Positions 1 to 64,000 of a stretch of 64,000 bases of DNA are shown here, in pieces. The notes under the pieces are model-generated. The model had not been told where the DNA came from, made no database searches, and saw only the letters and a program-made list of their open reading frames with translations. The translations under genes and the position numbers were made by a program. Source of the stretch: Pelomonas caseinilytica (GTDB lineage: Bacteria; Pseudomonadota; Gammaproteobacteria; Burkholderiales; Burkholderiaceae_C); contig NZ_JAJTWT010000001.1 in NCBI RefSeq assembly GCF_021353235.1, forward strand, positions 310,001 to 374,000, written 5' to 3'. Each line of letters begins with the position of its first letter. Positions within the stretch are counted from its first letter, which is position 1.

Positions 1-986
1 GTCGGGAAATGCTCGACCAGGAAGGCTTCGCCCAGGTGGGTGGCGTCCAGCCACACGTGGTCGAGGCCGTGCTTTTTCATCTCGAAGTCGATGGCACGGG
101 CGACGATGTCGCGCGGCGCCAGCTCCATGCGGGCGTCGTGCGCGGCCATGAAGCGCGTGCCATCGGGCAGCTTGAGGTGGCCCCCTTCGCCGCGCAAGGC
201 CTCGGTGATCAGGAAGCCGCGGTCCTGCGGATGGGCGTTGGGCACGTACAGGCAGGTCGGGTGGAACTGGATGAACTCCATGTTGGCCACCCGACAGCCC
301 GCCCGCCAGGCCATGGCGATGCCGTCGCCGGTGGAGGTGTCGGGGTTGGTGGTGTAGCGGTAGACCTTGCCGGCCCCGCCCGTGGCCAGCACGACGGCCC
401 GCGCGGCCAGGGTCTCGACGCGCTGGGCGTCGATGTCCAGCGCGTAGACGCCATAGACCCGCGACGGCTCGTCGCGCTGCACGTGGCGCGAGGTGATCAG
501 GTCCACCGCCATCCAGCGCTCGCGCAGGCTGATGTTGGGATGCTGGCGGGCCAGCGACAGCAACTGGTCGTGGATGGCCTTGCCCGTGGCGTCGGCCGCA
601 TGGGCGATGCGCCGCACGGCATGGCCGCCCTCGCGGGTGAGGTGCAGGCCCAGCGGCCCGGTGTCGTCGGTCGTGAAGGGCACGCCCTGCCCGACGAGCC
701 AGCCCACGGCCGCGGCGCTGCGCTCGGCGATGAAGCGGGCCGCCGCCTCGTCGACGAGGCCGGCACCGGCTTCCTGGGTGTCGCGCACATGGCTCTCAAT
801 GGAGTCGTCGCTGCCCAGCACGCCGACGATGCCGCCCTGGGCCCAGGCGGTGGCGGCTTCGTCGAGCTGGCGCTTGGCCAGCACGACCACGGGCACGGTA
901 TCGGCCAGGTGCAGGGCGACGGTGAGGCCGGCCAGGCCGGCGCCAATGATGACGACCGGGGCGTCAAGCGGGGGGGCTGCAGTCAT
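1..986 (-). CDS. nadB: L-aspartate oxidase, 3' end beyond the window
   Basis: Catalyses FAD-dependent oxidation of L-aspartate to iminoaspartate, the first step of de novo NAD synthesis, in the cytoplasm. Reading leftward from the ATG at 986 gives 328 uninterrupted codons, so about 60% of the usual ~530 residues is present and the rest lies off the left edge. The N-terminal dinucleotide-binding motif GAGLAG is at residues 15-20, and family motifs AQGGI, ATGGAGKVY and QFHPT follow in order. It is divergent from the phosphotransferase gene. A -10-like box sits 8 bases before the ATG, and no Shine-Dalgarno sequence is visible. Confidence 0.95.
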   Translation of the reverse strand, partial: MTAAPPLDAPVVIIGAGLAGLTVALHLADTVPVVVLAKRQLDEAATAWAQGGIVGVLGSDDSIESHVRDTQEAGAGLVDEAAARFIAERSAAAVGWLVGQGVPFTTDDTGPLGLHLTREGGHAVRRIAHAADATGKAIHDQLLSLARQHPNISLRERWMAVDLITSRHVQRDEPSRVYGVYALDIDAQRVETLAARAVVLATGGAGKVYRYTTNPDTSTGDGIAMAWRAGCRVANMEFIQFHPTCLYVPNAHPQDRGFLITEALRGEGGHLKLPDGTRFMAAHDARMELAPRDIVARAIDFEMKKHGLDHVWLDATHLGEAFLVEHFP

Positions 987-994
987 GGCCCGGC

Positions 995-1000
995 ATTGTC
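995..1000 (-). promoter_or_regulatory. -10-like box abutting nadB start
   Basis: GACAAT on the minus strand ends 8 bases before the nadB ATG, so initiation 6-7 bases downstream would fall within about two bases of the start codon. No convincing -35 is visible. The same arrangement recurs before moaE, dinB and others in this window. Confidence 0.4.
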
Positions 1001-1038
1001 CTGCACGCGAGGCCGCACAATGCCGGCCCGGATTTGCC

Positions 1039-2229
1039 ATGACGACGCCCTTCCCTCCCCGGATCGCCACCCTGGTGCTGCTGGACGCCAGTGGCCGCCT
1101 GCTCGGCGCCCTGCCGCCCTTCGAGGCCGCCACGCCGTGGTGGAACCACGTCGAGCCCCTGGTGGAGGCCGCGGCGCAGCGCCATGGCCTGCGCGTCACG
1201 GTGCTGCGCCTGCTCCGCGCCGAGCGCCACCATCCGCCTGGTGGCGCCGTCAGCTACCTGGCCGAATGCGACGGCGGCGCGCCGGACGCGCTGGCTCCGT
1301 GGGACGGCGGGCTGGACGAGCAGCCGCTGCGCATGCGCTGGGCACGGCCCGGCGGCCCGCGGGCCGATCTCGACTGGGCGGTAGCCGCCCTGCGCCGGCA
1401 AGGCCTGGCCCCGGACGGCGAGCCCCGGCAACTGCGCAGCTGGAACCTCTCCAGCGTCTGGCGGCTGCCACCGTACTGGCTCAAGGCCGTGCCGCCCTTC
1501 TTCGCCCACGAGGGCCCGCTGCTGGCCGCGCTGCAGGCCGAGGCCGTGCCCCGGCTGGTGGCCCATGACGCCGGCCGGCTGCTGCTGGCGCCCGCCGCGG
1601 GCGAGGACCGCTACGGCGCGCCGCCCGACGAGTGCGAGGCCATGATCGACCTCCTCGTCGACCTGCAGCACCGCTGGGCGCCACGCCTGGACGAACTGCT
1701 GGCCCTGGGCCTGCCCGACTGGCGCGCCCAGGCCTTCGGCCGCGCGCTCGCCGAGCTGCTGCCGCGCATCGCCCTGCCGGCGGAAGACCGCGCAACGCTC
1801 GCCGCCTTCTCGGCGGCCCTGCCCGCCCACTTCGCGCGCCTGGCCGCCTGCGGCCTGCCCGACACCCTGCTGCATGGCGACTTCCACCCCGGCAACTTCG
1901 TCGGCGACGGCCGGCGGCTGACCCTGCTGGACTGGGGCGACGCCGGCATCGGCCATCCGCTGCTGGACCAGTCCGCCATGCTGACGCCGCAGTCCAGCGC
2001 CAGCGAACGGCGGCTGCGAGCCCATTGGGCCGCGGCCTGGCGGCGGCGCCACCCGGGGGCCGACATCGAGGCCGCCACCCGCCTGGTCGAGCCCCTGGCC
2101 GCCCTGCGCCGCGCCGTCATCTACCAGCGTTTCGTCGACGCCATCGAGCCGGCCGAACGGCCTTACCACCAGGACGACGTGCCGGACTTCCTGCGGCTGG
2201 CGGCGTTGCTGCTTCGCGCCCCCCGCTGA
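1039..2229 (+). CDS. aminoglycoside-phosphotransferase-fold kinase family protein
   Basis: A 396-residue protein whose C-terminal two thirds has the APH/choline-kinase fold. The catalytic loop HGDFHPGNF is near residue 277 and the metal-binding DWGDAG near residue 298; a lysine and a glutamate (YWLKAV, HEGPLL) fit the ATP-anchoring positions. The first ~100 residues, starting MTTPFPPR, are a separate domain I do not recognise. The substrate cannot be read from the sequence; APH-fold proteins phosphorylate small alcohols, amines or antibiotics, so resistance should not be assumed. The ATG at 1039 is chosen because an upstream extension would run into the divergent nadB promoter. Confidence 0.8.
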   Translation: MTTPFPPRIATLVLLDASGRLLGALPPFEAATPWWNHVEPLVEAAAQRHGLRVTVLRLLRAERHHPPGGAVSYLAECDGGAPDALAPWDGGLDEQPLRMRWARPGGPRADLDWAVAALRRQGLAPDGEPRQLRSWNLSSVWRLPPYWLKAVPPFFAHEGPLLAALQAEAVPRLVAHDAGRLLLAPAAGEDRYGAPPDECEAMIDLLVDLQHRWAPRLDELLALGLPDWRAQAFGRALAELLPRIALPAEDRATLAAFSAALPAHFARLAACGLPDTLLHGDFHPGNFVGDGRRLTLLDWGDAGIGHPLLDQSAMLTPQSSASERRLRAHWAAAWRRRHPGADIEAATRLVEPLAALRRAVIYQRFVDAIEPAERPYHQDDVPDFLRLAALLLRAPR

Positions 2230-2279
2230 ACGCTATGCTGCGCGCCGGGCGGGGGACACCGCCCGCAGGGAGAGACATC

Positions 2280-4271
2280 ATGAGCACGCTCTGCGCTCGC
2301 GCAGCCGCCCTCGCCAGCCTGCTGTGGGCGCTGGCCGCCCACGCCGCACCACCGCCGGCGGAGGTTTTCTTCAAGGACGCCGCCATCGCCGACGCCGTCC
2401 TGTCGCCGTCGGGCCGCAAGCTGGCGATCAGGAGCACGTTCGGCCAGGCCCGCATCGGCCTTGCCGTCGTCGACCTCGGGCCCGGCGGCAAGCCGTCGCG
2501 CACCGCCCAGTTCCGCGACGGCGATGTGTCGCAGGTGCACTGGGTGAACGACGACCGGCTGCTCTTCAGCGTCGTCGACCTGTCCGACGGCAGCGGCCGC
2601 CCGAATGGCGCCCCGGGCCTCTTCGCCGTCGATCCAAACGGCGAGAACATGCGGCTCCTGGTGCGCCGGCAGGGCCGGCCCTTCATCACCGACGGGCGCG
2701 AGGACCGCACCCTCGACTGGAACCACCGCCTGCTGCGAGTGCCGCGGCCTCAGAGCGGCGCGGCCAACGAGGAGGTGCTGATCGCCAACGTGTCCCTCGA
2801 CGAGCATCACTACCAGAGGCCGCTGTGGCTGAACACCCGCACGGGCCGCACCCGGTCGACCGGGGTCGACATCCCGCCCGACACGGTGGGCTGGCTGACC
2901 GATGGGCGCGGCGAACTGCGTGTCGCGTTGACCGCGCATGCCGGACGGCGCGGCGCCCTGTGGCGGACACCCGGCGCCCAGGCGTGGCAGCCCCTGTTCG
3001 ACAGCGGCGTACTCGACCAGCCCTTCGCGGTGCACGCGGTGGACGATGCCGGCAACCTCTACGTGACCCGGACCCAGGGCCCGGCTGGCGAGCGGGTGCT
3101 GAGCCGTTATGACTTCGAGCGCAAGGCGCCCGCCGCGGAACCCCTGGTCGTCACACCGGGTTTCGACTTCCAGGGCGGGGTGCTGGCGGACGCAGCCGGC
3201 GAGGCGCTGGGCGTGCGCGCCTTCACGGACGCCGAGACCACGGTCTGGCGCCATGCCGGCATGCAGGCCCTGCAGAAGGCGGCGGACGAGCGCCTGCCCG
3301 GGCGCGTCAACCGGATCACCTGCCGGCGCTGCGGCGCGGCCGACATGGTGGCCCTGGTGCTCTCCTACAACGACCGCGAGCCGGGCGAGTTATGGCTCTA
3401 CCAGGCCCAGCCCGAGGGCGAGCCGGCATGGCGCCCGGTCGGCCGCGTGCGCCCCGACGTCGTTCCGGCCGACATGGCTCGCCAGGACCTGCAGCGCATC
3501 GCCGCCCGCGATGGCCGCGACCTGCCGGTGTGGATCACCCGCGGGCCGCCGCCCGAAGGCCCCTTGCCCGCCGTCGTGCTGGTCCATGGCGGCCCCTGGG
3601 TGCGGGGCAACGTCTGGGGCTGGCATTCCATGGCGCAGTTCCTCGCCTCGCGGGGCTACGTCGTCATCGAGCCGGAATTCCGCGGCAGCACCGGCTATGG
3701 CGACGTGCATTTCCGCGCCGGCTTCAAGCAGTGGGGCCAGGCCATGCAGGACGACGTGGCCGACGCCTTGCGTTGGGCCCGGCGGCAGGGCATCGCCAGC
3801 GACAAGGCCTGCATCGCGGGCGCCAGCTACGGCGGCTACAGCACGCTGATGGGACTGGTACGCGACCCCGAGCTCTACCGCTGCGGCGTCGCCTGGCTGG
3901 CCGTCGCCGACCTGGAGCTGATGTTGGCCGGGAGTTGGTGGGTCGACGACGACACCGGCAGCTCGGCACGCAAGTACACCCTGCCCGAGATGATCGGCGA
4001 CCGCGAGAAGGACGCCGACATGATCGCCGCCAACTCACCGCTGCGGCAGGCGTCGCGCATCAAGGCCCCCTTGATGCTGGCCTACGGCGAGGCCGACCGG
4101 CGCGTGCCGCTGGTGCATGGCGAGCGCCTGCGCAAGGCGCTGCGGGAGGCGGGCAACGAGCCGGACTGGGTCACCTACCCCGGCGAAGGCCATGGCTTCG
4201 GCGTGCTCAAGAACCGCATCGACTTCGCCCAGCGCATGGAGGCCTTCCTGGCCAGGCACCTGAAGGAGTGA
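2280..4271 (+). CDS. S9 family (prolyl oligopeptidase-like) peptidase, exported
   Basis: Serine peptidase of clan SC that cleaves short peptides. The 663-residue protein begins with a signal peptide (hydrophobic ASLLWALAAHA then AAPPP), so it is probably periplasmic. A beta-propeller-like region fills about residues 25-400 and the alpha/beta hydrolase domain follows. The triad is visible: Ser in GASYGGY near residue 513, Asp in GEADRRVP near 602 and His in EGHGFG near 637. A GGGAGAG-like ribosome site lies just before the ATG at 2280. It is 50 bases after the kinase gene and converges on the desaturase gene. Acyl-aminoacyl peptidase or dipeptidyl peptidase activity are both possible. Confidence 0.88.
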   Translation: MSTLCARAAALASLLWALAAHAAPPPAEVFFKDAAIADAVLSPSGRKLAIRSTFGQARIGLAVVDLGPGGKPSRTAQFRDGDVSQVHWVNDDRLLFSVVDLSDGSGRPNGAPGLFAVDPNGENMRLLVRRQGRPFITDGREDRTLDWNHRLLRVPRPQSGAANEEVLIANVSLDEHHYQRPLWLNTRTGRTRSTGVDIPPDTVGWLTDGRGELRVALTAHAGRRGALWRTPGAQAWQPLFDSGVLDQPFAVHAVDDAGNLYVTRTQGPAGERVLSRYDFERKAPAAEPLVVTPGFDFQGGVLADAAGEALGVRAFTDAETTVWRHAGMQALQKAADERLPGRVNRITCRRCGAADMVALVLSYNDREPGELWLYQAQPEGEPAWRPVGRVRPDVVPADMARQDLQRIAARDGRDLPVWITRGPPPEGPLPAVVLVHGGPWVRGNVWGWHSMAQFLASRGYVVIEPEFRGSTGYGDVHFRAGFKQWGQAMQDDVADALRWARRQGIASDKACIAGASYGGYSTLMGLVRDPELYRCGVAWLAVADLELMLAGSWWVDDDTGSSARKYTLPEMIGDREKDADMIAANSPLRQASRIKAPLMLAYGEADRRVPLVHGERLRKALREAGNEPDWVTYPGEGHGFGVLKNRIDFAQRMEAFLARHLKE

Positions 4272-4283
4272 CCGCCGGGCGGG

Positions 4284-5174
4284 TCAACCCTTGAAGCCGT
4301 TCCCATGCCGCCGCCACTCCGGCGGCTTCCACAGGTGGGCCAGCCGCAGGCCCCAGGTCTTCTCCCGGGCCATGTCGCGGAACATGGCCCGCCATTCGTG
4401 CGCATTCAGCCAGAAGAGGTTGTGCGTCGGGAAGGGGTGCTCCAGGCCGTAGTCCACCGGCTCCTCCTCGGGCACGAACGTGCCGAAGAGGCGGTCGAAG
4501 ACGATGAGCGTGCCGCCGAAGTTGCGGTCCATGTACTGCGGGTTGCGGCCGTGGTGGGCCCGATGGTGCGAGGGCGTGTTGAAGACGAACTCGAACCAGC
4601 GCGGCATGCGGTCCACCCAGGTCGTGTGGACGAAGAACTGGTAGCCGAGGTTGAGCGACAGCGCGAACAGCACCCAGCGCGGCTCGAAGCCCAGCCACAC
4701 CGCCGGCAGGTAGAACAGCCAGTTGCCGGCTATTGGGTAGAACCAGCTCTGCCGCAGCGCCGTGCCGAAGTTCATCTTCTCGGAGCCGTGGTGCACGACG
4801 TGGGCGCACCAGAACCAGCGGATGCGGTGGCTGGCGCGGTGGAAGCCGTAGTACAGCAACTCCACGAACAGGAAGAGCCCAAGGAAGCGCAGCGGCGTGA
4901 CCTCGATGGTGAAGAGGCGATGGTCGTAGACCCAGCCCATGGCCGGCAGCACCAGCACGATCAGCAGGACGAGGTCGGTGACCAGATAGCTGCCGCCGCT
5001 GTTGAGGCTGTCGAAGCTGTCGCGCCAGTCGAAAACGCCCTTGTGGCGCAGGCGCCAGGCTTCCATCGCCAGGAAGACGGCGAAGACGGGCGACAGCATC
5101 AGGAGGGTGAGGTCGCGCCAGTCGAAATGGCGGTGGTAGAGATCGAGCAGCAGGTCCATCGGCGACGCATCCAT
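4284..5174 (-). CDS. sterol desaturase / fatty acid hydroxylase family membrane protein
   Basis: Integral membrane di-iron oxygenase family, about 296 residues. The three histidine clusters of the fatty-acid hydroxylase superfamily are present: HRASH, HVVHH and HRAHH, the last followed by the typical NPQYMDRNFGG. Hydrophobic segments flank the clusters. The start at 5174 (MDASPMDLL) is preferred; a longer frame to 5246 would add 24 residues of low-complexity sequence not typical of the family. The lipid substrate is unknown; bacterial members act on fatty acids, carotenoids, hopanoids or ether lipids. It is divergent from the AraC regulator, which might control it. Confidence 0.85.
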   Translation of the reverse strand: MDASPMDLLLDLYHRHFDWRDLTLLMLSPVFAVFLAMEAWRLRHKGVFDWRDSFDSLNSGGSYLVTDLVLLIVLVLPAMGWVYDHRLFTIEVTPLRFLGLFLFVELLYYGFHRASHRIRWFWCAHVVHHGSEKMNFGTALRQSWFYPIAGNWLFYLPAVWLGFEPRWVLFALSLNLGYQFFVHTTWVDRMPRWFEFVFNTPSHHRAHHGRNPQYMDRNFGGTLIVFDRLFGTFVPEEEPVDYGLEHPFPTHNLFWLNAHEWRAMFRDMAREKTWGLRLAHLWKPPEWRRHGNGFKG

Positions 5175-5307
5175 GGCCAAGCCGCCATGGTGCGCCGATC
5201 CGGGCCCGGCGGCTTGACGGCCGAGCCCGGGTTTTTGACAAATCACGCCAATGCTGGCGTTATTCCCGCCGCGCCGGCCCGGCGGGCTCGGGCATCATGC
5301 GCCGCCC

Positions 5308-6297
5308 ATGGATGAGACCCGCGTCGCCGCCAGCTATGTCCAGCTGCTCTTCGAGCACATGGCCGCGCTGGGCCGTGCCGACGCGCTGGGGCCGCCGCCG
5401 GCGCCGTCCGAGGGTTTCGTCGCGCTCAGGCGCTGGCAGGCGCTGCTGCAGAAGGCCCGCGACCTCGACCCCGGCCCCAAGGCCACCTTCACGCTGCGGC
5501 TGGCGCGGGGCATCGCGCCGCGGCACTTCGGCGTGGTTGGCTTCGCGGCCCTGGCCTGCGGCACGCTGGGCGAGGCCTTGCAACGGCTGGAGCGCTACCA
5601 CCGCTCGGTCTACGACGTGAACGCGGCCCACGTCCACCCCTGCGCCGAGGGCCTGTGCATCGAGTGGGGCGTGGAGCGCGGCCGGCCCGGTGCCCTCGTC
5701 GACGAGACGGCCATCGCCGCCTTCGTGCAGCTCACGCGCGAGTTCACCGGCCGGCCGGTGCGGGCGCTGGCCGTGGACTTCGTCAATCCGCGGCCGGCCG
5801 AGTTGCGCCCCTACGAGGATTTCTTCGGCGGCCCGGTGCGCTTCGGCCAGCCGAGCACGCGGGTGGTGCTGTCGCCGCGCGACCTGGCCCTGCCGCTGCG
5901 CGGCGCCGACCCCGCCCTGCTGGCCTTGCTCGACGCCCAGGCCGAACGGCTGCTGCAGGAGGCCGCGGCCGTGGCCGAGCCGGTGGGCGTCTGGCGCCAG
6001 GCCCTGGTCGGGCTGATCCGCAGCGGCCGGACCTCGCTGCCCGACCTGGCGCTGAGCCTGCAGATGAGCCCCCGCAGCCTGCAGCGCCGCCTGGCCGCGC
6101 AGGGGCATAGCTTCCAGGCCTTGCTGTCCCAGACACGCCAGCAGCTCGCCGAGGCCTATCTGCGCGACGCCAACGTCGAGCTGGCCGAGGTGGCCCTGCT
6201 GCTGGGCTATTCCGAACAGAGCGCCTTCACGCGCGCCTTCCGGCAGTGGACCGGCCAGGCACCGCGGCAATGGCGCCGCCACCGGCAAGCCTCATGA
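5308..6297 (+). CDS. AraC family transcriptional regulator
   Basis: A 329-residue regulator with an N-terminal ligand-sensing region of the Arabinose_bd type found in OruR/GenR-like regulators, and a C-terminal double helix-turn-helix (about residues 235-325). The first helix-turn-helix reads DLALSLQMSPRSLQRRL and the second LAEVALLLGYSEQSAFTRAF, the classic AraC signature. Its last codons overlap the start of the DUF2804 gene by four bases (ATGA), so the two are translationally coupled. It is divergent from the desaturase gene. Likely targets are these neighbours, but no operator was identified. Confidence 0.9.
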   Translation: MDETRVAASYVQLLFEHMAALGRADALGPPPAPSEGFVALRRWQALLQKARDLDPGPKATFTLRLARGIAPRHFGVVGFAALACGTLGEALQRLERYHRSVYDVNAAHVHPCAEGLCIEWGVERGRPGALVDETAIAAFVQLTREFTGRPVRALAVDFVNPRPAELRPYEDFFGGPVRFGQPSTRVVLSPRDLALPLRGADPALLALLDAQAERLLQEAAAVAEPVGVWRQALVGLIRSGRTSLPDLALSLQMSPRSLQRRLAAQGHSFQALLSQTRQQLAEAYLRDANVELAEVALLLGYSEQSAFTRAFRQWTGQAPRQWRRHRQAS

Positions 6298-7280
6298 CCC
6301 CTGCCCCCGACCACGTCGTCACCCAGGGCGCGCCCGCCCACGGCCGCTACGCCGGCCGCATCACCCGCATCGACTGGGGGCCACTCCGGGCGCCCCGTGG
6401 CCGGCTGTGGCGCTGGCTGCACCACAAGCGCTGGCATTACGTGGGACTGGGCAACGAGCAACTCTTCATCGGCGTGGCCATCGTCGACGTCGGCTGGACC
6501 TGCACGGCCTTCGCCTACCTCTTCGACCGCCGCCGCCGCAGCCTGCTGGCCGACTGGAGCCAGGACGGCCTGCCGCGGCTGCAGGCCGGCGTGTCGGACG
6601 AGCCGCTGGCCGGCGCCCACAGCTGGTTCCGCGGCCCCGGTGCGCGGCTGAGCCTCGTCCACAGCGCCGCGCCAGACACCCTCGCCCTGGCGGTGGCCGT
6701 GCGCGGCCTGCACCTGGAGGCCGTCCTCGACCTGGGCTCGATGGCGCCGCCCCTGCTGGCCGTCGGCCCCATCGAGGGCGGCCTGGCCCATGCCACGCAG
6801 AAGACCACGGCCCTGCCGGTGCAGGGCTGGGCCGAGGCAGGCGGCGAGCGCTTCGACCTGGGCGGCGCCTGGGCCGCCATCGACGCCTCCAACGGCCTGC
6901 TCGCCCGCAAGACCGCGTGGCGCTGGGCCAGCGCGCATGCGCCGGACATCGGCTTCAACCTGCAGCAGGGCTATTTCGGTGGCCAGGAAAACCTGCTGTG
7001 GCTGGACGGCCGACCCATCCCCCTCGGGGCGGCGAGTTTCGCCTTCGACGCGGCGCAGCCGCTGCAGCCCTGGCGAGTACAGACCGACGATGGCCTGCTG
7101 GACCTCGTCTTCACGCCGGAGGGCGCACGCGCCCAGAACCGCGACCTGGGCATCGCCGCGAGCCGCTACGTGCAGCCCATCGGCAGGTTTTCGGGCATCG
7201 TCAGGGAATCCCCGGACGCGACACCGCGCCCGGTGTGTGACTTGCTTGGCGTCACCGAGGATCACGCCTCGCGGTGGTGA
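6294..7280 (+). CDS. DUF2804 domain-containing protein
   Basis: A 328-residue protein of the DUF2804 family, recognised by the hallmark motifs FDLGGAWAAIDASNG and KTAWRWAS in the centre and by a beta-rich layout without signal peptide or membrane helices. The biochemical role of the family is not established; distant resemblance to lipocalin-like (AttH/CrtC-type) barrels is possible. It overlaps the AraC gene by four bases. The pairing with an AraC regulator and a nearby lipid-type oxygenase suggests a lipid-related role, but that is only inference from neighbours. Confidence 0.8.
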   Translation: MTPAPDHVVTQGAPAHGRYAGRITRIDWGPLRAPRGRLWRWLHHKRWHYVGLGNEQLFIGVAIVDVGWTCTAFAYLFDRRRRSLLADWSQDGLPRLQAGVSDEPLAGAHSWFRGPGARLSLVHSAAPDTLALAVAVRGLHLEAVLDLGSMAPPLLAVGPIEGGLAHATQKTTALPVQGWAEAGGERFDLGGAWAAIDASNGLLARKTAWRWASAHAPDIGFNLQQGYFGGQENLLWLDGRPIPLGAASFAFDAAQPLQPWRVQTDDGLLDLVFTPEGARAQNRDLGIAASRYVQPIGRFSGIVRESPDATPRPVCDLLGVTEDHASRW

Positions 7281-7341
7281 CTACGGCTGGGTACAGTGTC
7301 GGGCTGCGCCAATCCGGTGCATGGGATGAACCGCTGCCACC

Positions 7342-8655
7342 GTGCCACATGAACTCCACCTCCGAGGTTTGATCGCTGCCCTGGCGCTGAGCCTGCTGGC
7401 GATCCTGGGGTTGGAGTTCATGCCGGACCGCCAGCTGGACCTGCTGGCGCCGGGCGCTGTCCACAACCTCTTCCTCGCCTCGCCGGCCCCCGCGGGAGCC
7501 GGTTCCCCGGTGCAGTGGGTCGACGCCCGCCGCCGGCACTGGCGCTGCCACTACACGGCGCCGGCGCCCTACGAGCCCTGCGGCATCACGCTGATGCTTT
7601 CGGGCAAGGACCCGGCGCGGGGCGTCGACCTGACGCGCCTGCGCACGCTGGAGCTGGACCTGGCCTACCGCGGCAGTTCGCCGCATGTGCGCGTGGCCAT
7701 CCGCAACTTCGACACGCGCTTCTCGCGCGCGGAAGACGCCAACAGCCCGCGCATCCACACCATCCACCTGCGCAGCCGCGACGTCCAGCAACCCGTGGTG
7801 CTGGACCTGGCGGAGCTGACGGTGCCGGAATGGTGGATCGCCCAGTACAACCTGCCGCGGGAGTTCAACCGCGCGCGGCTGGACAACGCCACCTCGATCA
7901 CCATCGACCTGCCCTCGGAACTGGCCGGCCACGAGCAGGACCTGGAGCTGCGCCGCCTCGTGCTGCGCGGCGACTGGTTCAATCGCGACGTCGCCTACCT
8001 GGCCGTGGTCTGCGCGTGGATGCTGGGCGCCGCGGCCATCGCCGTGCATCGGGGCACCGCACTGCGCCGGCGCTACCGGAGCCAGCAGCGGGAGATCGAC
8101 GCGCTGACGGCGCGCACCAGCGCACTGCGCGAGGAGCAGGACCGCCTGCGCCGGCTGGCAACCATCGACGAGCTGACCGGCGTCCTCAACCGCCGCGGCC
8201 TCGAAGCGGCCCTGGAAGACCTGGAGAGCCAACCCCAGGGCGTGGCGCTGGTGCTGCTGGACATCGACCACTTCAAGCGCATCAACGACCGCTGGGGCCA
8301 CACCGCCGGCGACGAGGTGCTGCGGCGGGTCGCGGCGATCGTCGCGGCCAACCTGCGCGCCCGCGACGTGATCGGCCGCTGGGGCGGCGAGGAGTTCCTC
8401 ATCGCCTGCCAGGGCCAGCATGTCGAGGACGCTGCCCACCTCGCCGAGAAGCTCCGCGAAAGCATTGAAAGCTCCTGCATCGACGCCAAGGGCCGCTTCG
8501 GCATCACCGCCAGCTTCGGCGTGGCGCTGGCGCCGCCCGGCACCTCCGCGCAACGCGCCTTCAAGCGCGCCGATGCGGCCCTCTACCGCGCCAAGTCAGC
8601 GGGCCGCAACCGGGTGGAAGTCGACACCGCCCACGACGCCGCCACCACGCTCTGA
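7342..8655 (+). CDS. membrane-anchored diguanylate cyclase (GGDEF)
   Basis: Makes cyclic di-GMP from two GTP. The 437-residue protein has an N-terminal transmembrane helix (about residues 8-28), an extracytoplasmic region to about residue 212, a second helix (DVAYLAVVCAWMLGAAAIAV), a short coiled coil and a C-terminal GGDEF domain. The active-site signature is GGEEF near residue 347, and an RxxD inhibitory site (RARD) lies exactly five residues before it, so product inhibition is expected. The GTG at 7342 is used because it precedes the first helix. The periplasmic region probably senses an unknown signal. It converges on clpB. Confidence 0.92.
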   Translation: MPHELHLRGLIAALALSLLAILGLEFMPDRQLDLLAPGAVHNLFLASPAPAGAGSPVQWVDARRRHWRCHYTAPAPYEPCGITLMLSGKDPARGVDLTRLRTLELDLAYRGSSPHVRVAIRNFDTRFSRAEDANSPRIHTIHLRSRDVQQPVVLDLAELTVPEWWIAQYNLPREFNRARLDNATSITIDLPSELAGHEQDLELRRLVLRGDWFNRDVAYLAVVCAWMLGAAAIAVHRGTALRRRYRSQQREIDALTARTSALREEQDRLRRLATIDELTGVLNRRGLEAALEDLESQPQGVALVLLDIDHFKRINDRWGHTAGDEVLRRVAAIVAANLRARDVIGRWGGEEFLIACQGQHVEDAAHLAEKLRESIESSCIDAKGRFGITASFGVALAPPGTSAQRAFKRADAALYRAKSAGRNRVEVDTAHDAATTL

Positions 8656-8674
8656 GCGCGGCGGCTGCCGCGGG

Positions 8675-11269
<2,595 letters not shown>

Positions 11270-11294
11270 GGTGGTAATCCTCCGGTTGCGAGAC

Positions 11295-11322
11295 AAGTGG
11301 GCGCCTGGCGGCGCTTTTCAAG
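11295..11322 (-). promoter_or_regulatory. sigma-32 (RpoH) type promoter of clpB
   Basis: On the minus strand a perfect heat-shock -35 CTTGAAA (11316-11322) is followed after 13 bases by GCCCACTT (11295-11302), which matches 6 of 8 positions of the CCCCATNT -10. The spacing is the one favoured by sigma-32, and a start about 19 bases before the ATG leaves room for the ribosome site. Confidence 0.8.
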
Positions 11323-11327
11323 TTGCG

Positions 11328-11693
11328 CTAAATCAAGGCCTGGATCAGTCGCATGCCCAGCCAGGCGGCCAGCAGGGAGCCTAGAACGTGAGCCAAGGTA
11401 TGGGCAAGGGCCATGCCCAGCTCGCCATGCCGCAGCAGCGCCAGCGATTCGCCGGAAAACGCCGAAAAGGTCGTCAGTCCGCCCAGGAAGCCCGTCACCA
11501 GCAGCAACTTGAGCAGCTCGTTGGGCTGGCGGCCGAACCACTCCAGCGCCATGCCGATCAGCAAGCCACCCACCAGGTTCACCAGCAGGGTGCCGAGCGG
11601 AAAGCCTGCCCAGCGGGTGTTGAACAGCAGGCCGGCCTGCCAGCGCGTGAGGGCGCCCAGGGCGGCGCCGATGGACACGGCCAGGGCGTTCAT
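11328..11693 (-). CDS. crcB: fluoride channel CrcB/Fluc
   Basis: Small dimeric membrane channel that exports fluoride. The 121-residue protein has four hydrophobic helices and the conserved motifs GALTRW near the N-terminus, GTLLVNLVGG in helix 2 and GFLGGLTTFSAFS in helix 3, the last carrying the phenylalanine/serine pore signature. It overlaps the end of moaE by four bases (ATGA), so it is probably translated from the moaE mRNA. No fluoride riboswitch fold was noticed before it, as expected for an internal operon gene. Confidence 0.93.
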   Translation of the reverse strand: MNALAVSIGAALGALTRWQAGLLFNTRWAGFPLGTLLVNLVGGLLIGMALEWFGRQPNELLKLLLVTGFLGGLTTFSAFSGESLALLRHGELGMALAHTLAHVLGSLLAAWLGMRLIQALI

Positions 11694-12163
11694 CGGGCGT
11701 TGCTCCCGGCGATGCCCCAGCGGGCCAGGGCCTCGTCGTCGCTCGTGCGGGCATCCACCCAGTGGGCGCCGTCCGGCGTGTGCTCCTTCTTCCAGAACGG
11801 AGCCTGGGTCTTGAGGTAGTCCATCAGGAATTCGCAGGCCTGGAAGGCCTGGCCGCGGTGGGCGCTGGCCACCAGGACGAGGACGATCTGGTCCCGCGCC
11901 TCCAGGCGGCCGACGCGGTGGATGACCTTAGCGGCGCGGATGTCGAAGCGCGCGAAGGCCTCGTCCACCATGGCCTCGATGGCCGCCTCCGTCATGCCGG
12001 GGTAGTGCTCGAGCTCCATGCCGGTCACGGCCTGGCCGCCGCTGAGCTCGCGCACGGTGCCCACGAAGGCGACGACGGCGCCCACCCCGCCATCCCCAAG
12101 GCGCAGGGCGGTCGTTTCGGCATGGAGGTCGAAATCCTCCGTCTGGATGCACACTCTCGGCAT
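11690..12163 (-). CDS. moaE: molybdopterin synthase catalytic subunit MoaE
   Basis: With thiocarboxylated MoaD, inserts dithiolene sulfur into cyclic pyranopterin monophosphate to form molybdopterin. The protein is 157 residues from the ATG at 12163. Family motifs are present: FVGTVR, LEHYPGM, HRVGRL, VASAHR and the lysine-rich active site KTQAPFWKKE. A longer frame from 12178 exists, but its ATG overlaps a -10-like GACAAT, so 12163 is preferred. moaD lies 8 kb away (19984-20238) with the whole SPFH/polyamine island between them, although the two genes are commonly adjacent in related bacteria. Confidence 0.95.
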   Translation of the reverse strand: MPRVCIQTEDFDLHAETTALRLGDGGVGAVVAFVGTVRELSGGQAVTGMELEHYPGMTEAAIEAMVDEAFARFDIRAAKVIHRVGRLEARDQIVLVLVASAHRGQAFQACEFLMDYLKTQAPFWKKEHTPDGAHWVDARTSDDEALARWGIAGSNAR

Positions 12164-12170
12164 GGCACGG

Positions 12171-12176
12171 ATTGTC
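12171..12176 (-). promoter_or_regulatory. -10-like box abutting moaE start
   Basis: GACAAT on the minus strand ends 7 bases before the ATG at 12163, predicting transcription initiation at or next to the start codon. No -35 was recognised and no Shine-Dalgarno precedes the ATG. Confidence 0.4.
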
Positions 12177-12275
12177 ACCGCGGCGCGCGGTGAGATTCAC
12201 CTGTTTGGGACGTCCGGCGCCCGGTCGCGGCCGGATACTGCGGCCCATTTCTTCTGACCGCATGCGGGAAACGAC

Positions 12276-13307
12276 ATGGCCCTGATGGATTTCATCAAGA
12301 AACAGTTCATCGACATCATCCAGTGGACGGAGGACGGCGACGGGACCCTGGCCTGGCGCTTCCCGATGGCCGGCATGGAAATCCAGAACGGCGGCCAGCT
12401 GGTGGTGCGCGAGTCTCAAGTGGCCGTCTTCGTCAACGAGGGCCAGGTGGCCGACGTCTTCGGCCCCGGCACCCACCGCCTGACGACCCAGACGCTGCCG
12501 GTCCTGACCTACCTGAAGAACTGGGACAAGCTCTTCGAGTCGCCCTTCAAGAGCGACGTCTACTTCTTCAGCACCCGCCAGCAGATCGACCAGCGCTGGG
12601 GCACCAGCCAGCCGGTCGCCATCCGCGACAAGGACTTCGGCGCCGTGCGCCTGCGCGCCTTCGGCAACTACGCCTACCGCATCCAGGACCCCAAGACCTT
12701 CCACAGCCAGGTCTCGGGCACCCGCGAGCGCTACACGGTACAGGACCTGGAAGGCCAGCTGCGCGGGCTGATGCTGCAGCACATCAGCGACGCCGTCGCC
12801 AGCAGCGGCACGCCCTTCCTGGACCTGGCCGCCAACCAGGTGGAGTTCGCCGCCGCCCTCAAGAACGCCACCGCGCCCGCCTTCGCCGCCCTCGGCCTGG
12901 AGCTGGTGACGGTGACGATGCAGAACGTCTCCCTGCCGGAAGAGCTGCAGAAGATCCTGGACCAGCGCATCGGCATGGGCATCATCGGCCAGAACATGGG
13001 CCAGTTCATGCAGTACCAGGCCGCCCAGGCCCTGCCGGAGATGGCCAAGGGCGTGGGCAGCGGCGGCAGCGGCATCGCGGGCGAGGCCGTCGGCCTGGGT
13101 GCCGGCGTGGCCCTGGGCCAGACGCTGGCGCAGACCCTGGGCCAGGGCCTGGCCGGCGTCGGCACCGCCGCCCCGGCCCCGGCGGCCAGCAAGCCCGACG
13201 ACATCGTGGCCCTGCTGGAGAAGCTCGGCGACCTCAAGGCCAAGGGCATCCTGACCGACGAGGAATTCGCCGCCAAAAAAGCGGACCTCCTGAAGAAACT
13301 TGGCTGA
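12276..13307 (+). CDS. SPFH domain protein with C-terminal SHOCT (YdjI / virion-core-like)
   Basis: A 343-residue protein with a stomatin/prohibitin-type SPFH domain (about residues 35-255), resembling Bacillus YdjI and the so-called virion core proteins. A Gly/Ala-rich linker (about 260-305) leads to a C-terminal SHOCT-like helical hairpin with the motif LKAKGILTDEEFAAKKADLL. There is no clear transmembrane helix, so it may be a peripheral membrane scaffold. SPFH proteins organise membrane microdomains; the exact role here is unknown. It is the first gene of the island, and its last codons overlap the TTG start of the DUF4178 gene by eight bases, so the two are surely co-expressed. Confidence 0.85.
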   Translation: MALMDFIKKQFIDIIQWTEDGDGTLAWRFPMAGMEIQNGGQLVVRESQVAVFVNEGQVADVFGPGTHRLTTQTLPVLTYLKNWDKLFESPFKSDVYFFSTRQQIDQRWGTSQPVAIRDKDFGAVRLRAFGNYAYRIQDPKTFHSQVSGTRERYTVQDLEGQLRGLMLQHISDAVASSGTPFLDLAANQVEFAAALKNATAPAFAALGLELVTVTMQNVSLPEELQKILDQRIGMGIIGQNMGQFMQYQAAQALPEMAKGVGSGGSGIAGEAVGLGAGVALGQTLAQTLGQGLAGVGTAAPAPAASKPDDIVALLEKLGDLKAKGILTDEEFAAKKADLLKKLG

Positions 13308-14892
13308 CCAGGCGCCAGCCGCGCAGCGCCGCTGGCGCGCCGCCTGCCCGAACTGCGGCGCGCCGGTCGAGTTCGCCAGCGCAGCGTCGACCACGGCCGT
13401 CTGCGGCTTCTGCCGCAGCACGCTGCTGCGCGACGGCGAGGCGCTGAGCCAGATCGGCCAGAGCGCCGAAATCTTCGAGGACTATTCACCCCTGCAGCTG
13501 GGCGCAACCGGCCGCTACATGGGCCGCGGCTTCGCCGTGGTCGGCCGGGTGCAGCGCGGCTCTGAACTCGGCAACTGGAACGAATGGCATCTGCTCTTCG
13601 ACGCCGGCCCGGAGACGCCGCGCGTCGCCTGGCTCAGCGAGGACAACGGCCAGTTCGTCATCAGCCTGGAGGCGCCGCTCGCGGAAGCGCCCCCTGAGGC
13701 GCCCGGCGTGGGCCTGCCTATCACGGTGGCGGGCCAGCGCTGGCAGGTCGCCGCCGTCGTCGAGGCCGCCCTGCGCGCCGCCGAAGGCGAACTGCCCCGC
13801 CCGCCCAAGGCCGGCCGCGTCGTCGAGTTGCGCAACGCCCAGGGCGAGGTCGGCAGCCTCGAATACCGCGTGGGCCAGCCGCCGGTCTGGTCGATAGGGC
13901 GCAGCGTGGCCCTGGCCGACCTGGCCCTGGAAGGCCTGCGCACCACGGCCGAGGGCGAGTCCGTCGCCGAGGCGAAGTTCAAGGGCAGGGCAATCGCCTG
14001 CCCCAGTTGCGGCGCACCGCTGGAACCCAAGCTCGCGCAGTCCAAGAGCATGGTCTGCGCCCAGTGCAGCGCCGTCGCCGACCTGCCCGAGGGGGAGTCC
14101 AAGGCCCTGGGCTTCACGCCCCAGGACCGCGGCCTGCCGCCGCTGATTCCGCTGGGCCGCACCGGCACGCTGGCCGTCGACGGCAAGCCCGAAGCCTGGA
14201 CCGTCGTCGGCTACCAGGAGCGCTGCGACATCCCCGAAGACGCCGACGACGAGCAGAGCTTCTGGCGCGAATACCTGCTCTACAACCGCCTGGCCGGCTT
14301 CGCCTTCCTCGTCGACACCCGCGAGGGCTGGAGCCTGGTGCGCACGCTGACCGGCGCGCCGGCGCCCGCGCGCGGCGGGGTCAGCTGGCAGGGGCGGGAC
14401 TACACCCAGCGCTGGACCTACGGCGCCAAGACGACCCACGTGCTCGGCGAGTTCTACTGGCCCGTGCGCCTGGACGACCGCGTCCAGGTCACCGACTTCG
14501 CCAGCCGCGACGGCCAATACCTGCTCAGCCGCGAGCAGCAGGGGCCGGAGGTCACCTGGAGCGGCGGCGGCGTGCTGCCGGCCGAGACCGTCCGCAAGGC
14601 CTTCGGCCTGGTCGGGCCGGCCGTGCCCTTCGAGCGCGACGCCTCGGCCTTCAAGAGTGGCAACACGCTGCTGCGCAACATCGTGATCGGCCTTTTCCTC
14701 GTCGTGCTGCTCTTCGCCCTGCTGCGCGCCTGCTCCGGCGACGACTGTCAGCCCTACAAGGACAGCTTCGGCGAGAACAGCAACGAATACCGCCAATGCC
14801 GCGCCAACCTGCGCAGCGGCAGCAGCGGCTACGTCGGCAGCGGCGGTGGCAGCTACGGCGGCTACAGCAGCGGCGGCGGCGGCCACAAGTAA
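13300..14892 (+). CDS. zinc-ribbon DUF4178 membrane protein
   Basis: A 530-residue protein with two similar halves. Each starts with a zinc ribbon (CPNCGAP ... CGFC at about residues 16-38, and CPSCGAPLEPK ... CAQC at about 232-262) followed by a beta-rich DUF4178 region containing YMGRGF / NEWHLLF in the first half and YQERCD / WREYLLYN in the second. A single transmembrane helix (IVIGLFLVVLLFALL, about residue 465) and a Gly/Ser/Tyr-rich tail end the protein. The TTG start overlaps the SPFH stop; no ATG lies early enough to keep the first ribbon. The function of DUF4178 is not established. Confidence 0.82.
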   Translation: MADQAPAAQRRWRAACPNCGAPVEFASAASTTAVCGFCRSTLLRDGEALSQIGQSAEIFEDYSPLQLGATGRYMGRGFAVVGRVQRGSELGNWNEWHLLFDAGPETPRVAWLSEDNGQFVISLEAPLAEAPPEAPGVGLPITVAGQRWQVAAVVEAALRAAEGELPRPPKAGRVVELRNAQGEVGSLEYRVGQPPVWSIGRSVALADLALEGLRTTAEGESVAEAKFKGRAIACPSCGAPLEPKLAQSKSMVCAQCSAVADLPEGESKALGFTPQDRGLPPLIPLGRTGTLAVDGKPEAWTVVGYQERCDIPEDADDEQSFWREYLLYNRLAGFAFLVDTREGWSLVRTLTGAPAPARGGVSWQGRDYTQRWTYGAKTTHVLGEFYWPVRLDDRVQVTDFASRDGQYLLSREQQGPEVTWSGGGVLPAETVRKAFGLVGPAVPFERDASAFKSGNTLLRNIVIGLFLVVLLFALLRACSGDDCQPYKDSFGENSNEYRQCRANLRSGSSGYVGSGGGSYGGYSSGGGGHK

Positions 14893-14917
14893 GCTCACTG
14901 CTCCCAAGGAGAACCCC

Positions 14918-15139
14918 ATGACCCTCGACTGGCTCAGGCCCGAAGTGATCCTCGGCTCGACGATGTATGCCGTCATCGGCGTCGTCATCTTCTGGGTCTC
15001 GTTCGTCATCGTCGACAAGATCACCCCCTACAAGCTGTGGGAGGAACTCGTCGAGCACAAGAACGTGGCCCTGGCCATCGTCGTCGGCGCGATGTGCCTG
15101 TCCATCGGCAACATCGTCGCCGCGGCCATCCACGGCTGA
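14918..15139 (+). CDS. DUF350 (YjfL-like) small membrane protein
   Basis: A 73-residue protein with two transmembrane helices (about residues 14-34 and 51-71) joined by a short polar loop (DKITPYKLWEELVEHKN). This matches one DUF350 repeat, the unit found in E. coli YjfL; the family often has two or more repeats, so this is a minimal version. A good Shine-Dalgarno AAGGAG (14906-14911) lies six bases before the ATG. The gene is 25 bases after the DUF4178 gene. DUF350 proteins are seen near polyamine-type and membrane-stress genes, but their activity is unknown. Confidence 0.82.
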   Translation: MTLDWLRPEVILGSTMYAVIGVVIFWVSFVIVDKITPYKLWEELVEHKNVALAIVVGAMCLSIGNIVAAAIHG

Positions 15140-15229
15140 TGCCCCTGTCCGCCACGGGGGCAGCCAAGGTGCCGGCCCCGCCTTTCCGGTGGACACTCGC
15201 GCGTCGATGAACGACCGCACAGGCCAGCC

Positions 15230-16174
15230 ATGACTTTTTCCGTCCGCCGCCTCGCCACGGCCCTGACCCTCCTCCTCGCCGGGGCCGCCTCGGCCGCCGA
15301 CGCCCCGCCCGACATCGCCGTCTTCGTCGCCCGCCTCGACCTCGAGGCCGCCACGGTCAGCGAGGTGCGCGACATCACGCCCGGCAAGGGCAGCAGCTTC
15401 CAGCCGGCCTTCACGCCCGACGGCAAGGCCGTCGTCTACACCTCGGGCCGCACGGGCTCGAACAACGTCTACCGCTACGACCTGGCGCAGGGCACGACCA
15501 CGGCCGTCACCGCGACGACCGAGAACCTGTACTCGCCCACGCCGCTGGCCGACAGCAGCGGCTTCTCGGCCATCCGCGTGGTCACGGCCGACCCGGCCTA
15601 CGGCATCGAGATGAACCTGCCCTCGCTCTGGCTCTTCGGCTGGGACGGCAAACCCGCCGCGCCGGTCGTGCCGGTCAAGCGCATCGGCTACCACGCCTGG
15701 ATCACGCCCGACCTCGTCGCCGCCTTCCTCGTCGACGACGTGCCCGACCGCAATGCCCACCGAGCCGTGCTCATCAGTCGCACCACCGGTCGGCAGACGC
15801 TGCTGACCGACAAGCCCGGCCGCTCGCTGGGCCGCACGGCCGACGGCAAGCGCGCCCTCTTCGTCGACCAGACCGACCCCGCGCACTGGGTCATCGCCGC
15901 CATGGGCGCGGGCGATGCCAAACCGCAAGTCCTGGTGGAGACGCCGGCCCCGGCCGCGGGCGAAAAGGAGTCTCAGCGCAGCGCCTACTTCGCCGCGCTG
16001 CCGGACGGCTCGCTGCTGATGGCGCACGGCGCCCGGCTGCTGCGCTGGGACGGCCAGCCCGGCGGGAGCTTCCGCCCCCTGGCGGACGTGCCGGGGCTGG
16101 GCGGCGCCATCCGCACCCTCGCCGTCAGCCCCGACGGCAAGCGCCTGGCCCTGTCGGTGCTGCGCCAGCCGTGA
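15230..16174 (+). CDS. exported TolB-like beta-propeller protein
   Basis: A 314-residue protein with a clear signal peptide (RRLATALTLLLAGAASA then ADAPPD) and repeated WD40/PD40-like blades such as PAFTPDGKAVVYTS, LGRTADGKRALFV and LAVSPDGKRLALSV, typical of TolB-type periplasmic propellers. No catalytic domain follows, so it is likely a binding or scaffolding protein of the periplasm. Its stop overlaps the GTG start of the spermidine-synthase-like gene (GTGA), which ties it to the island operon. I do not recognise a closer family. Confidence 0.75.
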   Translation: MTFSVRRLATALTLLLAGAASAADAPPDIAVFVARLDLEAATVSEVRDITPGKGSSFQPAFTPDGKAVVYTSGRTGSNNVYRYDLAQGTTTAVTATTENLYSPTPLADSSGFSAIRVVTADPAYGIEMNLPSLWLFGWDGKPAAPVVPVKRIGYHAWITPDLVAAFLVDDVPDRNAHRAVLISRTTGRQTLLTDKPGRSLGRTADGKRALFVDQTDPAHWVIAAMGAGDAKPQVLVETPAPAAGEKESQRSAYFAALPDGSLLMAHGARLLRWDGQPGGSFRPLADVPGLGGAIRTLAVSPDGKRLALSVLRQP

Positions 16175-17727
16175 CGCCCGCGCCGCCCGCCGCGCGCGTG
16201 TCCCTGGCCGAGCTGCTGCTGCTGGCCAGCGTCTTCGTCATCGCCGCCTGCGGCCTGGTCTACGAGCTGGCGGCCGGGGCGCTGGCGAGCTATCTGCTCG
16301 GCGACTCCATCCTGCAGTTCTCCACGGTCATCGGCGTCTACCTCTTCGCCATGGGCCTGGGTTCGTGGCTGTCGCGCTTCGTCGAGCGCCAGCTGGTGGG
16401 CGTCTTCCTGCAGGTGGAGCTGCTGGTGGGCGTGGTCGGCGGGCTGATGCCGGCCGGCCTCTTCGCCGTGCACAGCCTGCTGCCGCCGGGCGAGGGCGCG
16501 GCCTTCCGCACCCTGCTCTACGCCCTGGTGCTGGTGGTGGGCGCGCTGGTGGGCCTGGAGATCCCGCTGGTGATGCGCATCCTCAAGCGCCACTTCAGCG
16601 CCCGCTACGGCCTCAAGGACCTGGTCTCGCAGGTGCTCACCTTCGACTACCTCGGCGCCCTGCTGGTGGCCCTGGCCTTCCCGCTGGTGCTGGTGCCGCA
16701 GCTCGGGCTGGTGCGCACCGGCATCGCCTTCGGCCTGCTCAACGTCGGCGTGGCCGTGTGGGCGCTGTGGATCTTCCGCGCAGAGCTGCGGGCGCGGCGC
16801 AGCCAGGCCGTGGCCTGCGCGGTGTCGGCCGTGCTGCTGCTGGCCGCGCTGCTCGGCGCCGAGCAGCTCACGCGCTGGTCCGAGGAGCGCTTCTACGGCG
16901 AGCACATCATGCTGCGCCAGAGCAGCGCCTACCAGCGCATCGTCGTGACCGACGGCGGCGGCGGCACGCGGCTCTTCCTCAACGGCAACCTGCAGTTCCA
17001 CTCGCGCGACGAATACCGTTATCACGAGGCCCTCGTCCACCCCGCCATGGCCGCCCACGGGGCACCCAAGCGGGTGCTGGTGCTCGGCGGTGGCGACGGC
17101 ATGGCCGTGCGCGAGGTCCTGAAGTACCCGAGCGTCGAGCAGGTCACCCTCGTCGAGCTGGACCCGCTGATGACGCGCCTGTTCACCGACACGCCCAAGC
17201 TCGCCGCCCTGAACGGGCATTCGCTGTCCAACCCCAAGCTGCGCATCGTCAATGCCGACGCCTTCGGCTGGCTGGAACAGCACCCGGACGTCTTCGACGT
17301 CATCGTCATCGACTTCCCCGACCCCTCCAACTTCGCCCTCGGCAAGCTCTACACGGCGAGCTTCTACGAGCTGGTGGACCAGCATCTGAGCGCCGCGGGC
17401 TACGCCGTCGTGCAGACCACGTCGCCGCTGATCGCCCGGCGCAGCTTCTGGACGGTCGTCACGACGCTGGAGTCGGTCGGCCTCACCGCCACGCCCTACC
17501 ACGCCCACGTGCCGAGCTTCGGCGAATGGGGCTTCGTGCTGGCCTCGCACCGGCCCTTCCGGGTGCCCGCCGCGCTGCCGGCCGGCCTGCGCTTCCTGAG
17601 CCCGCAAAGCCTGCCGGCGCTGCTGGACTTCCCGCCCGACATGGCGCGCGTGCCGACCGAGGTCAACCGCCTGTCCAACCAAGTGCTGGTGCAGGAGTTC
17701 GAGGCCGAGTGGGGCAAGGTGCACTGA
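16171..17727 (+). CDS. polyamine aminopropyltransferase with seven-TM N-terminal domain
   Basis: A 518-residue fusion. The first ~230 residues contain seven hydrophobic helices; the C-terminal ~280 residues form a spermidine-synthase Rossmann domain. Visible signatures are YQRIVVT, FLNGNLQF, DEYRYHEALVHP, the nucleotide-binding GGGDGMAVRE near residue 306, VELDP and VIVIDFPDPSN, the counterpart of the SpeE catalytic loop. Such enzymes move an aminopropyl group from decarboxylated AdoMet to an amine acceptor; the acceptor here is unknown and may be membrane-delivered. The GTG start overlaps the propeller stop. An AdoMet decarboxylase gene (speD) at 19614-19979 would supply the donor. Confidence 0.88.
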   Translation: MTPAPPAARVSLAELLLLASVFVIAACGLVYELAAGALASYLLGDSILQFSTVIGVYLFAMGLGSWLSRFVERQLVGVFLQVELLVGVVGGLMPAGLFAVHSLLPPGEGAAFRTLLYALVLVVGALVGLEIPLVMRILKRHFSARYGLKDLVSQVLTFDYLGALLVALAFPLVLVPQLGLVRTGIAFGLLNVGVAVWALWIFRAELRARRSQAVACAVSAVLLLAALLGAEQLTRWSEERFYGEHIMLRQSSAYQRIVVTDGGGGTRLFLNGNLQFHSRDEYRYHEALVHPAMAAHGAPKRVLVLGGGDGMAVREVLKYPSVEQVTLVELDPLMTRLFTDTPKLAALNGHSLSNPKLRIVNADAFGWLEQHPDVFDVIVIDFPDPSNFALGKLYTASFYELVDQHLSAAGYAVVQTTSPLIARRSFWTVVTTLESVGLTATPYHAHVPSFGEWGFVLASHRPFRVPAALPAGLRFLSPQSLPALLDFPPDMARVPTEVNRLSNQVLVQEFEAEWGKVH

Positions 17728-17734
17728 GCCGCCC

Positions 17735-17983
17735 ATGCAACCCGATGCCTCCCTCGCCCAGGCCGACGTGCCGACCACGCCGGCCAACACCGATGCCCAC
17801 GACCTGGACAGCGTCTACCGCAACCTCGTCCACGGCGTGGGGCATGAGCACGTAACCGACGACAACGTCGAGGAACTTATCCGCCGTGCCGAGGCCGACA
17901 ACCACCCGGTGCTGGCCGCCGAACTGCGCGAATGGCGTTCGCCCTGCGGCGACGACAGCGCCACGCCCAAGCGCGCCTCCTGA
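17735..17983 (+). CDS. small hypothetical protein of the SPFH/polyamine island
   Basis: An 82-residue, mostly acidic, soluble protein starting seven bases after the aminopropyltransferase stop, in the same direction. The central part (DLDSVYRNLVHGVGHEHVTDDNVEELIRRA, described here as two short helices) is predicted helical, and the ends are disordered. I do not recognise a family. The tight spacing and the codon bias, similar to its neighbours, support it as a real gene. Confidence 0.6.
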   Translation: MQPDASLAQADVPTTPANTDAHDLDSVYRNLVHGVGHEHVTDDNVEELIRRAEADNHPVLAAELREWRSPCGDDSATPKRAS

Positions 17984-18006
17984 GCGCCGCGCGAGGGCGG
18001 CGCTGG

Positions 18007-18012
18007 TACGCT
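18007..18012 (+). promoter_or_regulatory. -10-like box before the FAD oxidase gene
   Basis: TACGCT ends seven bases before the TTG start at 18020, the same geometry as the boxes before nadB, moaE and dinB. It suggests the oxidase can be transcribed separately from the upstream island genes. The match is only 4 of 6 and no -35 was recognised. Confidence 0.3.
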
Positions 18013-18019
18013 GCCGCCC

Positions 18020-19624
18020 TTGCGCCCACCTGCCTCCGCCCCCTCTCCTGCCGCCTGCGCCGCCGCCTCGCCGGTCGGCCCGAGCCGCCGCACGCTGCTG
18101 CTGGGCCTGCTGGCCAGCGGCTGCAGCCCCGACGCGCCGGCCTGGCAGGGCGGCTGGGTCGGCACCCACCCCGAGCGCGCCCATCGTCTGCGCGCCGGGG
18201 AGCTGCCGGCGGCCGGCGGGCCGCTGCGACGAGCCGGCGTGATCGTCGTCGGCAGCGGCATCGCGGGCCTGGCCTGTGCGCGCCAGCTCGCGCGGCGCGG
18301 CGTCGACGACATCGCCCTGCTCGACCTGGAAGACCAGGCTGGCGGCAACAGCCGCGGCCACGAGCTGGGCGGCGTGGCCTGCCCGCTGGGAGCCCACTAC
18401 CTCCCCCTGCCGGGCCCGCAGGCCCGCGAGGTGGCGGAGCTGCTGCACGACCTGGGCCTGGCGCGCGAGGAGTCCGGTCGCACGGTTTGGGACGAGCGCC
18501 ACCTCTGCCACAGCCCGCAGGAGCGCCTCTTCATCGACGGCGAATGGCGCGACGGCCTGCTGCCGCCGCCCGACGGCGCGGCGTCGCTGGCCCAGTACCG
18601 GCGCTTCGCCGACCTCGTCGCCCGGGCTCAGGGCGAGCTGGGCTTCGCCATGCCCAGCCACCGCGCGCCCTGGACGCCCGCCCATGCCGCACTGGACGCC
18701 CTGTCGTTTGCCGCCTGGCTGGACGGCCACCGCCTCTCCGACGCACGGCTGCGCTGGTACCTGGACTACTGCTGCCGCGACGACTACGGCGCCGACTCAC
18801 ACACTGTGTCGGCCTGGGCCGGCCTGCACTACTTCGCCAGCCGCCACGGCTTCCACGCCCCCGGCGACGAGACGGCCGAGCGCGAACCCGTGCTGACCTG
18901 GCCCGAGGGCAACGGCTGGCTGTCCCGGCGCCTGGCCGAGCCGCTGCGCGAGCGCCTGCATCTCGGCCGCACCGTGCTGCGCGTGACCGAGCAACGCAGC
19001 GGCGTGGAGCTGCTGGCCTGGAACGAGGCCGCCGGCGCCCCCGAGCGCTGGGCGGCCCGCGCTGTCGTGCTGGCCACGCCCCTCTTCGTCGCCGCCCGGC
19101 TGCTGGCCGCACCGCCCGAGGCGCTGCGGGCCCTGAAGCAGGCCCACGCCCCCTGGCTGACCGCCAACCTCGCGCTTCGCGAGCCGCTGCTGGCGCGCCC
19201 CGGCGCGCCGCCGTCCTGGGACAACGTGCGCTACGGCTCCGCGGCCCTGGGCTACGTCGACGCCCGCCACCAGGACCTCGACCCGACGCCCCGGCCGCCA
19301 CGGCTGACGGCCTATCTCGCCTTGCCCCAGGCCAGCCGCGCGGAGCTGCTGGCGAAGCCCTGGCAGCACTGGGCGCAGGCCGCGACGGCCGACCTCGCCC
19401 TCACCCACCCCGACCTGCCGGACAAGCTCGAGCGCATCGACCTCTGCCGCTTCGGCCACGCGATGAGCATCCCCACGCCGGGCCTGCGCGGGTCCGCCGC
19501 GCTCGCCGCGCTCCATGCCCAGCGCGGGCGTGTCGTCTTCGCCCACAGCGACCTGGCGGGGTATTCGGTGTTCGAGGAGGCCTACACGGCCGGCATCGAG
19601 GCCGCGGCCCGGCTCAGCCTCTGA
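18020..19624 (+). CDS. FAD-dependent amine-oxidase-like lipoprotein (Tat-type signal)
   Basis: A 534-residue flavoprotein. The N-terminus has SRRTLLLG, a Tat-like motif, leading to a lipobox LASGC with the cysteine at residue 35, so export as a folded, FAD-loaded lipoprotein is expected. The Rossmann motif GSGIAGLACA is near residue 77, followed by LLDLEDQAGGNSRGHE, the flavin-phosphate loop of the amine-oxidase superfamily; the C-terminal HSDLAGYSVFEEAYTAG fits its FAD-closing motif. The TTG start is the only one that retains the signal. It converges on speD with an 11-base overlap. Polyamine oxidation is suggested by context only. Confidence 0.8.
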   Translation: MRPPASAPSPAACAAASPVGPSRRTLLLGLLASGCSPDAPAWQGGWVGTHPERAHRLRAGELPAAGGPLRRAGVIVVGSGIAGLACARQLARRGVDDIALLDLEDQAGGNSRGHELGGVACPLGAHYLPLPGPQAREVAELLHDLGLAREESGRTVWDERHLCHSPQERLFIDGEWRDGLLPPPDGAASLAQYRRFADLVARAQGELGFAMPSHRAPWTPAHAALDALSFAAWLDGHRLSDARLRWYLDYCCRDDYGADSHTVSAWAGLHYFASRHGFHAPGDETAEREPVLTWPEGNGWLSRRLAEPLRERLHLGRTVLRVTEQRSGVELLAWNEAAGAPERWAARAVVLATPLFVAARLLAAPPEALRALKQAHAPWLTANLALREPLLARPGAPPSWDNVRYGSAALGYVDARHQDLDPTPRPPRLTAYLALPQASRAELLAKPWQHWAQAATADLALTHPDLPDKLERIDLCRFGHAMSIPTPGLRGSAALAALHAQRGRVVFAHSDLAGYSVFEEAYTAGIEAAARLSL

Positions 19625-19979
19625 GGAGCTGCTGGCGGCGGACCTCGGTGGGCTGGAAGGAGGCAATCAACGCCTCCAGCAGCGCACGCGCCTTGTCGCT
19701 GTTGTCGCTGCCGTAGTTGCAGACGTAGACGTCCAGCGTCACGCCGCCCAGCTCGGGCCAGGTGTGGACCGCCATGTGGGACTCGGCCAGCAGCACGACG
19801 CCGGTGATGCCGGCCTGGCCATCGGCCGGGCCGAAGCGGTGCATCAGCTCGGCCACGCCGCTCAGGCCGGCGGTTCGCACGGCCTCGCGGCAGACCGCGG
19901 CCAGCCGCGCCGCGTCGGTCATCAGCGCCAGCGCCGGGTCGACGCCGCGCAGGTCGGCCGTCAGGTGCAGGCCCTGCAT
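19614..19979 (-). CDS. speD: S-adenosylmethionine decarboxylase proenzyme SpeD
   Basis: Pyruvoyl enzyme that makes decarboxylated AdoMet, the aminopropyl donor. The 121-residue length is that of the short bacterial/archaeal class. The self-cleavage site ESH is at residues 66-68, with Ser67 the future pyruvoyl group, inside LLAESHMAVHTWPE; DVYVCNYG supplies the catalytic cysteine (Cys87). It begins only four bases after the moaD stop on the same strand, so it is read from the thrC-moeA-moaD mRNA and occupies the place where moaE would be expected. Its 3' end overlaps that of the convergent FAD oxidase gene. Confidence 0.93.
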   Translation of the reverse strand: MQGLHLTADLRGVDPALALMTDAARLAAVCREAVRTAGLSGVAELMHRFGPADGQAGITGVVLLAESHMAVHTWPELGGVTLDVYVCNYGSDNSDKARALLEALIASFQPTEVRRQQLLRG

Positions 19980-19983
19980 GGGC

Positions 19984-20238
19984 TCAGCCGCCGGTCACGG
20001 GCGGGAAGAAGGCCAGCTCGTCGCCCTCGGCCAGCACGGCGGTCTCGGGCGCCATCTTCTGGTTGAGCGCCGAACGCACGGCCCGGCCGCGCGCCAGCGC
20101 CTGGGCATGCCGGTCGTCCCGGGCCATCAGGGCCTCGCGCGCCGCGGCGACCGTGCTGCCCTCCGGGAGCTGCAGCGTCCCGGCCTCGCCGAGCTTCTCC
20201 CGCAGCGAGGCGAAGAACCTGAGCTTCACCGTGATCAC
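19984..20238 (-). CDS. moaD: molybdopterin synthase sulfur carrier subunit MoaD
   Basis: Ubiquitin-like sulfur carrier, 84 residues, ending in the required Gly-Gly (VTGG), which is adenylated by MoeB and thiocarboxylated before giving sulfur to MoaE. The beta-grasp pattern starts MITVKLRFFASLREKLG. The GTG start overlaps the moeA stop (GTGA), showing tight coupling to moeA. Its partner moaE is 8 kb away on the same strand. Confidence 0.93.
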   Translation of the reverse strand: MITVKLRFFASLREKLGEAGTLQLPEGSTVAAAREALMARDDRHAQALARGRAVRSALNQKMAPETAVLAEGDELAFFPPVTGG

Positions 20239-21446
20239 GACAGCAGCTCCGAAAACGGGATGAAGCGCACCAGCTCGCCCTGGGCGAAGGCCTGGCCGGC
20301 GGGGTTGTCCAGCAGGCCGTCGGCCCAGAAGGCCGAGGTCAGCACGCCGCTGCTCTGGTTGCCGAACAAGGCCAGGCCGCTGGCCTCGTCCAGGCGCACG
20401 CGCAGGAACTCGCGGCGCTTGTCGGGCTTGGGCCAGTCGAAGCCGGCGGGGATGCGGTAGCCGCGCGGCGCCAGCCGGGCCGCGCCCTGCAGCTTGAGCA
20501 GGAAGGGCCGCACCAGCACGCAGAAGGTCACGAGACTGGACACCGGATTGCCAGGCAGGCCGATGAAGTGGGCCTGGCCGACTCGCCCGCAGGCGAAGGG
20601 CTTGCCGGGCTTGATGGCGATGGCCCAGAGGTCCAGGTGCCCCTCGGCCTGCACGGCGGGCTTGAGGTGGTCTTCTTCGCCGACGGACACGCCGCCCGAG
20701 GTGACGATGACGTCCGCCTTTGCGGCCGCCTCACGCAGCGCGGCTCGGGTGGCGTCCAACCGGTCGGGCACGATGCCCAGGTCGATGACCTCGCAGGAGA
20801 GGCCTTCCAGCAGGGCGCGCAAGGTGAAGCGGTTGGAGTTGTAGATGGCGCCGGGCGGCAGGGGCTCGCCGGGCATGACGAGTTCGTCGCCCGTGGAGAA
20901 CAGGGCCACGCGCGGGCGGCGGGTGACGGTCAGCTCGGCGGCGCCGGCCGTGGCGGCGAGGCCGAGTGCCACGGCATCCAGCCGCGTGCCGGCGGGCAGC
21001 ACGACGCCGCCGGCCTTCACGTCCTCACCGCGCAGGCGCACATGCTGGCCCGGCCTGACGGGCTGGGTCACGCGCACGCGGCCGTCCACGAGCTCGGTGT
21101 GCTCCTGCATGACGACCGCGTCGGCGCCGGGCGGCACCTGGGCGCCGGTGAAGATGCGGGCCGCCTCGCCGGCCGCGAGGGGCTGCGGCACGCTGCCGGC
21201 GGGGATGCGCTGGGTGACCGGCAGCGCCCCGCCCGCGTCCGCGGCGCGCAGGGCATAGCCGTCCATGGCCGAGTTGTCGGCGGGCGGCACGTCCACGGGG
21301 GAGACCAGGTCCGCGGCCAGCACGCGGCCACGGGCGGCCGTGGTGGGCAGGGTCTCGCGCCCGGCGAGGGGCTGGACCTGCGCCAGCAGCGTGGCCAGCG
21401 CGTCGTCCAGGGGAGTCAGGGCAGGTTTCTTCGCGGCATCAGACAT
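20235..21446 (-). CDS. moeA: molybdopterin molybdenumtransferase MoeA
   Basis: Inserts molybdate into adenylated molybdopterin to form the active cofactor. The 403-residue protein shows the MoeA hallmarks: PPADNSAMDGYAL near residue 55, IFTGAQVPPGADAVV near 92, the MoCF-binding segment FSTGDEL and TSGGVSVGEEDH in the G-like domain, and IKPGKPFACGR with GLPGNPVSS later. It overlaps thrC by eight bases and moaD by four, which makes a compact thrC-moeA-moaD-speD transcription unit. Confidence 0.96.
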   Translation of the reverse strand: MSDAAKKPALTPLDDALATLLAQVQPLAGRETLPTTAARGRVLAADLVSPVDVPPADNSAMDGYALRAADAGGALPVTQRIPAGSVPQPLAAGEAARIFTGAQVPPGADAVVMQEHTELVDGRVRVTQPVRPGQHVRLRGEDVKAGGVVLPAGTRLDAVALGLAATAGAAELTVTRRPRVALFSTGDELVMPGEPLPPGAIYNSNRFTLRALLEGLSCEVIDLGIVPDRLDATRAALREAAAKADVIVTSGGVSVGEEDHLKPAVQAEGHLDLWAIAIKPGKPFACGRVGQAHFIGLPGNPVSSLVTFCVLVRPFLLKLQGAARLAPRGYRIPAGFDWPKPDKRREFLRVRLDEASGLALFGNQSSGVLTSAFWADGLLDNPAGQAFAQGELVRFIPFSELLS

Positions 21447-22830
21447 GGGCGTGAATGTAGGCCTTCACGGCTTCCACATCCGCCGCCATGACTTTGACGC
21501 GCTTGGGCAGGTTCTCGATGCCTTCCAGCCCCGCCGGCCGCGGCGGCTCGATGGCCAGCGCCTCTCGGATGGTGGCCGCGAACTTGGCCGGCAGGGCCGT
21601 CTCCAGCACCAGCATCGTGACGGCGGGGTCGCGCTTCTCCAGCGCGACCTTGAGGCCGTCGGCCGTGTGGGGGTCGATGACCACGCCGTGCTCCGCATGG
21701 CAGCGGCGGATGGTCGCCACGCGGTCGGCGTGCGTGCTGCGGCCGGAGGTGAAGCCGAAGCCCGCGATGCCGGCATGCTCGCCGGCTGCCACTTCGAACT
21801 GCGGCACGGTGAAGTGCTGCTTCACCCGCGCGCCGTCGCGGCCCAGCAGGTCGAAGACGAAGCGCTCGAAGTTGCTGGCCTTGGAGATGTCCATCGACGG
21901 GCTGGAGGTCTCGTGCGTGTCGGCCGTGCCCCGCGGACGGTAGGCGCCGGTGCGGAAGAACTCGTCGAGCACGTCGTTCTCGTTGGTGGCCACCACCAGC
22001 TTGTCGATGGGCAGCCCCATCTGCCGGGCCACGTGGCCGGCACAGACGTTGCCGAAGTTGCCTGACGGCACGGTGAAGCTGACCTTCTCCGCGTTCGTCT
22101 TCGTGGCCTGGAAATAGCCTGCGAAGTAGTAGACGACCTGGGCCAGCAGCCGCGCCCAGTTGATGGAGTTGACCGTGCCGATACGGTGCTGGCGCTTGAA
22201 GGCGAGGTCGTTGGAGACGGCCTTGACGATGTCCTGGCAGTCGTCGAACACGCCTTCGATGGCGATGTTGTGGATGTTGGCGTCCTGCAGGCTGAACATC
22301 TGTGCCTGCTGGAAGGGGCTCATGCGCCCGTTCGGGCTGAGCATGAAGACGCTGACGCCCTTCTTGCCGCGCATGGCGTACTCGGCCGCGCTGCCGGTGT
22401 CACCCGAGGTGGCGCCCAGGATGTTCAGCGTCTCGCCGCGGCGGCCGAGCTCGTACTCGAACAGCGCGCCGAGCAGCTGCATGGCCATGTCCTTGAAGGC
22501 CAGCGTCGGCCCGTTGGACAGGCCCTGCAGGGCGATGCGCTCGCCCAGCCAGGTCAGCGGGGTGATTTCCTTCGTACCGAACACCTGCTCGGTGTAGACC
22601 TTGCGCGTGATCGCATGCAGGTCGTCGGCCGGGATGTCGTCGATGTAGAGGGACAGGATCTCGAAGGCCAGGTCGGCATAGGCCAGGCCGCGCCAGCGCG
22701 TGAGCGTGGCGTCGTCCACCTTGGGGTAGGCCTTGGGCAGGTAGAGGCCGCCGTCGGGGGCGAGGCCTTCGAGGAGGATGTCAGAGAAGCCGCGCTCGGT
22801 CTGGTCGCCGCGGGTGGAGATGTACTTCAT
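21439..22830 (-). CDS. thrC: threonine synthase
   Basis: PLP enzyme converting O-phosphohomoserine to threonine, the last step of threonine synthesis. 463 residues, the size of the longer (E. coli/yeast-like) class. The PLP lysine is Lys113 in GPTLAFKDMAMQ; GATSGDTGSAA and the phosphate-binding VPSGNFGNVCAG follow. The start MKYISTRGD at 22830 matches the family N-terminus; the open frame continues to 22995 but that part is a repeat element. hom lies upstream on the same strand, separated by the repeat at 22880-22962. Confidence 0.96.
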   Translation of the reverse strand: MKYISTRGDQTERGFSDILLEGLAPDGGLYLPKAYPKVDDATLTRWRGLAYADLAFEILSLYIDDIPADDLHAITRKVYTEQVFGTKEITPLTWLGERIALQGLSNGPTLAFKDMAMQLLGALFEYELGRRGETLNILGATSGDTGSAAEYAMRGKKGVSVFMLSPNGRMSPFQQAQMFSLQDANIHNIAIEGVFDDCQDIVKAVSNDLAFKRQHRIGTVNSINWARLLAQVVYYFAGYFQATKTNAEKVSFTVPSGNFGNVCAGHVARQMGLPIDKLVVATNENDVLDEFFRTGAYRPRGTADTHETSSPSMDISKASNFERFVFDLLGRDGARVKQHFTVPQFEVAAGEHAGIAGFGFTSGRSTHADRVATIRRCHAEHGVVIDPHTADGLKVALEKRDPAVTMLVLETALPAKFAATIREALAIEPPRPAGLEGIENLPKRVKVMAADVEAVKAYIHAHV

Positions 22831-22879
22831 GATGCTTTCACCGTGAGCAAACCGCTCGCGGCATCCAATGGATTGGTCA

Positions 22880-22962
22880 AGCGGCAGCCGTGGAACCGGC
22901 TTTGCCGGGCCACCGGCTGCGCCCCCTTGAGGGGGAGGCGCGAAGCGCTTCGGGGGTGGGCC
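22880..22962. repeat. 3'-flanking interspersed repeat, copy A
   Basis: About 83 bases between the hom stop and thrC start. The left 34 bases (22880-22913) are identical to 41479-41512, and the right part contains the same hairpin CCCCCTTGAGGGGG and ends in the same GGGGGTGGGC, which directly abuts the hom stop codon. The whole element can fold into several GC hairpins. In copy B (41479-41638) the two modules are separated by about 85 extra bases. Confidence 0.8.
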
Positions 22963-22963
22963 A

Positions 22964-24283
22964 TCACGCGAGTTCTTCCTTGCGGATGCGCACAATGGGC
23001 GCCAGCACCGTCGGCAGGCCCTGCATCTTGGCCAGGGCCTCGTTCATGCGGCCCTCGACGGTGTCGTGGGTCAGGATGATGAGGTCGGTCTGGCGCTCGC
23101 CTTCGGCCGACTCGCGCTGCAGCACCGCGTCGATGGAGATGTCGTGCTCGGCCAGGATGGTGGTGATGCGCGAGAGCACGCCCGGCTGGTCGGCCACCAC
23201 GAGGCGCAGGTAGAAGGCGGTGTGGACCTCGGCCATCGGCAGGATGGGCGTGTCGCTGATGGCGTCGGGCTGGAAGGCCAGGTGGGGCACGCGATGGTCG
23301 GGGTCGGCCGTGGCCAGGCGGGTCACGTCCACCAGGTCGGCGACGACGGCCGAGGCCGTGGGTTCGGCGCCCGCGCCCTTGCCGTAGTACAGCGTCGTGC
23401 CGACGGCATCGGCTTGCACGACGACGGCGTTCATCGCGCCTTCGACGTTGGCGATGAGGCGGCTGGACGGGATCAGCGTCGGGTGCACGCGCAGCTCGAT
23501 GCCGCCCGGGCGGCGCCGCGTGATGCCCAGCAGCTTGATGCGATAACCGAGCTGTTCGGCGTACTTGATGTCGGTGGCCTGCAGGCTGCTGATGCCCTCG
23601 ACGTGGGCCTTGTCGAACTGCACCGGCACGCCGAAGGCGATGGCACTCATGAGGGTCAGCTTGTGGGCGGCGTCCACGCCCTCGATGTCGAAGGTGGGGT
23701 CGCTCTCGGCGTAGCCCAGGCGCTGGGCTTCCTTCAGCACGGTGGCGAAGTCCAGGCCCTTGCCACGCATCTCCGACAGGATGAAGTTGGTGGTGCCGTT
23801 GATGATGCCGGCGATCCACTCGATGCGGTTGGCCGTCAGGCCCTCGCGCAGCGCCTTGATGATGGGGATGCCGCCGGCCACGGCCGCCTCGAAGGCGACG
23901 ACGACGCCCTTCTCGCGCGCGGCCTCGAAGATCTCGGTGCCGTGCAGGGCCAGCAGGGCCTTGTTGGCGGTGACGACGTGCTTGCCGTTGGCGATGGCCT
24001 GCAGCACCAGGCTGCGCGCGGGCTCGATGCCGCCGATGAGTTCCACGACGATGTCGATGTCGGGATTGGCCACCAGTTGCTGGGGATCGCCGACGCAGGG
24101 CACGCCGTCGCCGACGATGGCCTGGAAGGCCTTGGCACGCTCGGGGTTGCGTGCGGCCACCATGGCGATCTCGATGCCCCGGCCGGCCCGGCCGCGAATC
24201 TCGGCCTGGTTGCGCTGCAGGACGTGGAAGGTGCCGGCACCGACGGTGCCGAGGCCGATCAGGCCGACTTTGATCGCGTTCAT
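22964..24283 (-). CDS. hom: homoserine dehydrogenase
   Basis: NAD(P)H-dependent reduction of aspartate semialdehyde to homoserine, the branch point to threonine and methionine. 439 residues: N-terminal Rossmann motif GLGTVG at 10-15, the catalytic region ANGKHVVTANKALL and AVAGGIPIIKALREGL, the substrate motif GIINGTTNFIL, and a C-terminal ACT domain (about residues 355-435, RLVVADQPGVLSRITTILAEH) that normally gives threonine feedback control. The start at 24283 (MNAIKVGLIG) is chosen because the longer frame adds unrelated residues. It is 28 bases after the aminotransferase gene and likely in its operon. Confidence 0.96.
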   Translation of the reverse strand: MNAIKVGLIGLGTVGAGTFHVLQRNQAEIRGRAGRGIEIAMVAARNPERAKAFQAIVGDGVPCVGDPQQLVANPDIDIVVELIGGIEPARSLVLQAIANGKHVVTANKALLALHGTEIFEAAREKGVVVAFEAAVAGGIPIIKALREGLTANRIEWIAGIINGTTNFILSEMRGKGLDFATVLKEAQRLGYAESDPTFDIEGVDAAHKLTLMSAIAFGVPVQFDKAHVEGISSLQATDIKYAEQLGYRIKLLGITRRRPGGIELRVHPTLIPSSRLIANVEGAMNAVVVQADAVGTTLYYGKGAGAEPTASAVVADLVDVTRLATADPDHRVPHLAFQPDAISDTPILPMAEVHTAFYLRLVVADQPGVLSRITTILAEHDISIDAVLQRESAEGERQTDLIILTHDTVEGRMNEALAKMQGLPTVLAPIVRIRKEELA

Positions 24284-24311
24284 CGCAGCTCTCTCAGGAC
24301 AGGAAGGAAAT

Positions 24312-25538
24312 TCAGGCGGAATGGCGGCGGCGGTAGCCCGCCAGGAAGCGTTCGATGCGACCGACGGCCTCGCGCAGGTCGTCCACATTGGGCAGGAAGA
24401 CGAGGCGGAAGTGGTCGTGCTCGGGCCAGTTGAAGCCGGTGCCCTGGACGATGAGCACCTTCTCCTCGGCGAGCAGTTCGTAGGCGAACTGCTGGTCGTC
24501 GGCGATGGGGTAGAGCTTGGGGTCCAGGCGCGGGAACATGTAGAGCGCCGCCTTCGGCTTCACGACGCTGACGCCCGGGATCTGCGTGAGCAGCTCGTAG
24601 GCCAGGTCGCGCTGGTGGCACAGGCGGCCGGTGGGCGCGACGAGGTCCTTGATGCTCTGGTAGCCGCCCAGGGCCGTCTGGATCGCCAATTGACCCGGCG
24701 TGTTGGAGCACAGGCGCAGCGAGGCCAGCATGTTCAGGCCCTCGATGTAGTCGCGGGCATGGCGCTTCTCGCCGCTCACCACCATCCAGCCGGCACGGTA
24801 GCCGCAGGAGCGGTAGTTCTTGGACAGGCCGTTGAAGGTGATGAAAAGCACGTCGTCCGCCAGCGACGCCATGCTGGTGTGCACGTTGCCGTCGTACAGC
24901 GTCTTGTCGTAGATCTCGTCGGCGAAGACGACGAGCTGGTGGCGGCGCGCCAGCTCGATGATGCCGAGCAGCAGGTCGGTCGGGTACAGCGCCCCGGTCG
25001 GGTTGTTGGGGTTGCAGACCATGATGCCCCGGGTGCGGGGCGTGATCTTGGATTCGATGTCCGCCAGGTCGGGCAGCCAGCCGGCGCCCTCGTCGCAGCG
25101 GTAGTGCACCGGCCGGCCGCCGGAGAGGCCGACGACGGCCGTGTAGAGCGGGAAGTCGGGCGCAGGGATCAGGATCTCGTCGCCGTCGTTGACCAGGGCG
25201 TTGATCGCCATCTGGATCAGCTCGGAGGCGCCGTTGCCGAGGTAGACGTCGTCCACCGTCACGCCCTTGACGCCCTTCTCCTGCGTGTAGTGCACCACGG
25301 CCTTGCGCGGCGCGAACAGGCCCTTGCTGTCGGTGTAGCCGCCGGCGTCGCCGAGGTTGCGGATCATGTCCTGCACGATCTCGTCGGGCGGCGTCAGCCC
25401 GAACACCGCCGTGTTGCCGATGTTGAGCTTGATGATCTTCTGGCCCTCTTCCTCCATCTGGCGGGCCTTGTCCAGCACCGGGCCACGGATGTCGTAGCTG
25501 ACGCTGGCGAGCTTGCTGGACTTGGCAATGGGCTTCAA
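24312..25538 (-). CDS. alaA: alanine-forming aminotransferase, AlaA family (class I/II)
   Basis: PLP aminotransferase of fold type I, 408 residues, close in length to E. coli AlaA. The N-terminus KPIAKSSKLASVSYDIRGP closely parallels AlaA proteins, which fixes the TTG start at 25538; a GGAG ribosome site lies ten bases upstream. Key motifs are VYLGNGASELI, VCNPNNPTGA, VVFADEIYDKTLYD and the PLP lysine in GLSKNYRSCGYRAGW. The expected reaction is pyruvate plus glutamate to alanine, but relatives have broad specificity. It stands first in the aminotransferase-hom-thrC-moeA-moaD-speD series. Confidence 0.9.
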   Translation of the reverse strand: MKPIAKSSKLASVSYDIRGPVLDKARQMEEEGQKIIKLNIGNTAVFGLTPPDEIVQDMIRNLGDAGGYTDSKGLFAPRKAVVHYTQEKGVKGVTVDDVYLGNGASELIQMAINALVNDGDEILIPAPDFPLYTAVVGLSGGRPVHYRCDEGAGWLPDLADIESKITPRTRGIMVCNPNNPTGALYPTDLLLGIIELARRHQLVVFADEIYDKTLYDGNVHTSMASLADDVLFITFNGLSKNYRSCGYRAGWMVVSGEKRHARDYIEGLNMLASLRLCSNTPGQLAIQTALGGYQSIKDLVAPTGRLCHQRDLAYELLTQIPGVSVVKPKAALYMFPRLDPKLYPIADDQQFAYELLAEEKVLIVQGTGFNWPEHDHFRLVFLPNVDDLREAVGRIERFLAGYRRRHSA

Positions 25539-25670
25539 GAGGGGCTCCGACGCAGGGGTTGCTGCAGTGCAATAAGGGGGATCTCGGAGTTTAAGCAAGG
25601 GGCGGGAACGCGGTCTGCCGTTCTGGGCGACACTCGCGCCCGGCCTTCCCGGCCCGCAGCCCCGTTCCCG

Positions 25671-26045
25671 ATGAAGTTCCAGCTCGACGAGCCGCAAGGC
25701 GGCAACAGCATTTCCCGCCATGACACCCAGGGCGTCTGGGTCAACGGCCAGCCCCACAGGGCCAGCGTCCTCGTGCCCTGGAAGGGCGAGGTGGTGGCCT
25801 GGCCACCTTCGCGCTTCGAGGAACTTCAACCCGCGCATTTCGAAGCCATCAAGGCGCTGAAGCCGGAGCTGGTGATCTTCGGCAGCGGCGCGCGGCTGCG
25901 CTTCCCGAGCCCGGCGCTGTGGCGCGGGCTGGTGGAGTCGCGCATCGGATTCGAAGTCATGGACATCGCCGCCGCCTGCCGCACGTACAACGTGCTGGCC
26001 AGCGAGGGCCGCAACGTGCTGGCGGCATTGTTGATCGAGGGATGA
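25671..26045 (+). CDS. Mth938-like (DUF498) domain protein
   Basis: A 124-residue single-domain protein of the Mth938/NDUFAF3 family, recognised by GVWVNGQPHRASVLVPW, ELVIFGSGARLRFP and the C-terminal RTYNVLASEGRNVLAALLI. The mitochondrial homologue takes part in complex I assembly; the bacterial role is not established. It is divergent from the aminotransferase gene, with 132 bases between the two starts, and is followed by the bcp promoter region. Confidence 0.88.
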   Translation: MKFQLDEPQGGNSISRHDTQGVWVNGQPHRASVLVPWKGEVVAWPPSRFEELQPAHFEAIKALKPELVIFGSGARLRFPSPALWRGLVESRIGFEVMDIAAACRTYNVLASEGRNVLAALLIEG

Positions 26046-26077
26046 CCTTCGGGCCAGGGGCGGGGGCGCCGCGGCCT

Positions 26078-26083
26078 TATAAT
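26078..26083 (+). promoter_or_regulatory. -10 box TATAAT upstream of bcp
   Basis: A perfect TATAAT, rare in this GC-rich window, lies 96 bases before the bcp ATG. No clear -35 was found. A transcript from here would carry a ~90-base leader with a strong hairpin (26110-26140). Confidence 0.55.
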
Positions 26084-26109
26084 TGCTGGCTATTGCCTGC
26101 GGGCGCCCG

Positions 26110-26140
26110 CGTGACAAGCTGCACACCGCAGCGGGTCACG
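26110..26140 (+). other. hairpin in the predicted bcp leader
   Basis: CGTGAC pairs with GTCACG and, inside an AA/GG internal loop, GCTGC pairs with GCAGC around an ACACC loop. A palindrome GCGGGCGCCCGC overlaps its left side at 26099-26110. No U tract follows, so this is not a terminator; it may be a regulatory or stabilising leader structure. Confidence 0.45.
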
Positions 26141-26179
26141 AGCCGGGGACCCCGCGAGCCCAACTTGCCGCACCCCCCA

Positions 26180-26659
26180 ATGACGCCTGCGCTCAACAAA
26201 CCCCTGCCGGAAATTGAGGCTCAAGCCACCGGCGGCGTGAAGTTCACCGGCAACGCCTTCCTGGGCAAGTCGGTCGTGCTGTATTTCTACCCGAAAGACA
26301 ACACGCCCGGTTGTACCACCGAGGCGATGCAATTCCGCGACCGCCACAAGGACTTCGTGAAGGCCGGCGCCGTCGTGTTCGGCGTCTCGCGCGACAACAT
26401 GGCCTCGCACGAGAAGTTCAAGCAGGCCCTGGAGCTGCCCTTCGAGCTGATCGCCGACACCGAAGAGAAGCTCTGCCACATGTTCGGCGTGGTCAAGAAC
26501 AAGATCATGTACGGCAAGAAGGTCAAGGGCATCGAGCGCTCCACCTTCCTGATCGCCCCGAACGGCGTGCTGGTCGGCGAGTGGCGTGGCATCAAGGTCG
26601 CCGGCCACGTCGACGAAGTGCTGAAGGCCGTCAAGGGTCTCAAGAAGGAAGCCGCCTGA
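26180..26659 (+). CDS. bcp: thioredoxin-dependent peroxiredoxin, Bcp/PrxQ family
   Basis: Reduces hydrogen peroxide and organic hydroperoxides. 159 residues; the peroxidatic Cys45 lies in DNTPGCTTEA, after the FYPKD strand end that typifies the Bcp class. There is no cysteine five residues later as in E. coli Bcp, and the only other cysteine is Cys99 (EKLCHMFGV), so the resolving mechanism may differ or be one-Cys. The ATG at 26180 has no Shine-Dalgarno. A rho-independent terminator follows at 26755-26788. Confidence 0.92.
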   Translation: MTPALNKPLPEIEAQATGGVKFTGNAFLGKSVVLYFYPKDNTPGCTTEAMQFRDRHKDFVKAGAVVFGVSRDNMASHEKFKQALELPFELIADTEEKLCHMFGVVKNKIMYGKKVKGIERSTFLIAPNGVLVGEWRGIKVAGHVDEVLKAVKGLKKEAA

Positions 26660-26710
26660 GCGTCCGCAGGACGCGTTGTTCTCCGACATCGCGGGGGCCC
26701 GCGGGGTGTG

Positions 26711-26716
26711 CATAAT
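26711..26716 (+). promoter_or_regulatory. -10-like box between bcp and phoH
   Basis: CATAAT (5 of 6 to TATAAT) in otherwise GC-rich sequence, 120 bases before the phoH start and about 40 bases before an intrinsic terminator. Initiation near 26723 would give a terminated RNA of about 65 bases. No good -35 was found. Confidence 0.35.
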
Positions 26717-26754
26717 CAACCCATGCCCCGGGTCGCATCCTTGTCTCAGACTGC

Positions 26755-26788
26755 AAAGCCGCACTCATCCTGTGCGGCTTTTTGCTTT
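26755..26788 (+). terminator. rho-independent terminator between bcp and phoH
   Basis: A perfect ten-base stem AAAGCCGCAC / GTGCGGCTTT with a seven-base loop, followed by TTGCTTT. It terminates bcp transcripts and, if the -10 box at 26711 is real, would also act as an attenuator for phoH, whose ATG lies 47 bases downstream. Confidence 0.85.
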
Positions 26789-26835
26789 CTGGTGCCTGGT
26801 TCGCATGGGGTTCACTTCCTGTCGACCCGCCGTAC

Positions 26836-28512
26836 ATGCCACTGCCCAAGCCTCCTGCACAACGCGCCAGCCGCCTCGATGCCACCGCTTATTCGGCCAC
26901 TCTGACCCCCAGCAAACCCGGCGCCCGCCCCGCGGCGCCGGTGCCCACCGCCACTCCAGCCGCCTCCGCCCCGAGCGCCGAGGTGCTGCGCCTTCCCACC
27001 CCCTCGTCGCCCGCCACCCCGCCCTCCGGCGCCAGGCCTGAGGCCGCGCCCCGGCAGGCCGCCAAGGCCCCGGCCCGCTCGGCCGCGCCCAAGCGCAGCC
27101 GCAAGGCCGCCGAGGCCGCCAAGCTCTTCGTGCTGGACACCAACGTCCTCATGCACGACCCGATGTCCCTGTTCCGCTTCGAGGAGCACGACATCTTCCT
27201 GCCCATGATCACGCTGGAAGAGCTGGACGGGCACAAGAAGGGCATGACCGAGGTCGCCCGCAACGTGCGCCAGGTCAGCCGCGAGCTCGACCAGCTCGCC
27301 GCCAGCCTCAAGAGCAGCAGCATCGAGGAGATGGCCAAGGGCCTGCCGCTGGCCGGCACCGGCCACCGCGAGGCCGAGGGCAAGCTCTTCTTCCAGACCG
27401 AGCTGATCGACACGCCTCTGCCCCAGGGCCTTCCCCAGGGCAAGGCCGACAACCAGATCCTCGGCGTCGTGCAGGCGCTCAAGGGCCTGCACCCGGGCCG
27501 CGAGGTCGTGCTGGTGTCCAAGGACATCAACATGCGCATCAAGGCCCGCGCCCTGGGCCTGCCGGCGGAGGACTACCGCAACGACAAGACGCTGGAGGAC
27601 TCCGACCTCCTCTATACCGGCGTCCAGGCCCTGCCGGCGGACTTCTGGGAGCGCCACGGCAAGACCATGGAGAGCTGGCAGCAGGGCGGCACCACCTTCT
27701 ACCGCATCAGCGGGCCGCTGGTGCCGACGCTGCTCGTCAACGAACTGGTCTACCTCGAAGCCCCCGGCGCCACGCCGTTGTACGCCAAGGTCACCGAGAT
27801 CACCGGCAAGACGGCCGTGCTCAAGACGCTGAAGGACTACGGCCACCAGAAGAACGCCGTCTGGGGCGTGACGGCCCGCAACCGCGAGCAGAACTTCGCC
27901 CTCAACCTGCTGATGGACCCTGAGTGCGACTTCGTCACCCTCACGGGCACGGCCGGCACCGGCAAGACGCTGATGACCCTGGCCTCCGGCCTGTCGCAGG
28001 TGCTCGACGACCGCCGCTACAGCGAGATCATCGTCACCCGCGTGACCGTGCCCGTAGGCGAGGACATCGGCTTCCTGCCCGGCACCGAGGAAGAGAAGAT
28101 GGGCCCCTGGATGGGCGCGCTCGACGACAACCTCGAGGTGCTGGCCAAGGGCGACTCCTCCGCTGGCGAGTGGGGCCGCGCCGCCACCAACGACCTGGTG
28201 CGCAGCAAGATCAAGATCAAGAGCCTGAACTTCATGCGCGGGCGCACCTTCCTGAACAAGTTCGTCATCATCGACGAGGCCCAGAACCTCACGCCCAAGC
28301 AGATGAAGACCCTCATCACCCGCGCCGGCCCCGGCACCAAGATCGTCTGCCTGGGCAACCTCGCGCAGATCGACACGCCCTACCTCACCGAGGGCAGTTC
28401 GGGCCTGACCTTCGCGGTGGACCGCTTCAAGGGCTGGGCCCACAGCGGCCACGTGACCCTGGCGCGCGGCGAGCGTTCGCGGCTGGCGGACTTCGCCTCC
28501 GAGGTCCTGTGA
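26836..28512 (+). CDS. PIN domain-PhoH fusion ATPase
   Basis: A 558-residue PhoH2-type protein: an N-terminal low-complexity Pro/Ala-rich stretch (residues 1-90), a PIN ribonuclease domain starting LFVLDTNVLMHDP near residue 97 with further acidic residues (ITLEELDGHKKG, VSKDINMR), and a PhoH RecA-like ATPase with Walker A GTAGTGKT near residue 370 and Walker B VIIDEAQN. Relatives couple RNA unwinding with cleavage. The ATG at 26836 is preferred; a start at 26782 is possible. The HiPIP gene begins 11 bases after its stop. Confidence 0.9.
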   Translation: MPLPKPPAQRASRLDATAYSATLTPSKPGARPAAPVPTATPAASAPSAEVLRLPTPSSPATPPSGARPEAAPRQAAKAPARSAAPKRSRKAAEAAKLFVLDTNVLMHDPMSLFRFEEHDIFLPMITLEELDGHKKGMTEVARNVRQVSRELDQLAASLKSSSIEEMAKGLPLAGTGHREAEGKLFFQTELIDTPLPQGLPQGKADNQILGVVQALKGLHPGREVVLVSKDINMRIKARALGLPAEDYRNDKTLEDSDLLYTGVQALPADFWERHGKTMESWQQGGTTFYRISGPLVPTLLVNELVYLEAPGATPLYAKVTEITGKTAVLKTLKDYGHQKNAVWGVTARNREQNFALNLLMDPECDFVTLTGTAGTGKTLMTLASGLSQVLDDRRYSEIIVTRVTVPVGEDIGFLPGTEEEKMGPWMGALDDNLEVLAKGDSSAGEWGRAATNDLVRSKIKIKSLNFMRGRTFLNKFVIIDEAQNLTPKQMKTLITRAGPGTKIVCLGNLAQIDTPYLTEGSSGLTFAVDRFKGWAHSGHVTLARGERSRLADFASEVL

Positions 28513-28523
28513 GGGCGCGGCGC

Positions 28524-28826
28524 GTGGGCACTCTGTCGCGCCGCCGGCTCATCCAGCTCGTGCCGCTGCTGGGCGCCGGGCTGGCCCGCGCCCAGTCCCA
28601 GCCGCTGCTCCAGGAAGGCGACGACGAAGCCAAGGCCGTGGACTACCACGCCGACGCCGCCAAGGTGGACCGCGCCAAGTCGCCGAAGTACGCCCCCGGC
28701 CAGACCTGCGCCAACTGCAGCCTCTACGCCCCGGACGGCGACAAGCCCAGCGGCGGCTGCGGCCTCTTCTACGGCAAGGACGTGCTGGCCAAGGGCTGGT
28801 GCAACGCCTGGGAAAAGAAGGCCTGA
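28524..28826 (+). CDS. high-potential iron-sulfur protein (HiPIP), Tat-exported
   Basis: Small periplasmic electron carrier with one [4Fe-4S] cluster. The GTG at 28524 gives 100 residues with a Tat signal (SRRRLIQ then a hydrophobic stretch ending AQA-type) and four cluster cysteines at 62, 65, 79 and 93 in the HiPIP spacing C-x2-C-x13-C-x13-C. The tail GWCNAW is typical. HiPIPs carry electrons to oxidases or photosynthetic reaction centres in Burkholderiales. Eleven bases separate it from phoH, but a functional link is not evident. Confidence 0.92.
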   Translation: MGTLSRRRLIQLVPLLGAGLARAQSQPLLQEGDDEAKAVDYHADAAKVDRAKSPKYAPGQTCANCSLYAPDGDKPSGGCGLFYGKDVLAKGWCNAWEKKA

Positions 28827-28856
28827 CAAAGCCAGGGCCGGGCGAAACCCCGGCAA

Positions 28857-28902
28857 GCGGGATGGGAGCGCCATCAACGACAATGCGCCTCCCACTTCCC
28901 GC
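28857..28902. repeat. imperfect inverted repeat before the aldo/keto reductase
   Basis: GCGGGATGGGAGCGC (28857-28871) pairs with GCGCCTCCCACTTCCCGC (28885-28902) apart from small bulges, around a 13-base loop that holds a -10-like GACAAT (28879-28884). It could be an operator or a weak terminator for the HiPIP transcript. Confidence 0.5.
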
Positions 28903-28910
28903 TGTTCGCC

Positions 28911-29891
28911 ATGATCTACCGTCCTCTCGGCCGCACCGGCTGGAACGTCTCCGCCATCAGCTTCGGCGCCTGGGCCATCGGCGGCACCTGGGGCGACACC
29001 GACGACACGGCCGCCATTGCGGCCCTGCACCACGCCCTGGACCGCGGCGTGAACTTCTTCGACACCGCCGACGTCTACGGCGACGGCCACAGCGAGCGGC
29101 TGCTCGCCCGGCTGCGCCGTGAGCGGCCCGGCGAAGCCTTCCACGTCGCCACCAAGGCCGGCCGCCGCCTGAACCCGCATGTCGCCGAGGGCTACCGCGA
29201 CCTGCGCCCCTTCGTCGAGCGCAGCCTCGCCAACCTCGAGACCGAGGCGCTGGACCTGCTGCAGCTGCACTGCCCGCCCAGCGCCGTCTACGCCATGCCC
29301 GAGGTCTTCGACGCCCTGGACGACCTCGTCCGCGAGGGCAAGCTGCGCCACTACGGCGTCAGCGTCGAGCGCATTGACGAGGCCATGGCGGCCCTCGCCT
29401 ACCCTGGCGTGCAGTCCGTGCAGATCATCTTCAACCTCTTCCGCCAGCGGCCCGCCGAAGCCTTCCTGCCCGCGGCGCAGGCGGCCCGGGTCGGCGTGCT
29501 GGCCCGGCTGCCGCTGTCCAGCGGCATGCTCAGCGGCAAGTTCACGCGGCAGAGCCGCTTCAGCGACGACGACCACCGCAAGTTCAACCGCCAGGGCGAA
29601 GCCTTCGACAAGGGCGAGACCTTCTCCGGCGTCGACTACGAGCAGGGCCTGGCCGCCGTCGAGGAGCTGCGCGGCCTGCTGCCGCCCGGCGTGAGCATGG
29701 CCCGCCTGGCCCTGCGCTGGATCCTGATGCACGAGGCCGTGACCGCCGCCATCCCCGGCGGACGCACGCCCGAGCAGGTGGACGAGAACGTCAGCGCCGC
29801 CGACCTGGCCGCCCTGCCCGCGCCGCTGATGCAGGCCCTGGCCGACCTCTACCGCCGCCGCATCGCGCCGCAGGTGCACGCGCTGTGGTGA
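28911..29891 (+). CDS. aldo/keto reductase
   Basis: NAD(P)H-dependent oxidoreductase with a TIM barrel, 326 residues. Catalytic tetrad positions are visible: Asp and Tyr in FFDTADVYGDG, Lys in VATKAG and His in LLQLHCP. The C-terminal cofactor region is AAIPGGRTPEQVDEN. It resembles the YajO/IolS-like AKR group. The physiological carbonyl substrate cannot be told from the sequence. The inverted repeat at 28857-28902 lies just upstream. Confidence 0.92.
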   Translation: MIYRPLGRTGWNVSAISFGAWAIGGTWGDTDDTAAIAALHHALDRGVNFFDTADVYGDGHSERLLARLRRERPGEAFHVATKAGRRLNPHVAEGYRDLRPFVERSLANLETEALDLLQLHCPPSAVYAMPEVFDALDDLVREGKLRHYGVSVERIDEAMAALAYPGVQSVQIIFNLFRQRPAEAFLPAAQAARVGVLARLPLSSGMLSGKFTRQSRFSDDDHRKFNRQGEAFDKGETFSGVDYEQGLAAVEELRGLLPPGVSMARLALRWILMHEAVTAAIPGGRTPEQVDENVSAADLAALPAPLMQALADLYRRRIAPQVHALW

Positions 29892-29926
29892 CCGGGCCTG
29901 CTGCCAGGGCCTGACCCGCCTGGCCG

Positions 29927-29932
29927 GACAAT
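29927..29932 (+). promoter_or_regulatory. -10-like box abutting dinB start
   Basis: GACAAT ends seven bases before the dinB ATG, with no Shine-Dalgarno between them, predicting a leaderless or near-leaderless mRNA. No LexA-type CTGT-N8-ACAG box is visible in the 48 bases upstream. Confidence 0.4.
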
Positions 29933-29939
29933 CCCGGCC

Positions 29940-31148
29940 ATGCCGCAGCCCGACCGCTGGATCGCCCACCTCGACATGGACGCCTTCTACGCGTCCGTCG
30001 AGCTGCTGCGTTATCCGCAGCTCAAGGGCGAGGCCGTCGTCATCGGCGGGCGGCGGGCCGATGCGCCGCGGCAGCGCGAAGACGGCTCCTGGCAGTACGC
30101 CCGGCTGCGCGACTACACCGGCCGCGGCGTCGTCACCACCTCCACCTACGCCGCCCGGGACCTCGGCGTGTTCTCGGCCATGGGCCTGATGAAGGCCGCG
30201 CTGCGCGCGCCCGACGCCATCCTGCTGCCGGCTGACTTCGACAGCTACCGCAAGTACTCGCGCCTGTTCAAAGCCGCCGTCGCGGAGGTGGCGCCCGTCA
30301 TCGAGGACCGCGGCATCGACGAGATCTACATCGACCTGACGGACGTGCCCGGCGTGCGCGACGCCGTCGGCCACGACCCGCTCGGCGGCGTCAAGGCCGT
30401 GGCGCGGGAGATCAAGAACTCCGTCTGGCGGGCCACGGGCCTGACCTGCTCCATCGGCATCACGCCCAACAAGCTGCTCAGCAAGATCGCGAGCGAACTC
30501 GACAAGCCTGACGGCATCACCGTGCTGACCCTGGCGGACATTCCGGCGCGCATCTGGCCGCTGGCCGTGCGCAAGATCAACGGCATCGGCCCCAAGGCGG
30601 GGGACCGCCTCGTCAAGCTCGGCCTGCAGACGGTGGGCGACATCGCCGCCGCCGACCCGCGCTGGCTTATCGAGCAGTTCGGCGAAAGCTACGGCCACTG
30701 GCTGCACAACGCCGCGCACGGCCGCGACTCGCGCCCCATCGTCACGCACAGCGAGCCGGTCTCCATCAGCCGCGAGACCACCTTCGAGCGCGACCTGCAC
30801 GCCGTGCACGACAAGGCCCTGCTCGGCGGCATCATGGACGAGCTCTGCGAACGCCTGGCGCAGGACCTCGCCCGCAAGCGCTACGCCGGCAAGACGGTGG
30901 GCATCAAGCTGCGCTTCGAGGGCTTCGTCACCGTCACGCGCGACCAGACGCTGAAAACGCCCATCCTCACGGCCGCCGACATCCGCCATGCCGCGGGCCT
31001 GTGCCTGAAGCGCGTCAAGTTCGACAAGCGGCTGCGGCTGATGGGCGTGCGCATCGGCAACCTCGTCCATGCCAGCGAGGTGCCGCCGGCCGTGCCGGCC
31101 GCGGAGCGCGCCAAGGCGCCCGAGCGGGAGAATCTCTCGCTGTTCTGA
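29940..31148 (+). CDS. dinB: DNA polymerase IV (Y-family)
   Basis: Error-prone translesion polymerase, 402 residues. Metal-binding residues are in HLDMDAFYASVE (residues 10-21) and GIDEIYIDLTD; SIGITPNKLLSKIASELDKP is the palm signature and NGIGPKAGDRL the helix-hairpin-helix. A short insertion after the first strand ([18 protein letters not shown]) distinguishes it from E. coli DinB, and the tail lacks an obvious beta-clamp QLxLF box apart from the final ENLSLF. The stop overlaps the helicase start (ATGA), suggesting joint use in repair. Confidence 0.93.
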   Translation: MPQPDRWIAHLDMDAFYASVELLRYPQLKGEAVVIGGRRADAPRQREDGSWQYARLRDYTGRGVVTTSTYAARDLGVFSAMGLMKAALRAPDAILLPADFDSYRKYSRLFKAAVAEVAPVIEDRGIDEIYIDLTDVPGVRDAVGHDPLGGVKAVAREIKNSVWRATGLTCSIGITPNKLLSKIASELDKPDGITVLTLADIPARIWPLAVRKINGIGPKAGDRLVKLGLQTVGDIAAADPRWLIEQFGESYGHWLHNAAHGRDSRPIVTHSEPVSISRETTFERDLHAVHDKALLGGIMDELCERLAQDLARKRYAGKTVGIKLRFEGFVTVTRDQTLKTPILTAADIRHAAGLCLKRVKFDKRLRLMGVRIGNLVHASEVPPAVPAAERAKAPERENLSLF

Positions 31149-33523
31149 TGACGTCGCCCGAGCCTTCTTCCTGGACCTACACCGTCTCGGTCCGCAGCCT
31201 GTGCGAGTTCACCGCCAAACGCGGCGACCTCGACCGCCGCTTCACGCCCTCGGCCACCGCCCTCGAAGGCCAGGCCGGGCAGATGGCCGTCATCGCCCGA
31301 CGCTCGCCAGGCTATGAGACCGAGCTGCCGCTGCAGGGCCAGCACGGCCACCTGCGCGTGCGCGGCCGGGCCGACGGCTTCGAAGCCGACGTGAACCGGC
31401 TGGAAGAGATCAAGACCATCCGCGGCCCGGTAGAGATCATTCCGGAAAACCGCCGCGCCCTGCACTGGGCGCAGCTCGAGACCTACGGCGCCCTCATCGC
31501 CGCCGATCGTGGCCTGGCCGAGCTGGAGCTGGCCCTGGTCTACGTGGATGCCGACACCCAGCACGAGACCGTGCTGCGCGAGACCGTGGCGGCCCCGGCG
31601 CTGCAGGCCGCCTTCGAGGCCCGCTGCCGAGCCTTCGAGGCCTGGGCGGCCCAGGAGGCGGGCCACCGCGCCGCGCGCGACGAGGCGCTGGCGCAACTGC
31701 CCTTCCCGCTGGGCGAACTGCGCCCCGGCCAGCGCCTGCTGGCCGAGGCCGTCTACCGCGCCACCGCCCACGGCCGCTGCCTGCTGGCCCAGGCGCCCAC
31801 GGGCATCGGCAAGACCCTGGGCACCCTCTACCCGCTGCTGCGCGCCATGCCGTCCCGGCAGCTCGACAAGATCGGCTACATGACCTGCAAGGGCACCGGC
31901 CGCATCATGGCCCTGGACGCCCTGCAGGCCCTGCGCGAAGCGACGCCGGGGCGCCACCTGCGCGCGCTCACGCTGGTCGCCAAGGAGCAGGCCTGCGAGC
32001 ACCCGACCCTGGCCTGCCATGGCGACGCCTGCCCCCTGGCCCGCGGCTTCTACGACCGCCTGCCCGCCGCCCGCGAGGAGGCGGTCCGCACCGCCTGGCT
32101 GGACCCGTCCGCCCAGCGCCGCATCGCCCTGCAGCACGGCATCTGCCCCTACTACCTCGGCCAGGAGCTGCTGCGCTGGGCCGACGTGGTCGTCGGCGAC
32201 GTGCACCATGCCTTCGATCCGCATGGCCAGCTCTTCAACCTCGCCCAGTCCCAGGACTGGCGCCTCGCGCTGCTGGTGGACGAGGCCCACAACCTCGTCG
32301 ACCGCGCCCGCGCCATGTACAGCGCCACGCTGAGCCTGCAAAGCGTGCGCGACACCCTGCCCCAGGCGCCCAAGCCCATGCGCCCGACGCTGCGCCGGCT
32401 GGCGCGTGAACTGGCCACCCTGGCCGGCGCCCAGCCGGCCGCCTACCAGGCCTTCGCCGAGGTGCCCGAGGCCCTGGCCGACGCCCTGCAGCTCGTCAAC
32501 GCCGCCCTGGGCGAGCACATGCAGAACCATCCGCTCGAGAACGGGCCGCTGATGCAGTTCTATTTCGAGACCCTGTCCCTGCAGCGGGTCCTCGACAAGT
32601 TCGGCGAGCACTCGCTGTGCGACCTGGAGCGCGGCGCCGCCACGGCGCGGGCCGCCGCACCGGCCGAGCCCCGCGCCGCCGTGCCGGTCAACCTCTCGCT
32701 GCTCGACGACGACCCGGACCACGCTGAGGACACCGGGCCCGCGCTGCCCGACGGAGCCGACGTGCTGCTCTCCATCCGCAACATCGTGCCCGGCGCCTTC
32801 CTGAGGCAGCGCTTCGAGGGCCTGCACAGCGCGACGCTCTTCTCCGCCACCCTCGGCCCGGCCGACTACCAGCGCGACCTGCTCGGCCTGCCGGAGGACA
32901 CCGCCTGGATCGACGTGCCTGCGCCCTTTCCGCCCGAGCACCTGAGCGTGCGTGTGGCCGACCGCCTGTCCACGCGCTACGAGCACCGCGAGGCCTCGCT
33001 CGACGCCCTCGTGGCCGTGCTGGCGCGGCAGTTCGAAGAGCACCCGGGCAACTACCTCGCCTTCTTCAGCAGCTTCGACTACCTCGACAAGGCCGCGGCC
33101 CGCCTGGCCCGGCGCCACCCCAGCGTGCCGCAATGGAGCCAGTCCCGCGCGATGGGCGAGGCGGCGCGGCGGGCCTTCCTCGACCGCTTCGTGCCGGACG
33201 GCCGCGGCATCGGCTTCGCGGTGCTGGGCGGCGCCTTCGCCGAGGGCGTGGACCTGCCCGGCACGCGCCTGATCGGCGCCTTCATCGCCACGCTGGGCCT
33301 GCCGCCGGTGTCGCCGCTGCAGGAGCAGATCCGCGAGCGGCTGGACGGCCTCTTCGGCGCCGACCACGGCTATGCCGACCTCGTGCCCGGCATGCAGAAG
33401 GTCGTGCAGGCGGCCGGGCGCGTGCTGCGCTCGGTGGACGACCGCGGCTGGGTCTGGCTGCTGGATCGGCGCTACCGCCGGCCCGAGGTGCGCGCGCTGC
33501 TGCCGGCCTGGTGGCAGCTCTGA
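31148..33523 (+). CDS. PD-(D/E)XK nuclease fused to XPD/DinG-family helicase
   Basis: A 791-residue protein with two parts. Residues ~1-125 look like a RecB/Cas4-type nuclease: Asp76 in RGRADGF, ExK at Glu87-Lys89 (EEIKT) and the QxxxY helix at 109-113. The rest is a superfamily 2 iron-sulfur helicase: Walker A APTGIGKT near residue 220, DEAH box LVDEAHN, four cysteines (KEQAC, LAC, DAC, GIC) in the Fe-S position, and C-terminal motifs LFSATLG, FFSSFDYLDK and QAAGRVLRS. It starts inside the dinB stop codon, so DNA repair is the likely role. Confidence 0.87.
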   Translation: MTSPEPSSWTYTVSVRSLCEFTAKRGDLDRRFTPSATALEGQAGQMAVIARRSPGYETELPLQGQHGHLRVRGRADGFEADVNRLEEIKTIRGPVEIIPENRRALHWAQLETYGALIAADRGLAELELALVYVDADTQHETVLRETVAAPALQAAFEARCRAFEAWAAQEAGHRAARDEALAQLPFPLGELRPGQRLLAEAVYRATAHGRCLLAQAPTGIGKTLGTLYPLLRAMPSRQLDKIGYMTCKGTGRIMALDALQALREATPGRHLRALTLVAKEQACEHPTLACHGDACPLARGFYDRLPAAREEAVRTAWLDPSAQRRIALQHGICPYYLGQELLRWADVVVGDVHHAFDPHGQLFNLAQSQDWRLALLVDEAHNLVDRARAMYSATLSLQSVRDTLPQAPKPMRPTLRRLARELATLAGAQPAAYQAFAEVPEALADALQLVNAALGEHMQNHPLENGPLMQFYFETLSLQRVLDKFGEHSLCDLERGAATARAAAPAEPRAAVPVNLSLLDDDPDHAEDTGPALPDGADVLLSIRNIVPGAFLRQRFEGLHSATLFSATLGPADYQRDLLGLPEDTAWIDVPAPFPPEHLSVRVADRLSTRYEHREASLDALVAVLARQFEEHPGNYLAFFSSFDYLDKAAARLARRHPSVPQWSQSRAMGEAARRAFLDRFVPDGRGIGFAVLGGAFAEGVDLPGTRLIGAFIATLGLPPVSPLQEQIRERLDGLFGADHGYADLVPGMQKVVQAAGRVLRSVDDRGWVWLLDRRYRRPEVRALLPAWWQL

Positions 33524-33644
33524 ATGCGGCTTAAGTCACGAAGCGCCGCGGTGGCCGAGGGCAGTTGTGTGGGGATGTTGCCCGCCGTCAGCCCCGGCTG
33601 CACCCGGTAACCGGCGCCGACGGGGCCCATGCGACGCTGGCGGC

Positions 33645-34274
33645 ATGCGCCGCTTCCCCGCCACAGCCCTCACCCGCCCGACGGCATCCCGCCTCGCGTC
33701 CACCGCCCTGCTCGCCAGCCTGACCATCCTCGCCGCCTGCGGTGGCGGCGGCGGCTCCAGCGCCACTGCGCCGGCCACGCCTTCCGCGCCGGCCTCCTCG
33801 GCTTCGCAGCCGACCAGCACCGCGGGCACCCGCATCACCTGCAACCTGCCCAACTTCGAGGCCGAGATGCTGGCGGCCGTCAACGCGCGCCGCCGCGCCG
33901 GCGCCAGCTGCGGCACGCGCGGCAGCTTCCCGGCCGCTCCCGACCTGGCCTGGAACGCCGCCATCACCCAGGCCGCCGTCGCGCACAGCGACGACATGGT
34001 CGCGCGCAACTTCTTCGACCACACCGGCAGCGACGGCAGCAGCCCCGGCGACCGCATGACGGCCGCCGGCTACCCCTGGCGCGGCTGGGGCGAGAACATC
34101 GCAGCCGGCCAGTCCAGCGTCGCCGAGGTGGTGGACGGCTGGATGAAGAGCGACGGCCACTGCGCCAACCTGATGAACGCGGCCTTCCGCGACATCGGCG
34201 TGGCCTGCGTCGCCGGCAATGCCGGCACCCCCTACCGCAGCTACTGGACGCAGGACTTCGGTACGCCTCGATAG
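33645..34274 (+). CDS. CAP/SCP-domain lipoprotein
   Basis: A 209-residue lipoprotein: signal peptide ending in lipobox LAAC, a Gly/Ser/Ala/Pro-rich linker and a CAP (SCP-like) domain from about residue 70. Seen motifs are MLAAVNARRRAG, AVAHSDDMVARNFFDHTG, GWGENIAAG, VVDGWMKSDGHCANLMN and SYWTQDFG, with the conserved His and Glu positions of CAP proteins. It acts outside the cytoplasm, probably on the outer membrane; the activity of bacterial CAP proteins is largely unknown. The 121 bases before it show no clear feature. Confidence 0.88.
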   Translation: MRRFPATALTRPTASRLASTALLASLTILAACGGGGGSSATAPATPSAPASSASQPTSTAGTRITCNLPNFEAEMLAAVNARRRAGASCGTRGSFPAAPDLAWNAAITQAAVAHSDDMVARNFFDHTGSDGSSPGDRMTAAGYPWRGWGENIAAGQSSVAEVVDGWMKSDGHCANLMNAAFRDIGVACVAGNAGTPYRSYWTQDFGTPR

Positions 34275-34427
34275 ACAGTTAGCGGCCACCGCGCCCGGCC
34301 GCGGCGATTCGTGAAATCCTCACGGTCCCGCCACACCCGGCGACGAGAGGCGCTGTGCTCGCCGGCCAGGCGGCCGGGGCGGGCCCGTCCTCCTCCGCGA
34401 GAATGCAGGAAGACGCCTTTCCCGCCC

Positions 34428-35210
34428 ATGAAGTCCCCACACCCCGGCGCCGCCCCGGACACCGTGGCCGTCACCACCGCCGCCGTCAACCCGCTGCAGC
34501 AGGGCCTGGCCCTGTTCCAGGCCACGCCGCCCGACTACGCCCGCGCCGTGGGCTGGTTCCGCGCCGCCGCCGAGAGCGGCGACGGTGACGGCCTGGCCAT
34601 GCTGGGGTTGTGCCAGCTCGAGGGCCTGGGCATGCCGGCCGACCCGGTCCAGGCCCGCGCCCTGCTGGAGCGCGCCGCGGCACGCAGCAGTGCCATCGGC
34701 CGCTTCCAGTTCGGGCGTGTGCTGATGACCGGGCGCGGCGGCCCGGCCGACGAGGCGCGCGGCCTGTCGGCCTATGTGTCCGCCGCCGCCATGGGCCATG
34801 CCGAAGCCACCTTCAACCTCGCCAACTGCCTGTACGCCGGCGTGGGCTGCCTGCCCGACCGCCTGGCGGCCAAGGCCCTCTACCTGCGCAGCCGCAACCT
34901 CGGCTGCGCCCTGCGCCCGCAAGGCGTGCTGGTGCACAAGCGCGAGCTGAAGGCCGTCCGGACGCTGGCCCACCGCTTCGCCGACCCACGCCGCCTGGCC
35001 TTCCTCATCGGCGAGCGCCAGCAGGAACTGGCCCTGGTGCAGGCCGTCGTGCAGCCCCGCATCGAGCAGCGCCGCAAGGCCGACAAGCCCCAGCCGCTGC
35101 GCCAGGCCGGCCGCCTGGCCGTGGGCGTGGTCGCCGCCGTGGCGGGCACGCTCGGCGGCTATCTGCGGCCCCCGTCCAGCGATGCCGGACCGACGACGCT
35201 CAGCTTCTGA
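34428..35210 (+). CDS. Sel1-like repeat (TPR-type) protein
   Basis: A 260-residue protein with at least three Sel1-like repeats between about residues 20 and 150 (for example AVGWFRAAAESGDGDGLAML, ALLERAAARSSAIGRFQFG and LSAYVSAAAMGHAEATFNLA), followed by a basic region and a C-terminal hydrophobic segment (LAVGVVAAVAGTLGGYL). Such repeats mediate protein contacts. No signal peptide, so the tail helix may anchor it to the inner membrane. The ATG at 34428 is chosen over 34311, which would add a low-complexity Arg-rich leader. The 153 bases upstream hold nothing I can identify. Confidence 0.78.
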   Translation: MKSPHPGAAPDTVAVTTAAVNPLQQGLALFQATPPDYARAVGWFRAAAESGDGDGLAMLGLCQLEGLGMPADPVQARALLERAAARSSAIGRFQFGRVLMTGRGGPADEARGLSAYVSAAAMGHAEATFNLANCLYAGVGCLPDRLAAKALYLRSRNLGCALRPQGVLVHKRELKAVRTLAHRFADPRRLAFLIGERQQELALVQAVVQPRIEQRRKADKPQPLRQAGRLAVGVVAAVAGTLGGYLRPPSSDAGPTTLSF

Positions 35211-35270
35211 TCTCCACGCCGAGGGCCAGGCGGGTCCGGCTCCGTCATCGATGGCACATTCTGGCCTGCC

Positions 35271-36179
35271 ATGAGCCGTGCCCGCCTTCCCTCCCTCGAT
35301 GCCCTTCTCGCCTTCGAGGCCTGCGCCCGCCTGGGCAGCTTCGAGGCGGCGGGCGCCGAACTGGCCCTGACGGCCAGCGCCGTCGCCAAGCGCCTGGCCG
35401 GCCTGGAAGACCGCCTCGCCCAGCCGCTGCTGACCCGCGGACCGCGCGGCCTCGGCCTGACCGCCGCGGGGCACGAATACCTGCCCCAGGTGCGCCAGGC
35501 CCTGGCGCTGCTGCAAGCCATGCCGCTGCACCAGCGCGCCAGCCAGAGGCGCGAGCGCCTGCGCATCAGCTCCACGCCCACCTTCGCCCGGCAGTTGCTG
35601 GTGCCGGCCCTGCCCGACTTCACCGCGGCGCACCCCGAAGTGGAACTGGAGCTGACCCTTTCCGTGCCGCTGCTGGCCGAGGGCGACGCGGGTGCAGACC
35701 TAGAGATCCGCCACGGCGCGGTCCCCGACGAGATCTCCCCGGCCCAGGTCCTGCTGCGCGACCGGCTCACGCCGCTGGCGGCGCCGGCGCTGCTGGAGCG
35801 CTTCCCACCGCTGCAGCAGCCCGCCGACCTGCTCGCGCTGCCGCTGCTGCGCACGCCGCTGCAGCCCTGGGCGCCCTGGCTGGCCGCCGCCGGCCTGGCC
35901 GACGCCGCCGAGCCCGATGCGGGCCCCCGCTTCGTGGACCTCGGCCTCACGCTGGCCGCCGCCCTCGCCGGGCAGGGCGTGGTGCTGGCCCGGCTCAGCC
36001 TGGCCCGCCATGAACTGGTCGAGGGGCGGCTCTTGCAGCCCTTCGCGCTCGCCGTGCAGGCAGACCGCCACTACGGCCTCGTGCGCCACCGCCCAAGCCC
36101 CGCGGCCGAAGCCTTCGCGGCCTGGCTGCACGGCCATTGCCGCGCGCTGGAAGCGGAAAACCTTTCCGCCGCCCACTGA
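35271..36179 (+). CDS. LysR family transcriptional regulator
   Basis: A 302-residue regulator. The N-terminal winged helix reads LDALLAFEACARLGSFEAAGAEL ALTASAVAKRLAGLE, with the LysR recognition helix, and the ligand domain follows (ISSTPTFARQLLVPALPDF, PLLAEGDADLEIRHG). It resembles the GcvA-like subgroup. The lldD-type gene starts 69 bases downstream in the same direction and is the likeliest target. The inducer is unknown. Confidence 0.9.
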   Translation: MSRARLPSLDALLAFEACARLGSFEAAGAELALTASAVAKRLAGLEDRLAQPLLTRGPRGLGLTAAGHEYLPQVRQALALLQAMPLHQRASQRRERLRISSTPTFARQLLVPALPDFTAAHPEVELELTLSVPLLAEGDAGADLEIRHGAVPDEISPAQVLLRDRLTPLAAPALLERFPPLQQPADLLALPLLRTPLQPWAPWLAAAGLADAAEPDAGPRFVDLGLTLAAALAGQGVVLARLSLARHELVEGRLLQPFALAVQADRHYGLVRHRPSPAAEAFAAWLHGHCRALEAENLSAAH

Positions 36180-36248
36180 GGTTTTTTCCGGGGCGCGCCG
36201 GCCGCGCCGGCCCTAGCATCGCGGCCATCCTTCCGACGCCCCTGCGCC

Positions 36249-37403
36249 ATGCCCGTCATCACCTGCATCGAAGACCTGCGCCAGCTCGCCGAAAAGCGCG
36301 TGCCGCGCATGTTCTACGACTACGCCGACTCCGGCTCCTGGACCGAAACCACCTACCGCGCCAACGAAAGCGACTTCCAGGCCATCAAGCTGCGCCAGCG
36401 CGTGGCCGTCAACATGGAGGGCCGCAGCACCGCCGTGAAGATGGTGGGCCAGGACGCCGCCATGCCCGTGGCCATCGCGCCCGTGGGCCTGACCGGCATG
36501 CAGCACGCCGACGGCGAGATCCACGCGGCCCGCGCGGCCGAGAAGTTCGGCATCCCCTTCACGCTGTCGACGATGAGCATCTGCTCCATCGAGGACATCG
36601 CCGAGCACACCAGCCAGCCCTTCTGGTTCCAGCTCTACATGATGCGGGACCGCGAGGCCATGGCGCGCATGATCGAGCGCTGCAAGGCCGCCAAGTGCTC
36701 GGCCCTGGTGCTGACGCTGGATCTGCAGGTCATCGGCCAGCGCCACAAGGACCTGAAGAACGGCCTGACCGCGCCGCCGCGGCCCACGCTGGCCAACATC
36801 CTCAACCTCATGACCAAGCCGCGCTGGTGCCTGGGCATGGCCGGCACGCGGCGCCACACCTTCCGCAACCTCGTCGGCCACGTGAAGGGCGTCAGCGACA
36901 TGCGCTCGCTCTCCGCCTGGACCAACGAGCAGTTCGACCCGCGCCTGTCCTGGGCGGACATCGCCTGGGTCAAGGAGCAGTGGGGCGGCAAGCTCATCCT
37001 CAAGGGCATCATGGACGTCGAGGACGCCAAGCTGGCCGTGCAGTCCGGCGCCGACGCCCTGGTCGTCAGCAACCACGGCGGCCGTCAGCTCGACGGCGCG
37101 CCCAGCAGCATCCACGCCCTGCCGGCCATCGTGGCCGAGGTGGGCGACAAGATCGAGGTCTGGATGGACGGCGGCATCCGCTCCGGCCAGGACGTGCTCA
37201 AGGCCTGGGCCCTGGGCGCCCGCGGCACGATGATCGGCCGGGCCATGGCCTACGGCCTCGGCGCCATGGGGGAGGAAGGCGTGACCAAGGCGCTGCAGAT
37301 CCTGCACAAGGAGCTGGACGTGACCATGGCCTTCTGCGGCCACACCCGGCTCACCAACGTCACCCGCGACATCCTCGTGCCCGGCACCTTCCCGACGGCC
37401 TGA
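36249..37403 (+). CDS. lldD: FMN-dependent alpha-hydroxy-acid dehydrogenase (LldD family)
   Basis: FMN enzyme oxidising L-lactate or a related 2-hydroxy acid, membrane-associated in relatives. 384 residues. Family motifs: RMFYDYADSGSWTE at the N-terminus, PVAIAPVGLTGM, QLYMMRDRE, the catalytic SNHGGRQLDG (His near residue 279) and MDGGIRSGQDVLKA plus GARGTMIGRA for FMN phosphate. L-lactate dehydrogenase is most likely, but glycolate- or mandelate-type specificity cannot be excluded. It follows a LysR regulator gene in the same direction. Confidence 0.88.
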   Translation: MPVITCIEDLRQLAEKRVPRMFYDYADSGSWTETTYRANESDFQAIKLRQRVAVNMEGRSTAVKMVGQDAAMPVAIAPVGLTGMQHADGEIHAARAAEKFGIPFTLSTMSICSIEDIAEHTSQPFWFQLYMMRDREAMARMIERCKAAKCSALVLTLDLQVIGQRHKDLKNGLTAPPRPTLANILNLMTKPRWCLGMAGTRRHTFRNLVGHVKGVSDMRSLSAWTNEQFDPRLSWADIAWVKEQWGGKLILKGIMDVEDAKLAVQSGADALVVSNHGGRQLDGAPSSIHALPAIVAEVGDKIEVWMDGGIRSGQDVLKAWALGARGTMIGRAMAYGLGAMGEEGVTKALQILHKELDVTMAFCGHTRLTNVTRDILVPGTFPTA

Positions 37404-37472
37404 GCCGCCGCGCCAGCGCCCCCCGCCGCGGTGACTTTCGCCCGCCGGCGCGGGCCGTGCGCTACTGGCCGC

Positions 37473-38327
37473 ATGAAGCCCGCCCTCGCCTGCCTCTCCT
37501 GGCTGCTCTGCACCGCCGGCGCCTGCGCCGGGACCTGTTCACCCCCGCAAGGCCTGAAGGACGAGACCGACGCCGCGCGCATCCAGCAGCTCGCCGTCGA
37601 ACTGCTGCCCTGCCTGGCCAGCCCCGATCCACACCTGCGCGACGACCTCGCCTTCAACCAGCTCTCCACCTGGGCGCGCGGCGACCGGCTCACCCCCGCC
37701 ACGCTGGAGCGCCTGCGCACCGAGCTGGTCGCCGTGCTCGACGCCGCCCCCGACCCGGCCGGCGTGCACCCGCCCTTTGCGGCCCTGACGCTGGCCGAAG
37801 TCGCGCGCACCGACCGGCTCAAGCCCTGGCTGACGCCGGCGCAGCGTGCCGACCTGGTGGAGCATGCGGCGCGCTTCCTGGCCGGCGTGCGCGACTACCG
37901 CGGCTTCACGCCCGGCGAGGGCTGGCGCCATGGCGTGGCCCATGGCGCCGACCTGGCCCTGCAGCTCGGCATGAATGCCGCGCTGACCGCTCCCCAGCGC
38001 CTGCGCCTGCTCGCGGCCGTGTCCGCCCAGGTGATGGCGGACCACCGCCATGCCTATCGCTTCGGCGAAGGCGCCCGGCTGGCGCGCGCGGCGCTGCAGC
38101 TGCAGTTGCGCCTGGAGCCCGACGCCGCCGGCTGGCAGGCCTGGCTGGACAACCTGCTGCGCCCGCTCCAGGAGGCACGGCAGTGGGACGAGGCCGCGCT
38201 GACCGACCTGCACAACCTGCGGGAATTCCTGTGGCCGCTGCTGGCCGGCGTGCTGGACCTCGACGACGCCACGCGCCGCGAGGCCTGGCTGGCACCGCTG
38301 CAGAAGGCGCTGCGCCGCCTGGGCTGA
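37473..38327 (+). CDS. DUF2785 domain protein with signal peptide
   Basis: A 284-residue, mostly helical protein. The first ~20 residues form a signal peptide (MKPALACLSWLLCTAGACA). The remainder matches the DUF2785 pattern: LRDDLAFNQLSTW, VRDYRGFTPGEGWRHGVAHGADL and MADHRHAYRFGEGARLARA, with several conserved His/Asp residues that could form a metal or catalytic site. The family has no established activity. The predicted export is noteworthy because the domain is often cytoplasmic. It converges on the GNAT gene 14 bases away. Confidence 0.78.
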   Translation: MKPALACLSWLLCTAGACAGTCSPPQGLKDETDAARIQQLAVELLPCLASPDPHLRDDLAFNQLSTWARGDRLTPATLERLRTELVAVLDAAPDPAGVHPPFAALTLAEVARTDRLKPWLTPAQRADLVEHAARFLAGVRDYRGFTPGEGWRHGVAHGADLALQLGMNAALTAPQRLRLLAAVSAQVMADHRHAYRFGEGARLARAALQLQLRLEPDAAGWQAWLDNLLRPLQEARQWDEAALTDLHNLREFLWPLLAGVLDLDDATRREAWLAPLQKALRRLG

Positions 38328-38341
38328 GGCCGCCGGCGCCG

Positions 38342-38854
38342 TCAGGCGTGGCGCTCGAAATGCAGGCGGTCGTGCCAGACGCCGCCCAGCTCGAAGCTCT
38401 TGGTGGAGCGCCCGTAGACGCTGAAGCCGTTGCGCAGCAGCACCCGCACCGAGCCTTCGTTGTCCACGCGGGCGTTGGCCTCCAGCCGCCGCAGGCCGAG
38501 TTCGCCGAAGGCCTTGGCCAGCACCTGGCGCACCGCCTCGCTCGCGTGGCCCTTGCCGCAGGCGCTCTCGGCCATGCGGTAGCCGAGCTCGGCCGAATGG
38601 AAATGGGCGCGCTTGACGCCGATGAGGTTGACGCGGCCGACCAGCTCGCCGGCAGCGTCGCGCACGAGGAACTGGTAGCCCTTGTCCTCCTTCGCCTCGC
38701 GCAGGGCCAGCTCGATGGCGGCGCGCACGCCCTCGGGCGAGTAGTAGCCGGGCGGCCGGGCATTGATGCGGGCCTCGAAGAAGGCGCGGTTGTCGGTCTC
38801 GAAGCGCAGCAACTCGTCCGCGACCTCGGGCGTGGGCGGCAGCAGATGGATCAC
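38342..38854 (-). CDS. GNAT N-acetyltransferase, RimJ/RimL type
   Basis: A 170-residue acetyltransferase. The acetyl-CoA-binding motif A region is ELGYRMAESACGKGHASEAV, and the following LGLRRLEANARVDNEGSVRVLLRNGF is typical of ribosomal-protein or small-amine acetyltransferases. The substrate is unknown. It overlaps the DUF1566 gene stop by four bases (ATGA), so it is the last gene of a three-gene series with that gene and the L,D-transpeptidase-like gene. Confidence 0.87.
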   Translation of the reverse strand: MIHLLPPTPEVADELLRFETDNRAFFEARINARPPGYYSPEGVRAAIELALREAKEDKGYQFLVRDAAGELVGRVNLIGVKRAHFHSAELGYRMAESACGKGHASEAVRQVLAKAFGELGLRRLEANARVDNEGSVRVLLRNGFSVYGRSTKSFELGGVWHDRLHFERHA

Positions 38855-39423
38855 GGCGCGGGGGCGGGGTCCAGGGTGCGCACCAGGCGCACCGCCAGCT
38901 TCTCGCGCTTGGCCACGTCGCCGCGCACGTCCGCGCCGGGCTGCTCCACGGCCCAGCCCGACTGCACGACGAGGCGGTCGACCTGGCGTTGCGTGAGGCC
39001 GCGCTCGACGTTGCGATAGCTGTAGGCGTTGACCTTCTCGCTTTCGATGCGGGTGGTGCTCGTCCAGTACCAGCCGGCCGGTGCCGCGGGCGCCAGGCTT
39101 TCAGCGGACTTGCCATGGGCCAGGCGCTCGAACAGCCGCCTGAGCTCGGTGACGCGCGGGACCCGCCAGGCACGTCCCTCGGCCCCGGCGCGCGCCCGCC
39201 CCATCGCCAGGGCTTCGGCATGGGTGGCCAGCCGGGGCGTGCCGGTGCAGCGCCGGCCATCCCAGTCCATGCCCTCCACGCAGCGCGACCAGGCCAGGCC
39301 TGCCGTCGGGTCGATCAGTTCGCGGCCATCGGCGCTGGGCGTCAGGCGCGGGGCCTCGTCGGCCGCGGCGGGCAGAGCCGCCAGGGCGAGCAGGATGAGC
39401 GTTAGGGCAAGTGGTCTTCGCAT
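38851..39423 (-). CDS. exported DUF1566 (Lcl C-terminal) domain protein
   Basis: A 190-residue protein with a signal peptide (LALTLILLALAALPAAA) and one Lcl/DUF1566 domain: LIDPTAGLAWSRCVEGM, WRVPRVTELRRLF, YWTSTTR and a closing AVRLVRT. Two cysteines (CVEGM and RRCTG) may form a disulfide. Such domains occur in secreted adhesin-like proteins, with no known enzymatic role. It lies five bases after the L,D-transpeptidase-like gene, suggesting a shared envelope function. Confidence 0.8.
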   Translation of the reverse strand: MRRPLALTLILLALAALPAAADEAPRLTPSADGRELIDPTAGLAWSRCVEGMDWDGRRCTGTPRLATHAEALAMGRARAGAEGRAWRVPRVTELRRLFERLAHGKSAESLAPAAPAGWYWTSTTRIESEKVNAYSYRNVERGLTQRQVDRLVVQSGWAVEQPGADVRGDVAKREKLAVRLVRTLDPAPAP

Positions 39424-39428
39424 GGTGT

Positions 39429-40745
39429 TCAACGCCCGGCGGCAGCCACGGCGGCCTCGGCTTCGCCGGGCCTGACGGGGCCGTCGCCCGGCAGCTCGAC
39501 GACGATGAGATAGCCCGCCAGGTCCGGCCGGGCCTGTGCGGCGTAGGCCTGGGCCAGGCGCAGCTGGCCGCTGGCGAGCAGCCGGCCCGTGGCCGGGTCC
39601 CAGTCCTCGCTGGAGATCAGGCAGCCCTGCTGCGGCGCGCCGGGGAAGTAGCTGGCGCCGGCGTAGTAGGCCGGGTTCAAGGTGTTGCCGTGCACCAGGA
39701 GTTCGTCGCGGCCGGCACGGCCGGCGAGCCAGGCCTCCTTGAACGGCGGCCAGCCCGCCCAGGACGGCGGCAGATAGCTCTCGTACAAGGCCTGGGTCCA
39801 GTCCGCCGCGCCAGTGGCGTCGACGTGCTCGAACTCGGCTGGCGTCGCCTCGATGGGCAGCTTGCTGTGCAGGTAGGGTGTGGGCCCGATGTTGGGGTTG
39901 GTGGCCGTGCCCGCGCCGACGATGGTGAACAGGCCCTGCGGCGTGTTGCCATTGGTCAGGATGCCGGGAAGGCCGCTGCGGGCCAGCGCCAGTTGCGGCG
40001 ACGCGAACAGCCGCCCCGACGCCTCGCGCACGAAGCGGCCGTCGGCGCCGCGCACCAGGGCCAGTCCCATCTGCTGGCGGCCCGGCCGCTGCAGGCTGAC
40101 GATGGCCGGGAAGCCCGGCCGCAGCGGTGCGGCCAGCAGTTCGGCCAGCGGCGGCGGCGCCAGCGGCGAGGGCTGCAGGCGCTGCATCAGGGCGGTGAGC
40201 CGCGGGTCGTCGGCCCAGGCCGGGAACTGCTGCGGCACGAGGGCGAGCAGGCGCGGCGCGGCGCCGGGGGCGGCCTGCAGCAGGGTGTAGGCGGCGATGG
40301 CGAAGGGCTTGCTCGCCGTGAGCTGGGGCAGCAGCGGCCACAGCAGCGGCGCCGACTCGGCCGGATAGAGGGTGTGGGCGGCGGTCAGCAGGGCGCGCTG
40401 GAACTCGGGGTCGCGCCCGCCGAGCGTGGGCAGGGCGTCGAGCAGCAGGGGCCGGGCCGCGTCGGCCTCGGCGTTGTACTGGGCCACCGCCTCGAAGAGG
40501 GCCGGCAGGGCCGCGTCGCGCCCGGGGCCGGGCGGCAGGGCGATGCGGGCGCGGATGCCGGCCACCGCCGCCTCGCGCCGGGCGCGTTCGCCCTCCGTCG
40601 ACGCGGCCGGCCAAGACAGCGCGCCGGGCTGCAGGGCCAGCAGTTCAGCGGCGGCGTAGCGCTTTTCGGCGGGAGGCTGGGGTTTGAGCGGCGCGCAGGC
40701 GGCCAGGGCGAGCGTCAGCAGGGCGAGCGGCAGGCGGAACTTCAT
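39429..40745 (-). CDS. L,D-transpeptidase-like (YkuD fold) lipoprotein
   Basis: A 438-residue lipoprotein with lipobox LAAC at about residues 14-17, a ~200-residue helical region and a C-terminal catalytic domain. The motifs TPQGLFTIVGAG, ELLVHGNTLNP and QQGCLISSED reproduce the YkuD order with catalytic His and Cys, though the SxGCxR consensus is altered. It probably acts on peptidoglycan or lipoprotein cross-links in the periplasm. Three codons of spacing lead into the DUF1566 gene. Distant family assignment makes the exact activity uncertain. Confidence 0.72.
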   Translation of the reverse strand: MKFRLPLALLTLALAACAPLKPQPPAEKRYAAAELLALQPGALSWPAASTEGERARREAAVAGIRARIALPPGPGRDAALPALFEAVAQYNAEADAARPLLLDALPTLGGRDPEFQRALLTAAHTLYPAESAPLLWPLLPQLTASKPFAIAAYTLLQAAPGAAPRLLALVPQQFPAWADDPRLTALMQRLQPSPLAPPPLAELLAAPLRPGFPAIVSLQRPGRQQMGLALVRGADGRFVREASGRLFASPQLALARSGLPGILTNGNTPQGLFTIVGAGTATNPNIGPTPYLHSKLPIEATPAEFEHVDATGAADWTQALYESYLPPSWAGWPPFKEAWLAGRAGRDELLVHGNTLNPAYYAGASYFPGAPQQGCLISSEDWDPATGRLLASGQLRLAQAYAAQARPDLAGYLIVVELPGDGPVRPGEAEAAVAAAGR

Positions 40746-40855
40746 GGCATCGGGTTCAAAGGCGGCTGTCGAAATCGCCGCGCCTGGATCGTCGTAGTGT
40801 CAGGCATCCCGATACTGCCGCCCGAACTTCCACATCCACTGACACAGGACCCCCG

Positions 40856-41431
40856 ATGAAGCCCGCCGCCCTGCTCTGCCTCCTGCTCCTCGCCGCCGGC
40901 CTCGCCCAGGCCGCGCCGACCACCTACGACATCGACCCCACGCACACCTATCCCAGCTTCGAGGCCGACCACATGGGCGGCCTCTCGGTCTGGCGCGGCA
41001 AGCTCAACCACAGCACCGGCCGCATCGTGTACGACAAGGCCGACGGCACGGGCAAGGTCGACGTGGAGATGGACCTCGCCAGCATCGACTTCGGCCTCGA
41101 CGCGCTGAACGCCTGGGCCCGCGGCGAGCAGTTCTTCGACGTGGCCAAGCACCCCAGCGCGCGCTACACGGGCCGCTTCGAGGGCGGCAGCGGCGGCGTG
41201 CCGGCCCGGGTGGTGGGCGAACTGACGCTCAACGGCCAGACCCGGCCGGTGACCCTGGCCATCCGCCAGCTCAAGTGCATCCCCCATCCCGTCTTCAAGC
41301 GCGAGCTGTGCGGCGCGGACGCGTCGGGCAGCTTCAACCGCGACGAGTTCGGCCTCGCGGCCGGCAAGGACTGGGGCTTCAAGATGGACGTGCAGTTGCG
41401 CATCCAGGTCGAGGCCATCGCCAAGGAATAG
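40856..41431 (+). CDS. YceI family periplasmic protein
   Basis: A 191-residue lipocalin-like protein with a signal peptide (LLCLLLLAAGLAQA). YceI features: TYDIDPTHTYPSFEADHMGG at the mature N-terminus, VDVEMDLASIDFGLDALNAW, the FFDVAKHPSARYTG motif and GELTLNGQTRPVTL. Members bind isoprenoid or fatty-acyl ligands. It is divergent from the L,D-transpeptidase-like lipoprotein gene and is followed by a strong hairpin at 41443-41471. Confidence 0.93.
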   Translation: MKPAALLCLLLLAAGLAQAAPTTYDIDPTHTYPSFEADHMGGLSVWRGKLNHSTGRIVYDKADGTGKVDVEMDLASIDFGLDALNAWARGEQFFDVAKHPSARYTGRFEGGSGGVPARVVGELTLNGQTRPVTLAIRQLKCIPHPVFKRELCGADASGSFNRDEFGLAAGKDWGFKMDVQLRIQVEAIAKE

Positions 41432-41442
41432 AGGCCAAAACG

Positions 41443-41471
41443 AAGAACGGCAGCGAAATGCTGCCGTTCTT
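41443..41471. terminator. terminator-like hairpin after yceI-type gene
   Basis: A perfect 12-base stem AAGAACGGCAGC / GCTGCCGTTCTT around a GAAAT loop, 12 bases after the stop. The plus-strand trail is TTCTCC-like and the minus-strand trail is CGTTTT, so it may stop transcription from both convergent genes. The U tracts are short. Confidence 0.6.
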
Positions 41472-41478
41472 CTCCTCC

Positions 41479-41638
41479 AGCGGCAGCCGTGGAACCGGCT
41501 TTGCCGGGCCACTGGCAGGCCTTGCAGGCCGCGCCGCGCCAGTGGCGCGACTCTTCGCCAGGCACAAACAGCCCTCAGGGCTGTTTGTGTCCGGGCTCAG
41601 CCCCCTTGAGGGGGCCGGCGAAGCCGGTAGGGGGTGGG
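41479..41638. repeat. 3'-flanking interspersed repeat, copy B
   Basis: Shares 34 identical bases (41479-41512) with copy A at 22880-22913, and the CCCCCTTGAGGGGG hairpin (41601-41614) plus the terminal GGGGGTGGGC. About 85 bases between these modules are absent from copy A and include the perfect palindrome at 41563-41589. As in copy A the right end directly abuts the stop codon of the minus-strand gene, here the S46 peptidase. Confidence 0.8.
41563..41589. repeat. perfect 12-base inverted repeat within repeat copy B
   Basis: CACAAACAGCCC and GGGCTGTTTGTG separated by TCA. It lies inside the segment that distinguishes copy B from copy A. On the minus strand it sits about 50 bases after the S46 peptidase stop and could be part of its terminator. 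Confidence 0.7.
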
Positions 41639-43825
<2,187 letters not shown>

Positions 43826-43939
43826 GGAGCGGTTCGGTGAAAACGCGAAACCGCAAGCGTAACCCGGGGTGGCCCGAAACCCTGGGTGAGGAAAGGCAGG
43901 CTTCGGCCTCGGGAAAGCCCCAGGCTCAGGCCCGCGGCG

Positions 43940-44308
43940 TCAATGCGCCAGGCCGATCCACTCGCCGGCCGACTGGTAGCCCTCGAACAGGTCCAGCGCC
44001 AGCTCGCGCAGGCCCGGATGGTCGCTGCCGAAGCCCTCGGCCAGGCGCTCGTAGGCGTAGTGGCGGTCGTAGAGCATGCGGGTCGGGTTGATGGCCAGGC
44101 CGGCATCGTTCATCAGCTGGCCGAAGCGCAGCAGTTCGCCCGTGCTGACGGCGCCGTTGGCCGCACCCGACACGGTCAAGCCGAGAGCGCGGATGTCGCC
44201 CAGGTGCACGCCCTCGGCGATCTTGAGGACGCTCGGAACATGGCCGGGCTCGCCCATGCCACGCGGCTCGTCGGCGGGGACGGGAATCAGGTGCAGGGGG
44301 ATGAGCAT
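43940..44308 (-). CDS. hypothetical protein
   Basis: A 122-residue soluble protein from the ATG at 44308 (MLIPLHLIPVP), with no signal peptide or membrane helix. A longer frame to 44344 adds a low-complexity start. The sequence contains conserved-looking segments LKIAEGVHLGDIRALGL, RFGQLMNDAGLAINPTRML and HYAYERLAEGFGSDHPGLRELALDLFEGY. I do not recognise a family. It stands alone between the S46 peptidase and the toxin-antitoxin operon. Confidence 0.6.
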   Translation of the reverse strand: MLIPLHLIPVPADEPRGMGEPGHVPSVLKIAEGVHLGDIRALGLTVSGAANGAVSTGELLRFGQLMNDAGLAINPTRMLYDRHYAYERLAEGFGSDHPGLRELALDLFEGYQSAGEWIGLAH

Positions 44309-44468
44309 GGCGGGCCTCGGCGGACTTCTGGCGTGTGCCGCCATGGTGCCGGGGCCTCGGCCGGGCGAAGGCCGGATAAAGCCCGAAAAGGCCGGGCTAT
44401 CCGCCGTTGATGCGGCTCAAGTGCCGGATGTGAGACGGCCCCGGGTTCGACACAAACCGTTGGACAAT

Positions 44469-44497
44469 TTGACAACATCAGAAGATCTGACCATCAT
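44469..44497 (+). promoter_or_regulatory. promoter of the toxin-antitoxin operon with internal palindrome
   Basis: A perfect -35 TTGACA (44469-44474) and a CATCAT -10 (44492-44497) are 17 bases apart. Between them lies the inverted repeat TCAGA-AGA-TCTGA (44478-44490), a natural place for the antitoxin to bind. The predicted start coincides with the toxin ATG at 44504. Confidence 0.6.
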
Positions 44498-44503
44498 CTC
44501 GGC

Positions 44504-44800
44504 ATGAAAGCGAGGCTTGTCGCCCGGACCCGGATCGTCTACGCCGAGAACGCCTTCGCCGAACTGGTACTTTGGGCGCTTCCCTCACCGCTGGCTGGGT
44601 CGGCGCACTCGTTCAAGTACCGGCTCGCCTACGTGGTCGACGGCGTCTGCGTGGTGCGCTACGACAACGAGGCCGGCAAGGGCGATCACCGCCATGTCGG
44701 CGACAAGGAATCCGGCTACGCCTTCACCACGCCGGAAGCACTCGTTGCCGCCTTTGAACAGGACATCGCGAGGTGGAACCGTGAAAACAGTGATTCTTGA
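44504..44800 (+). CDS. TumE-family toxin (DUF6516)
   Basis: A 98-residue protein of the TumE/DUF6516 toxin-like family, recognised by FAELVLWALPSPLAGSAHSFKYRLAYV, VVRYDNEAGKGDHRH and the C-terminal TPEALVAAFEQDI. The His-rich KGDHRH segment is the likely active region; such proteins are thought to be ribonuclease-type toxins. Its 3' end overlaps the following antitoxin gene by 20 bases. The region upstream is richer in A+T than its surroundings, which fits horizontal acquisition. No Shine-Dalgarno precedes the ATG, which coincides with the predicted transcription start. Confidence 0.8.
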   Translation: MKARLVARTRIVYAENAFAELVLWALPSPLAGSAHSFKYRLAYVVDGVCVVRYDNEAGKGDHRHVGDKESGYAFTTPEALVAAFEQDIARWNRENSDS

Positions 44801-45128
44801 AGTACGCCAGGCGAAGGAATCCCTGGACGCCTTTGCCCAATCCTGGCGGGCGGGCAAGGCGGAGCGGACGTCCCGCATCAGCTTCGCGACGCCGGAACTG
44901 CTGTGGAAGGTCCTCACCGCCAAACGCTGGGAGCTGCTCAAGGCCTTGTGCGGCGCCGGTCCGGTTTCCATTCGTGAGGCCGCGCGGCGGGTCGAGCGGG
45001 ACGTGAAGGCTGTTCACGGCGACATCACGGCACTGCTGGCGGCCGGCGTCCTCGACCGGGCCGAGGGAGGCGGCGTTGTCTTTCCCTACGACGCCGTCAA
45101 GGTCGAGTTCCTGTTGCAGGCCGCCTAG
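44781..45128 (+). CDS. TumA-like antitoxin, winged helix-turn-helix
   Basis: A 115-residue protein starting with GTG inside the toxin gene (KTVILEVRQAKES). The second half is a MarR-like winged helix: ISFATPELLWKVLTAKRWELL, SIREAARRVERDVKAVHGDI and a wing near DRAEGGGVVFPY, as in HVO_A0114-type DNA-binding antitoxins paired with TumE toxins. It probably neutralises the toxin and represses the operon at the palindrome upstream. The gene order (toxin first) is characteristic of this pair. Confidence 0.8.
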   Translation: MKTVILEVRQAKESLDAFAQSWRAGKAERTSRISFATPELLWKVLTAKRWELLKALCGAGPVSIREAARRVERDVKAVHGDITALLAAGVLDRAEGGGVVFPYDAVKVEFLLQAA

Positions 45129-45146
45129 CGGCGCTGCAGGCCCGGC

Positions 45147-45713
45147 TCAAGCCTTCGGCAGCGTCACCCCCACCTGCCCCTGGTACTTGCCGCCGCGATC
45201 CTTGTAGCTCGTCTCGCAGACCTCGTCGCTCTCGAAGAACAGCACCTGGGCGCAGCCCTCGCCGGCGTAGATCTTGGCCGGCAGAGGCGTGGTGTTGCTG
45301 AACTCCAGCGTCACATAGCCTTCCCACTCGGGCTCGAAGGGCGTCACGTTGACGATGATGCCGCAGCGGGCGTAGGTGCTCTTGCCCAGGCACACGGTCA
45401 GCACGTTGCGCGGGATGCGGAAGTACTCCACCGTGCGCGCCAGCGCGAAGCTGTTGGGCGGGATGATGCAGACGTCCTTGTTGACGTCGACGAAGCTGTT
45501 CTCGTCGAAGTTCTTCGGGTCCACCACGGTGCTGTGGATGTTGGTGAAGACCTTGAACTCGGGCGCGCAGCGGATGTCGTAGCCGTAGCTGCTGGTGCCG
45601 TAGCTGACGATCTTGTGGCCGTCGCGCTCGCGCACCTGGCCGGGCTCGAACGGCTCGATCATGCCGTGCTGCTCCGCCATGCGGCGGATCCATTTGTCGC
45701 TCTTGATGCTCAT
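45147..45713 (-). CDS. dcd: dCTP deaminase
   Basis: Converts dCTP to dUTP for thymidylate synthesis. 188 residues, the standard length. Motifs: [18 protein letters not shown] at the N-terminus, [35 protein letters not shown] (nucleotide binding) and [18 protein letters not shown] with the catalytic glutamate. It lies 12 bases after the orphan substrate-binding protein gene in the same direction and converges on the toxin-antitoxin operon. Confidence 0.96.
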
Positions 45714-45725
45714 CTCTTTTTCCTT

Positions 45726-47312
45726 CTACCGGGGGAGGACGCCGTCGAAATAGGTGCTGCCGTCGAGTTCCACCACGAAGCCCTTGACGCTCGCGCGGGT
45801 GGGTACGGCGAGCTGGCCGTAGGCGATGGGCGACCAGGGCATCTCCTGCATGGCCAGGCGCTGGGCCTTGACGTAGAGCGCCTTGCGATCGTCCTGCTTC
45901 AGGGCCTGGCGTGCCTGGGCCAGCAGCTTGTCGTAGGCCGGATTGCACCAGAAGCTGCCGCTGGCGGCGCCGCAGGCGAGCTGGCCCGCCGTGTTGGCGG
46001 GTTCGGGGTCGCCGTTCCAGCCCGACAGGGCCGCGTCGTGCTCGCCCGCGTCGATGCGCCGCAGATACTCGCCCCACTCGTAGGTCACGATGCGGGCGCT
46101 GACGCCGACCTTGGCCCAGTCGGCCTGGATCATCTGCGCCATCAGCTGGCCGTTGGGGTTGTAGTTGCGCACGACGGGCATGGCCCAGAGCGTGAGGTCC
46201 AGGGGCAGCACGCCCGCCTTCTGCAGCAGGGCCTTGGCGCGCGCCGGGTCGTAGGGCGTGGGCCTGAGCGTGGCATCGTGGGCCCAGTTGGCCGCCGGGA
46301 TGGGGCTGCTCGCCACCACGCCCGCGCCGCCGTAGACGGTGCGCAGGATGGCCGCCTTGTCGATGGCCATGTCCAGGGCCTGGCGCACCTCGACCTTGGC
46401 CAGCGCCGGGCGCCGGGTGTTGTAGGCCAGCAGCCCGATGTTCAGGCCCGGCGCCGTCGCGAGCTTGATGGCCGGGTCCTTCTTCAGCTCGGCCAGCTCC
46501 GCCGGGCCCACGGGCGCGGCGATGTCGCACTCGTCGCGCCTGAGGCGCTGGGCGCGCACGTTGGCGTCCGGCGTGATGGCGTAGACGAGCTGGTCGGCCC
46601 GCGGCACCTCCTTGTCGCGCCACCAGCCCGGGTGGCGGGTGTAGCGGATGACGGCGTCGGGCCGGAAGCTCTTGAGCTGGAAGGGCCCCGTGCCGACGGG
46701 CATCTGGGCGATGCGCTGGGGCGTGCCGGCCTTGAGCAGTTGCTCGCCCAGCTCGGCCGACTCGATGGCCGCGAAGACGAAGGTCAGCGCGGACAGGAAG
46801 GAAGCGTCTCGCTCCGCGAGCGTGACGCGTACCTGGTGGTCGCCCAGCTTCTCGACCTTGCGGATGAGCTTCTCCCAACCGAGCGAGACCACGTAGGGCG
46901 ACACGCCCGGCACGGCCTTGGCGAAGGCCCCGCCCAGGCCCTCGCCGCGGTCGAGCAGGCGGCCGAAGGTGAAGAGCACGTCGTCGGCATTGAACTCGCG
47001 CGTGGGCTTGAAGCCCTCGACCGACTGCCAGCGCACGCCGCGGCGCAGCTCGAAGGTGTAGGCCAGGCCATCGGCGCTGACGCTCCAGCTGCTGGCCAGG
47101 CCGGGCACGAGCTGGTCGCTGCCGCGCTTGACCTCGACGAGGGTGCCGAAGATGGGCAGATGGGTGACGTGGTCGATGCCGCTGTCGGTCATCGCGGGGT
47201 CGAAGGTCTTGGGGCTGCCCGCGGCGCAGAAGCGCAGCGTGGTGTCGGCCTGCCCCATCGTCGAGGCGCCCAGCAGGGGCAGGGCCAGGAAAAGGGCGGA
47301 GAAGCGGGTCAT
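45726..47312 (-). CDS. ABC transporter substrate-binding protein, peptide/nickel type (SBP_bac_5)
   Basis: A 528-residue periplasmic binding protein with a signal peptide (LFLALPLLGASTMGQA). Typical family-5 segments are TLRFCAAGSPKTFDPAMT, FELRRGVRW, FNADDVLFTFGRLLD, VGTGPFQLKSF and VRQALDMAIDKAAIL, similar to dipeptide-binding proteins such as DppA or SapA. No permease or ATPase gene is nearby, so it is an orphan relying on a transporter elsewhere. The start overlaps the amidohydrolase stop (ATGA), which suggests that peptide or amide uptake and hydrolysis are linked. Confidence 0.92.
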   Translation of the reverse strand: MTRFSALFLALPLLGASTMGQADTTLRFCAAGSPKTFDPAMTDSGIDHVTHLPIFGTLVEVKRGSDQLVPGLASSWSVSADGLAYTFELRRGVRWQSVEGFKPTREFNADDVLFTFGRLLDRGEGLGGAFAKAVPGVSPYVVSLGWEKLIRKVEKLGDHQVRVTLAERDASFLSALTFVFAAIESAELGEQLLKAGTPQRIAQMPVGTGPFQLKSFRPDAVIRYTRHPGWWRDKEVPRADQLVYAITPDANVRAQRLRRDECDIAAPVGPAELAELKKDPAIKLATAPGLNIGLLAYNTRRPALAKVEVRQALDMAIDKAAILRTVYGGAGVVASSPIPAANWAHDATLRPTPYDPARAKALLQKAGVLPLDLTLWAMPVVRNYNPNGQLMAQMIQADWAKVGVSARIVTYEWGEYLRRIDAGEHDAALSGWNGDPEPANTAGQLACGAASGSFWCNPAYDKLLAQARQALKQDDRKALYVKAQRLAMQEMPWSPIAYGQLAVPTRASVKGFVVELDGSTYFDGVLPR

Positions 47313-49324
47313 CGGATATCCGCAGCAGGAACGAAAGGCAAGATGCCCATGGATTGGTAGAGGGTGGCGGGCGAGAGGGCGTGCGCCTGGCCGTCGCGGC
47401 CCTGGATCACCAGCGCCACGCGGCGGATGGCGCGGATGTCGGCGACGGGGTCGCCGTCCACCAGCACCAGGTCGGCGCGCTTGCCGCGCTCGATGCTGCC
47501 GATCTCGGCCAGGCGGTCGCTGTACTTGGCGCCGTTCCAGGTCGCGATCTTGAGGGCCTGCGCCGCCGGGATGCCCGCCTTCACGTAGAGCTCCAGCTCG
47601 CGCTGCAGGGCGAAGCCCGCGGTGGCGTCGGTGCCGGAGACCAGGGGCACGCCGGCCGCATGCAGCCGGCGCAGCAGCTCCATCATGACCTGCCAGCTCG
47701 CTCCCCAGCGGCGCGCCTTGGCGTCGTCCATGTCCACCTCGGCGGACAGCAGGCTGCGCTGCACGACGGCGGGCAGGTTGGCGGCCACCATGTCGTAGCT
47801 GGGGTTGGGCTGGCCCTGGCGCTGGGTGTACTGGGCCTCGAAGGCGGTCATGGTCGGGTCGACGACGGTGCCGCGCTTCTTCAGCAGGGCGATGAAGTCC
47901 TGGGTGCGGCGGTCGTTGAGTTTGAGGTCGGCCGCCTTGTCGCCGACGAGGTTGAAGCGCAGCAGGGTGCGCGTGTCGTCGCCCTTGCCGACGAGGAAAT
48001 TCAGCGTGACCTGGTTGATGTGGTGCAGCTCGTCGAAGCCCGCCTCCACGGCCTGGCGCGCCGTCATGAAGGCCGGCACGTGGCCGCCGGTGCGCAGGCC
48101 CAGCTCGCGGGCGTGGGCCACCATGGGCTTCACCCACTCGGGCCGGATGGAGTTGTAGAGCTTGAGCTGGCGGTAGCCGTGGGCGGCGTACCAGTCGATG
48201 GCGGCCAGCGCGTCCGGCAGGTTGTCCGGCACGAAGTCGGCTTGCGACGAGAACGGGCTCTTGCCCTCGATGAAGCCGTTCGCGGCGACGCGCGGCCCCA
48301 GCACCTCGCCGCGCTCGATGCGCCCGCGCAGCTCGGCCAGCTCCGCATTGCTGTTGCCGACGTCGCGCACCGCCGTCACGCCCGAGGCGAGGTCCAGCAG
48401 CAGGTCGCCCGCGCCGAGGTGGGCATGCATGTCGACCAGGCCGGGCAGCAGGCTGCGGCCCCGGCCGCTGATGCGCTGGGCCGGCGCTGCGTTCTTGAAG
48501 CGGCCCGGCGCCGTGATGGCGGCGATGCGGCCTTCGAAGAGGTAGACGTCGGACGGCCCCCGCATGACCGCGGCGTTCGCATCGAACCAGCGGACGCCCT
48601 CGATGACGGTCAGCCCCGGCAGCGGCCGCGGCAGCTCGCGTGCCAGGCGTTGCAGCCGGGCCAGCTCGGCCGCCTTCTGCGCCTCGCCCAGGCGGTCGGC
48701 ATCGGCCTCGAAGCCCTGCAGCACCGTGCCGCCCCAGCCGGGGTCGACCTTGGCGAAGAAGGCGTGGTCGTCCTCGCGCAGCCAGACATAGCTGGGCTGC
48801 AGGTCCAGGCCTTGGATGGCATAGAGGCCGACCTCCAGGCCGCGGCCCGGCAGGGCGAGGCGGCCCACCTTGTCGACGGACAGCTGCCCCACGGGCAATG
48901 CCGGCGTGTGCGCTGCCTTGCGGGCCAGCAGGCTCTGCGCGAGCCGGCCGGCCCAGGCGGGGCTGGCCTGCACCGGCAGGAAGACGGCCTCGCGGGGCGC
49001 GTCGGGCCGCTCGCCGCGGTCCACGGGCGAGCGCCACAGCACGCGGCCGTCGGCCTGGCGCTCGAAGCTCTCGTCGATGCGCGCGCCGTAGGTCGAGACG
49101 CCTTCGGTCCGGTAGGCCGTCCAGCTGCCGTCGGCAGCGAACTCCAGCACTTCCTTCTGCTCGGGGCCGCGGCCGTTGTTGCGGTAGCGGTAGTCCACCT
49201 CCACCCGCCCCGGCGCCTCGGAGACCTTGAGCTGGCCGCATTCGGCGCGGGCGCAGAGCACCGTGTAGGTCTGGGCCTGGGCGGTCGCCGCTAACAGCGC
49301 GGCCAGCAGGAGGGGCAGCTTCAA
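47309..49324 (-). CDS. exported metal-dependent amidohydrolase with N-terminal extension
   Basis: A 671-residue protein with a signal peptide (KLPLLLAALLAATAQA) from a TTG start at 49324; GGGAG seven or so bases upstream supports it. The C-terminal ~420 residues form an amidohydrolase: LLPGLVDMHAHLG (HxH metal site), GGHVPA, ELHHINQ and SGTDATAG with the last aspartate ligand, then IGSIERGKRADLVLVDGDP. The N-terminal ~220 residues are beta-rich and unassigned. It lies between rnhA and the orphan binding-protein gene and is coupled to the latter. Confidence 0.87.
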   Translation of the reverse strand: MKLPLLLAALLAATAQAQTYTVLCARAECGQLKVSEAPGRVEVDYRYRNNGRGPEQKEVLEFAADGSWTAYRTEGVSTYGARIDESFERQADGRVLWRSPVDRGERPDAPREAVFLPVQASPAWAGRLAQSLLARKAAHTPALPVGQLSVDKVGRLALPGRGLEVGLYAIQGLDLQPSYVWLREDDHAFFAKVDPGWGGTVLQGFEADADRLGEAQKAAELARLQRLARELPRPLPGLTVIEGVRWFDANAAVMRGPSDVYLFEGRIAAITAPGRFKNAAPAQRISGRGRSLLPGLVDMHAHLGAGDLLLDLASGVTAVRDVGNSNAELAELRGRIERGEVLGPRVAANGFIEGKSPFSSQADFVPDNLPDALAAIDWYAAHGYRQLKLYNSIRPEWVKPMVAHARELGLRTGGHVPAFMTARQAVEAGFDELHHINQVTLNFLVGKGDDTRTLLRFNLVGDKAADLKLNDRRTQDFIALLKKRGTVVDPTMTAFEAQYTQRQGQPNPSYDMVAANLPAVVQRSLLSAEVDMDDAKARRWGASWQVMMELLRRLHAAGVPLVSGTDATAGFALQRELELYVKAGIPAAQALKIATWNGAKYSDRLAEIGSIERGKRADLVLVDGDPVADIRAIRRVALVIQGRDGQAHALSPATLYQSMGILPFVPAADIR

Positions 49325-49340
49325 GGACTTCTCCCTGGGT

Positions 49341-49826
49341 TCAGGTGGCGCGCACTTTACTGATCGAGGCCACGCCGCGGTTGGCGAGGGCGTCGGCGCG
49401 CTCGTTGCCGGGGTCGCCGGCATGGCCGCGCACCCAGCGCCATTCGACGTGGTGCAGCTTGCGTAAAGCGTCCAGCCGCTGCCAGAGGTCGGCGTTCTTC
49501 ACCGGCTTGCCCTCGGCCGTTTTCCAGCCGCGGCGCTGCCAGTTGACGATCCACTCGGTGATGCCCTTGCGGACGTATTCGCTGTCGAGGTAGATGACCA
49601 CGTCGCAGCTGCGCTTGAGCGAGGCGAGGGCTTCGATGGGGGCCGTCAGCTCCATGCGGTTGTTGGTGGTGCTGGCCTCGCCGCCGAAAAGCTCCTTGTC
49701 GTGGCCGCCGCTGGACAGCCAGGCGCCCCAGCCGCCGGGGCCGGGGTTGCCCTTGCAGGCACCGTCGGTGTAGATAGTGACCTGCGGGCGCTTGATGGCG
49801 GCGGGCTTGGATGGGGTGTCAGTCAT
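49341..49826 (-). CDS. rnhA: ribonuclease HI
   Basis: Cleaves the RNA strand of RNA-DNA hybrids. 161 residues. The four catalytic carboxylates are in [32 protein letters not shown] and [12 protein letters not shown], in the standard order. Its start overlaps the end of the methyltransferase gene by eight bases, an arrangement common in Burkholderiales. Confidence 0.97.
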
Positions 49827-50553
49827 TCTTTTTCTGGTGATGGTTCAAGGCGACGGCCGGAGCCTTCTTGGCCGCCAGCCGCGTGTTCCGGGCCAGGCCG
49901 ATCATGCGCATGCCGTGCACGCGCTTGATGGCCTGGATGTAATAGACGGCGCCGAGCACCGGCCACCAGCGCGAGCCCACGCCCTCGATCCACTGCCAGC
50001 GCTGCAGCCAGGCCTCGCTGCGCAGCGGCGGGCGGTAGATGCCGAAGCGCGCCGCCTCGACCTCGAAGCTCAGCAGCTTGAGCCAGTCGCGCATGCGCCA
50101 GTAGCCGATGAACTCGCCATCGCGCGGCAGATAGGGCTCGCCCCGTGACTTGAGCCGCCCGAGCTTCTGGCGCAGCCCCCAGAGGCTGGCCGGGTTGAGG
50201 CCGAAGACGATGAGGCGCCCTTCCGGCCTGAGCACGCGCTCGACCTCGCGCAGCAGGGCATGGGCGTCGGAGGCCAGCTCCAGCGCGTGAGGCAGCAGCA
50301 CGAGGTCGAGGCTGGCGCTCTCGAAAGGCAGGGCGTCGAAGTCGCAGAGCAGGTCGCGCCCGGCCAGCCAGCGGTGGGGCATGCGGTTGGTCTGCAGACC
50401 GTCGAGTTCGGGCAGGCCCAGCTGCAGGGCGTGGAAGCCGAAGAGGTCGGGCACGGCGGCCTCGACCTGGGCCTGTTCCCAGGCCAGCAGATAACGGCCG
50501 GGAGGCGTCTGCAACCAGGCCGCCAAACCTATACTCTGACCTTTATCTGTCAT
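49819..50553 (-). CDS. SAM-dependent methyltransferase, class I
   Basis: A 244-residue methyltransferase of the Methyltransf_11 group. Instead of the usual glycine-rich motif I, the visible motifs are [23 protein letters not shown] (motif II/III region) and [15 protein letters not shown]. The basic C-terminus ([18 protein letters not shown]) is distinctive. The conserved neighbourhood with rnhA and divergent gloB is common in proteobacteria. The substrate is unknown. The ATG at 50553 ([10 protein letters not shown]) is chosen; a start at 50568 is possible. Confidence 0.85.
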
Positions 50554-50567
50554 GGGTTGGCGACGCA

Positions 50568-51365
50568 TTGACGCTCAGTTTGACGCTCACGCCTGTTCCC
50601 GCATTCGACGACAACTACCTCTGGCTGTTGGACAACGGCCGTGAGGCCCTGGTCGTCGATCCGGGCGACGCCGCGCCGGTGGCTGCGGCGCTCGATGCCC
50701 GGGACCTGACGCTGGCGGGCATTCTATTGACGCATCACCACGGCGATCACGTGGGCGGCGTCGACGCGCTGCGCCCGCGGCTGCGGGGGCCCGTCTACGG
50801 TCCCGCCCACGAGAAGATGCCCGAGCCGGTGCAGCGCCTGCACGGCGGCGACAGCATCGAGCTGCTCGGCCTCAAGTTCGCCGTCCTGGATGTGCCGGGC
50901 CACACCGCCGGCCACATCGCCTACTTTGCCGCCGAGGTTCCCGGCGACGCTCCGCTGCTCTTCTGCGGCGACACTCTGTTCAGCGCCGGCTGCGGCCGCC
51001 TCTTCGAAGGCAGCCCGGCGCAGATGCATGCCTCGCTGCAGTCGCTGGCGGCCCTGCCGCCCGAGACCCGCGTCTGCTGCGCCCACGAGTACACCCTGTC
51101 CAACCTGCGCTTCGCACGCGAGGTGGACCCGGCCAACGCCGCCCTCGCCGCCTACGCCTCCTGGTGCGAGGCCGAACGCGCCGCCGGCCGGCCGACGCTG
51201 CCGGGCCGCATCGGCACTGAGGTCCGCATCAACCCTTTCCTGCGTTGTACCGAAGCCGCTCTGCGCGACGCCGCCCGGCGCCACGCGCCCCTGAAACTCC
51301 CGGCCGAGCCCAGCCCGGTCGATGTGTTCGCGACCCTGCGCGAATGGAAGAACGGATTCCGATGA
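50568..51365 (+). CDS. gloB: hydroxyacylglutathione hydrolase (glyoxalase II)
   Basis: Hydrolyses S-lactoylglutathione to lactate and glutathione in methylglyoxal detoxification. 265 residues; metallo-beta-lactamase fold with THHHGDHVGG near residue 54, PGHTAGHIAY, FCGDTLFSAGCGRLFEG and CAHEYTLSNLRFA. The family start (TPVPAFDDNYLWLL) is present. Two TTG starts (50568 and 50580) are possible; both lack ATG. A TATACT box at 50530-50535 is a candidate -10. The stop overlaps the mltD start (ATGA). Confidence 0.95.
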   Translation: MTLSLTLTPVPAFDDNYLWLLDNGREALVVDPGDAAPVAAALDARDLTLAGILLTHHHGDHVGGVDALRPRLRGPVYGPAHEKMPEPVQRLHGGDSIELLGLKFAVLDVPGHTAGHIAYFAAEVPGDAPLLFCGDTLFSAGCGRLFEGSPAQMHASLQSLAALPPETRVCCAHEYTLSNLRFAREVDPANAALAAYASWCEAERAAGRPTLPGRIGTEVRINPFLRCTEAALRDAARRHAPLKLPAEPSPVDVFATLREWKNGFR

Positions 51366-52936
51366 CCCTGCTCCACCGCCTTTCGCCGCTGGCCGCCGCC
51401 GTGCTGCTGGCCGCCTGCGCCACCACCGCCCCGCCTGCCGAGGCACCCGCCCCGGCCCCACTTCCCTCCCCGCCGCCCGCCGCCACCGAAACCGCCCCGC
51501 CTGCCGCCCCCGTCGCACTGACGACGCCGCAGGTGCGCGAGGCCGCCTCCACGCTGCTGGAGGACAACCTGCGCCCCGGCGAGAAGGTCGACCTGGACGC
51601 CCCGGACGTGAAGCAAGACCTCTGGGCCCGCGTGCGCCAGGGCTTCCAGCTCGAAGACCTGGACGACGACTGGGTGCGCAAGGCCGAGGCCTGGTACGCC
51701 GCCCGGCCCGACTACGTCGAGCGCATGACCACGCGCGGCAGCCGCTACCTCTTTCACATCCTCGAAGAGGTCGAGAAGCGCGGCATGCCCAGCGAGCTGG
51801 CGCTGCTGCCCTTCATCGAGAGCGCCTTCGTCACGCATGCCGTCTCCACCGCCAAGGCGACCGGCATGTGGCAGTTCATGCCAGCCACGGGGCGGGACTT
51901 CGACCTCAAGCAGAACATCTTCCGCGACGACCGCCGCGACGTACTGGCCTCCACCCGCGCCGCGCTCGACTACCTCGGCCGGCTCTACAAGATGTTCGGC
52001 GACTGGCACCTGGCGCTGGCCGCCTACAACTGGGGCCCGGGCAACGTGCAGAAAGCCATCGCGCGCAACCAGAGGGCCGGCCTGCCGATCGACTACGAAA
52101 GCCTCAGGATCCCCGACGAGACGCGCTACTACGTGCCCAAGCTGCAGGCCGTGAAGAACATCGTCTTCGCGCCCGACCGCTTCGGCCTGAGCCTGCCGCC
52201 GGTGGCCAACCATCCCTACTTCCTGAGCGTGAAGATCGAGCGCGACATCGACGTCGAGCTCGCCGCACGCCTGGCCGGCCTGTCGCTGGAGACCTTCCAG
52301 CAGTTCAACCCGCAGATGAACAAGCCGGTCATCCTGGCCGCCGCGACGCCGCAGGTGCTGCTGCCCTACGACCAGGCCAGCGCCTTCGCCGAGAACCTGG
52401 CCAGCCACAACGGCCCGATGGCGAGCTGGACGGCCTGGGTCGTGCCCAAGACCATGAGCCCGGCCGAGGCCGCCCGCCGCACCGGCATGAGCGAGGCCTC
52501 GCTGCGCGACGTCAACAAGATCCCGCCCAAGATGCTGGTCAAGGCCGGCTCGACCCTGCTGGTGCCGCGTGGCGAGCACGTGCGCGACGACGTCTCCGAA
52601 CGCCTGGCCGACTCCGCCAGCCTGAACCTCGCGCCCGACGCGCCGCCGCTGCGCCGCGTCAGCCTCAAGGCCGGCAAGGCCGACACCGTGGCCGCCATCG
52701 CGGCGCGCTACAAGGTGCGTGCCGAGCAGGTGGCGCAGTGGAACAAGGTCGGCAGCAGCGCACGCTTCAAGCCCGGCCAGGCCATCGTCGTCTACACCGC
52801 CTTCACGCCCAGGGCCGCGGCGCCGCAAGCCCAGGCCCCGGCCCGGACCGCGCGCTTGGCCAAGGCGGCCGCCCGGCCGGCGGCCAAGGCCAAGGGCGGC
52901 AAGGGCCGTACCGTCATCGCTGCGGCCACGCCCTGA
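51362..52936 (+). CDS. mltD: membrane-bound lytic murein transglycosylase D
   Basis: Outer-membrane lipoprotein that cleaves peptidoglycan glycan strands. 524 residues: lipobox LLAAC near residue 20, a Pro/Ala-rich linker, an SLT domain with the catalytic Glu in LLPFIESAF and following TGMWQFMPATG and AAYNWGPGNV, then two LysM-like peptidoglycan-binding motifs (about residues 380-410 and 440-485) and a basic Lys/Ala-rich tail. Pairing with gloB is common in this order and reflects conserved synteny. Confidence 0.94.
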   Translation: MTLLHRLSPLAAAVLLAACATTAPPAEAPAPAPLPSPPPAATETAPPAAPVALTTPQVREAASTLLEDNLRPGEKVDLDAPDVKQDLWARVRQGFQLEDLDDDWVRKAEAWYAARPDYVERMTTRGSRYLFHILEEVEKRGMPSELALLPFIESAFVTHAVSTAKATGMWQFMPATGRDFDLKQNIFRDDRRDVLASTRAALDYLGRLYKMFGDWHLALAAYNWGPGNVQKAIARNQRAGLPIDYESLRIPDETRYYVPKLQAVKNIVFAPDRFGLSLPPVANHPYFLSVKIERDIDVELAARLAGLSLETFQQFNPQMNKPVILAAATPQVLLPYDQASAFAENLASHNGPMASWTAWVVPKTMSPAEAARRTGMSEASLRDVNKIPPKMLVKAGSTLLVPRGEHVRDDVSERLADSASLNLAPDAPPLRRVSLKAGKADTVAAIAARYKVRAEQVAQWNKVGSSARFKPGQAIVVYTAFTPRAAAPQAQAPARTARLAKAAARPAAKAKGGKGRTVIAAATP

Positions 52937-52945
52937 CGGCGCGGT

Positions 52946-53338
52946 TCAGCGCACGAAGAAGAGTGCCACGCAGGCCGCCAGCCCGGCCATCCACACCAGG
53001 GAGCGCAGCGAGGCCTTGTCGGCCACGTACAGCGCGATGAACACCAGCCGCGCGGCCACGAAACCCAGGGCCAGGGCGTCCACCGTGGCCTGGGCGGCCT
53101 GGTGCTGGTGGGCGACGACGAGGCCGGCGATGAAGACCGGCAGCGCCTCCCAGCTGTTGGCCTGGGCGGCGTTGGCGCGGGCCTGCCAGCCCTCCAGCGC
53201 CGCCAGCCACTCGCGCGGGCGGTGGTTGTCGAAGCCGCCGTCGCGGCGCCGCTTGCCGAAGCCGCGGGACTTGGCCAGGCCGGCGCAGCCGATGGGCAGC
53301 AGGCAGGCCACGAGCAGGCAGATCTGGGCGATGGTCAT
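52946..53338 (-). CDS. MAPEG family membrane protein
   Basis: A 130-residue protein with four hydrophobic helices and the MAPEG pattern (FDNHRPREWLAALEGWQARANAAQANSWE, then LPVFIAGL and LRSLVWMAGLAACVALFF). The family includes glutathione-dependent membrane enzymes in eukaryotes; bacterial members are mostly uncharacterised. It converges on mltD and lies 15 bases after recR on the same strand. Confidence 0.88.
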   Translation of the reverse strand: MTIAQICLLVACLLPIGCAGLAKSRGFGKRRRDGGFDNHRPREWLAALEGWQARANAAQANSWEALPVFIAGLVVAHQHQAAQATVDALALGFVAARLVFIALYVADKASLRSLVWMAGLAACVALFFVR

Positions 53339-53353
53339 CGGACAAGGCCTCCT

Positions 53354-53941
53354 TCAGCGGCGGTCGGTCAGGGCATGGGCGATGGTGCCCAGGTCTACGT
53401 ATTCGAGTTCGCTGCCCACGGGCACGCCGCGGGCCAGGCGCGTCGACGTGATGCCGCGGGCCTTCAGCGCCTCGGTCAGCACATGGGCCGTGGCCTCGCC
53501 CTCGGCGGTGAAGCTGGTGGCGAGGATGACCTCCTCCACGCCCGGCTCGGCGGCCCGGGCCAGCAGCTCGGCCACGCCGATCTGGCGCGTGCCCACGCCG
53601 TCGAGCGGGCTCAGCCGGCCGAGCAGCACGAAGTAGTAGCCCCTGTAAGAGCCGGTGCGCTCCAGCGCCGCCTGGTCGGCCGGCGTCTCGACGACGCAAA
53701 GCAGCCGGCCGTCGCGCTGCGGGTCGGCGCAGACGGCGCACAGCGGCGTCTCGCTGAAGGTGTGGCAGCGCTCGCAGTGCTTGATGCGCTCGGCCGCCGC
53801 CGTCAGCGCTTCGGCCAGCCGCGGCATGGCCAGCCGGTCATGCTGCAGCAGGTGGTAGGCCATGCGCTGGGCCGATTTCTGGCCCACGCCGGGCAGGCGC
53901 TTGAGCGTCTCGATGAGGGAATCGAGGGCGTTCAACGACAT
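53354..53941 (-). CDS. recR: recombination mediator protein RecR
   Basis: Acts with RecF/RecO to load RecA at gapped DNA. 195 residues, the standard length: helix-hairpin-helix [20 protein letters not shown], zinc finger [16 protein letters not shown], Toprim domain [15 protein letters not shown] with [10 protein letters not shown], and the C-terminal [16 protein letters not shown]. The start at 53941 is chosen over 53974, which lies next to an inverted repeat. It is downstream of dnaX-ybaB in the usual order. Confidence 0.96.
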
Positions 53942-53970
53942 GGCCCCACTCGCCGCGTTGAACAACACGA

Positions 53971-54039
53971 CCACAGAGGCACAGAGACACAGAGAGGCGG
54001 CACCGGGAGCAGCGCCTCTGTGCCTCTGTGCCTCTGTGG
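53971..54039. repeat. CACAGAG-type long inverted repeat between recR and ybaB
   Basis: The left arm (53971-53999) and right arm (54013-54039) are complementary over about 27 bases with one mismatch and a two-base bulge, and pairing can extend outward through GAACAA-like flanks. The arms are built from tandem CACAGAGG-type units. The sequence is strikingly different in composition from the coding DNA around it. Confidence 0.85.
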
Positions 54040-54073
54040 CTTTGTTCTTGTGCCGTCGATCAAGGCTTGGCGA

Positions 54074-54400
54074 TCAGAAGGGGAATTTCATGCCAGGGGG
54101 CAGCGGCATGCCGGCGGTCAGCTTGCCCATCTTCTCGGCGCTGGTGGCCTCGGCGCGGCGGGCCGCGTCGTTGAAGGCGGCGGCCACGAGGTCCTCCAGC
54201 ATGTCCTTGTCGTCGGCAAGGAGGCTGGGGTCGATGGTGACGCGGCGGACCTCGTTCTTGCAGGTCATGACGACCTTGACGAGGCCGGCGCCGCTCTGGC
54301 CCTCGACCTCGATGTTGGCGAGTTCCTCCTGCGCCTTCTTCAGGTTGTCCTGCATCGCCTGGGCTTGCTTCATCAAGCCGGCGAGTTGGCCTTTCATCAT
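54074..54400 (-). CDS. ybaB: YbaB/EbfC family nucleoid-associated protein
   Basis: A 108-residue DNA-binding protein with the conserved start [20 protein letters not shown], the central [23 protein letters not shown] and the C-terminal glycine-rich end ([11 protein letters not shown]). It binds DNA as a dimer. Located between dnaX and recR as in most proteobacteria, 13 bases after the dnaX stop. Confidence 0.95.
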
Positions 54401-54413
54401 GATCGTGTCCTTG

Positions 54414-56321
54414 TCAGGGTGAGGGTGGCGTCAGCACGGGCTGCACGGAGCCCGGCAGGATGCGTGCCGACGGGAATTGCGAGAGCAGTGTGCGCGTCAT
54501 CGGATGCTGGGCGGCCAGCTCCTCCGCGGCGCGCTGCTGGGCCTCGGCGCGGGCGATGGCGCGCAGGGCGATGGAGTCTTCGGCGATGCCGGCTTCGATG
54601 TCGAGCCGGGCGTCGAGCGCGGCCTCGAGCTTGGCCACCAGGGCCGGCGCCCGCAGCGACTCGCGCTCGACGCGCAGCGTCCAGGCCTCGCGCCCGTCCA
54701 CCGTGCGGCGGGACAGGGCCTGGGCCTGGCGGGCCAGCTCACCGGTCATGCCGACGAGATTGAGCGCAGCGATGCGCTCGGCCCACTCGGCGCCCTCGGG
54801 CGTCTCGCGCAGCGCGGCGCGGCGCGGCACCTCGGGCTCACGGGCGGCGGCGGCACCGGGCGACACCGCGGGCACGTCGTCGGCGTCCATCCAGGGCGGC
54901 GGCGCATCGTCGGGCGGCGGGCCGTCGGCGAAGGCCATGTCCTCGTCATCGGCGCTGGCGTGCTCGACGGGGCGGGGGCGCAGACGGTCGCTGAAGCTGG
55001 CGGTGCCAGGCTCGGCCGGCGCGGCCCGCCGGGACACCACGGCCGGCGCCGCCACCGCCGCCTTGGGCGTGGCCACCTCCACGGGTGCCTCCACGGGTGC
55101 CACTGCAGGCGCCGCCACGGGTGCCGGGGGTGCCACCTTGGGCAGGGGCACGGCCACCACGGCCTTGGCCACGGCCGGCGGACGAACCAGGGCCGCCGCC
55201 TTCATCGGTTTGGGCTGTGTGCCCGCAGGGCGAAAGGCCAGCATGCGCAGCAGCACCATCAGCAGGCCGGCGTATTCGTCGGGCGCCAGGTGCAGCTCGG
55301 CCCGGCCGTGCAGGGCCATGCTGTACATCAGCTGCACCTCGTCGGCCGGCAGCAGGGCCGCCAGGCGGCGGATCTCCGCGGTCTCGGCATCGGCGTCGTC
55401 CAGGGCCGCCGGCGCGGCCTGGGCCAGGGCCATCTGCTGGAACAGGGTGGCGAGGTCTTCCAGCGTGCCGGCGGCCGACAGGCCGGCGCCACGCAGCGCA
55501 TCCGCCTGGGCCACCACGGCCTCGCCGCTGGCCGCCGCGAGCGCGTCGACGATAGCCACGACGTGGCCGCGGTCCACGCTGCCCAGCATCTGGCGCACGC
55601 CGGCTTCGGTCAGCGAGCCGGCGCCGAAGGCGATGGCCTGGTCGGTGAGCGACAGCGCATCGCGCATGGAGCCGCGCGCGGCGCGGGACAGCAGGCGCAG
55701 CGCGCCGGGCTCGGCCGGCACGCTCTCGGCGCCCAGCACATTGCCCAGGTGCATCTGCACGTCGGCCGCCGCCATGGGGCGCAGGTTGAACTGCAGGCAG
55801 CGCGACAGCACGGTGACCGGCACCTTCTGCGGGTCGGTCGTGGCGAGCACGAACTTGAGGTAGTCGGGCGGCTCCTCCAGCGTCTTGAGCATCGCGTTGA
55901 AGGCGGTGTTCGAGAGCATGTGCACTTCGTCGATCATGTAGACCTTGAAGCGGCCGACCACCGGCTTGTAGACGGCCTGGTCCAGCAGCTGTGAGATCTC
56001 CTCCACGCCGCGGTTGGAGGCGGCGTCCAGCTCGACGTAGTCGACGAAGCGGCCGGAGTCGATGTCCCGGCAGGCCGCGCAGACGCCGCAAGGCTGGGCG
56101 GTGATGCCGCCGCTGCCGTCGGGGCCGGTGCAGTTCAGGCTCTTGGCGAGGATGCGCGACACCGTCGTCTTGCCCACGCCGCGGGTGCCGGTGAACAGGT
56201 AGGCATGGTGCAGCCGGCCCTGGGTCAGCGCGTTCGCCAGCGCCTTCACGACATGCTCCTGGCCGACGAGCTGCTCGAAACTCTGCGGGCGGTATTTGCG
56301 GGCCAGGACCTGATAGCTCAT
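54414..56321 (-). CDS. dnaX: DNA polymerase III subunit tau/gamma
   Basis: Clamp-loader ATPase, 635 residues. Walker [10 protein letters not shown] near residue 45, zinc module with four cysteines ([14 protein letters not shown]), Walker [11 protein letters not shown] and sensor 1 region [17 protein letters not shown]. After about residue 360 comes a Pro/Ala/Val-rich linker and a tau-specific C-terminal domain that binds polymerase alpha. No AAAAAAG slippery sequence was seen in the region, so a programmed frameshift to gamma is not indicated. Confidence 0.96.
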
Positions 56322-56351
56322 GGGCGGCGATTCTATGGGTGGGCTGCCGGG

Positions 56352-56357
56352 GATAAT
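56352..56357 (+). promoter_or_regulatory. -10-like box abutting the PurM-like gene
   Basis: GATAAT (5 of 6 to TATAAT) ends eight bases before the ATG at 56366, predicting initiation about two bases before the start codon. No Shine-Dalgarno precedes the ATG and no clear -35 was found. Confidence 0.4.
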
Positions 56358-56365
56358 CCCGCCCC

Positions 56366-57475
56366 ATGACCTCGCAAGCCCCCCTCACCTACGACCAGGC
56401 CGGTGTCAACTACGACCTGATCGACCCGCTCAAAGTCACCGCGCAGCGCGCCGCCGCCGCCACCGCCGCCCACCTTGCCGGCTATGGGTTCAGCGAGGTC
56501 AAGGCCTCACGCGGCGAGTCGGCCTACGTCGTCGACGTGGGGCCCTTCTACATGGCCTCCATCGTCGAATGCCTGGGCACCAAGACCCTGGTCGCTGACG
56601 AGATGGCCAAGCTGACCGGCAGGAGCTTCTTCGCCGGCATTGCGCAGGACACCATCGCGATGGCGATCAACGACCTGATCACGGTGGGCGCCACGCCCCT
56701 GGTCGTACAGGCCTACTGGGCCGCCGGCGGCAGCGACTGGTTCGGCGACGCCCAGCGCGCCCAGGCCCTGGTGGCCGGCTGGAAGGCGGCCTGCGACACC
56801 TGCCAGGTGGCCTGGGGCGGCGGCGAGACGCCGGCCCTGGCCGGCATCGTGGAAGACGGCCGCATCGACCTGGCCGCCTCCTGCACCGGCCTCGTCAATC
56901 CCAAGGAACGCCTGTCGGTGGGCGACAAGCTGGGCCCGGGCGACGCCATCGTGCTGCTGGCGTCCAGCGGCATCCACGCCAACGGCCTGAGCCTGGCCCG
57001 CAAACTGGCCGAGCGGCTGCCGCAGGGTTACCTCACCGAGATCGAGCCCGGCCTGACCTACGGCGAGGCCCTGCTCGCGCCGACGGCCCTTTACTCTCCC
57101 GTGACGGAAGCACTGTGGAAGGCGGGCATCGCACCCCACTACTGCGCCAACATCACCGGCCACGGTTGGCGCAAGCTGCTGCGCCACCCGAGCGCCCTGA
57201 CCTACCGCATCCACACCGTGCCGCCCAAGACGGCGGTGCTGGCCTTCATCCAGCAGCAGGCGGGCCAGGACGACCGCGAGGCCTACTCCACGCTCAACAT
57301 GGGCGCGGGCTTCGCCATCTTCGTCAAGGCCGAAGACGCCGAGCGCACCGCCCAGGTGGCCCGCGACTGCGGCGTCCAGGCCTGGGTGGCCGGCTCGGTC
57401 GAGGCCGGCGAAAAGCAGCTGCTGATCGAGCCGCTGGGCATCCGCTTCAGCGAAGACGACCTCGCATTGCGCTGA
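56366..57475 (+). CDS. AIR synthase-related (PurM-like) protein
   Basis: A 369-residue protein with the two-domain PurM/HypE/ThiL fold. It has LTYDQAGVNYDLIDPLK like PurM, MAINDLITVGATPLVV, AWGGGETPALAGIV, LLASSGIHANGLSLARKL and NMGAGFAIFV. The PurM DGVGTK loop is replaced by VECLGTKTLV, with the aspartate-glycine pair missing, so it may be a divergent paralog rather than the housekeeping AIR synthase. It is divergent from dnaX and upstream of the SirB2-like gene. The substrate is unknown. Confidence 0.82.
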   Translation: MTSQAPLTYDQAGVNYDLIDPLKVTAQRAAAATAAHLAGYGFSEVKASRGESAYVVDVGPFYMASIVECLGTKTLVADEMAKLTGRSFFAGIAQDTIAMAINDLITVGATPLVVQAYWAAGGSDWFGDAQRAQALVAGWKAACDTCQVAWGGGETPALAGIVEDGRIDLAASCTGLVNPKERLSVGDKLGPGDAIVLLASSGIHANGLSLARKLAERLPQGYLTEIEPGLTYGEALLAPTALYSPVTEALWKAGIAPHYCANITGHGWRKLLRHPSALTYRIHTVPPKTAVLAFIQQQAGQDDREAYSTLNMGAGFAIFVKAEDAERTAQVARDCGVQAWVAGSVEAGEKQLLIEPLGIRFSEDDLALR

Positions 57476-57503
57476 TGTCACGTCTGCAATCCGCATTGCC
57501 TTC

Positions 57504-57595
57504 GCGGGCCGAGCGCTGGGCCGCTCCCGAGCCGGCCCGCGTTGGCGATGTGCTTGCGGCTCAATGCCGCAAGCATCGCCGTCCCCTCGGGGGAC
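57504..57595. repeat. cluster of three intergenic hairpins
   Basis: Between the PurM-like and SirB2 genes: GCGGGCC (57504-57510) pairs with GGCCCGC (57534-57540) and nests GAGCG/CGCTC; then GGCGATGTGCTTGCGGC pairs with GCCGCAAGCATCGCC around TCAAT (57544-57580); then GTCCCC-TCG-GGGGAC (57581-57595). The last resembles the CCCCC/GGGGG hairpins of the repeats at 22.9 and 41.6 kb, although no long identity was seen. Confidence 0.65.
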
Positions 57596-57644
57596 CGGCT
57601 GGGCTCGCCTGCGTTCAGCAGTGCGAGACCGGACGAGGGGCTCC

Positions 57645-58031
57645 ATGACGTGGTTCTACACCCAGATGCTCGAGTGGCACGTGCTGCTCGCCTGGTGCAG
57701 CGTGGCCATCTTCTTCACGCGCGGCCTGATGTTCCAGTTCGGCGCCCCGCGGCTGCAGGAGATCGCCAAGGACGCTCGCCTGATGGTGCTGGTCTTCGGC
57801 ATCAACGCCTGCCTCGTCGTCACCGGGCTGAGCCTGTGGGGATCGCTGGGCTACAACCCGCTGCGCGACTGGTGGCTGGGCGTCAAGCTGGTCGCCCTCG
57901 TCGGCTACGTGGCCTGCGGCCATTGGGCCATGAGCCAATCGCGCCTGCACCTGCTGGGCTATCTCACCGCCGTCGCCCTGCTTGCGCTGGCGATGGACCT
58001 GTCGATCAACCGCCAGTTCCTGCCGGGTTAG
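57645..58031 (+). CDS. SirB2 family integral membrane protein
   Basis: A 128-residue protein with four hydrophobic helices and the SirB2 pattern: EWHVLLAWCSVAIFFTRG in the first helix, RLMVLVFGINACLVVTGL in the second and WLGVKLVALVGYVACGHWAM in the third, with a conserved histidine and lysine. SirB2-type proteins are uncharacterised. It follows the hairpin cluster and lies 44 bases before the 4.5S RNA gene. Confidence 0.85.
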   Translation: MTWFYTQMLEWHVLLAWCSVAIFFTRGLMFQFGAPRLQEIAKDARLMVLVFGINACLVVTGLSLWGSLGYNPLRDWWLGVKLVALVGYVACGHWAMSQSRLHLLGYLTAVALLALAMDLSINRQFLPG

Positions 58032-58062
58032 GCCCGCGGCGGGCAGGGTCTACCGCCCCGGT

Positions 58063-58068
58063 TAGAAT
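58063..58068 (+). promoter_or_regulatory. -10 box of the 4.5S RNA gene
   Basis: TAGAAT (5 of 6) ends seven bases before the predicted 5' end of the RNA at 58076. No strong -35 is visible. Confidence 0.6.
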
Positions 58069-58075
58069 CACGCTC

Positions 58076-58169
58076 GACGGGCCTCCCCGCATGGAAGCGC
58101 GCCCAACCGGGTCAGGTGGGGAACCAAGCAGCCCTAAGCGTTGCAACCAGTGCCGGGGTCAGGCTCGTC
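58076..58169 (+). ncRNA. ffs: signal recognition particle 4.5S RNA
   Basis: About 94 bases. The conserved Ffh-binding domain is GGTCAGGTGG-GGAA-CCAAGCAGCC, with a GGAA tetraloop closed by UGG/CCA and flanked by the universally conserved UCAGG and AGCAGCC strands. The ends GACGGGCCT and AGGCTCGTC pair to form the terminal helix. It guides membrane proteins to the translocon with Ffh. A location near dnaX-ybaB-recR is also seen in other proteobacteria. Confidence 0.92.
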
Positions 58170-58208
58170 ACCCTCCCCTCTCCCTTCTCCCTCCAGCCGG
58201 AGGCATCC

Positions 58209-58601
58209 ATGGACCGATTCACCGGTGGCTGCCTGTGCGGTGACGTGCGCATCGTCGCCACGGGACGGCCCTATCGCGTCGGCATCTGCCACTGCCTGGA
58301 TTGCCGCAAGCACCACGGCGCCCTGTTCCATGCCTCGGCCATCTTTGCGGAGGACGCCGTCACGGTCACCGGCGAGACCGGCGCCTATGCCGGGCGGCAT
58401 TTCTGCCCGCGCTGCGGCTCGTCGGTGTTCGGACGAAGCGGCGATGAGGTCGAGGTGAATCTCGGCGCGCTGGACGCGCCCGACCAGTTCAAGCCCACCT
58501 ACGAGCTCTGGTGCACGCGGCGCGAAGCCTGGCTCCCGGAGTTTCCGGGCACCCGGCGGTACCGGGCCGACCGGGAAGGCCCCGGCCGATTCGAGGATTA
58601 G
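58209..58601 (+). CDS. GFA family protein (glutathione-dependent formaldehyde-activating-like)
   Basis: A 130-residue zinc-binding protein with the GFA cysteine pattern: GGCLCGDVR, CHCLDCRKHHGALF and CPRCGSSVFG. Members are related to an enzyme that joins formaldehyde with glutathione, but most have no known substrate. The ATG at 58209 gives the usual start MDRFTGGC. It ends in a four-base overlap with the convergent exported hypothetical gene. Confidence 0.9.
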   Translation: MDRFTGGCLCGDVRIVATGRPYRVGICHCLDCRKHHGALFHASAIFAEDAVTVTGETGAYAGRHFCPRCGSSVFGRSGDEVEVNLGALDAPDQFKPTYELWCTRREAWLPEFPGTRRYRADREGPGRFED

Positions 58602-59029
58602 CGTCCCGGCGACGCCGGGACATCGGTGGACCGCACGGTCAGTGAGGTGATCTGGCCGCCACCGGCAACGCTGCCGTCCGTGTGGCCGTGCTCCACACGC
58701 TGCCGGCAGAGGTCGCGGTCCTCCCCATGCTGGGCGTCGCAGCGCTTGAGGGCGTTGGCCGCCCACACCTCGGGCCGGTCGTCGCGTGAGACCAGCTTGC
58801 CCTGGCGGGCCTGGGCGTAGGCGGCAGCGGCCTCGCGCAGGCAGACGTTGCGGGGCTCGGCCGTGCGGCCGGTCAGGCAGTCGGCCTTCTCGCGCTCGTA
58901 CTGCAGGCGCAGCGGGTCGACGTTGCGGGCCGCGGGGCCGACGGCCTGGGCCGCGCCGGCCAGGGCCAGCAGCCCGGCAGCCAGCCAGGCGCCGGCGGCG
59001 CGACGTCGATGGGTGCGTTGGAAGCTCAT
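58598..59029 (-). CDS. exported hypothetical protein
   Basis: A 143-residue protein with a signal peptide (RRAAGAWLAAGLLALAGAAQA). The mature part has four cysteines (KADCLTG, NVCLREA, LKRCDAQ, DLCRQRV) spaced to form two disulfides and a Gly/Ser tail. I do not recognise the family. It lies 14 bases after the OmpA-type gene on the same strand, so it is probably a third member of that envelope operon. Confidence 0.75.
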   Translation of the reverse strand: MSFQRTHRRRAAGAWLAAGLLALAGAAQAVGPAARNVDPLRLQYEREKADCLTGRTAEPRNVCLREAAAAYAQARQGKLVSRDDRPEVWAANALKRCDAQHGEDRDLCRQRVEHGHTDGSVAGGGQITSLTVRSTDVPASPGR

Positions 59030-59043
59030 GTCGTTCTCCTCGT

Positions 59044-59934
59044 TCAGCTGCGGGCTCGGACCGGCTGGTTGTCGTTGGAGATGTAGACCTCCACACGGCG
59101 GTTCATGGCGCGGTCGGAGGTGCTGGCGTTGCTCGCCACCGGGTATTGCTCGCCGTAGCCGCGCGTGGCGATGCGCGTCGGATCGACACCCTGGGCGCGC
59201 AGCGCGTCGGCGACGGCCTGCGAGCGGCGCTGCGACAGCGCCAGGTTGGCGGCGTCGCTGCCCACGCTGTCCGTGAAGCCTTCGATCAGCACGCGGCGAT
59301 CGGGGTGCTCATTGAGGAAGTGGGCGAGCTTGGCGATGGCGCCCTGCGCGTTGGGCTTGATCTCGGCGCGTCCGAACTCGAACAGCACGTCGCCCAGGGT
59401 CACGAGCATGCCGCGGTCCGTCTGGCGGGCCTGCATGTCGTTGAGTTCGCGCTGCAGCGCCGCGGCCTGGGCCTGGGCGCTGGCCGCATCGGCTTGCGCG
59501 ACAGCGGCCTGGGCGCGAGCCGCGTTGGCGTCGGCACTGGCGTTGGCGGCCTGCGCCTGGGCGGCGTTGGCGCGTGCGGCGTTGGCGTCGGCACGCACGC
59601 GCTCGCGGTCGGCCTCGGCGGCCTTGATGGCTTCTTCGTCGCTCTGCGCCTTGGCCAGGGCCATGGCGGTCTTGGCCTGCGTCGCGGCGACGTAGGCGGC
59701 GGAGTCGATGTCGGCCGGTGATTCGCGCTTGACGCTCAGTTCATCGGCACGGCGCAAAGAGTCGGAGGCCTTCTTCAGCTCCAGCGGCGCGTATTTGACG
59801 ACGGCCGGATCGGCCTCGGCGCTGCGCACAGTGGAGCGGGCCTGCTGCAGGCCGGGCGTGACGGTGGGGGCGCTGGCGCAGGCCGCGAGCAGGGCGGCAG
59901 CGGCCAGTGCGGACAGGGAGGCAGTGGTTCGCAT
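59044..59934 (-). CDS. OmpA family lipoprotein with DUF4398 domain
   Basis: A 296-residue outer-membrane lipoprotein: lipobox LAAC near residue 18, a DUF4398 region (APLELKKASDSLRRADELS), a ~75-residue Ala-rich coiled coil (RANAAQAQAANASADAN repeated), and a C-terminal OmpA peptidoglycan-binding domain with FEFGRAEIKPNAQGAI, GFTDSVGSDAANLALSQRRSQAV and RGYGEQYPV plus MNRRVEVYI. It probably links the outer membrane to the wall. The start at 59934 is chosen over 59955 because it retains the compact signal. Confidence 0.93.
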   Translation of the reverse strand: MRTTASLSALAAAALLAACASAPTVTPGLQQARSTVRSAEADPAVVKYAPLELKKASDSLRRADELSVKRESPADIDSAAYVAATQAKTAMALAKAQSDEEAIKAAEADRERVRADANAARANAAQAQAANASADANAARAQAAVAQADAASAQAQAAALQRELNDMQARQTDRGMLVTLGDVLFEFGRAEIKPNAQGAIAKLAHFLNEHPDRRVLIEGFTDSVGSDAANLALSQRRSQAVADALRAQGVDPTRIATRGYGEQYPVASNASTSDRAMNRRVEVYISNDNQPVRARS

Positions 59935-59961
59935 GGCGGTCCTTTCGGCGATCACGGGCGA

Positions 59962-60324
59962 TCAGGAACGGTTGAGCTGGGACTGCAGCTGCTGGATGCT
60001 TTCGCGCACCTCCGACAGCGCACGGCTGGAGCGCGCCGAACGCGCCGTGGCCTGGGCCAGGGCGGCGTCAGCGGCGGCCTCGTCGGCCAGCTGCCGGGCC
60101 TGCACGTAGTCCTTGCGGGCCATGGCCTGGTTGGCGCGAGCCAGCTTGTCGCGCGCGGTAGCCAGCTCGGCAGGCGCATCGGCGGCGGTGCCGGTGGCCT
60201 GGTCGACGGCGGACGTGGCGACTGCCATCTGTTCCTTCGGGGCGCCGGTCGAGGCGCAGGCCGCCAAGGCGAGTGCGGCGGCCATCGAGAGAGCGGCCCG
60301 ACCCTTCAACGAATGCGGATTCAT
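59962..60324 (-). CDS. DUF4398 lipoprotein
   Basis: A 120-residue lipoprotein with lipobox LAAC near residue 22 and a helical DUF4398 domain (PAELATARDKLARANQAMARKDYVQARQLADEAAADAALAQ), paralogous to the N-terminal region of the next gene but without the OmpA domain. The start MNPHSLKG at 60324 has an AGGAG ribosome site. It lies 27 bases before the OmpA-type gene and is likely the first of a three-gene operon. Confidence 0.88.
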   Translation of the reverse strand: MNPHSLKGRAALSMAAALALAACASTGAPKEQMAVATSAVDQATGTAADAPAELATARDKLARANQAMARKDYVQARQLADEAAADAALAQATARSARSSRALSEVRESIQQLQSQLNRS

Positions 60325-60522
60325 CACGGACTCCTGTGGTTTGGCTTGGCCCCGGCAGCAGCGCATGCGCCTCGCCGGAACCCGGTTGTTTTTCAGGATG
60401 CCAAACCAGTATTCGCCACGGCCGGCGGGCGGCCGGTCAGAGGCCGCAGGACCGCCCGGTCAGCGCCCGGCACCACGCGTTGTGGGATTCGCCCTACACC
60501 TTCGGTAGGCGGCCCGAGGACA

Positions 60523-62916
60523 TCAGCCGGCGGCCTGGCGAAAGGCCATGACGGCCTGGTTGCGCAGCGTGCGCAGCAGCGAGAGCTGCTTGTCGTCGAG
60601 CTGCACGGCGCCGGCCCTGGGATGGTCCGCGTAGATGAGACCCAGGGGCGCGCCCTTGAGCATCAGCGGCAGCAGCAGGAAGCTCTGGGCCTGCAGCTCG
60701 CCCTTGAACGCGGCCGGCAGCCGGGCCGCGATGTTGGCGGCGCGGGCATCCTGGATGAGGGTGTCCGCGCCCTTGAGGCAGACGGCGGCGAAAAGGTCGG
60801 GCGGCTGCTGGGTCAGGTCCACGCGCAGCAGCGGCGCCAGGCGCTCGACGTCGTCGCCCACACCCAGGCGGCCGGTGAGGGTCTGGCCGCGGGCATCGCG
60901 CAGGCAGAAGATCACCCGGCGCAGGCCGAGGGCGCGGTAGATGGTCTCGAGGATCATGCGCAGCACGCCGTTGAGCTGGGCGTTCTGGACCATGGCGTCG
61001 GTGATCTCCTGGATGCCGGCTGCCAGGATTTCGCTGGCCTGGGCGGGGCCGGGCACGGCGCCCGCGGAGTCGGTGCGTTCCAACACCAGAGTCGGCGCGA
61101 GTTCATGGGCCGTGAGGGAGTCGCCGACCGACGGGGCCAGAGGCGCCAGCAGGCGCCGGGCGCGCGAGTGCTGGGGCAGGCGCAGCTCCAGCGCCTCGGT
61201 CATCTGCGCCAGGCGCTGGCGCGCGGTGTCGGCGGCATGCTCGAAAGCATCGGCGCTGATGCCCAGGGCGCGGGCATTCCGCTGGGCCAGGGCCCTCACC
61301 TTGGCATGGGCCCGCTCGGGCGGGGTCTGCAGGATGAGGTCGGCCATGTCGTTGGCCGCGCGGGCCAGCCAGCGCTGGCGCTCGCCGGCGTCCTCGATCA
61401 GCTTGGGCGGCGCCTCGCCCACCGGCCGGCGCATGGCTCGCTGCAGGCTCTCCGGCAGGCCCCACTGGCGGGCCACGCCCAGGCCCAGGGCCTCGTAGCT
61501 CATGCCCAGCACCTGGGCCGAGGCGGCGGCCTCGCTCAACGCGGGCGGGCCGTCGTCCGCGGGGCTGACGAGGCGGCGCACGGCCTCGGCCTCCTCGGGG
61601 AAGTAGAACTCGGTCAGGGTGCGGCCGAGGTGATGGAACATGGCGCCGAGGAAGGCCTCCTCGGCGTCGCGCGCATTCAGGCACAGCTCGCGCGCCAGCG
61701 ACGCGGCCATCAGCGAGCGCAGGAAGTCCTCGCGCAGGCGCTGGGCATGGCCCTTGTTCTCCATGCGCTCCAGCAGCACCAGGGACAACGCCAGGTTGCG
61801 GATGCCGGCGAAGCCGATGACGGCCACGGCCCGCGACACGGTACTGATGCCGGCACCGCTCTGGCCGCCGCTGGCATGCCGGTAGGCGGCCGTGTTCACC
61901 AAGCGCAGCAGTTTCTGCGTGAGGGCCACGTCCTTGAGGATTTCGTTGGACAGGCTGGCCAGGCTCTCGTGCTCGGACTGCGTCAGCCGCTGGATGCGGG
62001 TGATGGCGTCGGACAGCGCCGGGAAGTCGCTCTTGTGGCGCATGCGGCGCAGCAGGAAGTCCAGCACCGGCGCGTCCTGGGCTTCGGCGTCGGGCTCGGT
62101 GACGGGGCGCAGCCAGGCGGCCAGGGCATCGTGCATCAGCGCGGCGCTGGGCCAGCGCGCTGCGGGCTCGCGCGCCAGGCCGCGTTGCACGATGGCACGC
62201 AGGGCGTCGTCCACGTCGGCCGGCAGGCCTTCGGGCAGGACGAGGTCGGTGGTCTGCACGCGCTGGATGGCCCGCCAGGGGTCGGGGTCATGGTTGAGCC
62301 GCTGGCCGGACAGCATCTCCGCCAGCATCACGGCGGCGGCGAACACGTCCATCTGCGGATGCGGCGGCGCGCCGCGCGCGGCCTCCGGCGAGATGTAGCC
62401 CGGTGTGCCGACGATGCGCGAAGGCGTGTCGGAACCGGGCACGACCCGGGCGGCGATGCCGAAGTCCATCACCCGCGGCCGGCCGCGGGCGTCGAGCAGG
62501 ATGTTGCTGGGCTTGAGGTCGCGGTGCACCAGGCCGGCCGCATGGGCGGCGGTGAGCCCGTCCAGCACGCCGAGCATCAGCCGCACGGCTTCGGCGGCCG
62601 TCAGCCGGGGGCCTGCGCGCAGGCGCTGGCTCAGCGTGCCGCCGCTGACGTATTCGAAGACGAGGTAGGAGCGACCGCCCTGGGTGTCGGCCTCGAAGAC
62701 GGGGACGATGTTGGGATGGGTGAGCCGGCTGACGGCCCGGGCCTCGTGCAGCCATTCGTCCACGCTGCCGGGCTCGTTGGCCGCCTTCAGCAGCTTGACG
62801 GCGACTTCACGGTCCAGGAGGGGGTCGTGGGCCAGCCAGACCGTGGCCTGCGCGCCTTCGCCCAGGCGCTGCAGCAGCCGGAAGCGGCCGAGCTGGGGGG
62901 GCAGGTCTTCGGCCAT
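60523..62916 (-). CDS. serine/threonine protein kinase fused to HDOD and GAF domains
   Basis: A 797-residue signalling protein. A Hanks-type kinase fills about residues 10-280: GEGAQATVW loop, VAVKLL lysine, catalytic HRDLKPSN and MDFG. A HDOD domain follows (about 290-500), and a GAF-like sensor domain ends the protein (about 610-790, ELQAQSFLLLPLMLKGAPLGLIYADH). HDOD proteins regulate signalling and motility but lack the HD catalytic residues of phosphodiesterases. An upstream HDOD gene on the same strand ends ten bases before it. Substrate and signal are unknown. Confidence 0.9.
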   Translation of the reverse strand: MAEDLPPQLGRFRLLQRLGEGAQATVWLAHDPLLDREVAVKLLKAANEPGSVDEWLHEARAVSRLTHPNIVPVFEADTQGGRSYLVFEYVSGGTLSQRLRAGPRLTAAEAVRLMLGVLDGLTAAHAAGLVHRDLKPSNILLDARGRPRVMDFGIAARVVPGSDTPSRIVGTPGYISPEAARGAPPHPQMDVFAAAVMLAEMLSGQRLNHDPDPWRAIQRVQTTDLVLPEGLPADVDDALRAIVQRGLAREPAARWPSAALMHDALAAWLRPVTEPDAEAQDAPVLDFLLRRMRHKSDFPALSDAITRIQRLTQSEHESLASLSNEILKDVALTQKLLRLVNTAAYRHASGGQSGAGISTVSRAVAVIGFAGIRNLALSLVLLERMENKGHAQRLREDFLRSLMAASLARELCLNARDAEEAFLGAMFHHLGRTLTEFYFPEEAEAVRRLVSPADDGPPALSEAAASAQVLGMSYEALGLGVARQWGLPESLQRAMRRPVGEAPPKLIEDAGERQRWLARAANDMADLILQTPPERAHAKVRALAQRNARALGISADAFEHAADTARQRLAQMTEALELRLPQHSRARRLLAPLAPSVGDSLTAHELAPTLVLERTDSAGAVPGPAQASEILAAGIQEITDAMVQNAQLNGVLRMILETIYRALGLRRVIFCLRDARGQTLTGRLGVGDDVERLAPLLRVDLTQQPPDLFAAVCLKGADTLIQDARAANIAARLPAAFKGELQAQSFLLLPLMLKGAPLGLIYADHPRAGAVQLDDKQLSLLRTLRNQAVMAFRQAAG

Positions 62917-62926
62917 GCGTCAGCGA

Positions 62927-64000
62927 TCAGGACGACGACGGGCCGCGGCCCGACAGCCGCTCACGCAGCGACGACGAAGCAGGCTCGGACTGGGGGGCTG
63001 GCGCGCCGCCCCCCGCTGGCCGCTGGGCGCCGGGGTTGATTGCGTCCATCACCTCGCGCAGCCCGACCCCGAGGGCCTTGGCGTAGCGCCGCGTGGCGGC
63101 CTCCACGCCGGCCCGCCGGCGGTGCTCAGGCAGGCCGAGGGCATCAACCAGTTCGTTGGCCAGGCTGCAGGTCAGCCGCAAGGTGTCGGTGTCGCTGCGC
63201 GGCGTGTGCACGGGCGCGTCCAGCGGCTGGCGGCGGATCATCTGCAGCAGTTCGTCGCCCAGGCCCCAATGCCGGGCCACGGCGGCGCCGAGGGCGTCCA
63301 GGTCGCAGCCGAGCACGGCGTAGGCCGCCGCCTGCTCGCTCATCGAGGGCGGGTTGGGCTGCTCCTCGGTGGGTTCCGGCGGCTGCATCAGCTGGCGGAT
63401 CTGCTGGGCGTCGTCGGGGAAGTGGTACTGCAGCAGCAGCCGGCCGAGGTTCTGCATGATGGTGATGAGGTAGACCACCTCCTCGTCATAACCCGCCGGC
63501 CGCAGGGCCTGGGCGACACGGGCCGCCTGGGTCACGCGGGCCATCAGCTGGCGCAGCATCTCGGCGGCCACCGGCTGCAGCGGGCCGGGCCAGGGCTTGA
63601 GGGCGTTGGCCGCCTGCTGCAGCCCCTCCAGGCCAATCATCTGGACGGCCCGTTGCATGTTCAGGATGGTGCCGCCCTGGTGGCCGGCCTGCCTCAGCGC
63701 GTTGTTCACGCGGCGGACCAGTTCCAGGCTCAGGGCCATGTCCTTCAGCACCAGCTCGGACAACGCGCTCGCATGCTGGGCCTCCAGGCCCGAGCCGCCG
63801 GTGAAGCGGTGCATGCCCGTCGTCGTGGTGGGCAGGTGGCCGACGCGCTGCAGCTTGTCCAGCAGCAGCACGACGGGACCGCCGTCGTCGTAGGAGGCGG
63901 CCTGCCGCCAACCGTCCAGCGCGCGCCAGAAGCTGCGCGCGAGGTGGTAGCGCTGGCGGGTCTGGCGGTCGGTCGCGCGGTTGGAGATGGCGCGCAGCGG
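62927..64000 (-). CDS. HDOD domain protein, 5' end beyond the window
   Basis: Reading leftward from the right edge gives 357 codons plus a stop with no interruption, including LRAISNRATDRQTRQRYHL beyond the first possible internal start, so the gene continues off the window. The HDOD region (about 63.8-63.0 kb) has ELVLKDMALSLELVRRVNN and IGLEGLQQAAN, and resembles the HDOD region of the downstream kinase, as if the two were duplicated. The C-terminus is Pro/Ala/Ser-rich. The N-terminal domain cannot be seen. Confidence 0.85.
   Translation of the reverse strand, partial: PLRAISNRATDRQTRQRYHLARSFWRALDGWRQAASYDDGGPVVLLLDKLQRVGHLPTTTTGMHRFTGGSGLEAQHASALSELVLKDMALSLELVRRVNNALRQAGHQGGTILNMQRAVQMIGLEGLQQAANALKPWPGPLQPVAAEMLRQLMARVTQAARVAQALRPAGYDEEVVYLITIMQNLGRLLLQYHFPDDAQQIRQLMQPPEPTEEQPNPPSMSEQAAAYAVLGCDLDALGAAVARHWGLGDELLQMIRRQPLDAPVHTPRSDTDTLRLTCSLANELVDALGLPEHRRRAGVEAATRRYAKALGVGLREVMDAINPGAQRPAGGGAPAPQSEPASSSLRERLSGRGPSSS

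Follow-up and report, generated by a model that had tools for sequence, protein, structure and literature searches.

A moaE-moaD island in Pelomonas caseinilytica with a 7TM-spermidine-synthase fusion, SpeD and a predicted exported oxidase

The 64,000-nucleotide stretch of Pelomonas caseinilytica DNA analysed here (the window) carries between moaE and moaD an island that consists of a five-gene core, SPFH-DUF4178-DUF350 / 7TM-SpdSyn-oxidase, its partner SpeD, and two accessory genes. We consider the chances to be about even that the island belongs to the published DUF350/7TM-spermidine-synthase type of envelope module, working without PspA or GSP_synth and performing aminopropyl transfer and oxidation outside the cytoplasm. 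The proposal of the earlier note, that an aminopropylated compound is made and oxidized at the envelope, fits the evidence, the fusion and the oxidase both being predicted to be extracytoplasmic.

Organization and Conservation of the Island

The insertion is flanked on the left by moaE, the large subunit of molybdopterin synthase (11690..12178, minus strand; Pfam PF02391, E 1.2e-36), and on the right by moaD (19984..20238, minus strand; PF02597, 7.2e-17). The eight non-moa genes previously placed between them are all real, as judged by their open reading frames and Pfam. The core starts with an SPFH/Band_7_1 protein with a C-terminal SHOCT domain (12276..13307, plus strand; PF13421, 3.4e-76; PF09851, 3.8e-9), followed by a double zinc-ribbon, double DUF4178 protein with a C-terminal TM segment (13300..14892, plus; PF13785, 1.2e-27) and by a DUF350 protein of 73 aa (14918..15139, plus; PF03994, 1.4e-14), which has two hydrophobic segments according to hydropathy. 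A PD40 (TolB-like) beta propeller, predicted to be secreted on the basis of its signal-peptide-like N terminus (15230..16174, plus; PF07676, 1.4e-10), precedes the 7TM-spermidine-synthase fusion, an aminopropyltransferase by family (16171..17727, plus; Spermine_synth PF01564, 3.2e-35; NF002956). An 82-aa protein that is family-less in Pfam and NCBIfam (17735..17983, plus) separates the fusion from the FAD amine-oxidase-like core protein with its twin-arginine and lipobox N terminus (18020..19624, plus; Amino_oxidase PF01593, 2.4e-23), while SpeD, a class-1b-type AdoMet decarboxylase (AdoMet_dc; 19614..19979, minus; PF02675, 8e-25; TIGR03330), lies next to moaD. Overlapping starts, as had been noted, join the SPFH and DUF4178 genes (8 bp) and the propeller and fusion genes (4 bp).

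The core is complete in 65 of the 80 named Burkholderiales loci, and in all 65 it has a single order on a single strand, which is beyond chance. The sequence of 10 of the 15 incomplete named loci ends at or near the missing gene; in L069, L071, L076, L114, and L126 the upstream stretch lacks SPFH, DUF4178, and DUF350, with DUF4178 found elsewhere in all five genomes. Over all 100 loci, the SPFH, DUF4178, and DUF350 proteins are present in 90, 93, and 92, respectively. The propeller (9 of 15 same-genus loci) and the 82-aa gene (6 of 15) are accessory to the island, and the DUF350/fusion junction, where the propeller is located, is an insertion hotspot. The co-occurrence of eight genes proposed earlier thus stands for the five core genes plus SpeD but not for these two. 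At the class level, 5 of 9 fusion genomes are without a DUF4178 match. PspA (PF04012) has no match in the window's genome and is present in 3 of the 13 DUF4178-carrying genomes (carriers) and in 4 of the 27 genomes searched, the corresponding numbers for the GSP_synth ATP-grasp (PF03738) being 0 and 1; the lack of these two partners that had been remarked on in the window is true genome-wide as searched with the two profiles.

The oxidase N terminus combines a twin arginine (or KR, which the pattern allows) with a lipobox in 84 of 87 sequences, 7 of 94 having been left out for want of an FAD motif. The nearest solved sequence is the putrescine oxidase 2yg6 (4.1e-13), and the best NCBIfam match, HpnE, is far below its cut-off, so that amine oxidation is only putative. 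The DUF4178 protein contains two DUF4178 stretches and a single C-terminal hydrophobic segment (KD19 2.68 at 457), and its CxxC pairs C16/C19, C35/C38, C234/C237, and C253/C256 are invariant in all eight aligned sequences.

Predicted Membrane Topology of the Fusion

The fusion displays seven hydropathy peaks, of which the second is weak (TM2, mean KD19 1.39, at or above 1.6 in none of 96 sequences), while the best KD19 of TM7 is at least 1.6 in 89 of 96. The Lys and Arg residues on the side of the N terminus and loops 2-3, 4-5, and 6-7 outnumber those on the other side in all 96 sequences, with means of 9.5 and 2.0 when the ends are excluded. Such residues number 4.6 on average in loop 4-5 and 3.0 in loop 6-7, against 1.0 in loops 3-4 and 5-6. 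The catalytic domain is accordingly predicted to lie outside the cytoplasm, on the same side as the predicted Tat lipoprotein oxidase. Since this placement requires no more than a cytoplasmic loop 6-7 and a membrane-crossing TM7, the weak TM2 leaves it unaffected. All nine class-level loci, the window included, have 2-4 Lys and Arg in the loop that precedes the last peak; in distant relatives, loop 4-5 mostly lacks a net positive charge. Five acidic residues of the fusion, E32, D45, E83, E130, and D159, located in or next to the membrane, are invariant in 50 of 50 aligned sequences. Cysteine content was also considered as a topology test and rejected: the catalytic domain is Cys-free in 93 of 96 sequences, but the SPFH protein is equally poor in cysteine and the exported oxidase is not.

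It is conceivable, albeit unlikely, that the catalytic domain is instead cytoplasmic, the fusion being a membrane-anchored aminopropyltransferase whose acceptor is a small amine of the cytosol or a lipid head group in the inner leaflet; flipping or export of the product would then precede its oxidation by the lipoprotein. The 26 solved relatives are consistent with such an arrangement, as their matches are confined to the catalytic part (profile position 218 onward), they are 275-381 residues long, and the 7TM part is missing from them; the helix count is moreover uncertain owing to TM2. These solved relatives act in the cytosol, where dcAdoMet is synthesized. The summed loop charge, however, favors one side throughout, and the Lys/Arg-rich loops 4-5 and 6-7, the single hydrophobic TM7 that follows the latter, and the positive residues before the last peak at the class level likewise argue against a cytoplasmic location.

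Catalytic Domain and SpeD

The fusion scores 673 bits with the polyamine aminopropyltransferase model NF002956 (NCBIfam cut-off 472), and databases call such fusions polyamine aminopropyltransferase or spermidine synthase. A homology search with the fusion gave at least 8000 relatives of any architecture, the best 120 of them listed. The fusions share GGG[DE]G, YH[ED], and the D..DP pair (D381/D384) with ACL5, the T. thermophilus enzyme, and canonical SpeE. The acceptor-side motif, on the other hand, is PSFG in all eight aligned fusions versus PLYG, with its Tyr, in six of six canonical proteins. The PLYG motif has a role in acceptor binding, and, judged by these residues, the acceptor side of the fusion is changed with respect to canonical SpeE.

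The SpeD of the window scores 82.4 bits with TIGR03330 (cut-off 75.65), and the motif around the processing Ser and the catalytic His, with a downstream Cys, is kept in all 50 linked SpeD proteins. In the T. maritima AdoMet decarboxylase, these elements are the processing S63 and the catalytic H68 and C83 (PMC10407285). The alternative that SpeD is an arginine or ornithine decarboxylase, substrates that PMC10407285 suggests, appears less likely, AdoMet being the favored substrate because the protein retains HTWPE and scores above the TIGR03330 cut-off.

SpeD was found in all 13 carriers but in only one of the 14 non-carriers from the order, and, counted by genus, in 6 of 6 versus 1 of 14 (Fisher p 1.8e-4). 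It accompanies the fusion even when unlinked, as all 38 fusion genomes without speD in the flanks have it elsewhere. In 33 of these 38 genomes, a search at E 1e-15 gives the fusion as the sole spermidine-synthase match, SpeD also being single, which makes the unlinked SpeD a clean genetic handle. A canonical SpeE stands beside the unlinked SpeD in 4 of the 38, and in one carrier (G023) it adjoins the only SpeD of the genome. In the class-level search, one of nine fusion genomes (G152) gave no SpeD match.

These results can be used to weigh a second alternative, namely that a membrane-bound spermidine synthase and its SpeD carry out ordinary spermidine synthesis, with the oxidase serving polyamine catabolism. 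Both the fusion and SpeD exceed their NCBIfam equivalog cut-offs, the catalytic aspartates are kept, and the 33 genomes just mentioned have no other strong match for the synthase. We nevertheless find this reading improbable, as the acceptor-side motifs are unlike those of canonical SpeE of the same order and the four genomes above retain a canonical SpeE beside SpeD. In addition, such fusions, studied by Li et al. in 2019, reportedly gave no spermidine and no complementation, which counts against it as well.

Insertion Site and Transcription

The moaD and moaE genes are adjacent in all 13 non-carrier genomes that have moaE, in line with what the earlier note expected. A functional tie of the island to molybdenum cofactor synthesis, for example in supplying or protecting an envelope molybdoenzyme, is highly improbable. 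In its favor, 14 of the 15 same-genus loci have the island precisely in the moaE-moaD interval and SpeD next to moaD, the fifteenth stretch stopping short of the moa position. Against it stand the island-free moaD-moaE adjacency and the 65 of the 80 named loci in which neither moaD nor moaE occurs within the stretch (up to 10 kb on each side of the fusion). Most of the moa-located islands observed come from Roseateles, Pelomonas, and Paucibacter. A foreign origin was considered on the basis of composition and rejected, the 1-kb GC content ranging from 0.67 to 0.77 within the island, from 0.67 to 0.71 on the left of it, and from 0.66 to 0.74 on the right. As there is no sharp step and the island is common to the genus, a recent transfer into the P. 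caseinilytica genome appears unlikely.

The joint expression of all eight genes that had been proposed is not supported, as speD is on the minus strand and at most seven genes can share a transcript. The speD and oxidase genes share 11 bp at the end of the latter, and 4 bp lie between the moaD stop and the speD start; any shared speD transcript would therefore be one with moeA-moaD. Of the 50 loci with a linked SpeD, 49 have it on the strand that does not carry the fusion gene. No sigma-70-like sites were found in 11900-12500 or 14800-20300 and no Rfam match within 8000-24000, while a single terminator-like stem is present at 12223-12245 (expected 0.2). Upstream of SPFH, strict sigma-54, sigmaE, ECF, rpoH, and sigma-70 patterns matched none of 86 loci, some of which were reached twice, and a loose GG-N10-GC pattern matched 81 of them and is uninformative. 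The divergent moaE/SPFH intergenic region contains the palindrome GGTGAGATTCACC (12189..12201), a possible operator or moaE leader element. It recurs with at most one mismatch upstream of SPFH in 22 of the 86 loci, all 22 at the moa locus; the moa-located L070, L072, L077, and L078 are without it.

Proposed Mechanism

In the mechanism that we propose, SpeD would make decarboxylated AdoMet (dcAdoMet) in the cytoplasm, and the seven-helix domain of the fusion, with its five invariant acidic residues, would let this cation reach the C-terminal domain. The periplasm-facing spermidine-synthase-like domain would then aminopropylate an acceptor that differs from putrescine on the outer side of the inner membrane, where the twin-arginine-exported, FAD-binding, amine-oxidase-like lipoprotein may oxidize or trim the product. 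The SPFH/SHOCT protein, the zinc-ribbon DUF4178 protein, and DUF350 could serve as a scaffold or sensor in the membrane, similar to YdjI and YdjG/H of Bacillus subtilis. The analysis shows the families, the gene order and co-occurrence, the retention of catalytic residues, the topology as judged by sequence, and the insertion site; the transport through the 7TM part, the acceptor, the oxidation of the product, the scaffold role, and any stress function are inferred.

A periplasmic enzyme of this type requires the export of dcAdoMet and loses methylthioadenosine, for which a precedent was not found. Neither a stated function for DUF4178 nor an extracytoplasmic aminopropyltransferase was found in the accessible parts of the open-licence literature.

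More generally, and at somewhat less than an even chance, 7TM-SpdSyn fusions may be extracytoplasmic aminopropyltransferases, in which dcAdoMet moves outward through the membrane half and an envelope acceptor, e.g., an amine-bearing phospholipid head group, is aminopropylated by the catalytic half, with editing by the co-anchored Tat lipoprotein oxidase. If so, aminopropylation would take place outside the cytoplasm, again without a precedent that we found, and would offer a new means of changing surface charge. With the catalytic domain outward and an acceptor different from putrescine, the database name would mislead and an envelope modification would await discovery.

Comparison with Known Systems

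Operons with 7TM-spermidine-synthase, DUF350, and DUF4178 are described in Ravi et al. 2024 (PMC11237479), as is a variant with AdoMet decarboxylase and polyamine oxidase in which band-7 and SHOCT replace the CesT/Tir-PspA dyad. The combination is thus not as novel as the earlier note had taken it to be. This variant and the island have in common band-7 and SHOCT, AdoMetDC, a putative polyamine oxidase, and DUF350. The variant is listed under the ATP-grasp group, whereas the island has no GSP_synth but contains 7TM-SpdSyn and DUF4178. The variant also has two TM segments between band-7 and SHOCT, where the best KD19 of the island SPFH protein is 1.24 (residue 267), with no clear 2TM stretch. 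The second, PspA-associated group of PMC11237479 (CesT/Tir-PspA with 7TM-SpdSyn; e.g., AAN56744-AAN56747), to which a Ctha_1186 lipoprotein also belongs, shares the 7TM-SpdSyn fusion, DUF350, and DUF4178. In contrast to that group, the window's genome is without a PspA match and the island proteins without a CesT/Tir-type Pfam match, the island having SPFH/SHOCT, the amine oxidase, and SpeD instead.

The ydjFGHI (pspA-ydj) operon of Bacillus subtilis (PMC8581546; PMC11237479) resembles the island in pairing an SPFH protein with a double-zinc-ribbon membrane protein, which in ydj is needed for SPFH membrane localization, as YdjI needs YdjG/H to reach the membrane (PMC8581546). The operon has PspA, which the island lacks, and the polyamine-type enzymes of the island are unmentioned for ydj in the available parts of the two papers. 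The DUF4178 profile gave no match in B. subtilis, used as a control genome.

Clusters of AdoMetDC, an MFS-SpdSyn fusion, and DUF350 were reportedly described by Li et al. in 2019, who are said to have proposed a role outside polyamine synthesis. These clusters resemble the island in associating SpeD, a membrane SpdSyn fusion, and DUF350. The present analysis adds to them the SpeD counts in the unlinked genomes, the core order with oxidase and DUF4178 in Burkholderiales, and the predicted extracytoplasmic location of the catalytic domain.

Gene content and conservation of the island

The eight genes at 12276-19979, between moaE (11690-12178) and moaD (19984-20238), are present with both moa flanks as described in the earlier note, judging from open reading frames and Pfam matches. 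That note had also assigned all eight to one shared expression unit. This does not hold for speD (19614-19979): lying on the minus strand, it cannot be cotranscribed with the rest of the set. Its start is located 4 bp past the moaD stop, and it overlaps by 11 bp the end of the gene for the FAD amine-oxidase-like protein (the oxidase; 18020-19624, plus strand). Both a twin-arginine motif and a lipobox are present at the N terminus of the oxidase (SRRTLLLGLLASGC), which is therefore a predicted Tat lipoprotein. The 7TM-spermidine-synthase protein (the fusion; 16171-17727, plus strand) has its closest named relatives, among the matches listed, in Roseateles and Pelomonas.

We compared 100 loci, comprising 20 found by DUF4178 (from 20 of the 25 matching genomes) and 80 named loci found by the fusion protein (the best 80 of at least 572 confirmed relatives); 95 are distinct, and 5 named loci share their fusion protein with one of the 20. 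SPFH occurs in 90 of the 100, DUF4178 in 93, DUF350 in 92, the fusion in 100, the oxidase in 94, and SpeD in 50. The proposal that all eight genes co-occur stands for a five-gene core, which is complete in 65 of the 80 named loci and in all 65 has the order SPFH-DUF4178-DUF350-fusion-oxidase on a single strand. It is not supported for the PD40 propeller (15230-16174) and the 82-aa gene (17735-17983), which are accessory, being found in 9 and 6 of the 15 same-genus loci, respectively.

In 10 of the 15 incomplete named loci, the sequence ends at or near the missing gene. SPFH, DUF4178, and DUF350 were not found in the upstream stretch of L069, L071, L076, L114, and L126, and DUF4178 is present elsewhere in all five genomes, on a contig separate from the fusion in G179, G183, and G200 and at about 12 and 400 kb from it in G207 and G217, respectively. 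These split arrangements therefore show that the two blocks are separable, yet both are retained. In L034 and L050, from other genera, the fusion and oxidase genes are oriented divergently to the SPFH-DUF4178 pair, and no match was obtained with the 73-aa DUF350 model; the 133-aa membrane protein at the DUF350 position of L034 was taken for DUF350 by eye only.

The DUF350-fusion junction behaves as an insertion hotspot separating two gene blocks. Measured with the chosen gene starts, its intergenic gap exceeds 500 bp in 39 of 92 pairs (36 of 87 without duplicates), reaching 8.6 kb, compared to 1/90 for SPFH-DUF4178 (L034), 0/91 for DUF4178-DUF350, and 5/94 for fusion-oxidase. The propeller of the window is placed within this hotspot. 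Among the 76 ORFs called in the >500-bp gaps of the named loci, the 41 scanned include type III restriction-modification genes, an M48 peptidase, a TonB receptor, and a chemotaxis receptor.

The type III restriction-modification genes between DUF350 and the fusion in L103 and L129 match PADLOC models and are accompanied by AlbA/Schlafen-like genes; L033, L122, and L124 have similar-sized genes there (partial scan). In the same-genus loci L035-L049, this gap holds an M48 peptidase in 10 of 15 and, in 13 of 15, a YciI-like protein (about 114 aa), while the 91-bp gap ahead of the propeller in the window is too small for either.

Insertion between moaE and moaD

In all 15 same-genus loci moaE adjoins SPFH, and in 14 of them moaD adjoins SpeD, the sequence of the fifteenth stopping short of that point. 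An equal distance between moaD and moaE in relatives lacking the island, which would have spoken against the earlier note, was not seen: the two genes are neighbors in 13/13 non-carriers (genomes without DUF4178) possessing moaE, the fourteenth, G038, having no moaE match. In five carriers of other genera the island is located elsewhere than moa; moaD lies beside moaE in G025, G027, and G036 and about 0.9 kb off in G023, and was not found within 1.5 kb of moaE in G022. Either moaD or moaE falls within the stretch examined in 15 of the 80 named loci (Roseateles, Pelomonas, Paucibacter, one labelled Rubrivivax, and other Burkholderiales); L075, labelled Roseateles toxinivorans, has neither there. 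The adjacency in non-carriers, together with the islands away from moa, thus makes it likely that moaD and moaE originally stood side by side, and the placement of the insertion appears to be a matter of position rather than of function.

The 97-bp moaE/SPFH intergenic region contains a 5+3+5 palindrome, GGTGAGATTCACC (12189-12201), a possible operator or moaE leader element. Allowing at most one mismatch, it recurs in 22 of 86 loci (some reached twice) at -86 to -91 relative to the start of SPFH; all 22 are moa-located, and the moa-located L070, L072, L077, and L078 are without it.

Association of SpeD with the fusion

The carrier/non-carrier search covered 27 of 40 genomes, leaving out 12 of the same genus and one that was 68% complete. 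SpeD was found in 13/13 carriers versus 1/14 non-carriers or, counted by genus, 6/6 versus 1/14 (Fisher p 1.8e-4). Canonical SpeE accompanies SpeD in the sole exception, G038, and also in the carrier G023. Locus L057 of G038 has a 410-aa open frame joining AdoMet decarboxylase to canonical spermidine synthase, i.e., a SpeD-SpeE fusion.

Of the named loci, 46 show no SpeD within the stretch examined; 38 of their genomes were searched (those of all but L086, L090, L100, L108, L109, L131, L132, and L136), and each gave one SpeD match (partial in G198, E 1.8e-7), in several genomes 17-38 kb from the fusion. The fusion is the single Spermine_synth match at E 1e-15 in 33 of the 38; canonical SpeE adjoins SpeD in G205, G210, G214, and G216, and G202 has a second, weak Spermine_synth match. 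Of the 50 loci with a linked SpeD, 49 have it on the strand opposite the fusion. At the class level (140 genomes, fusion accepted at E up to 1e-60), the fusion occurs in 9 genomes, with SpeD in 8 of those versus 80 of 140 overall; DUF4178 matches 4 of the 140, every one with the fusion (4 of 9 fusion genomes). In Burkholderiales, SpeD thus goes with the fusion whether linked or unlinked, which argues that the fusion is a user of decarboxylated AdoMet (dcAdoMet).

The partners PspA and ATP-grasp, which the earlier note gave as missing, are indeed so: no PspA match was obtained in the genome of the window, and GSP_synth has none in the 13 carriers and one among the 27 genomes searched. PspA matches 4 of these 27, three of them carriers.

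Topology and enzyme residues

The fusion has seven hydropathy peaks. Over 96 distinct sequences, the mean sum of Lys and Arg is 9.5 for loops 2-3, 4-5, and 6-7 versus 2.0 for loops 1-2, 3-4, and 5-6 (10.9 versus 3.9 with the ends included), the former side being richer in 96/96, which, the sequences being related, are not independent tests. Nine class-level loci, including the window, show seven peaks in 7 and six in 2, with 2-4 Lys and Arg in the loop preceding the last peak in 9/9; in the distant ones loop 4-5 is mostly without net positive charge. The best KD19 hydropathy score of TM7 is at least 1.6 in 89/96 sequences (minimum 1.26), and TM2 is weak. With a positive loop 6-7 and a single TM7 between this loop and the catalytic domain, the domain is predicted to come out on the far side from the loop, whether or not TM2 crosses. 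Twin-Arg (or KR) and lipobox are found in 84/87 oxidases, whose predicted side of the membrane is that of the catalytic domain. E32, D45, E83, E130, and D159, in or near the membrane, are invariant in 50 aligned fusions, which would suit a cation path.

The SpdSyn domain retains the GGG[DE]G and YH[ED] motifs and the D..DP aspartates, aligned with ACL5, Thermus thermophilus enzymes, and six canonical SpeE proteins. Compared to canonical SpeE, PSFG replaces PLYG and [VI]Q[TS]TSP replaces LH[LI]G[SA]P, at positions that we take to be on the acceptor side. The self-processing Ser, His, and Cys of SpeD are present in 50/50 linked copies. The closest solved sequence to the oxidase is putrescine oxidase (E 4.1e-13), and no NCBIfam model matched it above cut-off.

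Proposed mechanism and relation to known systems

In the mechanism we propose, dcAdoMet would be produced by SpeD and cross the membrane via the 7TM part of the fusion, the outward-facing domain would aminopropylate an acceptor, probably other than putrescine, and the lipoprotein oxidase would edit the product. By analogy, SPFH/SHOCT, DUF4178, and DUF350 may form a membrane scaffold or sensor.

Such fusions were reportedly found by Li et al. in 2019 to occur with functional AdoMetDC and DUF350 where no spermidine is present; an E. coli speE deletion is reportedly not complemented by the fusion or by its SpdSyn domain alone. In B. subtilis without ydjG or ydjH, the SPFH protein YdjI and PspA are no longer recruited to the membrane (PMC8581546); YdjG has a TM segment and two zinc ribbons (PMC11237479). 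The latter source, whose main text does not contain the word "periplasm", describes an operon that combines 7TM-SpdSyn, DUF350, and DUF4178 with PspA, as well as a band-7/SHOCT variant carrying AdoMet decarboxylase and polyamine oxidase, and proposes polyamine monitoring or aminopropylation of other substrates. Given this operon, this variant, and the earlier fusions, the island is therefore of an already described type, and, relative to these sources, its present form is new.
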